Shown here: positions 1-35,757 of the stretch, piece after piece
Numbering within the stretch: the first letter of the stretch is position 1
Layout: every line of letters begins with the position of its first letter
DNA from: Bacteroidales bacterium
GTDB lineage: Bacteria; Bacteroidota; Bacteroidia; Bacteroidales; VadinHA17
Assembly (NCBI GenBank): GCA_003141415.1
Contig: PLLX01000228.1
Span: forward strand, 1-35,757
Direction: 5' to 3'
Length of the DNA stretch: 35,757 bases
Notes under the pieces: generated by a model
The model's database searches: none
What the model saw: the letters and a program-made list of their open reading frames with translations, nothing else
What the model was told of the DNA's origin: nothing
Position numbers and translations under genes: made by a program

Positions 1-104
1 TGATATTTGATATTGAAGGGAACATGTACTATTACAATTCACGGAAGATTACCAACGATAACCCCGATGGTTTTAATCTGAAAGATTTTAATAACATCAA
101 GTAA
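1..104 (+). CDS. C-terminal end of an unidentified protein (partial)
   Basis: An open frame enters from the left edge (first full codon at base 3) and ends at a TAA at 102-104. The visible 33 residues are rich in Asn, Asp and Tyr and end in FNNIK. This is too short to assign a family. The gap to the next start codon is only 31 bases with no visible terminator, so it may be cotranscribed with the OmpA-domain gene. That is inferred from spacing alone. Confidence 0.55.
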   Translation, partial: IFDIEGNMYYYNSRKITNDNPDGFNLKDFNNIK

Positions 105-135
105 AGGAATTCATTATAACATAAAAATTTAAACA

Positions 136-663
136 ATGAAAATTCTGATTATTGGATTTCTTGCATTATTCAGCTGGTCAGCATTATCAACTCATTTTTA
201 TGTATGCAAGATAAAAGGATTTTGTCATGAACAGGTAAAAGCCGTGAGTAATACTGTCAACCCTGGAATTGCCATTACTGAGGATACCTTAAATAAGCCT
301 TCGGTGGTTGAACAGAAACCGATTCCCGAAAGTATGTTGATTTATTATGCGTTTGATAAATCTGAATTTAATTCCGGATCAATTTCTGACAAATATCTGG
401 ATGAATCAAATAAGTACCTGGATCAAAACCCGCAGGCAAAGCTTAGTATAACGGGCCATACTGATGCAATTGGATCCGAGGAGTATAACCAGGCGCTGGG
501 GTTCCGTCGCGCTAAGAATGTACAGTCTTATTTTGAGAGCAAGGGTGTACCTGCAAGCCGGATTATTGTGCAATCAAAGGGTGAAAAAGAGCCTGCAGAT
601 AGTAATAAAACTAAAAAAGGAAGATCAATTAACAGGAGAACAGTAATAACGATTAATCGCTGA
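136..663 (+). CDS. OmpA-domain envelope protein
   Basis: The 175-residue protein begins with a short hydrophobic segment (about residues 3-20) that could be a signal peptide or membrane anchor. A linker follows to about residue 65, then a C-terminal OmpA-like domain (about 66-175). The domain core is clear: GHTDAIGSEEYNQALGFRRA carries the Asp and Arg that bind diaminopimelate of peptidoglycan in this family. The likely role is a non-covalent tether between the membrane and the cell wall; there is no beta-barrel. The next gene starts 4 bases after its stop, so the two are probably translated together. The two cysteines near residues 25 and 30 do not form a convincing lipobox. Confidence 0.85.
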   Translation: MKILIIGFLALFSWSALSTHFYVCKIKGFCHEQVKAVSNTVNPGIAITEDTLNKPSVVEQKPIPESMLIYYAFDKSEFNSGSISDKYLDESNKYLDQNPQAKLSITGHTDAIGSEEYNQALGFRRAKNVQSYFESKGVPASRIIVQSKGEKEPADSNKTKKGRSINRRTVITINR

Positions 664-667
664 AATC

Positions 668-1906
668 ATGAATACTCTGACAATTCTTTTGGCACAGACA
701 AAGAGTGAGGCAACCCTTGAAATTATTTTTATGTTAATGGGTTGTGCAATCATCGGGTATATGACCGCCTGGCTTTTTTACAAGGCCGTTTATGAAAAGA
801 GGATTAAAGTTATTGAATCCGAGAAGCATGAATTGAATAACCGTATCTTCAACCTTGATGCTGAAATATTTAATCTGAAAAAAAATCTTAGTGAAAAGGG
901 AGAAGAGACAGAACAACTCATTCTAGAGGTAAGAGCCCTTGAAGCACTTCACTCAGAGGCCGTTCATGAAACAGACTATATGGCCCTAAAAAACAAAAGA
1001 AACGAACAATTGCTTTATGAAAAAGATGAAGCTTTGGTTAATATTGCACAGCGTAAACACCTGCTCGATTACAAAAGTTTTGGAATTGCATCGGAGGCAG
1101 AAAAGGATGATTTGAAAATGATCAGCGGTATTGGTCCTTTTATTGAGGAAAGACTACATGCTTTAGATATTTATACTTTCAGACAGATAAGTAAATTCAC
1201 TCCTCAGGATATTGATACAATTAATGATGCTATTGAATACTTCTCAGGCAGGATCGAAAGGGATGAATGGGTGGCTCAGGCCCTGGAACTTGTTCGTGCT
1301 GAAGAATTAAGGACTGATCTGTTTAAACGCATAAGTGAAAGGAAGACCAATATCTACTACAATAGAATAGGTATTGCCAAAAAAGAAGAAGCAGATGATT
1401 TGACAATTATCAGTGGAATTGGAGGATGGATTCAGGAAAAACTTAATGCGCTTGAGATATATACATTTCGGCAGATAAGCAATTTTACTAAAGAAGATAT
1501 TGTTACAGTCACTGAAGCAATTGAATATTTCCCTGGCAGAATTGAAAGAGATGAATGGATACTTCAGGCACGGGAACTGATAAGGATTGCAGGTAAAAAA
1601 TCTGAGCTTCTTAAGCGGATCAGGGACAGAAAAGGAAGAATTTATTACGACAGGTTGGGTATTGCACATAAACATGAGGCAAATAACTTAACCCTGATTG
1701 ACGGACTTGGATTATGGGTTGAGGAACGTTTAAATACGCTCGGGATATATACTTTTAGTCAGATCAGCAAGCTCACCCACGCTGATATTGAAACTATTAC
1801 TGAAGTACTTGAAATAATACCAGGTCGGATCGAGCAAGATCACTGGGTTGATCAGGCACGCAAACTGGTAAAAAATGATATAAATGAACCATCAATAATC
1901 CCTTAA
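668..1906 (+). CDS. Membrane-anchored coiled-coil protein with three 96-residue helix-hairpin-helix-like repeats
   Basis: 412 residues. A membrane segment lies at about 17-38, followed by a charged, heptad-like coiled coil to about residue 130. Three tandem repeats follow, with a period of exactly 96 residues: the SGIG/SGIG/DGLG turns are at 153, 249 and 345. Each repeat has the pattern GIA, E-A-x-(D/N)-(D/N)-L, (S/D)-G-(I/L)-G, LxIYTFxQIS, then GRIExDxW. The GIG turn and surrounding helices resemble helix-hairpin-helix folds, sometimes annotated as 'L21-like' or DUF4332 in Bacteroidota. The topology predicts a short periplasmic tail and a large cytoplasmic part. It lies 4 bases after an OmpA-domain gene, suggesting a pair that spans the envelope. 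DNA binding is possible but unproven. Confidence 0.75.
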   Translation: MNTLTILLAQTKSEATLEIIFMLMGCAIIGYMTAWLFYKAVYEKRIKVIESEKHELNNRIFNLDAEIFNLKKNLSEKGEETEQLILEVRALEALHSEAVHETDYMALKNKRNEQLLYEKDEALVNIAQRKHLLDYKSFGIASEAEKDDLKMISGIGPFIEERLHALDIYTFRQISKFTPQDIDTINDAIEYFSGRIERDEWVAQALELVRAEELRTDLFKRISERKTNIYYNRIGIAKKEEADDLTIISGIGGWIQEKLNALEIYTFRQISNFTKEDIVTVTEAIEYFPGRIERDEWILQARELIRIAGKKSELLKRIRDRKGRIYYDRLGIAHKHEANNLTLIDGLGLWVEERLNTLGIYTFSQISKLTHADIETITEVLEIIPGRIEQDHWVDQARKLVKNDINEPSIIP

Positions 1907-1969
1907 TCACAAAATCAACTATCTTAGGTACCTAATTGAACATAAAAAATATTTAAAATAAATATATAG

Positions 1970-4903
1970 TTGAAACCAGGTAAGATCAAATCAACATTGT
2001 CCACAAAAAAAGTAGCTTCTGATTCAGATATCGGATTGTTTCCGATTGTAGGGATAGGAGCATCAGCCGGCGGGCTAGAGGCACTGGAACAATTTCTGGG
2101 TAATGTGCCTGAAAACAGCGGTATGGCATATATAGTTGTGCAACATCTCGATCCTACCCACAAAGGAATGCTGCCGGAGTTGCTGCAGAGGATTTCCAAA
2201 ATGAAAGTATTCCAGGTAAAGGACCGTATGGTTGTAAGACCAAACTGCATCTACGTTATTCCGCCAAATAAAACCATGTCCATATTTAAAGGGATACTTC
2301 ACCTGCATAAGCCTTTACTTGAAAGAGGACAACGCCTTCCGATTGATTTCTTCTTACTCTCGCTCGCTGAAGAACGGAAAGAACTTGGTGTTGGTCTTAT
2401 TCTTTCGGGAATGGGTTCAGACGGCAGCCTGGGAATACGTGCCATAAAAGAAAAAAACGGGATAGCAATGGTGCAGGATCCGAAAAATGCGAAATTCGAC
2501 AGTATGCCGCATAATGCCATCAATTCAGTTTCAGTTGATATTGTGGCTCCGGCAAACGAGCTGCCACGTAGACTCGCTGAATTCCTTAAACACATTCCTG
2601 TCCTGAGTACGGACCCGGATGTAGAGATTAAAGACAAAAGTTCACTTGAAAAGATTGTTGCTCTGCTCCATACCTATACCGGCAATGACTTTTCATTATA
2701 TAAAAAAAATACTGTCTATCGTCGTATCGAACGGCGTATGGCTATACATAAAATTGACAAGATTGCTTCCTACGTACTTTTTCTGAATGAAAATCCTAAA
2801 GAAATTGAGATCCTTTTCAAAGAATTATTGATAGGTGTAACTAATTTTTTCCGTGATCCTACGGTATGGGAAAAGTTGAAAGAAACGATCTTACCTGCTA
2901 TTATAACAAAACTCGAACCAGGTTCAATACTCAGGGCATGGATACCCGGATGTTCAACCGGTGAAGAGGCATACTCATTAGCCATAGTGTTTAAAGAAGC
3001 TCTTGAAAAAATCAATCCCTATGGAGGTTTTTCTTTACAAATATTTGCAACAGATCTTGATAATGAAGCAATTGAGATAGCAAGAAAAGGTGTTTTCCCT
3101 GCAAGTATTGCTTCAGATGTTTCACCGGAACGTCTGAAACGCTTTTTCCTGAAAACTGATGAAGGCTATTTTATCAATACAGAAATAAGGGAAAAAGTTG
3201 TGTTTGCACATCACAATATTATTATGCATCCTCCTTTTACCAAGATCGATATCCTTTCGTGCCGTAACCTGCTTATTTATATGGAACCCGAGCTGCAAAA
3301 GAAGCTGATAGGACTGTTTTATTTTAGTCTTAACCCGAGGGGAATCATGCTCCTGGGTAGTTCTGAAACTCTTGGAACTCAAAGTCATCTTTTTTCTTCT
3401 TTAGATTTGAAATTGAAAATTTTTAAACGAGCCGTTACTCTCCTGACTCCTGATTTATTTGAATTCCCTACTACATTTTCCAGAACAAAAGCAGCCAGTA
3501 TTGAAAGAGAAATTTTTTCCATAACAACCGGGAATATTCAGACACTTGCCGATCAGCTGTTATTGCAGCATTATTCGCCGGCAGGAGTCCTTGTAAATGA
3601 ACATGGCGATATAATATATATAAGCGGGCATACAGGAAAATATCTCGAGCCATCAGTAGGTAAAGCTAATATGAATATTTTTGCAATGTTACGCGAAGGA
3701 TTACGGAATGAATTTCATGTTGCTTTCCAAAAAGCAAAATTGAAAAAGGAAACTGTAGTAATACATAATCTAAAAGTTGGTACAAATGGCAGTGCACAAA
3801 CCTTAAATATCAGCATTCAGTGGATAAGTAAGCCTGAGCCTCTGATGGGTATGTTAATGATAATCTTCACTGATTTACATGAAATTACAAACACTAATCT
3901 AAAGGCATCAAAAGAAAAGAAGACTTTAATTAATGTCAGGCAAGGGGAATTAGAGAAAGAGTTAAAATATGCACGCGAAAAAATACAGGATACTCTTGAA
4001 GAAATGCAAACCTCTCAGGAGGAGTTAAAGTCAGCAAATGAGGAATTGCAATCTACTAATGAAGAACTACAATCGACCAATGAAGAGCTTATGAGTTCGA
4101 AAGAAGAGATGCAAAGTCTTAATGAAGAACTTCAGACCTTAAATGCTGAATTGCAGGCAAAAGTAGAAGACTTTACAAGAGTAGACAATGATATGAAAAA
4201 CCTTCTCAACAGTACCGATATCGCTACTCTCTTTCTCGATAAAGATCTGAATATCCGCCGGTTTACTATCCAGGCTGTCAAAATATTTAAACTGATTAAA
4301 GGCGATGTCGGCAGGCCTATTACTGACCTGGTTTCAGACCTGATTTACCCTGATTTACCTGATGATGCCCGCGATGTACTTAATACTCTCGTTTTTTTAA
4401 AAAAGCAAATTCCTACTAAAGACGGACATTGGTATTCCGTTCGTATTATGCCTTATCGTACATTAGACGACAAAATAGACGGTGTTGTCATAACCTTTTT
4501 CAACATCTCTGATCTTAAGGAGGTTGAAGTAAAACTTCATGAAACAGAACAGATGAATTGTCTGCTCCTGAGTTCATCCTCAGATATTATTATTAAATTG
4601 TCGGCCGATTGGAAAATACTTGAGGTAAATACATCTGCAGAACGATATTTAGGAAGAAAACAAAAGGAGATTATTAACAAAAATTATATTCACATGTTTA
4701 TTCCTGAATCATTAAGGAAAAAGACTGAAAACGAAATGAACAGAATATTGAATGAATCGCTGGATACCAGATTCAAAATGCAGTTAATAACGGCAGAAGG
4801 TAAAAAAAATGAAGCTGACTGGTCTGTAGTTGTACTGCTTGATAATTTTAAGGTGCCAAGTGGAATGATATTATCATTAAAAAAATCAGAACAAAATGAA
4901 TAA
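1970..4903 (+). CDS. CheB-CheR fusion with coiled coil and PAS domains, no kinase
   Basis: 977 residues. An N-terminal CheB methylesterase domain (about 22-205) carries the Ser-His-Asp triad: S32 in GIGASAGG, H59 in QHLDPTHKG, D151 in SGMGSDG. The CheR methyltransferase domain (about 220-490) has the SAM-binding GCSTGEEAY (327-335), ATDLDNEAI and SCRNLLIY motifs. A long coiled coil (about 630-720) consists of repeated NEELQS(T/L) heptads. Two PAS domains follow (about 725-840 and 857-970), and the protein then stops. The start must be a TTG at 1970, because no ATG precedes the CheB core in frame. The family methylates and demethylates chemoreceptor-like proteins and usually ends in a histidine kinase, which is absent here. 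The last codons overlap the next PAS gene by 8 bases. Confidence 0.93.
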   Translation: MKPGKIKSTLSTKKVASDSDIGLFPIVGIGASAGGLEALEQFLGNVPENSGMAYIVVQHLDPTHKGMLPELLQRISKMKVFQVKDRMVVRPNCIYVIPPNKTMSIFKGILHLHKPLLERGQRLPIDFFLLSLAEERKELGVGLILSGMGSDGSLGIRAIKEKNGIAMVQDPKNAKFDSMPHNAINSVSVDIVAPANELPRRLAEFLKHIPVLSTDPDVEIKDKSSLEKIVALLHTYTGNDFSLYKKNTVYRRIERRMAIHKIDKIASYVLFLNENPKEIEILFKELLIGVTNFFRDPTVWEKLKETILPAIITKLEPGSILRAWIPGCSTGEEAYSLAIVFKEALEKINPYGGFSLQIFATDLDNEAIEIARKGVFPASIASDVSPERLKRFFLKTDEGYFINTEIREKVVFAHHNIIMHPPFTKIDILSCRNLLIYMEPELQKKLIGLFYFSLNPRGIMLLGSSETLGTQSHLFSSLDLKLKIFKRAVTLLTPDLFEFPTTFSRTKAASIEREIFSITTGNIQTLADQLLLQHYSPAGVLVNEHGDIIYISGHTGKYLEPSVGKANMNIFAMLREGLRNEFHVAFQKAKLKKETVVIHNLKVGTNGSAQTLNISIQWISKPEPLMGMLMIIFTDLHEITNTNLKASKEKKTLINVRQGELEKELKYAREKIQDTLEEMQTSQEELKSANEELQSTNEELQSTNEELMSSKEEMQSLNEELQTLNAELQAKVEDFTRVDNDMKNLLNSTDIATLFLDKDLNIRRFTIQAVKIFKLIKGDVGRPITDLVSDLIYPDLPDDARDVLNTLVFLKKQIPTKDGHWYSVRIMPYRTLDDKIDGVVITFFNISDLKEVEVKLHETEQMNCLLLSSSSDIIIKLSADWKILEVNTSAERYLGRKQKEIINKNYIHMFIPESLRKKTENEMNRILNESLDTRFKMQLITAEGKKNEADWSVVVLLDNFKVPSGMILSLKKSEQNE

Positions 4904-5447
4904 AGAAAAACGGAATTTTACAGATGATCAGATGCTTCGTAGAAATGCAGAAGAATTATTAAAAAAGAAGCAGGATAAAATGGACAAGCTCATCATTGAA
5001 ACTGACGCTATTAAGTTACTTCATGAACTTCAGGTTCACCAGATAGAATTAGAAATGCAGAATGATGAGCTGATTCAGGCAAACGCAACAGCAGAAGCAG
5101 CTCTTAAGAAATACACCATGTTATACGATTTTGCTCCGATGGGCTATTTTACACTCGATCCTGATGGAAGTATATTTGAGCTGAACTTTACGGGTGCCGA
5201 AATGCTGGGGGATAAGCGATATAGTTTGGTTAACACCAACTTTAAGCTTTTTGTCTCTGAAGATTCCCGACCAGTATTTGACAAGTTTTTCAGCAAAATC
5301 TATTCCAAAAAGGGCAAAGAATCATGTGAGGTGAAACTTGGATATAATGGTAATCCATTATGCTCAGCTTATATGGAAGGTATTGTTACAGGTGATGACA
5401 AAAAATGCCTTTTATCTGTAGTTGATATTTCCGGTTTTAGAAAGTAG
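4896..5447 (+). CDS. Stand-alone PAS-domain protein
   Basis: 183 residues. The N-terminal part (about 12-75) is a charged helix containing LHELQVHQIELEMQNDEL, a segment commonly found before the first PAS domain of hybrid sensor kinases encoded beside CheB-CheR genes. A single PAS domain follows (about 72-183; YDFAPMGYFTLDPDGSIFELN). The frame ends with no histidine-phosphotransfer, ATPase or GGDEF domain. It overlaps the CheB-CheR gene by 8 bases, so translational coupling and a shared signalling role are likely. It could be the surviving N-terminal part of a truncated kinase, or a true adaptor. The downstream sequence shows no kinase remnant, so I favour an adaptor or an old truncation. Confidence 0.8.
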   Translation: MNKEKRNFTDDQMLRRNAEELLKKKQDKMDKLIIETDAIKLLHELQVHQIELEMQNDELIQANATAEAALKKYTMLYDFAPMGYFTLDPDGSIFELNFTGAEMLGDKRYSLVNTNFKLFVSEDSRPVFDKFFSKIYSKKGKESCEVKLGYNGNPLCSAYMEGIVTGDDKKCLLSVVDISGFRK

Positions 5448-5579
5448 ATACTAAAGTACAATGTGTCAGAGTCCGGATTTAATTCGTTAATTAGATTAAT
5501 CAGCCTCAAATTTTCATCCATTCTAAAGTTGCGATCACTCTAGTTTGTGAATGTCTTTGGCTTATGGTTGGATTTTTTA

Positions 5580-5747
5580 TTAATCCTTAAAATCAAATTC
5601 AGAATCAACTTTTTTTGGATCTGAATAGTCTCCGGGCATTTTTTTGAATAGGCCCTTTCTGTCTTTATGATTTTTTTTAATCAGTAAGATTATTAATGCA
5701 ATGGAAACTAAAACAAATAATATCAGGATAAACCAATTCTTTTCCAT
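5580..5747 (-). CDS. Small single-pass membrane protein (55 aa)
   Basis: A short frame reads from ATG at 5745-5747 to TAA at 5580-5582. The product has one strongly hydrophobic segment (about residues 5-23), a basic stretch KKNHKDRKG immediately after it, and an acidic tail ending in DSEFDFKD. The positive-inside rule predicts an outside N-terminus and a cytoplasmic tail. It occupies an otherwise empty 376-base gap, downstream of and in the same direction as the aldolase gene (76 bases after its stop). I do not recognise a family. The clean hydrophobic-then-charged layout supports a real gene, but this rests on composition only. Confidence 0.55.
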   Translation of the reverse strand: MEKNWFILILFVLVSIALIILLIKKNHKDRKGLFKKMPGDYSDPKKVDSEFDFKD

Positions 5748-5823
5748 AATTTCATTTTTTACTTAAACATGTTATTTTTGCTTATAAATTCTACTTTCGT
5801 TACTCAACAACAGGTTTCCTGAG

Positions 5824-6861
5824 TTACATGTTATCATTTTGAGTCTTTTCCATTAAGGAAGTGTATCCACCGCGTCGTGCAACCCTGTTACAGCTTGCCC
5901 GATGATACAGAGCCTGTTGTGCTGCTGACACATTGGCCTCCTCACCATGCCATATCTCCAAAGCCGGTTGCTGTATGGCACGGGCAAACGAAAAAGCCAG
6001 CGCCCAGGGTAATAGCGACTTGAATCTGACATTCATAGCATTCAAACGCGCTGAAGCCAGTTCACCAGATTGGCCGCCAGACAAAAAAGCAATCCCGGGA
6101 ACAGCAGCAGGGACAGCTCTCAAGAGACACTCCACCGTTACATCGGCTACCGCCTCCACTGATTCTTGTTTAGGACAGGTCAATCCGGGAAGAACCATAT
6201 TTGGTTTCAAGATCATACCTTCCAGTGTAACACGTTGAATATAAAGCTGGTTGAAAACAGTTCGCAAGACTTCCTCTGTTACTTCAAAGCACTGTTCCAT
6301 GGTATGTTCACCATTCATGAGCACTTCCGGCTCTACGATGGGGACCAGTCCGGCTTCCTGGCATAATGCGGCATAACGGGCCAAAGCCTGCGCATTAGCC
6401 TCTATGCAACCACGGCTTGGAATGCCATTACCTATGGTAATCACAGCGCGCCACTTGGCAAAACGGGCTCCCATTTGAAAATATTCCCTGAGGCGGTCGC
6501 GCAATCCGTCCAGACCTTCGGTTATTTTCTCTCGCCGGTGACCTGCCATGTCCTTTGCTCCAATGTCAACTTTGATTCCAGGAATGATTCCAGCATCGGT
6601 GATGGCTTTAACAAATAAAGTCCCATCTTTTTTCTTCTGCCTGATCGTCTCGTCATAGAGGATTATACCACTAATACATTTACCCAAATCCGGTGTAGTT
6701 ATAATCATTTCCCGATAAGTACGCCGGAACTCCTCAGTTTGAGGAATCCCTGATTCGGCAAATCGTTTATTACATGTTACAGTACTTTCATCAATCGCTA
6801 ACAGGCCTTTGTCGTCGGCAACCAATGTCTTTGCAGTTTTTATAATCTCTTTTAAACTCAT
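5824..6861 (-). CDS. Class I fructose-bisphosphate aldolase
   Basis: 345 residues, about the usual length for the eukaryote-like class I family. It catalyses reversible cleavage of fructose 1,6-bisphosphate to dihydroxyacetone phosphate and glyceraldehyde 3-phosphate through a Schiff base. Visible signatures are GLLAIDES near the N-terminus, FAKWRAV near the middle, the Schiff-base lysine in ILKPNMVLPG (K219) and FLSGGQSGE. It is the last gene of the minus-strand sugar-phosphate block, 85 bases after rpiB. In context it connects triose and hexose phosphates around the phosphoketolase reaction. The metal-dependent class II signature is absent. Confidence 0.95.
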   Translation of the reverse strand: MSLKEIIKTAKTLVADDKGLLAIDESTVTCNKRFAESGIPQTEEFRRTYREMIITTPDLGKCISGIILYDETIRQKKKDGTLFVKAITDAGIIPGIKVDIGAKDMAGHRREKITEGLDGLRDRLREYFQMGARFAKWRAVITIGNGIPSRGCIEANAQALARYAALCQEAGLVPIVEPEVLMNGEHTMEQCFEVTEEVLRTVFNQLYIQRVTLEGMILKPNMVLPGLTCPKQESVEAVADVTVECLLRAVPAAVPGIAFLSGGQSGELASARLNAMNVRFKSLLPWALAFSFARAIQQPALEIWHGEEANVSAAQQALYHRASCNRVARRGGYTSLMEKTQNDNM

Positions 6862-6946
6862 CTATTATACCTCCCTGATTTTATCAATAATCAATTCATT
6901 GTTTTCAGTTCTGTCTGTTGAAAGATAAATGAAGAAATTTTCTCTT

Positions 6947-7420
6947 TTACCGCTTCATCTCTTTTTCCAAAGCTGCCATTTTAGCAAGGCGTCGACTAAA
7001 TCTTTCAGCTCCCGTGAAATGGGCATTAAGAAATGTCTGGACTAAATCCCAGGACAGGGCATATCCCGTGACTTGTCCTCCCAAACACATAACGTTCATG
7101 TCATCATCCTCCACTCCCTGATGAGCAGAGAAGAAATCCGTGATCAGTGCCGCTCGTACTCCTGGTACCTTATTCGACGCAATGCAAGCTCCAACCCCAC
7201 TGCCACAGATGGCAATGCCTTTGTCGACCTCACGGCTCGCTACTGCCCTTGCCAGAGGCACTACAAAATCAGGGTAGTCGTCACCAATTACCAACTTATT
7301 AGCGCCGAAGTCTTCCACCTCATATCCAGCGACTTTAAGGGCTGCAGACAGTTGTACTTTCAACTCAAACCCACCATGGTCAGCAGCTATGCCTATACGC
7401 ATTATTTTTCCGGTATCCAT
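6947..7420 (-). CDS. rpiB: Ribose-5-phosphate isomerase B (RpiB/LacAB family)
   Basis: 157 residues from the ATG at 7420. An in-frame ATG at 7402 gives MRIGIAADHGG, the more usual family N-terminus, and may be the true start. The enzyme interconverts ribose 5-phosphate and ribulose 5-phosphate. Family motifs are clear: AADHGGFELK, the catalytic Cys in AICGSGVGA, SNKVPGVRAAL and NVMCLGG. The gene follows the phosphoketolase gene by 14 bases, which fits supply of pentose phosphates that are converted to xylulose 5-phosphate for cleavage. LacA/LacB subunits share the fold, but the single copy and pentose context favour RpiB. Confidence 0.92.
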   Translation of the reverse strand: MDTGKIMRIGIAADHGGFELKVQLSAALKVAGYEVEDFGANKLVIGDDYPDFVVPLARAVASREVDKGIAICGSGVGACIASNKVPGVRAALITDFFSAHQGVEDDDMNVMCLGGQVTGYALSWDLVQTFLNAHFTGAERFSRRLAKMAALEKEMKR

Positions 7421-7434
7421 ATCGTTTCCTTTTT

Positions 7435-9906
7435 CTATATTTTGTCAGTATTCCATTTCCAGTTAAGAATCTCAGGCATGTCTTGTCCATGTTTATCAAT
7501 GTACTGTTTATGTTCGATGAGCTTGTCCCCTACCAACTGCTTGAGTCTGGCACCTCTGACACCCAACTGTGGCAGCCGGTTTATCACATCCTGTACCAGG
7601 TGAAACCTGTCAAGATCATTCAAAACTGTCATGTCGAAGTAAGTTGTAATGGTGCCTTCTTCCTTATAGCCCCTGACATGCATATTTTCGTGATTAGTAC
7701 GACGGTAAGTTAATCGGTGAACCAGCCAGGGGTAGCCATGGAAGGCGAAGACAATTGGCTTGTCTTTAGTGAATAAGGCATCGAACTCCTGATCACTTAG
7801 TCCATGAGGATGCTCTGTATTCGGTTCCAGTTTCATGAGATCAACAACATTGATAACACGGATTTTCAGATCAGGTAAATGTTTACGAAGGATTGAAACA
7901 GCGGCCAGGGTCTCTAACGTAGGCACGTCGCCACAACATGCCATCACTACGTCAGGTTCCATATCGTGATCACTACTGGCCCATTTCCAGACTCCTATCC
8001 CTTTGGTGCAATGTTCTATGGCGGCATCCATAGTCAACCATTGAAGTGCCAGGTATTTCCCTGCTATAACTACATTAACATAATGCCGGCTCCTAAGACA
8101 ATGATCCCAAACTGATAGGAGACAGTTGCCATCTGGTGGAAGATAAACACGCACTATAGAGGCCTTCTTGTTTACCACATGATCTATGAAGCCGGGGTCC
8201 TGATGAGTAAAGCCATTATGGGCCTGCTGCCAAACATGGGATGCGAGAAGGTAATTTAGCGATGCAATTTTCCGCCGCCATGGCAATCCTGCACTGACTT
8301 TCAGCCACTTGGCGTGCTGGTTAAACATCGAATCGATTATATGAATGAACGCCTCGTAACAGTTAAACAATCCGTGTCTTCCCGTAAGTAAATATCCTTC
8401 GAGCCAACCTTCACACTGATGCTCGCTCAGCATCTCTATTACCCGGCCCTCGGATGCAAGAAACTCATCATTTTCTATTGTACGGGCTTCCCACTGCCGT
8501 TTAGTGGCTTCGAAAACAGCATTCAACCGGTTGGAAAGTGTCTCGTCAGGGCCGAAAATCCGAAAATTTCGTTGCTTCCTGTTAAGTTTAACAACATCGC
8601 GAAGGAATTCCCCGAGTAAATGTGTATCGGCAGCCTGAACTGATCCCGGTGACGGCACATTCACTGCATAGTTTCGAAAGTCAGGCATGAGCAGATCTCG
8701 TAGTAATAATCCGCCGTTGGCATGTGGATTGGATCCCATTCTTCGTTCACCTTTGGGCGCAAGTTCAGCCAATTCAGGCAAAAGACGACCACTCTTATCG
8801 AAGAGTTCTTCGGGTTTATAACTTTTCATCCAGTTTTCAAGGAGCTTTAGATGATCAGTACATCCTGAATCCACCAGTAATGGAATCTGGTGAGCACGAA
8901 AGGTACCTTCTATTTGTAGCCCATCGACTTCTTTCGGTCCGGTCCAGCCTTTGGGTGAATTGAGAACGATCATAGGCCAGCGAGGTCGGGTAGCATCGCT
9001 TTTGTCTCGCGCATTTATTTGTATTTGACGAATACTTTCAATGGCTTTTTCTAAAGTACTGGCCATAAGTTGATGCATCTTTTCAGGTTCATCCCCTTCC
9101 ACATAGTAAGGTGTCCAGCCATAACCGCAGAGCAATTGATCAAGCTCCTCATGGGTAATACGTGCGAGCACGGTTGGGTTGGCTATTTTATAGCCATTGA
9201 GATGAAGTATAGGTAGTACGGCTCCATCGGTGATCGGATTGAGAAATTTATTGGAGTGCCATGCTGTTGCCAGTGGCCCTGTCTCTGCTTCACCGTCACC
9301 GATAACGCATGCAACGATCAGTTCAGGATTATCGAAAACAGCTCCGAAGGCATGGCTCAGAGAATACCCCAACTCTCCACCCTCGTGAATAGATCCCGGA
9401 CACTCTGGCGAAACATGACTTGGAATTCCACCTGGAAACGAGAATTGCGTGAACAGCTTTTTCAACCCAATTTCGTCCTGACTGATATTCGGATAAATTT
9501 CACTATATGTGCCTTCGAGGTAAGTATTTCCTACCAGAGCCGGGCCACCGTGACCGGGACCTGCAATGTAGAACATATCCAGATCGTACTTCCTTATTAC
9601 ACGATTCAAATGCACATAGATAAAGTTTTGTCCGGGTGTGGTGCCCCAATGTCCGAGTAGCATCGACTTCACATGTGACAGCTTCAGAGGCTCTCTAAGC
9701 AAAGGGTTGTCACATAAGTAGAGTTGGCCGACCGACAGATAGTTGGCAGCGCGCCAATAGGCATTCATCTTTTGTAGAAGTTCATGAGATAAGGGTTTCT
9801 CCTTTAAATCCATCTTTCCCGGTTTTGTAACAATAGCCACTTCAAACCCCTTTTTTACTAACTTAATTTTTTTCTTTTCAGAAACTTTTTTTGTTTTCAT
9901 TATCAT
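7435..9906 (-). CDS. xfp: Xylulose-5-phosphate/fructose-6-phosphate phosphoketolase
   Basis: 823 residues. This thiamine-diphosphate enzyme splits xylulose 5-phosphate (and often fructose 6-phosphate) with inorganic phosphate to give acetyl-phosphate plus glyceraldehyde 3-phosphate (or erythrose 4-phosphate). Signatures are [22 protein letters not shown] (116-121), [18 protein letters not shown], the ThDP site GDGEAETG (203-210) with its downstream Asn in [11 protein letters not shown], and PDETLSNRL. The N-terminal 30 residues are lysine-rich and longer than in typical members. ATG at 9900 is an alternative start. The stop of ackA lies only 3 bases upstream, so acetyl-phosphate producer and consumer are tightly coupled. 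Dual substrate use is a family property, not visible here. Confidence 0.96.
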
Positions 9907-9909
9907 GTT

Positions 9910-11106
9910 TCATTTCAATATTAAGTTTAATAATTTGTTAACTGTTTTAGCTATCATCAATTCCTCATCTGTGTGAATGACACGGACACTGACCTGCCCC
10001 TTATCTATTGAAATAAGCGGGGCGCCTGACATGTTTCGTTTTTCTTCAATCTCTATTCCAAGAAATCCCAACCCTTCACAAATGCGAGAGCGGATGATCG
10101 GGCAATTTTCACCAATTCCACCGGCAAAAACCAGCGTATCCAGTCCGCCAAGTAAAGCAGCGTAAGCTCCTATCCACTTCTTTGCCTGATAGCAAAATAA
10201 TGCCACGGCTTCCACCGCCCGTATGTCATGGGTTTCCTGTGCGAGCAAATCGCGCATGTCAGCACTGGTTTCAGAAATGCCTAGGAGACCTGATTCATGA
10301 TTGATGAGATTATTGAACTGCTTAAGTGTCATATTTTCTGATAGTATCATGTACCATGCGACTCCGGGATCCAAGTCACCAGGTCTTGAACCCATCATGA
10401 GTCCTCCGGCAGGTGTAAAGCCCATGCTTGTGTCAATGCTTTTACTGTTGAGTACTGCAGCCATGCTTGCTCCGTTGCCAAGATGAGCCAATATAACACG
10501 GCCTTGTGATGCTATTGTTCCGGCAATACGAGTTAGTTCCTCCATTAAATATGCATAAGACAACCCATGGAAACCGTATCTCTTTATCCCTATCGAGTCG
10601 AAACGGCGGGGAATCGGAAGCAATTTAGCTATACGGGGCATGGAGCTATGGAATGCCGTATCAAAACAAGCCACCTGGGGAAGTTTTGGATGACGCCGCC
10701 TGAAAGCCTCTATCAATTCAATCTCACCCGGCAAATGATCAGGATCGTAAGGCGCGATACGATGAAGTTCATCAAGCAATTCATGTGTAATAAGCTCGGG
10801 ACCAGTATGATTCATACCATGAACCACGCGATGGCCCACAGCCATGACAGAAGAAAATATATCCTGTTTTTCGAGCCAATCCATCAGAAAAGTTACAGAG
10901 GAGTGATAATCGGAAACTCCTGCTTTAAGAGTAGCTTGCTTATCTCCTGTGTCATTATTGAAAGTCAATGTTGAATCTTTCAGACCTATCCTGTCAATTT
11001 TTCCATGAAATAGCCGAGTTGGTATATCACCAACCTTATAAAGTGCAAATTTAATAGAAGATGAGCCACCATTAATGGTTAATATACAAGACTGATCTTT
11101 ATTCAT
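9910..11106 (-). CDS. ackA: Acetate kinase
   Basis: 398 residues, the usual length. It transfers phosphate from acetyl-phosphate to ADP, giving acetate and ATP. Motifs are NGGSSSIKFALY at the N-terminus, VGHRVVHG, ACFDTAFH, YGFHGLSY, AHLGNGASM, DTSMGFTPAGGLMMGSRPGD and FAGGIGEN. The variants YGFHGLSY and TPAGGLMM differ slightly from the housekeeping form (usually GFHGTSH and TPLEG), which hints at a dedicated copy. The gene is 17 bases downstream of the HAD gene and 3 bases upstream of phosphoketolase. No phosphotransacetylase is nearby, which fits acetyl-phosphate arriving directly from phosphoketolase. Confidence 0.96.
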   Translation of the reverse strand: MNKDQSCILTINGGSSSIKFALYKVGDIPTRLFHGKIDRIGLKDSTLTFNNDTGDKQATLKAGVSDYHSSVTFLMDWLEKQDIFSSVMAVGHRVVHGMNHTGPELITHELLDELHRIAPYDPDHLPGEIELIEAFRRRHPKLPQVACFDTAFHSSMPRIAKLLPIPRRFDSIGIKRYGFHGLSYAYLMEELTRIAGTIASQGRVILAHLGNGASMAAVLNSKSIDTSMGFTPAGGLMMGSRPGDLDPGVAWYMILSENMTLKQFNNLINHESGLLGISETSADMRDLLAQETHDIRAVEAVALFCYQAKKWIGAYAALLGGLDTLVFAGGIGENCPIIRSRICEGLGFLGIEIEEKRNMSGAPLISIDKGQVSVRVIHTDEELMIAKTVNKLLNLILK

Positions 11107-11123
11107 GAATGACTCTCTTCCTT

Positions 11124-11789
11124 TTACCCGATTTTCAGACCCAAAGCGGCTAATTCTGAGGATGTTGATAAATAATTCTTATGTTGGATACTTCGAATTC
11201 CTAAATCCCTTGCAACATCAACGAACATCTGTACATCTTCAATATATACAACATGTTCGGCCGGAACCTGTGCTATATCTAGTGCTACCCTGAAAATATC
11301 TGCATCTGGCTTTCGAAAATGGACGAAACAGGAGGATATGAAAAAATCAACAAACTGATTCAACTTGAATTTCTTTATTCTGTGTTCATTCAACTCCCGT
11401 CCTTCGTTATTGACCACAGCTATTTTCAGTTTGTACTTGTCTTTCAACTGTCGTACATACTCAATCATCTCTATGTTAGAAGTGGACTGCGAAAACATAA
11501 ATTCCCGAAATTGACCCACTGTGAAAGAGCGTTTTTTGTAGAACACTACTCTTTTGAGGTATTCACTCAGTGGAATCTTTCCCTCTTCATAGGTAACCTG
11601 AATGACATGGTGCCGATCATCCATATCATTATAGTCCAGATTAAAAACATCAGCAGCTGATCTCCGTGACTCATGTCCCCACCCGTTGGAAAGCATTACC
11701 CCACCTATATCTAAAAACAATGTTGTTACCGGAATTGATTTGTTCATGCCAATTTCATATCCCTTATTTGAATTCGTTTTTCCCATCAT
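11124..11789 (-). CDS. HAD-superfamily (subfamily IA-like) protein with altered catalytic motifs
   Basis: 221 residues with the haloacid dehalogenase fold pattern. Motif I is FLDIGGVML: the nucleophile Asp is present but the second Asp of DxD is Gly. Motif II is VVNNEG (Asn where Ser/Thr is usual). The motif III lysine is in FRKPDADIF. Motif IV is YIEDVQMF (Glu-Asp). Glucose-1-phosphatases such as E. coli YihX also lack the second Asp (DLGNV, from memory), and this gene lies 7 bases downstream of glucan phosphorylase, which makes glucose 1-phosphate. A sugar-phosphate phosphatase or a phosphate sensor is therefore plausible, but the substrate is inference. Confidence 0.8.
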   Translation of the reverse strand: MMGKTNSNKGYEIGMNKSIPVTTLFLDIGGVMLSNGWGHESRRSAADVFNLDYNDMDDRHHVIQVTYEEGKIPLSEYLKRVVFYKKRSFTVGQFREFMFSQSTSNIEMIEYVRQLKDKYKLKIAVVNNEGRELNEHRIKKFKLNQFVDFFISSCFVHFRKPDADIFRVALDIAQVPAEHVVYIEDVQMFVDVARDLGIRSIQHKNYLSTSSELAALGLKIG

Positions 11790-11796
11790 TCAAAGT

Positions 11797-14355
11797 TTAA
11801 TGTTGCCAGAGAATCAGATTAGTTTCCAGAGGAATTGAAACACCAGGAAAGTTCGGTATTACCCTTGGAGTATAATCTGTTGCAGGACGCTTTGAAGATA
11901 CCGATGCATTATAATAATACCCATTGTTTGTTCCTTCAATTTTTGTTCCTAGTGACATCTTCTGTACAATCGGATCTCTATCATTAATTTCGTTGGCATA
12001 TAGCTCAATCTGCAATGTATCCGGGTCAAGATCATTGAAGTAAATCTGAACCTCTATTTTATGATAGTTCTCAGTAGTCACGAACTTTAACTCACCAAAA
12101 TGCATCAAATCCCATTTTTGATCAAGTTTATGCAGCAAGTCTGCAATTTGCTTTCCCTTTTTACCATTATCTGCAGAGCGCTTAAGATATACTGTTGCAG
12201 CAGGCAGATATTGTTTCTCTGTGTATTCCCGCACCGCCCTGTCGGCGGAGAACCTGGGTGTTAATTGTGCCATGCTTTCTCTCATGCGTGATATCCAGGC
12301 AACAGGGATTCCTTTTTCATTGCGGTTGTAAAATTCAGGTATTACTTTCTGTTCGAGTAAATTATAAAGTTGTTCGGCTTCTCTGGAGTCCCAGGCCGGA
12401 TCGTCACCATGTTCATTACCATCTCCCAACGCCCAACCCACTTCAGGTGTATAAGCTTCAGCCCACCAACCATCCAGTTCCGAAAGGTTAATGCCTCCAT
12501 TTACCAGAACTTTCATACCACTGGTTCCGCTGGCCTCCCATGGACGACGTGGTGTATTGATCCAAACATCAACACCCTGTACAAGATTTTCTGAAATACG
12601 CATATCATAGTCACTAAGGAATATTACAGGCGGATGAACACCATTTTGCCGGATAAAATATACCCATTCTTTTATTAAATCCTGGCCCTCCTGATCAGCG
12701 GGATGGGCTTTGCCCGAAATAATAAGTTGCACAGGAAACTTATTATTTGTTAATAACCTGAGCAAGCGTTGAGGATCATGTAGTAATAAATTGGGCCGTT
12801 TGTAGGTTGCAAAACGTCTTGCAAAACCCAGTGTTAAAATGTTTGGATCAAATAAATGTTTTGCCCGTTCAATTGAATCGGACGAATGACCTGAGCCGTG
12901 TAATTGCTTCGAAAAATAATTACGGGCAAATTCGATGAGCATTTTTTTTGCATTGGTACGCAGTTCCCATAGCTTTTCATCGGAAGCATGACGAATATCC
13001 TGCTCCAGGTTTTTATTCGTTCCAAGCCATCGGTCCTTGCCACAAAATTCCGTCCATACATCGTCAGCTTCTTTCGAGTCCCATGTTGGCATGTGCACAC
13101 CATTTGTTATATATCCAACAGGTACCTGGGTTATTGGCCATTTTGGAAACAGAGGTTCAAAGATATGACGGCTAACTTCTCCATGGAGGCGACTTACTCC
13201 ATTTACAGCTCCGCTGCCTCTGATAGCCAGGTAAGCCATATTGAACTTTTCAGATTCGTTCCCGGGGTCCTCCCGGCCTAAAGCTAACAATTGTTGACGG
13301 GTAATGCCAAGTTTCTGCTCAGCATATTCACCGAGATATTGCCCGATGAGATTCGGTGAGAACTGATCAAATCCTGCTGATACTGCTGTATGAGTAGTAA
13401 AGAGGTTGCCCCCTCGTGTAGCTGCCATTGCAACATCAAATGGTTGCCCTGTATCCTTCATAAAACTAAAAGCACGTTCCAATATCGCAAATGCTGCATG
13501 CCCCTCATTTAGATGACATACCTGTGGATGAATACCAAGAGCATTCAGTAAACGCCATCCTCCAATTCCGAGTACCAATTCCTGTTTAAGCCGTAGCTCA
13601 GGTCCCCCACCGTATAATTCACTTGTTATTCCCCGATGAACAGGGAAATTTGCAGCATCGTTGCTATCTAACAGATAAAGTTTGATCCTGCCCACCTGTA
13701 CCTCCCATGCACGCAACCAGACAGAATAACCCGGTAACTCTATTTCCAATCGTAACCATTCCCCATTGGGTTGACGCAGGGGAATAACAGGTAATTGTCC
13801 GGGATCGTTATACGGGAAAAGAGCTTGTTGGTCACCATTTTGGTCAATTTCCTGGCGAAAGTAGCCCTGTTGATATAGTAACCCAACTCCAACTACAGGA
13901 ACTCCAAGATCGCTGGCAGCCTTGAGTTGATCGCCGGCCACATTGCCCAGGCCACCGGAATAAATTGGGAGAGCTTCATTTAACATGAATTCCATGCTAA
14001 AATAAGCTATACATGTAAGTGGAGACTCCGGATAGTTTTGCTGGAACCAGGCTGGAGAAGTATTTGCATGCTTTTTAGATTGTAAGAGAATATCTACTTT
14101 TTTACGAAAGACCGGGTCGGACATTACGTTCTGAAATTGGTCCCTTGAAACTGTTTGCAGGACTACCCATGGGTTATGTGTGAGATCCCAAAGTGCAGGA
14201 TCAAGTTGCCGCCAGACATCATCTGCAGAATGGTTCCAAGACCAGCGCATATCAAGAGCAAGCTCTGCAAGAGAATCGACCCCTTCGAGATCCGATGGCA
14301 AGAAGCAGTAACCGGGTTTTCTTATATCTGTTTTTTCTGTCATGATATTATTCAA
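11797..14355 (-). CDS. glgP: Alpha-glucan (glycogen/starch) phosphorylase
   Basis: 852 residues, the size of the bacterial short-type glucan phosphorylases. An N-terminal DUF3417-type domain (about 15-120; LALDMRWSWNHSADDVW) precedes the catalytic part. It releases glucose 1-phosphate from alpha-1,4-glucan using phosphate and pyridoxal phosphate. The PLP lysine is K615 in EASGTSGMK. YSGGLGNVAGD, HLNEGHAAF and GFARRFATYKRP are further family motifs. It is the first enzyme gene of the block, 88 bases after a universal stress protein gene. It supplies glucose 1-phosphate to the downstream phosphoketolase route; a phosphoglucomutase is needed but is not in this window. Confidence 0.95.
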   Translation of the reverse strand: MNNIMTEKTDIRKPGYCFLPSDLEGVDSLAELALDMRWSWNHSADDVWRQLDPALWDLTHNPWVVLQTVSRDQFQNVMSDPVFRKKVDILLQSKKHANTSPAWFQQNYPESPLTCIAYFSMEFMLNEALPIYSGGLGNVAGDQLKAASDLGVPVVGVGLLYQQGYFRQEIDQNGDQQALFPYNDPGQLPVIPLRQPNGEWLRLEIELPGYSVWLRAWEVQVGRIKLYLLDSNDAANFPVHRGITSELYGGGPELRLKQELVLGIGGWRLLNALGIHPQVCHLNEGHAAFAILERAFSFMKDTGQPFDVAMAATRGGNLFTTHTAVSAGFDQFSPNLIGQYLGEYAEQKLGITRQQLLALGREDPGNESEKFNMAYLAIRGSGAVNGVSRLHGEVSRHIFEPLFPKWPITQVPVGYITNGVHMPTWDSKEADDVWTEFCGKDRWLGTNKNLEQDIRHASDEKLWELRTNAKKMLIEFARNYFSKQLHGSGHSSDSIERAKHLFDPNILTLGFARRFATYKRPNLLLHDPQRLLRLLTNNKFPVQLIISGKAHPADQEGQDLIKEWVYFIRQNGVHPPVIFLSDYDMRISENLVQGVDVWINTPRRPWEASGTSGMKVLVNGGINLSELDGWWAEAYTPEVGWALGDGNEHGDDPAWDSREAEQLYNLLEQKVIPEFYNRNEKGIPVAWISRMRESMAQLTPRFSADRAVREYTEKQYLPAATVYLKRSADNGKKGKQIADLLHKLDQKWDLMHFGELKFVTTENYHKIEVQIYFNDLDPDTLQIELYANEINDRDPIVQKMSLGTKIEGTNNGYYYNASVSSKRPATDYTPRVIPNFPGVSIPLETNLILWQH

Positions 14356-14443
14356 ATTTCTTTGGATGAAAATGATTATTTCATACCATTTCAGGAGTAG
14401 AAAACATAACGTGTTATGCTGTCAATTAATGACTGAATCTGAG

Positions 14444-14929
14444 TTAATTTTGCTTTTTAGTCGGAACAATGAAAAGTGGTATTGAGGTATGATGCAGAAC
14501 TTTTTCTGTAACACTTCCCATTACTATATTTTCCAGCCATTTCCGGCTGTGAGATCCAACAACAATAATATCTGCTTGTATCTCTTTTGCAGTCTCTAAA
14601 ATAGAATCAGCAAAATCGCCTTCTTTAACTAGTGTCTGAATTGTTTTATCACCAAGGTGTTGTTTTGATTTATAAAGAAATTGCAGAGATGCATTTTTCA
14701 GTCCATCAATACTATCTTTTTGCACCACACCAGTATAGACATAACCAGTAAATCCCATTATAGGAGAATATCCTGCAGTGGAATAAAACACAGGATCTGT
14801 TATTACATGAAGCAATATTACTTCAGCATTCATTGATTTTGCCATTGAAAAACCTACTTCTGCTACTTTTTGCGCAGTTGGATTATAATCGAGTGCTATC
14901 AATACTTTATTCATTTTAATTGTTTTCAT
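14444..14929 (-). CDS. Universal stress protein (single UspA domain)
   Basis: 161 residues with one UspA fold: KVLIALDYNPTAQKVAEVGF at the N-terminus, VILLHVI, and the nucleotide-loop region VVGSHSRKWLENIVMGSVTEKVL followed by the strand IPLFIVP. The ATP motif G-x2-G-x9-G-(S/T) is incomplete (Ser at the second Gly), so ATP binding is uncertain. It lies upstream of and in the same direction as glgP, suggesting expression with the energy-stress carbon module. UspA genes next to phosphoketolase/acetate kinase clusters occur in several phyla, as I recall. Confidence 0.9.
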   Translation of the reverse strand: MKTIKMNKVLIALDYNPTAQKVAEVGFSMAKSMNAEVILLHVITDPVFYSTAGYSPIMGFTGYVYTGVVQKDSIDGLKNASLQFLYKSKQHLGDKTIQTLVKEGDFADSILETAKEIQADIIVVGSHSRKWLENIVMGSVTEKVLHHTSIPLFIVPTKKQN

Positions 14930-15100
14930 GTTCGTTGTATCTTTTAATTTATATTTTAGTTTCTGTAATTATTCATAGATACCAATCATACAAGTTTTAT
15001 TATGTCAACCACATATTCCAAATAACCGCACCAGGATGATACCCGGTTTTTTTGATTATGCTAAAACTATAAACTTTCTAATCCTGTCCGAAAAGCGTAC

Positions 15101-15970
15101 TCAGGCATTAAATGCTCCCAAACTCCAGATATCTTCTGCTGATATGCGTAAATGATAATTAGGAAATAATAAAACAGGAATAAAAGCTTTGTTTATCATT
15201 TGATGTGCAAAATTACCTAACAACAAATTGGAAGCACTCTTCTCCTGCTCGGTCATAATGGAAATCAGGTCAGCATCAACTGATTGAGAATAATCAAGAG
15301 TTAAATCTGTCAGGTTGTCGCCATGAAGATGTTCGACCGTATATGGAATTTTATGAGTCTCAAGGTAAGAAGCCACCTGTTCGGCATATTGATGTAGCTT
15401 TTTCTCAATACTATTTAAATTTGATAATCTTATTGTAAGCAGATGAATTTTTGAACTAAATATTTTTGCCAGCTCAACAGTATATGGAACCTTTTCCCTC
15501 GTCTGAAAAGTAATATCCAGGGGTAATACTATTTGATCAATATTTAAAGATATTTTGCTTCTTCTTACTGTGATCACCGGATTCCTCGAATGAGAGGTTA
15601 TTTTGTAGGCATTACCTCCAATGAACAATTCTTCAAAACCAGATGCACCATGGGTTGAAAGGACCGTAATTACGTCATCAAACTTATCGGCCAGATCTGC
15701 TATTTCCTTAAATACCTTACCTTCTTTAATTGTGTAATTCAAGGCACAATTTATGTTGCCTTTCTCCCTGCATTTTTGGAGAATTTCTTCAAATTTCATT
15801 TTTGCGAGTTGATTCTCCTTTTCAATCAATTCCTTATTGTCACCAGTATTCTTTCCTATGACATTAACCAATTGGATATTTGCTCCGGTTTTTTTAGCCA
15901 GCATTAATGCCAGATTCAGACCTGTTAATGACTCATCCGAGAAATCAAGTGGAACGATAATTGTTTTCAT
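15101..15970 (-). CDS. Tandem-domain universal stress protein
   Basis: 289 residues made of two UspA domains (about 1-145 and 146-280). The first domain keeps THGASGFEELFIGGNAYKI, close to the ATP-binding loop pattern. The second domain (SIMTEQEKSASNLLLGNFAHQMI) is degenerate. One functional and one degenerate site is common in tandem UspA proteins. The gene lies 171 bases upstream of the single-domain UspA gene on the same strand, and a 504-base gap precedes it. It may lead the glucan/phosphoketolase transcript or form its own unit. Confidence 0.9.
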   Translation of the reverse strand: MKTIIVPLDFSDESLTGLNLALMLAKKTGANIQLVNVIGKNTGDNKELIEKENQLAKMKFEEILQKCREKGNINCALNYTIKEGKVFKEIADLADKFDDVITVLSTHGASGFEELFIGGNAYKITSHSRNPVITVRRSKISLNIDQIVLPLDITFQTREKVPYTVELAKIFSSKIHLLTIRLSNLNSIEKKLHQYAEQVASYLETHKIPYTVEHLHGDNLTDLTLDYSQSVDADLISIMTEQEKSASNLLLGNFAHQMINKAFIPVLLFPNYHLRISAEDIWSLGAFNA

Positions 15971-16474
15971 AATTTTCTAATTTTCTTTTCAATAATCTCT
16001 TAAACTCCGGGCTCATCTGTATTTTATTAAATATTTATCTGTTGTTTTCCTTACAGTTCCGGCACATTCATACTATTGTTTTCTCTCATATACATTTATG
16101 AAAGATGAGTGACCTAAAATTAAGTTTCTGCAACACTATGAGGATTACATAACTTTAAGAAAAAGTTACATCATTCACATATTTCCCAACTGTGACAGGC
16201 ATCTATAGATTATAGACTTAGTTCATTTAATTTTCCCGGAATTGAAACTAATGTTTTAGGATTTATTATTCAAGATAACAAAGGTAAAGCAAAAGATTAA
16301 CTAATATCTCAAAAATTTATAAAAGTCAAAGATGATAAAATACAATTTATCTAAGAGATCCGGGAAATTGTAGTTAAATTTTAAAATCTTCTTTCATCAA
16401 ATAAGCCACCAATAAATTCAAAAAAAAATTAGTGCACTTAGTATTTATTTAGTTTGTCATAGAAACCTGAAACT
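15971..16474. other. 504-base non-coding gap upstream of the stress-protein genes
   Basis: No frame here looks like a gene. The gap lies 5' of the tandem UspA gene and 3' of the ABC transporter gene (both minus). The only promoter-like match I found is CAAAGGTA at 16279-16286 (TACCTTTG on the minus strand, fitting TAnnTTTG). It has no well-spaced TTTG partner and lies about 310 bases from the start codon, so it is a weak candidate. No hairpin with a U-run was seen. Confidence 0.4.
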
Positions 16475-18238
16475 CTAGCTTTCTACCTTCCCATGCAGAA
16501 GCAGATTAATAGCATCACTGAATGAACCTGCAGGGATAACTTTACCGGTATTTACAAAGAAAATCTCATCGGCGTTTTCTATAGTGTTCAAACGGTGAGC
16601 TATAATTACCCTGGTGGTCGATTCGGGAAGTTTTTTGAGTATAGTGTCGAGCAGTTGCTCAGTAACTGTATCAATGTTGGCAGTGGCTTCATCCAATATA
16701 AGTAATTCAGGCTTACGAAGAACGGCGCGCATGAAAGCGATGAGCTGTTTCTGTCCTAAACTTATACCTTCTCCTGTAGTTTGTACTTTTGAGTCAAGCC
16801 CCTGATCAAATCTGGCAAGCAGGCTTTCGAGTCCGGCTTCCGAAATAGCTTCCGAAAGTTGTGTGTTGGAGAATTTATTATACTCCGGATTCCCATATAA
16901 AATGTTATCCCGAATAGTACCTGAAAACAGAAAAGGTTCCTGAAGAATAAATCCAATTTTCCTGGTACGCTCTTCAGGTATATAAGAACGGATGTCTTTC
17001 CCATCTAACAAGATAGTTCCCCGGGTTGCATCGTATAATCTGGCAATGAGTGATGCTGTGGTGGTTTTACCTCCACCTGTCGGACCAACGAACGCGTAGG
17101 TTTTCCCCCGTTCAAGATCGAAGCTTACCTTGTGCAGAACCTCTTTGCCATTAGGATATTTGAACGATACATTTCGAAAATGAAGGTATGAAGAGGCTGT
17201 TTCGCATTTGGGATCGTCCATTACATGTAAATTGGTTTCAAGCGATAATAACAGGGAAATGCGGTCCCACCCTGCCATTGCCACCTGAAAGTTTGCCCAC
17301 AATGATGCAAGCTGTCGTAATGGGTTGTAGAAATTGGTTACATAAGCAATAAAACTAATAAGTAAGCCAATCGAAAAATGTCCCTTTACAATTAAATAAA
17401 TTCCCAGCGAGAGTACTATGAGCTGGCCGATATTAGCGGCCAGAGTATATACCGGCATAAACACGTTATTTGCTATTCCGGCCTGTACTGATTTGGTGTA
17501 GTTATGCTTGTTAGCCTCTTCAAAGCGTTTGCGGAAATAGTCACGGCGGTTGAATGCTATAATTACTTTAAAGTTAGCTAAGCTTTCCTGTATTTCAGCG
17601 CTTAAATTACCGGTACTTTTCGCGCTGTCTGCATTCCGGCGTTTTACCCATGGCGAAGTAGATTTAGTAAATATCCAGACTATCAGTGCCGGAGTCAGGG
17701 CTGCCAGACCCAGTGGAAGATTTATGCATAAGAGGATGATGCCTGCACCTGTCATAGTGAAAATGCTGCCAATAAACTGCATGAGAGATTGGGAGAAAAA
17801 CTGGTTTACCTTATCTGTATCATTATTTATACGCGATATGAGGTCACCGGCTTTGTTCTGGTTGAAAAAGTCAACAGGAAGATCCTGAAGCTTATTAAAT
17901 ACAGCGTTGCGTAAACTGTACAGCATTCGTTGCCCGATGCCGCCCATCATGCGCATTTGAATATAGTTTACAATAAAAGCCAAAACATAAACTGCAAGAA
18001 GAATCCCGGCAAATACAAGCACACCATGATATTGCTTTGTCTGGATATATGTGTCAATAGTGTAGCCGATCAAATATGGACCAAGCAAACTTAATCCTGC
18101 ATTTAAGAAGATTGCGCCAAAAGCTATTGTCAGGTTACGACGCTCTTCACCGATAAGAGTTATCAATTTCCGGAGCGATGCGAGATTAGATGTTTTCTGC
18201 TCCGCTTTATCTGATGGTTGATTTAAATTATAATTCAT
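16475..18238 (-). CDS. ABC exporter half-transporter, catalytic-ATPase partner of a heterodimer
   Basis: 587 residues: six membrane segments in the first ~320, then a nucleotide-binding domain. Walker A is GPTGGGKT (K391), the Q-loop is ILQEPFLF, Walker B LLILDEATANID has the catalytic Glu, and the switch His is in IIAHRL. The signature motif is ISLGQKQ instead of LSGGQ. It overlaps the upstream exporter gene by 11 bases. Its intact Glu/His and broken signature complement the partner's intact signature and broken Glu/His, the arrangement known for heterodimeric exporters such as TM287/288 and BmrCD. The substrate is unknown; lipids or drugs are typical. Confidence 0.93.
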   Translation of the reverse strand: MNYNLNQPSDKAEQKTSNLASLRKLITLIGEERRNLTIAFGAIFLNAGLSLLGPYLIGYTIDTYIQTKQYHGVLVFAGILLAVYVLAFIVNYIQMRMMGGIGQRMLYSLRNAVFNKLQDLPVDFFNQNKAGDLISRINNDTDKVNQFFSQSLMQFIGSIFTMTGAGIILLCINLPLGLAALTPALIVWIFTKSTSPWVKRRNADSAKSTGNLSAEIQESLANFKVIIAFNRRDYFRKRFEEANKHNYTKSVQAGIANNVFMPVYTLAANIGQLIVLSLGIYLIVKGHFSIGLLISFIAYVTNFYNPLRQLASLWANFQVAMAGWDRISLLLSLETNLHVMDDPKCETASSYLHFRNVSFKYPNGKEVLHKVSFDLERGKTYAFVGPTGGGKTTTASLIARLYDATRGTILLDGKDIRSYIPEERTRKIGFILQEPFLFSGTIRDNILYGNPEYNKFSNTQLSEAISEAGLESLLARFDQGLDSKVQTTGEGISLGQKQLIAFMRAVLRKPELLILDEATANIDTVTEQLLDTILKKLPESTTRVIIAHRLNTIENADEIFFVNTGKVIPAGSFSDAINLLLHGKVES

Positions 18239-19976
18239 AGTGTTGTGTGCTTCTTTGTGAGCTGTAAATCTGAATATATTCAGGTGAGCTCTCTTTTAGT
18301 TCTTTGTGCGTGCCGGTAGCAATAACTTCGCCTTCCATCAGTAGTATGATTTGTTCAAAATGCCTTACCGGTGCAATTTTTTGTGTAACAGATATAAATG
18401 TAAGACCAGGATAATTGTTTTCGAGGTTGCACTGGATTTTGTTTTCCGTCTTCTTGTCGACACGCGATGTGAAATCGTCTAGCAAGAGAATTTTAGGATT
18501 TATTGCAAGCGCCCGGGCCAGCATAATCCGCTGTTTCTGTCCGCCCGACAGACTGGTACCCCGTTCCGATACAATTGTATCAAGTTTTTGAGGCAGTGAT
18601 TCAATGAAATCTGTTAATTCAGCTGTTGCAATGGCTTTTTCCAAAGACTCACTGGTAACCTTATCATTGAAAGCAATATTCTCCCGAAGGCTCATATTAA
18701 AAATTACACTATCCTGAAAAACAAAGCCAATTTGACTATGGAACAATTCTTTCGTATATTTTTCAGCGCTTATCCCATCAAATTCTATTGAGCCGGAGTT
18801 TGGAGAAATCAGGTTTGTCAGCAAATATAATAACTGGCTCTTGCCTGCTGCTGTAGGTCCAATAATTGCAGTTTTACTTCCGGCTTTCATTGAAAATGAA
18901 ATATTCTTAAGTATAGGTTTATCTCCATAAAAAAGTGAAACATTTTTCAGACGGATATCTCCCTTTATATTGGTTGCAATAGTACCCGTTTCATCTGTTA
19001 CAGGGGCTTCTAAAACCTCATTTACTCTTACATATGATGCAGAAGCCTGAGCGATTATGTTACTCATAAAACCAATCATAAGAATCGGAAAGATTAAGAG
19101 CAAAAGATAACTGTTGAAGGCTGCAAAATTACCCAGCGACATTGTGCCGGCAACAACAAACTGTCCTCCCAGGGCAAGTATTGTGACTACTGCCAGGTTA
19201 GCAACAAACATAATAACAGGTATAAGCGTTGCAAACATCCGCAAAATAGACAATCCAAGATTGCGCGACTCTAAATTGGATTCCAGAAATTTCATACTTT
19301 CGGGCTGTTGGGAGTTCAGGACTCTTATTAATGCCGAACCCATTATACTTTCGTTAATAATTTTGTTGAGAGAGTCAATAACCTCCCTGCCTCTTTTAAA
19401 CAAAACCCTCACTTTCCTTAATACTATAAAAAATGTCCCACCGATAACAGGAACTATCGAAATAACAGTTAATGCCAGTTTCCAGTTTATCGAAATCAAC
19501 AGGATGGAAGTACCAACAATAACAAACACCGAGGAGATAATAGTAACAAATGCCTGGGAAACAAACATTTTTACAGAGTCAATATCAGATGTCAGGTTTG
19601 TTAACAGTTTGGAAGGGTTCGACTTAAGGACATAGGCATAACTCTGATATGAAATTTTATCGGAGAGTTGAGTGCGTAAATCTTTAGCTACCTTTTCTGA
19701 GGCATATACCTGAATAATGTTTTGCAGGAAAGTAAAAATAAATATAGCTGTGCCAGCTGCCAGAAACTGAAAAACTATCGATCGGGCATCAAAATGATTT
19801 GATGAATAAGCATCAATTCCATGGGCAATAATTTTCGGTATCAAAATGTTAATGCCGCTACCCAGCAGTGCCATAATAATTAAAACGGTCACTAATCCTG
19901 AGTATGGCTTCAGTAAACTAAATATACTGGGCTTAGGATTTCTGTCCTTTGCAATTGAGGAAATAGCTTTATCCAT
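18228..19976 (-). CDS. ABC exporter half-transporter with degenerate ATP site
   Basis: 582 residues from the ATG at 19976. A TTG at 19988 would add four residues but is less likely. The membrane domain (about 1-310) precedes a nucleotide-binding domain with Walker A GPTAAGKS (K379) and a canonical signature TSLSGGQKQ. The Walker B end is LLLDDFTSRVD, with Asp at the catalytic Glu position (D501), and the switch His is Gln (Q532 in SVTQKI). These substitutions mark the non-hydrolysing site of a heterodimeric exporter. The stop overlaps the start of the partner gene. It lies 91 bases downstream of folB and may share its transcript. Confidence 0.92.
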   Translation of the reverse strand: MDKAISSIAKDRNPKPSIFSLLKPYSGLVTVLIIMALLGSGINILIPKIIAHGIDAYSSNHFDARSIVFQFLAAGTAIFIFTFLQNIIQVYASEKVAKDLRTQLSDKISYQSYAYVLKSNPSKLLTNLTSDIDSVKMFVSQAFVTIISSVFVIVGTSILLISINWKLALTVISIVPVIGGTFFIVLRKVRVLFKRGREVIDSLNKIINESIMGSALIRVLNSQQPESMKFLESNLESRNLGLSILRMFATLIPVIMFVANLAVVTILALGGQFVVAGTMSLGNFAAFNSYLLLLIFPILMIGFMSNIIAQASASYVRVNEVLEAPVTDETGTIATNIKGDIRLKNVSLFYGDKPILKNISFSMKAGSKTAIIGPTAAGKSQLLYLLTNLISPNSGSIEFDGISAEKYTKELFHSQIGFVFQDSVIFNMSLRENIAFNDKVTSESLEKAIATAELTDFIESLPQKLDTIVSERGTSLSGGQKQRIMLARALAINPKILLLDDFTSRVDKKTENKIQCNLENNYPGLTFISVTQKIAPVRHFEQIILLMEGEVIATGTHKELKESSPEYIQIYSSQRSTQHYEL

Positions 19977-20067
19977 ATTTATTTGCAATAATTTGCAAAG
20001 GAATTCAATAAAGACTATTATTCAATGAAAAAATCGGTAATATCATAGAATTTACCGGTAAGAGCAA

Positions 20068-20418
20068 TTATCGGCTCATAACAACATTAACCGAACCGAT
20101 CTTTCCGCCCATAGGAGGATTCATTTTCGAAACTTTAACTGTTATCTTCTCTACCCCCTCCATCTCGGCATAGATTGCATCCAGAATCCTCCCGGCGATA
20201 TGTTCAAGCAGATGCGATTTCATCTCCATTTGTGATTTAACAATATCGTATACTCTCTGATAATTGACTGCATCTTTAAGGTTATCACTAGCCGCAGGTA
20301 CCTTCATATCTGTTTCAATTATAAGGTCCACAAGAAACTTGTTCCCTACAATACGCTCTTCCTTAAAATGACCGTGAAAAGAGTAAAACTCCATATTTTC
20401 GATCTGGATAAGTCCCAT
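20068..20418 (-). CDS. folB: Dihydroneopterin aldolase
   Basis: 116 residues, the normal length. It cleaves 7,8-dihydroneopterin to 6-hydroxymethyl-dihydropterin and glycolaldehyde in folate synthesis. Family features are FYSFHGHFKEER near the N-terminus, NYQRVYDIV (Tyr of the pterin pocket), HLLEHIAGRI with the conserved Glu, and the C-terminal Lys in KVSKMNPPMGG. Some members also epimerise dihydroneopterin. No other folate gene is in view. It is divergent from the 195-aa membrane protein gene, with 146 bases between them. Confidence 0.93.
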   Translation of the reverse strand: MGLIQIENMEFYSFHGHFKEERIVGNKFLVDLIIETDMKVPAASDNLKDAVNYQRVYDIVKSQMEMKSHLLEHIAGRILDAIYAEMEGVEKITVKVSKMNPPMGGKIGSVNVVMSR

Positions 20419-20484
20419 TTGTTTTATATTTTTAAATAAGTCGCTTGAAAATCAATAACCTTATAAAAAATAATTCATTATTTA

Positions 20485-20516
20485 TTTGGTTTATATTATA
20501 AACTAGTTTATATTAG
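20485..20516 (+). promoter_or_regulatory. Promoter with embedded palindromic operator candidate
   Basis: TTTG at 20485-20488 and TATATTAG at 20509-20516 are 20 bases apart, near the Bacteroidota -33/-7 arrangement (the -7 box deviates from TAnnTTTG). The spacer holds a perfect 15-base palindrome GTTTATATTATAAAC (20489-20503), and its first ten bases GTTTATATTA recur at 20506-20515. The likely binder is the winged-helix protein encoded second in this operon; this is inference. Confidence 0.5.
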
Positions 20517-20564
20517 TGACATATTTACATTCATAGTTACTAAAATATAAAAATAAACATTATT

Positions 20565-21152
20565 ATGGAAAACGAGGAAAAAATGATGACGGGCGAAGAA
20601 AGCCTTAAAATCATAACAGAAATGATCAACAGAACTAAAGTCAACATCAACCAGGGAAGTTTTCATCTGCTCTTCTGGGGGTGGCTCTTAACCGTTTGCA
20701 GCCTTTCCGCCTGGCTTCTTGCAAAATATACAGGTTATTCTCATCCTTATTTTGTGTGGTTTCTGGTGATTCCGGGCTCATTTGTATCCATGATCTATGG
20801 ATTTGTAAACGGGCGAAAAGCAAAGGTTCACACCTATGCCGAGATGCTGTATATGTGGACATGGATTGGATTTCTTTTCGCAGCTATCGTCCTTTTTATT
20901 GTACAGGCGAAAAGTATGCAAACAGTCACTCCATATATTCTCTTACTTGCAGGATTCCCAACATTTCTTTCGGGATTCATTATCAAATTCAAACCCCTTA
21001 TTATAGGCGGCATCTGTTTCTGGATAATGGCGCTTCTTGTTAATTTTGCCGGACCCTCTCTTGCTCCGTTAGGCACGCCGATAGCGGTGCTCATTGGTTA
21101 TCTTATTCCGGGATATATGTTAAAAACCAGAGTAAATCATGACACGATTTAA
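20565..21152 (+). CDS. Multi-pass membrane protein of unknown function
   Basis: 195 residues with a charged N-terminus (about 1-30) and five to six hydrophobic segments: about 32-50, 58-75, 92-110, 118-135, 140-158 and 163-180. It has no enzyme motif I recognise. The stop overlaps by 14 bases the start of a winged-helix regulator gene, a pairing that I recall recurring in Bacteroidota genomes. A regulated membrane protein, or a membrane partner controlling the regulator, is possible. The palindromic promoter upstream suggests autoregulation of the pair. Confidence 0.8.
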   Translation: MENEEKMMTGEESLKIITEMINRTKVNINQGSFHLLFWGWLLTVCSLSAWLLAKYTGYSHPYFVWFLVIPGSFVSMIYGFVNGRKAKVHTYAEMLYMWTWIGFLFAAIVLFIVQAKSMQTVTPYILLLAGFPTFLSGFIIKFKPLIIGGICFWIMALLVNFAGPSLAPLGTPIAVLIGYLIPGYMLKTRVNHDTI

Positions 21153-21441
21153 GGAACTCGACCCCATATTGCATTCGCAGTTGCGTCTCGCAATCGTTTC
21201 TCTGCTGGTCGGTTCAGAGGTTGCCGAATTCACATACATCAGGGAACAGACGGGGGCAACAGCCGGAAATCTAAGTATCCAGATTACAAAATTAAAAGAG
21301 TCCGGATATATTGAGGTGACAAAAAAATTCAGGAACAACTATCCTCAAACACTCTGCAGTATAACTCCGCTGGGTAGAGAGAAGTTCGCAGAATATGTCA
21401 ATACTCTTAAAGATTACCTGAGACCTGAAGGGAAAGTTTGA
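21139..21441 (+). CDS. Winged-helix transcriptional regulator (HTH_34-like)
   Basis: 100 residues, essentially one winged-helix domain. LDPILHSQLRLAIVSLLVG forms the first helices, then the recognition region TGATAGNLSIQITKLKESGY and a wing EVTKKFRNNYPQTLCSITPLG. The pattern matches the small MarR/ArsR-like family (PF13601) that acts as a dimeric repressor. Start ATG 21139 lies inside the preceding membrane-protein gene, so the two are translationally coupled. The likely target is the palindrome at 20489-20503. No metal-binding cysteine cluster is visible. Confidence 0.88.
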   Translation: MTRFKELDPILHSQLRLAIVSLLVGSEVAEFTYIREQTGATAGNLSIQITKLKESGYIEVTKKFRNNYPQTLCSITPLGREKFAEYVNTLKDYLRPEGKV

Positions 21442-21465
21442 AGTTATTCCTAAAAGCTCATCCCC

Positions 21466-21554
21466 CCGACGATACCGTCGGTGACACAAATGTGGCAGTA
21501 TATGAATAACCTTCTGCGAAAACGGGGGTTATTCATATATGGCTCTTTCAGAGC
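21466..21554 (+). other. Three consecutive hairpins before glnS
   Basis: The 235-base gap after the regulator gene holds three perfect inverted repeats: CCGACG/CGTCGG (21466-21471 with 21476-21481), a 13-base stem (21499-21511 with 21527-21539, loop 15) and GCTCT/AGAGC (21542-21546 with 21550-21554). None is followed by a U-run. They lie upstream of the glnS -7 box, so they probably belong to the 3' end of the regulator transcript or to a decayed palindromic element. Confidence 0.5.
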
Positions 21555-21648
21555 TGCGGTGAACCTTCCGACCATATTATAGATGTCATAATTCGATAAT
21601 CAACAGAAAAAATCTAAATTTAAAAGATTGATGATCTCAAATTCATTC

Positions 21649-21656
21649 TATTTTTG
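21649..21656 (+). promoter_or_regulatory. glnS -7 promoter box
   Basis: TATTTTTG matches the Bacteroidota -7 consensus TAnnTTTG exactly and lies 20 bases before the glnS start codon. The -33 region is only a partial match (ATTG, 18 bases upstream). Confidence 0.5.
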
Positions 21657-21676
21657 TAATCTTAATATTATCTGGG

Positions 21677-23380
21677 ATGAGCGACGAAATCATAAAGGAA
21701 AAAGAAGAAACTAAACCCTCAATAAGTTTTATTGAACAATTTATTGTTGAAGATTTAAAATGCGGGAAAAATAACGGGAAGGTTATTACACGTTTTCCCC
21801 CGGAGCCTAACGGTTATCTTCATATCGGCCACGCCAAAGCAATCTGTCTCGATTTTGGTATGGCACAAAAACACGGGGGAAAATGCAACCTTCGTTTCGA
21901 CGATACCAACCCTGTAAAAGAAGAAGTTGAATATATTGACTCAATTAAGGAAGATATCCATTGGCTGGGATTTGACTGGGATGACAGAGAATATTATGCT
22001 TCGGATTATTTTGGCAAATTGTACGATTTTGCTGTGGATCTTATAAAAAGAGGTCTTGCTTACGTTGATGATCAGGCTGCCGATCTGATCTCTTCCCAGA
22101 AAGGGACTCCGTCACAACCCGGTACTTTGAGTCCATTCCGCGACCGTACGGTTAAGGAGAATCTTGACCTTTTCGATAGAATGAATAAAGGAGCATTCGA
22201 TGAGGGTAGCCATGTACTCAGAGCAAAAATTGATATGACCTCTCCGAACATGCATATGCGCGACCCTATTATTTACAGAATCATTAAATCATCTCATCAC
22301 CGTACCGGCAGTAAGTGGGTTGTATACCCGATGTATGATTTTGCACATGGTCAGAGCGACTACTTTGAGGGGATCACGTATTCACTTTGCACACTTGAAT
22401 TTGAGGTTCACCGTCCGCTCTACGATTGGTTCATCGATCAGCTTAAAACCGATGATTACAGACCGAGGCAGATCGAGTTTAACCGCCTTAATCTGAACTA
22501 TACTATGATGAGCAAAAGAAAATTGCTAGAACTGGTTCAGGAGGGAAAAGTAAGAGGATGGGACGATCCGAGAATGCCAACGTTATGTGGTTTGAGAAGA
22601 AGAGGATACACCCCCGAGTCGATAAAAAGGTTTGTTGACCTGATTGGTTATACCAAGGTCGAAGCCATTAATGATGTTTCCCTGCTTGAACACGCAATTC
22701 GTGAAGATCTTAATATAAAAGCCCCCAGAGTATTTGGTGTTTTGAATCCGCTGAAAGTTATTATTAAAAACTATCCGGAAGGGAAGGTTGAAAATGTCGG
22801 ACTCATAAATAATCCTGAAGACGAAACGATGGGGAAACGACTGGTGCCATTCAGCCGGGAGGTTTATATTGAACAGGATGATTTTATGGAGATACCTCCG
22901 CATAAATTTTTCCGTCTTGCCCCGGGCATGGAAGTGCGTCTTAAAGGAGCATATATCATTAAATGTGAGGGTTTTAAGAAGAACGAAATCACCGGGGCAA
23001 TTGAAGAGGTCTATTGTACTTATGACCCTTATACAAAAAGTGGTGAAAGTACATCAGATAAAAAGGTTAAGGGAACTTTGCACTGGGTGTCGGCACAACA
23101 TGCTGTTGATGCGGAGGTAAGATTATATGACAGGTTATTCAATCATGAAGATCCCGCAGGACAAAGATGTGAAGACTACCGGAAATTTCTGAATCCCGAT
23201 TCATTAAAAATCCTCACAGGTTGCAAAGTTGAGCCCTCGCTTGGATTGGCAAAGCCGCTCGAAAAGTTTCAGTTTCAAAGACTTGGTTATTTCTGTGTCG
23301 ATTATGACTCCACATCGTCAAAGCTGGTTTTTAACAGGACGGTGCAGCTTAAGGATACATGGTCGAAGATCAATAAATAA
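21677..23380 (+). CDS. glnS: Glutaminyl-tRNA synthetase
   Basis: 567 residues, the usual size. It charges tRNA-Gln with glutamine. The class I signatures are present: PPEPNGYLHIGHAKA (HIGH) and MMSKRKL (KMSKS variant). DDTNP, VYPMYDFAHGQSD and TLEFEVHRPLYDW are typical of GlnRS rather than GluRS, and the C-terminal half carries the two anticodon-binding beta-barrels. A perfect -7 box precedes it, and a strong terminator follows 103 bases after the stop. The gene for tRNA-Gln(CUG) begins 169 bases downstream, so enzyme and cognate tRNA are neighbours. Confidence 0.97.
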   Translation: MSDEIIKEKEETKPSISFIEQFIVEDLKCGKNNGKVITRFPPEPNGYLHIGHAKAICLDFGMAQKHGGKCNLRFDDTNPVKEEVEYIDSIKEDIHWLGFDWDDREYYASDYFGKLYDFAVDLIKRGLAYVDDQAADLISSQKGTPSQPGTLSPFRDRTVKENLDLFDRMNKGAFDEGSHVLRAKIDMTSPNMHMRDPIIYRIIKSSHHRTGSKWVVYPMYDFAHGQSDYFEGITYSLCTLEFEVHRPLYDWFIDQLKTDDYRPRQIEFNRLNLNYTMMSKRKLLELVQEGKVRGWDDPRMPTLCGLRRRGYTPESIKRFVDLIGYTKVEAINDVSLLEHAIREDLNIKAPRVFGVLNPLKVIIKNYPEGKVENVGLINNPEDETMGKRLVPFSREVYIEQDDFMEIPPHKFFRLAPGMEVRLKGAYIIKCEGFKKNEITGAIEEVYCTYDPYTKSGESTSDKKVKGTLHWVSAQHAVDAEVRLYDRLFNHEDPAGQRCEDYRKFLNPDSLKILTGCKVEPSLGLAKPLEKFQFQRLGYFCVDYDSTSSKLVFNRTVQLKDTWSKINK

Positions 23381-23483
23381 AACCGGCTTACGGTGTGCGA
23401 CATGCGGTATGCGGTTCTGTATCAACGTTATTTAGGTATTGACTAACAACCAACCAGCAACTGTTACCGAGGAATCAGGAACC

Positions 23484-23517
23484 AAAGATTAAGAATTTTC
23501 GTACCTTAATCTTTTTT
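23484..23517 (+). terminator. Intrinsic terminator after glnS
   Basis: A perfect 10-base stem (AAAGATTAAG at 23484-23493 with CTTAATCTTT at 23505-23514) has an 11-base loop and a run of T to 23517. Because the 5' arm starts with AAA the hairpin is A/T-based, but it has the classic form and the right place. Confidence 0.75.
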
Positions 23518-23530
23518 ACAGAAATTTTTC

Positions 23531-23538
23531 TATATTTG
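23531..23538 (+). promoter_or_regulatory. tRNA-Gln -7 promoter box
   Basis: TATATTTG fits TAnnTTTG exactly and ends 11 bases before the mature tRNA 5' end, giving a short 5' leader. No good TTTG -33 partner is present at the expected spacing. Confidence 0.55.
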
Positions 23539-23549
23539 CCCCGCAAAAT

Positions 23550-23622
23550 TGTCCCGTGGTGTAATTGGCAACACGTCTGATTCTGGATCAGAAGAGTTCA
23601 GGTTCGAAACCTGACGGGACAA
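23550..23622 (+). tRNA. tRNA-Gln, anticodon CUG
   Basis: A full cloverleaf can be drawn. The acceptor stem TGTCCCG (23550-23556) pairs with CGGGACA (23615-23621), with A at 23622 as discriminator. The D arm contains GTGT/ACAC, the anticodon stem TCTGA/TCAGA encloses loop TTCTGGA with anticodon CTG, and the T arm TCAGG-TTCGAAA-CCTGA is intact. The first pair U1-A72 is typical of glutamine tRNAs. CCA is not encoded. It reads CAG codons. Its 3' half is the duplicated target of the integrative element to the right. Confidence 0.95.
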
Positions 23623-23631
23623 CTGATAATC

Positions 23632-23665
23632 AACCACTTACGACACGTCTTGTAAGTGGTTTTTT
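23632..23665 (+). terminator. Intrinsic terminator after tRNA-Gln
   Basis: AACCACTTAC (23632-23641) pairs perfectly with GTAAGTGGTT (23652-23661) and is followed by T residues to 23665. If the element model is right, this terminator came with the element, and the original one is at 28244-28268. Confidence 0.85.
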
Positions 23666-23667
23666 CA

Positions 23668-23696
23668 TTCTTGCTAGGTTCTTGCTAGGTTTTTGG
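23668..23696 (+). repeat. Tandem 11-base repeat near the left attachment site
   Basis: TTCTTGCTAGG occurs twice back to back (23668-23678, 23679-23689), followed by TTTTTGG. Closely related tandem pairs occur at 28009-28040 and 28350-28381. Their position beside the duplicated tRNA ends suggests recombinase arm-type sites. Confidence 0.7.
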
Positions 23697-23714
23697 ATTA
23701 TTCTTGGGGGATCG

Positions 23715-23993
23715 TTATATTCTTCCCTGATACAAGTCTTCAATTGGGAAAATCATATCATAATCATTCCAATTTAGATTTCCATCTATAATCTGATACT
23801 CCTTAAACCTTGATTCATCTAAATACTTGCGGATTGATGGATGTAATGATGATTCTAAAAATGGTCTAAAGTCAACAAGCTTATTAACTCCATCACTAAA
23901 GTATATTCTAACAGCAAAATCCCCAATATACCGGACTGATTTAATCTCAATAAAATCAACGTTATAGTGCGTATATTCTTCAGTTATTTTCAC
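23715..23993 (-). CDS. DUF2442-family protein
   Basis: 92 residues with the DUF2442 pattern: an N-terminal strand region DFIEIKSVRYIGDFAVRIYFSDG, the core LVDFRPFLE, and the tail WNDYDMIFPIEDLY. The function of the family is not established. It is regularly encoded beside DUF4160 proteins, as here, and some authors predict a toxin-antitoxin-like pair with DUF2442 as the DNA-binding or antitoxin partner. It overlaps the upstream DUF4160 gene by 4 bases, so the two are translationally coupled. It lies inside the tRNA-Gln element, which fits an addiction-type module, but that role is inference. Confidence 0.85.
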   Translation of the reverse strand: MKITEEYTHYNVDFIEIKSVRYIGDFAVRIYFSDGVNKLVDFRPFLESSLHPSIRKYLDESRFKEYQIIDGNLNWNDYDMIFPIEDLYQGRI

Positions 23994-24295
23994 TTGATCC
24001 GATTATTAATCTTTTCAAACTCAATATCCTTATGGTAAACAAAGTAGTCAATCCACTTTTGAACTATTTTATCAGCATACTCTTCCAGGAACACTCTAAA
24101 ATCTTTGAGTTTGTTTCCACTTAAAGGTTTCCTATCTTTTATTGACTTTATCTTAATCTCAACAATCTTTCCATCGACTATATAAAACTCTGCCTTACTT
24201 TCAAACCCATCATATTTCCCATGAACATGAATTGGCTCATGCTCATTTGAATAGAAGAATATCAATATACCTAAGTACTCAAAGATCTTTGGCAT
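23990..24295 (-). CDS. DUF4160-family protein
   Basis: 101 residues. Family features are FEYLGILIFFYSNEHEPIHVHG near the N-terminus (the EHxPxHxHxxY-like motif typical of DUF4160), a basic middle (KIVEIKIKSIKDRKPLSG) and a helical tail. The HxH motif could bind metal or act in catalysis, so this is the likelier effector of the DUF4160/DUF2442 pair. Start ATG at 24295 follows a -7 box at 24308-24315. The biochemical activity is not known. Confidence 0.85.
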   Translation of the reverse strand: MPKIFEYLGILIFFYSNEHEPIHVHGKYDGFESKAEFYIVDGKIVEIKIKSIKDRKPLSGNKLKDFRVFLEEYADKIVQKWIDYFVYHKDIEFEKINNRIK

Positions 24296-24307
24296 TTACT
24301 TTTTTTA

Positions 24308-24339
24308 CAAAATTAATATTTTTGAGTCAGTAATACAAC
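24308..24339 (-). promoter_or_regulatory. Promoter of the DUF4160/DUF2442 pair
   Basis: On the minus strand TAATTTTG (24308-24315) matches TAnnTTTG exactly. At 24336-24339 the minus strand reads GTTG, a 3-of-4 match to TTTG, with a 20-base spacer. The leader to the ATG at 24295 would be about 10 bases. Confidence 0.5.
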
Positions 24340-24363
24340 TTCTCCGAAAAACCAAAGGCAAAA

Positions 24364-24444
24364 ATGATGAGACGTTCTATTCCCCAAGTCACAGAACACT
24401 ATCTGGCGAGTCTGGATATGGATAAAACATGGGAGATCAACTAG
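24364..24444 (+). pseudogene. Remnant of a tyrosine-recombinase C-terminus
   Basis: A 26-codon frame ends in SIPQVTEHYLASLDMDKTWE plus two residues and a TAG. This resembles the end of Bacteroidota phage-type integrases, where a GHxSI-x-x-TEHYLASL segment carries the catalytic Tyr. The His/Arg-bearing upstream part is gone: the preceding codons read only KAKMMRR. It is the only recombinase-like sequence in the element. The match is by eye from family memory and the piece is short. Confidence 0.45.
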
Positions 24445-24544
24445 GGCCTTCTTTAATCAGATTTAAATAATATTTATTCGACCCATCCTGGCTAAAAAAC
24501 ATCTTTACTGGCCTCAAACAATAAAATTAGGGGCAAAGATTTAT

Positions 24545-24943
24545 TTATTGAGTCCCGCGTGGAAGCGGGAGACCGAATCCGTAGTTATGCTCAATACAAT
24601 CAATCGCTTCATAAAGCTCCTTTTGACAAAGAACTAAATCATGCTTAGCATGACAGGTCTTGCCTTTTGGATCATTTTTATAAAGTTCTTTTAGAATTGG
24701 CAAAGCCTTCTTTGATCGGATTTGGCCTAATGTCCATATTGCCACAGTTGACCGATTAAAAGGAGAATTACTTGTATCTAACAGGTAGGCTATCAATGCA
24801 TCTTCAGCTTCACCCGGATATTTTCTTTTTGCTATATTGATATGTTCCTTTACATCATGCCTGATCCCAATAGGTATATAAATCATATAGCAAATAAACA
24901 GAGCAACAAGGCTAAAAAAAATAATAAATAGATGTCGGCTCAT
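24545..24943 (-). CDS. Membrane-anchored HEAT-like protein, copy 2
   Basis: 132 residues: an N-terminal membrane anchor (about 5-25), then an extracytoplasmic helical domain. The stretch EDALIAYLLDTSNSP, the AIWTLGQIRSKKALPILKEL helix pair and NDPKGKTC form a HEAT-repeat-like module with two conserved cysteines (KTCHAKHDLVLCQ). It is a clear paralogue of the gene 156 bases upstream, with about half the residues identical, notably AIWTLGQIRS and KALPILK. No enzymatic motif is visible. The function is unknown; HEAT-like domains usually mediate protein contact. Confidence 0.72.
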   Translation of the reverse strand: MSRHLFIIFFSLVALFICYMIYIPIGIRHDVKEHINIAKRKYPGEAEDALIAYLLDTSNSPFNRSTVAIWTLGQIRSKKALPILKELYKNDPKGKTCHAKHDLVLCQKELYEAIDCIEHNYGFGLPLPRGTQ

Positions 24944-25099
24944 GTCATTATTTTTATAATAATCATTTATTTTAAACTAAGTTATTAAATCCTGAATATC
25001 GACATTCAAAACATCCCAAAATCCTCCCTTATTTCTGGACGGTTGACTCCTTCCGATTTCATATATCCTAACTTCAATAGAAAAGAGCGTCGGAAAAAT

Positions 25100-25516
25100 T
25101 TATTTATTGAGTCTTGACCACGAGCCAAACCAGTTTTTCTCTTTTGCACCTAACCACCTATGTTCAATTGAAACAATTGCTTTATGAATCTCATATTGAC
25201 AAAGAACTGAGTTATGGAAACCTTTACATGTCTTGCCTTCAGGATCATTTTTATAAAGATATTTCAGAATTGGCAATGCCTTTTCTGATCGGATCTGGCC
25301 CAATGTCCAGATAGCTACATCTGAACGATCCTGCGGAGAATGAGATGTGTCTGACAAATATGCGATTAAAGCATCTTCTGCTTTGCCAGCATATTGCGTT
25401 TCAGCAATGTTGATTCTTTCCTTTATCCCATGTGCAATCCAAATACGCATAGTAAGAAATAAACAAATAATTAAAGCTGTAATACTTAACCCGATAATAA
25501 ACAAAATTCGTCTCAT
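25100..25516 (-). CDS. Membrane-anchored HEAT-like protein, copy 1
   Basis: 138 residues: membrane anchor at about 5-27, then the same domain as its downstream neighbour (EDALIAYLSDTSHSP, AIWTLGQIRSEKALPILKYL, KTCKGFHNSVLCQ). The two cysteines are spaced the same in both copies and may form a disulfide outside the membrane. The C-termini differ completely after the shared block, which suggests functional divergence after tandem duplication. A real, expressed pair is supported by conservation of the reading frame and of protein more than flanking DNA. The family is unrecognised. Confidence 0.72.
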   Translation of the reverse strand: MRRILFIIGLSITALIICLFLTMRIWIAHGIKERINIAETQYAGKAEDALIAYLSDTSHSPQDRSDVAIWTLGQIRSEKALPILKYLYKNDPEGKTCKGFHNSVLCQYEIHKAIVSIEHRWLGAKEKNWFGSWSRLNK

Positions 25517-25669
25517 GTTTTTATATATTTATGATTGACAAATTATAACCGAAGTTACCATATCCCTGTATTATAGTGATCCAATCCTATTTTACTTTTA
25601 AGCCAAAAACACTTTCATTTTTACACGTGCTCTTATTAAAAATTCCAATAAACATTAGCTTGCCAGCTA

Positions 25670-26602
25670 TCAATTATTCTTAAATTTATACAAAGCAGTG
25701 ACCGAGAATACAAAAAGCACTACAAAACAATAAAACGGCAATAACAAAACTGTAATTACTCCTGAAATGTCAATTTTACCAAATACATCCGGAATTTTAT
25801 GAAAATAGAAGATAGCCAGACCGATTGTCAATCCAAGCGAGACCAATAATGCAACTAACCCTGATCTGTTGATATTGGAATATTGTTTCTCATCATACCA
25901 TCCCGACCTTTTATCTCTAAAATATCTGATCCCCCAACCGGCTAATGAAAGCAGATATGGCAAAAGAACAATACAGTAAGGGATAATCTTATAGGCTATT
26001 TTCAGTCGGACAACATTGTAGGCCTGTGAAAAAAATAAAACCAATAAAATGCCCACAACGCCACAAACAATTCCAATAATGTTCATAGCAACAAAAATTT
26101 GTTCCCTTGATATGCTTTTTGTTGTTATATATTTGTCTCCGTTTTTGTATAATACCATGAAATAAATAAAAGAATATAGAAAGAAGGAGAGTAAAACTAT
26201 TTGTGTCGCCCATGCAAATCTTAACATTGAGCTATATGGGTCCTTATATTGAAAATCTTCTTCAAGCTGATCTAATGCCACCAAATGAAAAAGTAAAAAA
26301 ATTAGTGAAATAACCCCGAAGACTGTTAAAATAATTCCTGCCAAGGATATACCCGGCGATTTCTTCAAACTAATAATAGCTGACAGAATTATTACAAGGT
26401 GGTTGATGAAAAGAATCAAGAGTCCAACAGACATCAGATTTACAAAAATTTTTGGCCTTATAAATAACTTTTCTATTTGAAGATACATTGAAGAATTATA
26501 TCCTAACCAAACAAGACTTACAAATGCCAAAACCATACAGATCAGGATCAGAGTTTTTGCATGTGTTTTCATTCTCGTTAATTTTTTGTTATTGATTTTC
26601 AA
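25670..26602 (-). CDS. Eight-helix membrane protein, paralogue B
   Basis: 310 residues with about eight hydrophobic segments: roughly 13-33, 48-70, 81-103, 130-150, 170-192, 205-222, 247-267 and 280-303. A cytoplasmic-looking loop carries RDKRSGWYDEKQ, and the C-terminus reads LLPFYCFVVLFVFSVTALYKFK. The upstream gene encodes a protein with the same loop (PYDEKQ) and tail (LPLYLFATLLVFSISVL), so they are tandem paralogues. The gap to that gene is 25 bases. I recognise no transporter or enzyme motif. It is probably expressed with the XRE regulator that heads this operon. Confidence 0.72.
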   Translation of the reverse strand: MKINNKKLTRMKTHAKTLILICMVLAFVSLVWLGYNSSMYLQIEKLFIRPKIFVNLMSVGLLILFINHLVIILSAIISLKKSPGISLAGIILTVFGVISLIFLLFHLVALDQLEEDFQYKDPYSSMLRFAWATQIVLLSFFLYSFIYFMVLYKNGDKYITTKSISREQIFVAMNIIGIVCGVVGILLVLFFSQAYNVVRLKIAYKIIPYCIVLLPYLLSLAGWGIRYFRDKRSGWYDEKQYSNINRSGLVALLVSLGLTIGLAIFYFHKIPDVFGKIDISGVITVLLLPFYCFVVLFVFSVTALYKFKNN

Positions 26603-26627
26603 TTAGTGTTTGATTTTCAATCGACGA

Positions 26628-27539
26628 TCATGATTTTTTAAAATTACGTAAGACCGATATTGAAAATACTAGTAATGTGGCAAATAAATACAGTGGCAGA
26701 TAAACCATTTTAGATATTTCTCCCACCCTTCCATTATCAATCAGGAAATAAATTATAACAATGGGAATAGACAGAAGCCAGGTAATGAGTCCTGACATAG
26801 CCAGATCATGTTTTTGCTTTTCGTCATAGGGTTCTGGATTTTCTTCTCGGATCAATTTGATTATCCAATAAAGTATAATGGATATATAGGGCAGGAAAAT
26901 TACAAGGCAAAATAAATTCGTAATTACAATGTCGGACTTGGATATGACATGATGATTATGACTTAAAACAAGACAAACAAAAAGAATGAATCCTAATCCG
27001 ATTGAACTGCATACAATACCAATGTACTGGATAACTTCAAAAATTGTTTCATCTATTACCGATTTTCTTTTTGTTAGCGATGTCCTGACTTCCCGTCTTA
27101 TTTTAATAATTGTAATTAAGCCAATGATATAGAAAATGAAATTAATTATTAAGCCCATCTTGAGAAATGACCATTCATTACTTGTGTCGGGTTCACCTTG
27201 AAAAATGTCATGCAGAGCAGCCCAGTCACTAAACATGCAAAGAATGGTAAAAAATCCAGTGATAAAGATAAAATATGCTAATGAGTTGATTCTCACATTA
27301 TTTTTAAGAGTCTGGTACAATAAGATTCCAAAGAAAATCAGAAGGATAAACTTCAGGAAATTGCCTATAGCAATTCCAGTGTATATAGAATCACGGGATG
27401 AAATACTTTCACTGATCTCACCGTAAGCAAATATCTTGTAAAACAGCCACAAAAACGAAATCAGCAATAAGATCAATGTTATAAGTGAGATGATCTGAGT
27501 TTTCGTGTTTTGTTTCGATGGTAAAACTTCAGGCTTCAT
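26628..27539 (-). CDS. Eight-helix membrane protein, paralogue A
   Basis: 303 residues with about eight hydrophobic segments: roughly 16-35, 52-72, 85-105, 128-146, 168-190, 203-224, 247-265 and 275-297. It shares with paralogue B the loop PYDEKQ before a SGLxxxLLS helix and the ending LPLYLFATLLVFS. It starts 6 bases after the stop of the XRE regulator, so regulator and membrane proteins form one transcript. A small XRE protein followed by membrane proteins recalls YozG/DUF2975 pairs, but these proteins are twice that length. The function is unknown. Confidence 0.74.
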   Translation of the reverse strand: MKPEVLPSKQNTKTQIISLITLILLLISFLWLFYKIFAYGEISESISSRDSIYTGIAIGNFLKFILLIFFGILLYQTLKNNVRINSLAYFIFITGFFTILCMFSDWAALHDIFQGEPDTSNEWSFLKMGLIINFIFYIIGLITIIKIRREVRTSLTKRKSVIDETIFEVIQYIGIVCSSIGLGFILFVCLVLSHNHHVISKSDIVITNLFCLVIFLPYISIILYWIIKLIREENPEPYDEKQKHDLAMSGLITWLLSIPIVIIYFLIDNGRVGEISKMVYLPLYLFATLLVFSISVLRNFKKS

Positions 27540-27545
27540 AGGATT

Positions 27546-27785
27546 TCATTTTAGCTTTTTATATAGTGACTTATCCGTCTCATCATTGACCAGATAAAAT
27601 ATTTCTTCTACATTTTTTTCAAAATATCGCGAAATTTTGAATGCCAGTAAGGTCGACGGTATGAATTTCCCCTTTTCAATTGAATGAATGGTCTGCCTCG
27701 TAACACCTATTGCATCTGCCAGATCCTCCTGTGACATTTCGTCTTTATCAAACCGGCACCGTCTTATATTATTACCTAAATTCAT
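27546..27785 (-). CDS. Small XRE-family transcriptional regulator
   Basis: 79 residues from ATG 27785. One Cro/C1-type helix-turn-helix fills residues 5-60 (MSQEDLADAIGVTRQTIHSI), then FEKNVEEIFYL, typical of the compact YozG-like regulators. A longer frame reaches up to 27905, but the promoter at 27807-27838 lies inside that extension and the extra residues look random, so I prefer the short form. A perfect palindrome AATGTACATT (27821-27830) between the promoter boxes, plus a half copy at 27789-27795, suggests autoregulation. It heads the operon with the two membrane paralogues. Confidence 0.88.
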   Translation of the reverse strand: MNLGNNIRRCRFDKDEMSQEDLADAIGVTRQTIHSIEKGKFIPSTLLAFKISRYFEKNVEEIFYLVNDETDKSLYKKLK

Positions 27786-27806
27786 GCTATGTACAGTATG
27801 TAATAA

Positions 27807-27838
27807 CAAATGTATACCATAATGTACATTTATGCAAA
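27807..27838 (-). promoter_or_regulatory. Promoter of the XRE-membrane protein operon with palindromic operator
   Basis: On the minus strand TTTG (27835-27838) and TACATTTG (27807-27814) are 20 bases apart, an exact Bacteroidota promoter. The spacer holds the palindrome AATGTACATT (27821-27830), and ATGTACA recurs at 27789-27795 just before the start codon. Confidence 0.72.
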
Positions 27839-28008
27839 TATATTTTACAGTAACTGAGTAAAAAATGTACCAGGAATAATTTACAAATGAATAATATCCC
27901 GTCATTTATAATTAATTACATCCTAAGTTTCTACTCAATAGGAATAAGTTTAGATACAGGAAAATGACTTTTATAACAGCCTCCGTCCAGAAAAACAAGT
28001 GGGTTCTA

Positions 28009-28040
28009 TTTCTTGCCAGGTTTCTTGCCAGGTTTTGGGG
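28009..28040 (+). repeat. Tandem 12-base repeat inside the right end of the element
   Basis: TTTCTTGCCAGG occurs twice without a gap (28009-28020, 28021-28032) and is followed by TTTTGGGG. It is the counterpart of the repeat pair at 23668-23696 and lies 96 bases before the distal tRNA fragment. The rest of 27839-28135 shows no gene. Confidence 0.7.
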
Positions 28041-28135
28041 ATAACAGGTATTAAATAATGGAAATGTAAGGATTTTATCTTTACACAATAAATTTAATAA
28101 TCAATGTGTTAAGTTAAGATTATTATATTAATGAA

Positions 28136-28239
28136 TGATTCTGGATCAGAAGGCCACTCCTGCAGTCTGGCTCCTCCCTAAAATTGCCCACAGGGCAATT
28201 TCTTAACGGTCGTCCCGGTTCGAAACCTGACGGGACAAC
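28136..28239 (+). pseudogene. Partial tRNA-Gln copy (right attachment site), interrupted
   Basis: Bases 28136-28152 equal the tRNA anticodon arm (23578-23594), and 28217-28239 equal its T-loop to 3' end (23601-23623). The 5' half (acceptor strand and D arm) is missing, so it cannot be a tRNA. The six bases that join the blocks in the intact gene are replaced by 64 bases containing a palindromic element. Confidence 0.85.
28161..28216 (+). repeat. Small palindromic element, copy 1
   Basis: The core AAATTGCCC/GGGCAATTT (28181-28189 with 28193-28201) has loop ACA. Flanks CAGTCTGGCTCCT and ACGGTCGTCC match copy 2 at the same offsets. It splits the distal tRNA fragment. Confidence 0.7.
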
Positions 28240-28243
28240 ACAT

Positions 28244-28268
28244 AGCCGGTTTCTTTAACCGGCTTTTT
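28244..28268 (+). terminator. Terminator following the distal tRNA fragment
   Basis: AGCCGGTT (28244-28251) pairs with AACCGGCT (28257-28264) across a 5-base loop, then T to 28268. It is probably the original terminator of the tRNA-Gln gene before insertion. Confidence 0.85.
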
Positions 28269-28288
28269 CATACACTGGTTCAAGACTT

Positions 28289-28347
28289 TGCGCAGGCTGT
28301 CTCCTTTACTAAAAATGCCCGCAGGGCATTTTCTATACGCTCGGCCC
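28289..28347 (+). repeat. Small palindromic element, copy 2
   Basis: The core AAAATGCCC/GGGCATTTT (28312-28320 with 28324-28332) has loop GCA. Flanks CAGGCTGTCTCCT and ACGCTCGGCC align with copy 1. The two copies differ in the stem by compensating changes, so pairing is conserved. Confidence 0.7.
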
Positions 28348-28349
28348 TA

Positions 28350-28381
28350 TTTGTTGCCAGATTGTTGCTAGGTTTTGGTGG
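28350..28381 (+). repeat. Third, more diverged TTGCYAG tandem pair
   Basis: TTTGTTGCCAGA (28350-28361) then TTGTTGCTAGG (28362-28372) and TTTTGGTGG. It lies outside the distal tRNA fragment. The stretch 28382-28589 that follows holds no gene I can support. Confidence 0.55.
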
Positions 28382-28589
28382 ATGTAACGATTATAACTGA
28401 GGTTAACAACCATCTGTTTAAACTCCCGATCATACTTTATCATACTTTCTTCTTTTCATAATCTGTTAAGTTGATTAGTTTAACTTTCTGTCCGGATTAA
28501 GGTTGCAGTTCCAAAATCCACATAATAGATTTCAAAGACATATAATGTAGATACTGCTCTGAATGATAAACTTTTAATTATTAATTAAT

Positions 28590-28745
28590 TTAAAGTGCTC
28601 TCCTACCTTGAAGAAGTCTGATGATAATTGCGATAATTGCAATAACAAGTAGAATGTGTATAATGCCTCCTGTACTATAGGCAAAAAATCCGATTGCCCA
28701 TACAATAATTAAAATTACTGCAACAATGTAAAGTAAATTTCCCAT
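28590..28745 (-). CDS. lmo0937-family small membrane protein (51 aa)
   Basis: ATG at 28743-28745 to TAA at 28590-28592. The product starts MGNLLYIVAVILIIVWAIGF, has a Gly-Gly turn (STGGIIH) and a second hydrophobic helix, and ends RLLQGRRAL. This two-helix pattern is the widespread lmo0937 family, conserved in length, of unknown function and often stress-inducible. It lies 31 bases downstream of the beta-barrel gene on the same strand, so the two may be cotranscribed. Confidence 0.82.
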   Translation of the reverse strand: MGNLLYIVAVILIIVWAIGFFAYSTGGIIHILLVIAIIAIIIRLLQGRRAL

Positions 28746-28776
28746 GGCTATTATTAAATTGTTTGGAAGCGTTTTC

Positions 28777-29406
28777 TTAAAATCTGAATCCTAAAGTGGC
28801 CTGGTACCAAACATTTTTGTAACGGGGATTTGAAGATGTTCCATCTCCCTTATTATCCTGAATGTCCCACCCGCCTCTTAGGCTAAGTACAAGTTTGCTA
28901 AGGTTAATATCAGCACCTCCAAGGAAACAAAAAGTATTTTTACGGAGATTATCATTATTAAACTCTTGTGTTAAGCTTGTATTAGCCAATACATCCCTTT
29001 GTTTCACCAGGTAAGAAAACTGAGGGCCGATTAGCAAGGTAAAAACTTCACTTGGTTTAAATGCGAGCAACAACGGCACATCTATATAACTTGTGGTATG
29101 GGTATATTCATAGCTAATGATGCCAAGAATTTCACCTTTTGCCTTGAATCCTTTCTGAGAAAATAATATTTCAGGTTGTAAGCCTATATATTTTCCTATA
29201 GGGATTGATAGAAAAGCCCCTCCGGCAAAACCAAATTTTGGATCTGCAACAAATCCCTCACCTTTTATGTCATATACATTTGAAAAATTAGCACCCGCTT
29301 TTAGTCCAAACATAATATTATTACGTAAATCTGTAGTGCTATCCTGTGCACTAACAAGGTTGACCAAGGAAATAACTGCCAATATCATCATCATTACTTT
29401 TTTCAT
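28777..29406 (-). CDS. Outer-membrane beta-barrel protein (PorT-like/OMP_b-brl_2)
   Basis: 209 residues from ATG 29406 (an ATG at 29415 adds three residues). A signal peptide (KKVMMMILAVISLVNLVSAQ) is followed by alternating hydrophobic strands. FGLKAGANFSNVY opens the barrel, PIGKYIGLQPEILFSQKGF and SYIDVPLLLAFKP are the family's characteristic hairpins, and the chain ends in aromatic YQATLGFRF, the usual outer-membrane insertion signal. The family forms small barrels in Bacteroidota with mostly unknown roles. No partner gene indicates a substrate. Confidence 0.9.
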   Translation of the reverse strand: MKKVMMMILAVISLVNLVSAQDSTTDLRNNIMFGLKAGANFSNVYDIKGEGFVADPKFGFAGGAFLSIPIGKYIGLQPEILFSQKGFKAKGEILGIISYEYTHTTSYIDVPLLLAFKPSEVFTLLIGPQFSYLVKQRDVLANTSLTQEFNNDNLRKNTFCFLGGADINLSKLVLSLRGGWDIQDNKGDGTSSNPRYKNVWYQATLGFRF

Positions 29407-29613
29407 AGGTATCATTTTTAAGTTTTGAATTTTTGCGTGACCTAATATCTTTTAAAGGTAATTATCACTATTTTCTAAACCATTACATATTTTTTGGAAT
29501 AAATTACATAATTCTCACATTTTGAGCGGACATCTATGATTTAAGAAAGTTACTATTAAATAGTGCGATCTCTTAAATACAAGGTTGTTGCTTTGGGGGT
29601 CAGTATTTCTAAC

Positions 29614-29700
29614 GTGCAAAAGCCAATGGCCTTGACAATAGTTGGCCGGAATAATTTGACCACCTAAAGCCGGAGTTAAATACTTGATGGTTAATTATAT
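29614..29700 (+). repeat. IS21-end-like interspersed repeat, copy 1
   Basis: Contains AAAAGCCAATGGCCTTGACA, then GTTGGCCGGAATAATTTGAC, CACC and AAAGCCGGAGTTAAATA. Two TTGAC(C)A units lie 23-24 bases apart around a GGCCGGAATAA core. It occupies the 3' gap (29407-29778) between the beta-barrel and oxidoreductase genes; nothing else is evident there. Confidence 0.65.
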
Positions 29701-29778
29701 TTATCAACCGCAGTCAGTGCAGCGTAAAAGAGGTTAAGGTGTATGGCTTTTACAGCATATTAATAGTTCCGCTGATTT

Positions 29779-31158
29779 TCAGACTTTTTCCGGAACAATA
29801 TAAGGACTACGATATTCCCTTGTGAGCATTTTGTCTGCCTGTGGATCGTTGATAAACTTTTCAGTTTCACCGTTGAACCTTAATTCCCTGCCAAGACGAT
29901 AGGAAATATTTGCCAGATGAGGCAGTACTGAGGAATAATATCCTTCCTTAATGTCACAATTCAGGGTTTCATCTTTACCTGAACGAATTGCATCAAGAAA
30001 GTTAGCCCAATGCTCTGAACCACCGGGAGCTGCCATAAAAGTTGGATCGTCCGGTTCGCTTCTGCCCTCTTTTGAGCCTGCAAAAGCAACTTTTCCCCTT
30101 TTTCTGAAAGCTTTCCATGGAGTGGCGGATTCATCGTAAAGTTCCAGATAACCTTCAGTGCCGTAAAATATATTTCCGATACGTATTCCTATATCTGATT
30201 CATCATTAGTATACCTTCCTCTTGTCTCAAACTCAAGTATTTTCCCATCATGGTACTTAAATACAGAACACTGAGTATTCGGAGTTTCCTGGGCGCACTC
30301 CTGGGGATCAATACCATATATTCCACCTGCAGAATAAACAGAAACGGGATGTTCGTTTTTGCTCATACCCCAGCGGGCAATATCAAACTCATGTGGTCCC
30401 TGATTTCCGGTATCTCCATTTCCTGTATCCCAGAACCAGTGCCAGTTATAATGACCGCGTTTCTCATTATAGGACCGCCAGGTAACAGGGCCTAACCATT
30501 GATTATAATGAAGAGTGGCAGGCGGGTCACTGTCTGGTGCAATACCAAAAGAATCACGTGGTTTGAGACAAAGACCACGAGCCATATAAATTTCACCAAT
30601 ACCTCCATCGTGAAGAAATTTAATTGCCTCGTTCAGGTTTTTACCCGAGCGGTTCTGAAATCCTACTTGAACACGCACATTGTATTTGCGCGATGCTTCA
30701 ATCATTTTTCTGCCTTCAAAAATATTATGGCAGCTTGGTTTTTCAACATAGACATGCTTACCTGACTGACAAGCCCAGATAGTTCCCAGGGCATGCCAGA
30801 AGTTGGGCGTGGCAAAGGATATTGCATGTATATCCTTATCATCGAAAACCTTACGCATATCCCATTCTGTCAAAGGTTTGATGCCGTACTTATCGAATAC
30901 TGTTTTTGCCCGAGGGGCAAAGAACTTTTCATCGACATCGCAGATAGTCTTTAACAGCACATTGTGAGAATCCTTCAGGGCACATAGGCTGTTGATGTGT
31001 TCTGCACCCCTGCCTCCGATACCAACAACAGCAATGTTAATGCGATCGTTAGCACCGAGGATTGAAGCATATGATTTAGAACTGAATCCCATGCCACCAA
31101 TGGCAATCCCGGCAGTACCCATCAGGCTTTTCTTAATAAATTCTCTTCGTTTAGTCAT
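29779..31158 (-). CDS. Tat-exported Gfo/Idh/MocA-family oxidoreductase
   Basis: 459 residues from ATG 31158. The N-terminus TKRREFIKKSLMGTAGIAIG is a twin-arginine signal, so the folded enzyme is exported with its NAD(P) cofactor. The Rossmann motif VVGIGGRGAEH and the sugar-site EKP (VEKPSCHN) define the family; the C-terminal half is the substrate-binding sheet. The longer frame from 31221 is rejected because an exact promoter (31192-31222) overlaps it. Its sugar substrate is not identifiable. It is divergent from the GH127 gene, suggesting a shared role in plant or algal glycan breakdown. Confidence 0.92.
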   Translation of the reverse strand: MTKRREFIKKSLMGTAGIAIGGMGFSSKSYASILGANDRINIAVVGIGGRGAEHINSLCALKDSHNVLLKTICDVDEKFFAPRAKTVFDKYGIKPLTEWDMRKVFDDKDIHAISFATPNFWHALGTIWACQSGKHVYVEKPSCHNIFEGRKMIEASRKYNVRVQVGFQNRSGKNLNEAIKFLHDGGIGEIYMARGLCLKPRDSFGIAPDSDPPATLHYNQWLGPVTWRSYNEKRGHYNWHWFWDTGNGDTGNQGPHEFDIARWGMSKNEHPVSVYSAGGIYGIDPQECAQETPNTQCSVFKYHDGKILEFETRGRYTNDESDIGIRIGNIFYGTEGYLELYDESATPWKAFRKRGKVAFAGSKEGRSEPDDPTFMAAPGGSEHWANFLDAIRSGKDETLNCDIKEGYYSSVLPHLANISYRLGRELRFNGETEKFINDPQADKMLTREYRSPYIVPEKV

Positions 31159-31191
31159 TTTGATTGTTGTTTTTAAATAACGGGGTAATGT

Positions 31192-31222
31192 CAAATTTAG
31201 TAAATATACATACTGCTTCAAA
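31192..31222 (-). promoter_or_regulatory. Promoter of the Gfo/Idh/MocA gene
   Basis: On the minus strand TTTG (31219-31222) and TAAATTTG (31192-31199) are 19 bases apart, an exact match to the Bacteroidota consensus, about 34 bases before the ATG at 31158. Confidence 0.72.
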
Positions 31223-31376
31223 TAATAAGCTCAATTATCGGGGAATCCCAATAATAAGTTATCAGCCGGAAAAGTCAGCAGCCCGGACCATCTCTGCTAC
31301 TAATGACTGAGACATACTTAATTAACCAAATATCAGGCATTCAACACTGGTGTAGATACAGTACACTCAGGCAACC

Positions 31377-31485
31377 CTTCACCGGAATAAATTGACCACC
31401 AAAAGCCGGAGTAAAATCTTTATTGTTTTGTATGTTATGTGTTTTCGGACTGGACAGATGGAGTCAATATGTCCGGTTTTTATAC
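31377..31485 (+). repeat. IS21-end-like interspersed repeat, copy 2
   Basis: Starts CTTCACCGGAATAAATTGAC and runs through CACC, AAAAGCCGGAGTAAAAT, TTGTTTTGTATGTTATG to GTCAATATGTCCGGTTTTTA. The last part can pair (CTGGACA with TGTCCGG) before a T-run, so it may also act as a terminator. It lies between the two divergent promoters. Confidence 0.65.
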
Positions 31486-31529
31486 TAATAACCAAAACTT
31501 TACTATTATCAATATCTGATCCTTTAAGA

Positions 31530-31561
31530 TTTGTGATATTTTGATGTAAATCATATATTTG
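31530..31561 (+). promoter_or_regulatory. Promoter of the GH127 gene
   Basis: TTTG (31530-31533) and TATATTTG (31554-31561) are 20 bases apart, both exact. The start codon follows 17 bases after the -7 box. Confidence 0.7.
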
Positions 31562-31578
31562 AAAAAAGTCAGCTTACT

Positions 31579-34200
31579 ATGAAAAATAAAGTCATTTATA
31601 CTATTATTATTAGCATGATTGTTATGGCTTGTACCACCAGACAGCAATCAAAAGAAAGCACTGATATACCAAAGGAGTGGAAATTTCACACCGGCGATAA
31701 TCCTGAATATTCAAAATCTGGCTTTGATGATCATTCATGGAAAGTAATTCAGACAGGAAATCCGTGGGAAACTCAGGGTTATGCTGATTTTGACGGAATT
31801 GCATGGTATCGTACCCGCATTGTGATATCTTCCTCACTTAAAAAGGCCAACTCTTTTGTAAAAGCAGTCCGTATTTCATTGGGCAAGATTGATGATAATG
31901 AGGAAACTTATATCAATGGAAAGAAGATAGGGGAAACTAACGGTTGGGATATACAGAGGGTGTATCTTATACCTTATGATATAATTAATTGGGACAAAGA
32001 AAATATCATAGCTGTAAGGGTGAATGACTCCGGTGGTGATGGTGGAATGTATGACGGTCCTTATTCGATTGACGATCCGATGCTTTCAGATAATATTACT
32101 ATTAAAACAAACGATAAACCATCTGAATTCACTTCAGCCGGAGCTACTGAAATTAATAAAACCTTGCTTTTCAATTTCAAAATCCCTGTGGAAAAACTGG
32201 GAGGTACAATAAAGGTTAAGGTTTATGAACCTAAAAGCAAGATTGTTGTCTTTCAAAAAGAAGATAACATTGCGATTGGTAATAAAGCTGACACAACTTA
32301 TAGTGTTAATGTAAATGTAAAAAAAACCGGCAGTTACAAAATTGATTATTATTTTTTCTCAAAATTCTTTGCAGATACATTGAAATACAGTACACTTTTC
32401 TCATACATGAAAGCTCCCCGGATTGATGAAAAGCTGGAGTATCCCATAGTGAAGCTCGCTATCCCTGGTAAATCCAGTCCGTTTGCATTAGAAAACATTA
32501 AACTCAACGGGTACTTGAATGATCGAGTTAAAGCAAACCTTGTTCAACGATTGCTCAAGATAGATGAGACCGGCATATTGGAGTGTTATTACAACCGCCC
32601 AGGAAAACAAACCTGGGTTGGAGAATATGTCGGAAAATATCTTCATGCAGCTAGTCGTGCATGGCGTTTTTCAAAAAATGAGCAATTAAAAGCCCAAATG
32701 GACAGAATCGTTGATATATTATTAGCATGTCAAAATGAAGATGGTTACCTGGGAACCTATTTACCTGCCTATTATTGGACAGATTGGGATGTTTGGGCAC
32801 ATAAATACAACTTGCTGGGGTTATTGAGCTATTATTCGGCTACTGGTTATAAACCAGCATTGGATGCATCGATAAAAATGGGTGATCTGCTATGCAGAAC
32901 TTTTGGAGAAAAGAAAGGGCAACTGAATATTATTGAATCCTCTCCGCATGTAGGAATGGCTTCGACGAGTGTGCTCGAACCAATGACTGAGTTATACCGT
33001 TATACCGGCGATAAAAAGTACCTCGATTTTTGTTATTATATCCTGAAGGCTTATGATTATAAGAATGGGCCTAAAATTATTTCCAGCTTGACTACTATCG
33101 GTAAGGTTAATAAAATTGCTGACGCAAAGGCTTATGAAATGATGTCGAATCTTACCGGTATTGTAAAAATGTATCAATTGACAGGTGATAAAAAGTTATT
33201 AAAAGCCGCTGAGAATGCATGGAAAGATATTTCAACCTATAGACTTTATATCACAGGAACATCTAGCAAGGGGGAAATATTTCAGGAAGATTTTGTTTTG
33301 CCTGCCAGTAATGATGTTAACATGGGTGAAGGTTGCGTAACTACTACATGGCTGCAATTCAGTCAGGCACTTTATAATCTGACAGGCGAATCAAAATATA
33401 TTGACGAAATTGAAAAAACTATCTACAACCATTTATTGGCTGCCGAAAACCCTCAGACAGGATGCGTTAGCTATTACACTGCCTTGCAGGGTAAAAAACC
33501 ATACCGTTGCACAATTTACGGACATTGTTGCCTGGCAAGTGTTCCCAGGGGCATTGCTGCAATTCCCGAACTGACTTATACAAAAAATACAGATAATGGA
33601 TTCAGTATTAACTTATATACTGCAGGGAAAATAGCAGATAAGATTTTAACTAAAAATGGTAAAGAAGTTCCAGTTGAATGCACAATTGATTCAAAATTTC
33701 CGGAGGAAGGACTTGTAATTATTACAATGAATCTGAGTGTGAAAACTAATTTCAGATTGGCTTTGCATGTGCCTGCCTGGTGCAAGAACTTTAGGGTCAG
33801 TGTTGACGGCAGGAGATTAGACGGGATACCCGGACAATATCTTAACATTGAGCAAACATGGAATACAAAATCAACTGTTTTGGTTTCATTCGATATGAAT
33901 CCACAGGTTTTGGATGGAGGGAAAAGTTACCCAGGTTATATTGCCGTCAAAATTGGACCACAGGCGTTGGCAGTCGACCAAGCGTTGAATCCTGAATTCA
34001 CAGATCTTGATAACATAACAACGAATTCACCTGTCCTTAAGTCATTATCAAAAACATTGCTTCCAAAGGGTTGGGTTGGTTCTCAGATATATAACATGAA
34101 AGCATTTTACAATGGAAGACCTGTTGAGTTGAAACTGGTCCCCTTTGCTGATGCCGGTCAGACTGATGGTGATGTCAGAGTGTGGATTAAAAAGAATTAA
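31579..34200 (+). CDS. GH127-type glycosidase lipoprotein (beta-L-arabinofuranosidase-like)
   Basis: 873 residues. A lipoprotein signal with lipobox MIVMAC puts it on a membrane surface. Residues about 30-175 form a GH2-like sugar-binding beta-sandwich (FDDHSWKVIQTGNPWETQGY). The catalytic DUF1680/GH127 part (about 300-800) is an alpha-barrel with QNEDGYLGTY. The metal/thiol site characteristic of Bifidobacterium HypBA1 is recognisable: E566 (KGEIF), E584 and C586 (GEGC), C644 and the pair C650-C651 (GHCC). The family hydrolyses beta-L-arabinofuranosides, but substrates vary across GH127/GH146. No SusC/SusD pair is in view, so it is a lone enzyme here. Confidence 0.87.
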   Translation: MKNKVIYTIIISMIVMACTTRQQSKESTDIPKEWKFHTGDNPEYSKSGFDDHSWKVIQTGNPWETQGYADFDGIAWYRTRIVISSSLKKANSFVKAVRISLGKIDDNEETYINGKKIGETNGWDIQRVYLIPYDIINWDKENIIAVRVNDSGGDGGMYDGPYSIDDPMLSDNITIKTNDKPSEFTSAGATEINKTLLFNFKIPVEKLGGTIKVKVYEPKSKIVVFQKEDNIAIGNKADTTYSVNVNVKKTGSYKIDYYFFSKFFADTLKYSTLFSYMKAPRIDEKLEYPIVKLAIPGKSSPFALENIKLNGYLNDRVKANLVQRLLKIDETGILECYYNRPGKQTWVGEYVGKYLHAASRAWRFSKNEQLKAQMDRIVDILLACQNEDGYLGTYLPAYYWTDWDVWAHKYNLLGLLSYYSATGYKPALDASIKMGDLLCRTFGEKKGQLNIIESSPHVGMASTSVLEPMTELYRYTGDKKYLDFCYYILKAYDYKNGPKIISSLTTIGKVNKIADAKAYEMMSNLTGIVKMYQLTGDKKLLKAAENAWKDISTYRLYITGTSSKGEIFQEDFVLPASNDVNMGEGCVTTTWLQFSQALYNLTGESKYIDEIEKTIYNHLLAAENPQTGCVSYYTALQGKKPYRCTIYGHCCLASVPRGIAAIPELTYTKNTDNGFSINLYTAGKIADKILTKNGKEVPVECTIDSKFPEEGLVIITMNLSVKTNFRLALHVPAWCKNFRVSVDGRRLDGIPGQYLNIEQTWNTKSTVLVSFDMNPQVLDGGKSYPGYIAVKIGPQALAVDQALNPEFTDLDNITTNSPVLKSLSKTLLPKGWVGSQIYNMKAFYNGRPVELKLVPFADAGQTDGDVRVWIKKN

Positions 34201-34210
34201 GTCTCTCTAA

Positions 34211-34350
34211 AAGTGGAAAAGCCAGGTCCTTGACCACTTTCTGCCGGATCATATTGACCACCAAAAACCGGAGTTAAATATATGTTGTTTGGTTATGAAT
34301 GTTAAGTGTAATCTTACCGACTTTCATAGTAGTCAAATTAGATCAGATCT
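34211..34350 (+). repeat. IS21-end-like interspersed repeat, copy 3
   Basis: Begins 11 bases after the glycosidase stop: GTGGAAAAGCCAGG, CTTGACCACTTTCTGCCGG, ATATTGACCACC, AAACCGGAGTTAAATA, then ATGTTAAGTGTAATCTTACC. A hairpin (AACCTCTG 34354-34361 with CAGAGGTT 34372-34379) follows, without a U-run. The rest of the gap to 34553 shows no gene. Confidence 0.65.
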
Positions 34351-34553
34351 CACAACCTCTGTAGATATCTGCAGAGGTTATAAGTACAATTACCATTTTT
34401 AAGCTGTTTTGAAGCCATCATTCATGAGAATCCAAGTTCCACACTTCATTATTATTTATTCTCCTAATTACTAAATGATTTATTGATTAGTGTGAATTAT
34501 TTGTTGATCTTTGATATAGGTTAAATAGAAGTGTTATTTTAAATTTTAAACTT

Positions 34554-34766
34554 ATGAAAGCATTAATAAAAGCATTTATCTGGATTGCATGGATTTCTTC
34601 AGCAATTGCAGTCGCGTTTGTCATTTTAGGAACAATTCAAGGTTTTTTCGGGAGATTGGCACACGGAACGGAGATAATAAAATATTTTCATGTTGCTAAC
34701 AGCTTCTTTCTTCTGGCAATTGTTTCACTTCTTTTTCTTCATTTAGGTCAGCATAAACAGGAATAA
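34554..34766 (+). CDS. Small two-helix membrane protein (70 aa)
   Basis: 70 residues with two hydrophobic segments (about 5-27 and 47-63). The loop between them, RLAHGTEIIKYFHVAN, and the end LFLHLGQHKQE contain several histidines. No family is recognised. The histidines placed near membrane faces could bind heme or metal, but that is only suggestive. It stands alone between two repeat copies, with clear start and stop and Bacteroidota-like AT-rich upstream sequence. Confidence 0.55.
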   Translation: MKALIKAFIWIAWISSAIAVAFVILGTIQGFFGRLAHGTEIIKYFHVANSFFLLAIVSLLFLHLGQHKQE

Positions 34767-34941
34767 GTCATTTATTTATTGATGGAGTATAATATTACCA
34801 ACCTTGTAAAATTGCCAGCATCCATTCTTCATTAATTTGCCATCCAAAATTGAAAGGCTTTATGATAGTTGGAGTGGTAGTGGCTTTTTTTCGTTTGAAC
34901 AATAATCCCATTCTGGAAGATTAGGATTCCATTCATCTATT

Positions 34942-35084
34942 TGTAAAAGCGAGTGCCTTTGACCAAAGTTGGCCGAAATAAACTGACCATCCATGGTTGG
35001 AGCTAAATGCTTGTTGTTTTGTTCTGTATGTTAAGTGTAATCTTGGCAGTCAAAAGGGATCAAGTTGTCCGGCTTTTGCATTTA
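34942..35084 (+). repeat. IS21-end-like interspersed repeat, copy 4
   Basis: GTAAAAGCGAGTGCCTTTGA, CCAAAGTTGGCCGAAATAAA, CTGACCATCC, then TTGTTGTTTTG, ATGTTAAGTGTAATCTTGGC and AAGTTGTCCGGCTTTTG. It is the longest match together with copy 3 and lies in the 435-base gap (34767-35201) that otherwise has no gene. Confidence 0.65.
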
Positions 35085-35201
35085 TAGAGCAATACCAATA
35101 CCTAATAATTAATTCAACAAATAAAATAAAAAATAAGTAGGTCGTTAAACCTTATTAGCTTTCTAATATCAAAGAGATAAATAACTATAAAACAAGATAA
35201 A

Positions 35202-35672
35202 ATGAAAACAATAATTAAACCAGCAATAACAATCCTGCTTGGAATAGTTTTTTCGGGTAGTATCGTGATTGCGCAGGAACAAATTCAATCTGATCAACCA
35301 ATTCAGGGGACACAGATGAAGAAACCAGTTTTGACAAAAGAACAGAAAGCCATGTTAAAAAATGATCTCCAAAAAAGAAAAGAGTTAAGGGAAGCTTTCA
35401 AGGCCTCTCTTACGCAGGAACAAGAAAACATGCTTACCGATCCACCACGGGTGATGCCTTCAGACAGGATAAAAGCATTCAGAGCATCTCTGACAGATCA
35501 GCAGGTTAATATGATAAAAACCAGACAGCAGGAAATAAAGGTTATGAAAGACGAGTTTAGGTCAACTCTGACAGCCGATCAAAAGATGCAATTAAGAAAG
35601 ATGGCAGTCAGCAGGGTCACTATGAACAGGGCTCTTTTTAGGCATGATTTTACCAATTTTCGTTTTATTTAA
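35202..35672 (+). CDS. Secreted LTxxQ-motif protein (Spy/CpxP-like)
   Basis: 156 residues. A signal peptide (about 1-25, ending VIAQ) is followed by a charged helical domain with four LTxxQ motifs: LTKEQ, LTQEQ, LTDQQ and LTADQ. The last three sit in a repeated unit (F-(K/R)-x-(S/T)-LT-x-x-Q) about 46 residues apart. LTxxQ motifs define the CpxP/Spy group of periplasmic chaperones and stress sensors, which bind unfolded proteins or metals. A chaperone-like role in the periplasm is likely by analogy, though the length and repeat layout differ from E. coli Spy. Confidence 0.7.
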   Translation: MKTIIKPAITILLGIVFSGSIVIAQEQIQSDQPIQGTQMKKPVLTKEQKAMLKNDLQKRKELREAFKASLTQEQENMLTDPPRVMPSDRIKAFRASLTDQQVNMIKTRQQEIKVMKDEFRSTLTADQKMQLRKMAVSRVTMNRALFRHDFTNFRFI

Positions 35673-35757
35673 TAGATGAGAATCAATAAATAATGAACAA
35701 TATTTTTAAAAATTTATTAGTCCTGTATTAAACCTTGGAACTGCTACTTTTATCCGG

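Follow-up and report, generated by a model that had tools for sequence, protein, structure and literature searches.

A probably decayed, putatively cis-mobilizable element stacked at a tRNA-Gln gene in an uncultured Bacteroidales genome

In a 35,757-nt stretch of Bacteroidales DNA (hereafter the window), the 3' half of a tRNA-Gln gene recurs 4.6 kb downstream of the gene itself. What produced this duplication, and what kind of DNA lies between the two copies? The preliminary description of the window had proposed an integrative element, perhaps a small defence or addiction island that has lost mobility. We conclude that this element, E1, is very probably a decayed, putatively cis-mobilizable (CIME-like) element, stacked at tRNA-Gln by site-specific accretion and carrying a DhiT/DhiA-like pair as cargo.

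The tRNA-Gln gene, its displaced 3' half and the tandem array

ARAGORN and Rfam agreed on a single tRNA in the window, tRNA-Gln(CTG) at 23550-23623. The features of this gene and of the element ends are as follows.

23550-23623, +, tRNA-Gln(CUG), the target gene (ARAGORN, Rfam); the 3' half, starting at the anticodon loop, was presumably supplied by the element (attL)
23581-23587, +, TTCTGGA anticodon loop, putative 7-bp crossover/overlap region
23632-23661, +, terminator-like hairpin after the tRNA (E1 left end)
23671-23689, +, E1 left arm, direct repeat TTGCTAGG-TTC-TTGCTAGG, putative integrase arm sites
28011-28135, +, E1 right end, conserved between species
28013-28032, +, right arm pair TTGCCAGG-TTTC-TTGCCAGG within the E1 right end
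28136-28152, +, displaced tRNA 3' fragment, block 1 (anticodon loop and 3' stem)
28153-28216, +, dispersed palindromic repeat, 64 bp, inserted between the fragment blocks
28217-28239, +, displaced tRNA 3' fragment, block 2 (T loop to 3' end)
28244-28264, +, terminator-like hairpin of the E2 left end
28292-28347, +, second copy of the repeat at 28153-28216, divergent (78.6%)
28354-28372, +, left arm of E2, a putatively older element stacked behind E1

Two words of the tRNA gene occur exactly twice each in the window, TGATTCTGGATCAGAAG at 23578 and 28136 and GGTTCGAAACCTGACGGGACAAC at 23601 and 28217, with strand and order identical at both sites. Neither word was matched by chance in 100 dinucleotide shuffles, and across 300 mononucleotide shuffles of 23624-35757 the longest word in common with the tRNA had 13 nt. 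The repeated blocks reported in the preliminary description are therefore exact copies that chance did not reproduce. The displaced fragment (28136-28239) consists of two such blocks, of 17 and 23 bp. Direct reading of the sequence confirmed that the 5' half of the tRNA is not present there, and the terminator ascribed to the distal copy is indeed represented by a hairpin, as both tRNA copies have one. Degenerate tRNA-Gln-like copies also occur on bin contigs C264, C265 and C70.

The 64-bp repeat that separates the two blocks occurs in at least nine further places in the host genome, a lower bound because 40 of the 101 first-look candidates were scored. A second left end starts directly behind E1, at 28136, and the site is therefore a tandem array, of which E1 would be the younger layer. 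No right end of E2 was found within the window. In 9 of 48 stretches, the window included, a left arm comes no more than 600 bp after a right end; matches to the right end that stopped short of query base 45 had first been dropped as arm-only. In G031:C63, the right end and the left arm are joined by an uninterrupted 46-bp tRNA half. The tandem array, the splitting of the fragment by a genome repeat and the conserved element ends had all been missed in the preliminary description.

Conserved ends and the crossover point

E1 spans 23578-28135 and retains both attL (tRNA and left arm, 23550-23689) and attR (right end and displaced fragment, 28011-28239). Ends of both types were found again in sister species, where they lie around 3' halves of tRNA-Gln, which bears out the proposal of an integrative element. 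Matches of 100 bp or more to the right end were found in 12 of the 62 genus genomes, its own included, and matches at E ≤ 0.001 in 19 of the 62, some of the latter being confined to the arm repeat. Identity to the non-coding right end of the window is 88-90% in five genomes, compared with 75-82% for the glnS 3' region there; elsewhere it is just 75-86%.

The arm pattern TTGCYAGGTTN{1,2}TTGCYAGGTTTT was found at 44 sites in 37 stretches in genome_contigs, all titled Bacteroidetes or subgroups thereof. Left-type sites, which have a 3-nt spacer (n = 28), had a tRNA-Gln 3' end at most 130 nt upstream in 16 cases and an anticodon-arm core downstream in none. Right-type sites, which have a 4-nt spacer (n = 16), had the core at most 150 nt downstream in 14 cases and a tRNA end upstream in none. 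No tRNA-Gln core lay in the stretch examined for 12 of the 28 left-type and 2 of the 16 right-type sites. This arrangement suggests a lambda-like att site, in which a core would be flanked on either side by direct-repeat arm sites (TTGCYAGG twice, with spacers of 4 and 3 nt), and the TTGCYAGG arms presumably bind the integrase. An inner signature resembling GGTCGGTGG, present in 30 of 40 left-arm sites, is absent from the left end of E1, which may therefore be partly deleted.

The crossover was mapped at a related site by comparing an empty with an occupied version of it (G000:C264 versus G031:C185). From position 2 of the anticodon loop onward, the two sequences are identical at 34 of 35 positions, and they are 97% identical over the following 300 bp, compared with 37% and 33% upstream. 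By sequence comparison, the crossover thus falls in the anticodon loop at the related site, rather than having been mapped at the E1 insertion itself, in line with the anticodon-arm crossover suggested in the preliminary description. Among junctions between right end and tRNA core, 22 distinct ones were found, with the breakpoint recurring at the anticodon loop beside the 125-bp right end. This number excludes 12 right-end matches with no core nearby, several of which are left-arm matches or truncated ends, and the junctions were sorted by eye, from 60-nt strings, as repeat-split, otherwise split, clean or lost.

The same description had proposed a comparison with an empty site, which the related pair provided. 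For the E1 insertion no empty site was found, because right flanks were not shared among the 28 tRNA loci compared: synteny gave no anchoring flank, no gene family was common to more than 3 of the 28 loci, and common flanks were limited to the locus pairs L084/L087, L085/L088 and L091/L092. The host genome is a MAG, 81.75% complete and 3.27% contaminated. Its contig C102 most likely got into the bin by contamination, since it matches G010:C1 at 99.8-100% identity from end to end, and C264 could therefore also be a contaminant.

Cargo genes and the integrase remnant

Between its ends, E1 contains the following coding features.

23715-23993, -, DUF2442 protein, DhiA-like antitoxin (Pfam 4.3e-9; NCBIfam DhiA 0.0011, 19.5 bits, cut-off 200)
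23990-24295, -, DUF4160 protein, DhiT-like toxin (Pfam 2.8e-11; NCBIfam DhiT 3.7e-5, 24.2 bits, cut-off 100)
24364-24444, +, tyrosine integrase C-terminal remnant, 26 codons and stop, with HYLASLD
24545-24943, -, HEAT-repeat-like protein, paralogue 1 (E 5.1e-6, 27.1 bits, Pfam cut-off 27.7)
25100-25516, -, HEAT-repeat-like protein, paralogue 2, 64% identical to paralogue 1 over 121 aa
25670-26572, -, membrane-like protein, 300 aa, no family match, membrane character judged by eye
26628-27539, -, membrane-like protein, 303 aa, 26% identical to its 300-aa neighbour, no family match
27546-27785, -, HTH (Cro/CI-type) regulator (HTH_3 1.4e-12)

The cargo is AT-rich, as had been stated, with a G+C content of 0.32-0.34 in the four 1-kb bins of 24001-28000 compared with 0.36-0.44 in the other eight bins of 20001-32000. 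It had also been described as lying entirely on the minus strand; this holds for the seven main ORFs, but not for a few short ORFs and the integrase remnant on the plus strand. The DUF4160 gene comes first and overlaps the DUF2442 gene by 4 nt. The presence of the domain pair of a toxin-antitoxin system in the right order makes the suggested addiction island that has lost mobility plausible, but the NCBIfam scores are far under their cut-offs. The pair presumably stabilises E1. Searches of the seven proteins against Pfam and NCBIfam found no credible conjugation or transfer gene, and the MobT match of the HTH protein reached 17 bits against a cut-off of 600.

E1 contains no intact integrase, only the 26-codon tail, and a Phage_integrase search of contig C167 gave no match. 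The HYLASLD motif of the tail is what we take to be the catalytic-Tyr region of a tyrosine integrase. The remnant matches another in G031:C63 (E 4.3e-7, 71% over 31 aa), and its presence within E1, together with the conserved att ends, supports the tRNA-targeted recombinase postulated earlier. No intact integrase was found in any of the nine complete left-to-right units (E1 and eight others), which are about 1-12 kb in size and vary in cargo; five of the nine carry at least one toxin-antitoxin-like gene, L093 being counted by likeness. The right end is truncated in three of the nine.

Intact relatives of the E1 integrase are L214 (405 aa, with Phage_int_SAM_5 and Phage_integrase domains) and L218 (Mariniphaga, 44%). 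The L218 gene stops a few bases before an arm pair, which is followed by a tRNA-Met half from the anticodon loop on, a terminator and a further arm pair, and its orientation relative to the core is the same as that of the E1 remnant. The E1 scrap lies near the left end, unlike L218 or G017:C117, which are beside the right end. The preliminary description had called for complete relatives with an integrase; an intact integrase beside such arms was found at tRNA-Met but not at tRNA-Gln in the genomes searched, and for this reason the pairing of arms and integrase rests on the tRNA-Met relative. A related integrase could presumably still act on E1 in trans.

Several other candidates were considered. 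The L158/L220 integrase was set aside because different repeats (TTGTACAAAC) lie on its side. L228 and L229 are broken integrases, the latter with TTGGTGCCAGG-like repeats. Near the intact integrase of G008:C53, no arm pair was seen in the surrounding pieces examined. INT102, on contig C102, was rejected as a helper, because the element to which it belongs recombines in the T arm and is bounded by different ends.

Origin of E1 and comparison with known systems

In the explanation that we favour, a tyrosine integrase would have recombined E1 into the anticodon loop of tRNA-Gln(CUG); the 3' half brought by E1 would have restored the tRNA, and the old 3' half would have been displaced to 28136. 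The integrase would have been lost apart from its C-terminal scrap, the present load being the DhiT/DhiA-like pair, two HEAT-like and two membrane-like proteins and the HTH regulator. Repeated integration at one tRNA would have built the tandem array, as in CIME-like accretion.

It is hardly credible that ordinary rearrangement, with no site-specific integration, produced the tRNA fragment as a segmental duplication or a tRNA pseudogene. The degenerate tRNA-Gln-like copies elsewhere in the bin would suit such an origin, but we rejected it because the breakpoint at the anticodon loop, next to the conserved right end, is repeated in the 22 junctions, and the empty/occupied pair breaks there too. 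An island chiefly for anti-phage defence, as had been considered at the outset, is very unlikely. At this tRNA, another family of elements does carry AAA/OLD-like, BglII-like and Abi_alpha genes (G010 and contaminant contig C102), but PADLOC matched just one of the seven E1 proteins, the HTH regulator, as a generic regulator, and the defence island was rejected on this ground. E1 may also be what is left of a single ordinary autonomous element (IME or satellite), now dead, whose arms merely have not decayed so far; the chance of this is appreciable though somewhat short of even. The integrase tail, the absent left-end signature and the repeat inserted into the displaced tRNA half are all consistent with it. 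Against it, different species share the arms and the right end while the cargo differs from unit to unit, and at least the family must therefore have moved repeatedly. E1 itself could be dead, and here the relic overlaps with the CIME-like explanation.

We also weighed a living non-autonomous cassette family, consisting of two att arms and cargo and moved in trans by an integrase located elsewhere, on another element, a phage or a plasmid; the tRNA gene would then gather cargo cassettes, somewhat like an integron. The retention of arms in units devoid of intact integrase, the change of cargo from unit to unit, the frequency of toxin-antitoxin-like genes and a right end better conserved than the glnS 3' region in five genomes all speak for it. 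We nevertheless regard it as unlikely, since no helper was found: the arm pattern had no match in viral_contigs, the right end had none among phages and plasmids at E 1e-5, and no paired arm stood beside an intact integrase in 20 integrase stretches, a part of all Phage_integrase places. Moreover, remains of integrases close to tRNA-Gln in several genomes point to decay in situ, and the right end is less well conserved in the other genomes. Rather improbable, too, is a full integron-like capture system on a tRNA gene, in which a separate tyrosine integrase would act in trans to carry integrase-free cassettes from species to species and stack them downstream of tRNA-Gln; the cassettes would have common arm-site ends and often a toxin-antitoxin gene, and each would carry and renew the 3' half of the tRNA.

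An att module defined by sequence (right end, tRNA half, left end) lets integrase-less islands be found in uncultured Bacteroidales, where tools that test for an integrase, such as Islander, would probably miss them. The arms can also be tied to a candidate clade of integrases, one intact member of which lies at tRNA-Met, and this makes trans-mobilisation of decayed islands testable. The kind of element is already known; no description of the family itself was found by title or abstract among the open-licence papers searched. Integron gene cassettes are defined by attC hairpin sites and the IntI integrase, whereas the E1 site consists of a tRNA half and arm repeats and the related L214 has Phage_int_SAM_5 and Phage_integrase domains.

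The cargo pair resembles dhiTA of Dickeya dadantii, a DUF4160/DUF2442 toxin-antitoxin system, in its domains, in having the toxin gene first and in its short overlap (PMC8198452); both E1 proteins differ in falling far below the DhiT/DhiA cut-offs. In the Islander study, the anticodon-loop crossover class makes up 2083 of 3919 islands, and these share with E1 a regenerated tRNA, a displaced 3' fragment and the anticodon-loop crossover (PMC4383910). Islands of that class have an intact integrase gene, where E1 has a remnant; as the Islander filters test for an integrase gene, units like E1 would probably be dropped. The Dehalococcoides ssrA islands (PMC3146451) are likewise in tandem behind one RNA gene, and 15 have no integration module, which is also missing at the E1 locus; they differ in using serine recombinases and tmRNA (ssrA) rather than a tyrosine integrase and a tRNA anticodon loop. 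CIMEs, as reviewed in PMC5704250, are described from ICE/IME decay, whereas no conjugation gene was found among the E1 proteins (other units were scanned in part), units of the E1 family are about 1-12 kb with a related Phage_int_SAM_5 and Phage_integrase protein, and E1-type ends are common to many species of one uncultured genus. The same review describes CIMEs as having lost their integration genes while keeping attL and attR, and as lying in tandem behind the target gene, and tandem accretion as the integration of a further element at the att site adjoining that gene (PMC5704250). E1 resembles them: it keeps its att ends, has lost its integrase apart from the tail, shows no credible conjugation gene among its seven proteins and stands in tandem with E2.

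Target tRNA, displaced half and crossover point

The features on which the analysis rests lie in contig C167 (the window) of the 5.26-Mb draft source genome G000, which is 81.75% complete and 3.27% contaminated.

Features of the integrated element E1 (23578-28135) and its surroundings
21677-23380: glnS open reading frame, named from its sequence
23550-23623: tRNA-Gln(CTG), the target gene, downstream of glnS
23671-23689: left arm pair, direct repeat TTGCTAGG-TTC-TTGCTAGG, after the tRNA and terminator
24364-24444: integrase remnant in E1, reading MMRRSIPQVTEHYLASLDMDKTWEIN-stop
28013-28032: right arm pair, TTGCCAGG-TTTC-TTGCCAGG, ~100 bp upstream of the core (the tRNA half from the anticodon loop), before the displaced fragment
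28136-28152: displaced tRNA block 1 (17 bp), copy of the tRNA-Gln 3' half
28217-28239: displaced tRNA block 2 (23 bp), copy of the tRNA-Gln 3' half
28240-28372: left end of a second element (E2), behind the displaced half

The duplication of the tRNA-Gln 3' half claimed in the preliminary description is sound. Both distal blocks are exact and keep the order and strand of the original, neither recurred by chance in shuffles, and a terminator-like hairpin lies downstream of the tRNA and of its displaced copy alike. Since a copy of a dispersed hairpin repeat, found in at least nine further places in the source genome and again in sister species, makes up the 64 bp separating the blocks, the fragment was once whole and was split later. 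When 22 displaced halves were sorted by eye, 8 were split by this repeat family, always in one direction and with an insertion point that varied by no more than 3 nt (after GATCAG or ATCAGAAG), 6 carried a different insert or had diverged in the T or acceptor arm, 7 were clean and 1 was lost. The acceptor stems of tRNA-Gln(CTG) in the genus differ, some starting TGTCCCG and another (locus L128) GCTCTGT, and one array (genome G010) holds displaced halves of both types. As the element supplies the 3' strand of the tRNA, host and element must match.

The crossover had been placed in the anticodon arm, and two lines of evidence support this. We collected 22 distinct junctions between right end and tRNA; because the search took the core as its anchor, the evidence lies in the sequence left of the anticodon loop, which is unlike the tRNA and agrees with it by at most TGA. 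At a related site, contig C264 of the source bin carries a tRNA-Gln-like gene without an insert, and in G031:C185 the 3' flank of that gene recurs downstream of a right end. From anticodon-loop base 2 onward, 34 of 35 positions agree between the two sequences, which are 97% identical across the next 300 bp but show 37% and 33% identity upstream of the loop; the BLAST alignment (91.7% over 701 bp) starts at that same base. Anticodon-loop tRNA islands are a well-known class (Islander, PMC4383910). Against the overall reading, no empty site was found for E1's own insertion. The right-flank gene families of 28 compared tRNA-Gln loci were each common to at most three, so the site is variable and gives few fixed points for recognising an empty site.

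Two other kinds of element were seen at tRNA-Gln. G000:C102 (L021) equals G010:C1 (L063) and represents a second family with its crossover in the T arm, carrying an integrase, HTH, ORF2/G2P-type Rep, AAA/OLD-like ATPase, BglII-like and Abi_alpha genes. C102 is probably a contaminant contig, and the bin being contaminated, C264 could be foreign too; this would leave the crossover mapping unchanged. In Umea_bin-02693 (L158/L220), a third type with another integrase, TTGTACAAAC repeats on its side and the same tRNA-Gln core directly precedes a left arm in which TTGCCAGG occurs three times.

Conserved ends and tandem array

The arm pattern did not occur in shuffles of the window, and a genome_contigs search matched it in 37 stretches, 25 titled Bacteroidales bacterium and 12 Bacteroidia, Bacteroidetes, Chitinophagaceae, Odoribacter or Mariniphaga. 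Their 44 arm sites split cleanly by spacer. A tRNA-Gln 3' end lies within 130 nt upstream of 16 of 28 sites with a 3-nt spacer, none of which has a core downstream; a core lies within 150 nt downstream of 14 of 16 sites with a 4-nt spacer, none of which has a tRNA end upstream. The 12 of 28 left-type sites lacking a tRNA-Gln end within 130 nt, some of them at tRNA-Met, other repeats or contig ends, count against this reading.

Of 62 genus genomes, 19 matched the right end (query 28005-28152); the match spans 100 bp or more in 12 of the 62, the source included. The best copies of this end in G031, G049, G044, G026 and G042 share 88-90% identity with that of the window, compared with 75-82% for the glnS 3' regions of these genomes; the copies in G017, G016, G053, G010, G014 and G056 are 75-86% identical. 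That a non-coding end is more alike than a coding region points to exchange between species.

Among 48 stretches scanned, 9 have a right end followed by a left arm within 600 bp, the window being one of them. Such junctions resemble attP sites, and the one in G031:C63 has a clean 46-bp tRNA half as the core between right end and left arm. The right end of E2 was not found between its left end and the contig end. Within this interval, a Gfo/Idh-type oxidoreductase gene (named from sequence) and its flanks (29618-31454) are 95.6% identical to G031:C63, which also carries a tRNA-Gln array junction; the glnS of G031 is ~80% identical to the window's. The edges of the region match dispersed intergenic repeats. 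The similarity suggests transfer, perhaps together with the islands.

Integrase remnants and intact relatives

Phage_integrase had no match on C167 in a search of 9 genomes, and a home-made HMM found no integrase inside nine complete units (window, L056, L058, L060, L063, L073, L083, L093, L126; right ends truncated in L073, L083 and L126). It did find C-terminal integrase scraps in other stretches. With one scrap as query, 13 of 60 genus genomes matched, the window among them (24358-24450; E 4.3e-7, 71% over 31 aa). Further scraps lie on contigs bearing element ends (G031:C63, G017:C117, G017:C133, G026:C139), and one in G008:C103, with no recognised element end, lies 4.8 kb behind tRNA-Gln.

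Intact relatives occur in L214 (G054:C23; 405 aa, Phage_integrase 6e-9, Phage_int_SAM_5 4.4e-8), G008:C53 (404 aa, 47%) and the Mariniphaga locus L218 (409-aa frame, 44%). The most informative comparison is L218, in which the integrase gene stops a few bases ahead of TTGCCAGG-TTTT-TTGCCAGG, followed by a tRNA-Met half beginning CTCATAATCAG, a terminator and TTGCCAGG-TTT-TTGCCAGG. Relative to the core, this integrase points the same way as the scraps in the window, G031:C63 and G017:C117, and the scrap in G017:C117 likewise leads straight into right-end sequence. A left-arm pair lies downstream of a tRNA-Met gene in L135 of the same genome. In Mariniphaga sp. LH_M28 (L135, L218), tRNA-Met(CAU) carries the att architecture and arms seen at tRNA-Gln, and the integrase of L218 is intact. 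L214 is near a tRNA-Met half beginning at the anticodon loop, but with TTGGTGCCAG repeats. These comparisons tie the integrase clade to the repeats and the anticodon-loop core, and we infer that the arm repeats bind the integrase. The proposed tRNA-targeted recombinase stands as regards the remnant and its intact relatives, including that at tRNA-Met. Two results count against the overall reading: the E1 remnant lies near the left end and does not adjoin the right end, and in the genomes searched no intact integrase with these arms, and no helper integrase, was found at tRNA-Gln.

Cargo, proposed history and known systems

Cargo of the units
E1, first two genes: DUF2442 and DUF4160, the domain pair of the dhiTA toxin-antitoxin
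E1, remainder: two HEAT-like paralogues, two proteins reading as membrane proteins, HTH regulator
L060: HicA and a weak HicB-like match
L058: HEPN and nucleotidyltransferase
L083: nucleotidyltransferase; also a beta-lactamase-family hydrolase
L093: pair judged by likeness to those of L083 and L058
L126: ORF6N protein
L063: RNase II-type exonuclease and proteins reading as ABC transporters
L073: nitric-oxide-reductase-like protein

At least five of the nine units (window, L060, L058, L083, L093) carry a toxin-antitoxin-like gene, the protein scans having covered some of the proteins in units other than the window. The E1 pair resembles Dickeya dhiTA in that the toxin gene comes first and the genes overlap (PMC8198452), although its NCBIfam scores fall far under the cut-offs. 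PADLOC matched the regulator alone among E1 proteins, as a generic regulator. A further copy of the pair region (G000:C213:24307-24921) is 82% identical in DNA, and no element end was seen beside it.

Most likely, tRNA-Gln was first entered by an autonomous tyrosine-integrase element, which then decayed, and the restored tRNA received later elements ahead of the first. Of the layers in the window, E1 would be the youngest and would have restored the tRNA. Its integrase would have been lost, and perhaps some of its left end too, as E1 lacks the GGTCGGTGG-like motif present at 30 of 40 left-arm sites, with both arms retained. E1 may be either dead or still moved in trans.

Conserved ends, crossover mapping and the integrase remnant make the initial interpretation as an integrative element at tRNA-Gln mostly right. 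The locus stands out for how many integrase-free units keep conserved arms, and for the connection with an intact integrase clade at a different tRNA. The E1 family appears to be new; its kind is already known and corresponds to the cis-mobilizable elements (CIMEs) and accretion named in reviews (PMC5704250). The ssrA islands of Dehalococcoides offer a close parallel: 15 of them lack an integrase, but serine recombinases are involved there (PMC3146451).
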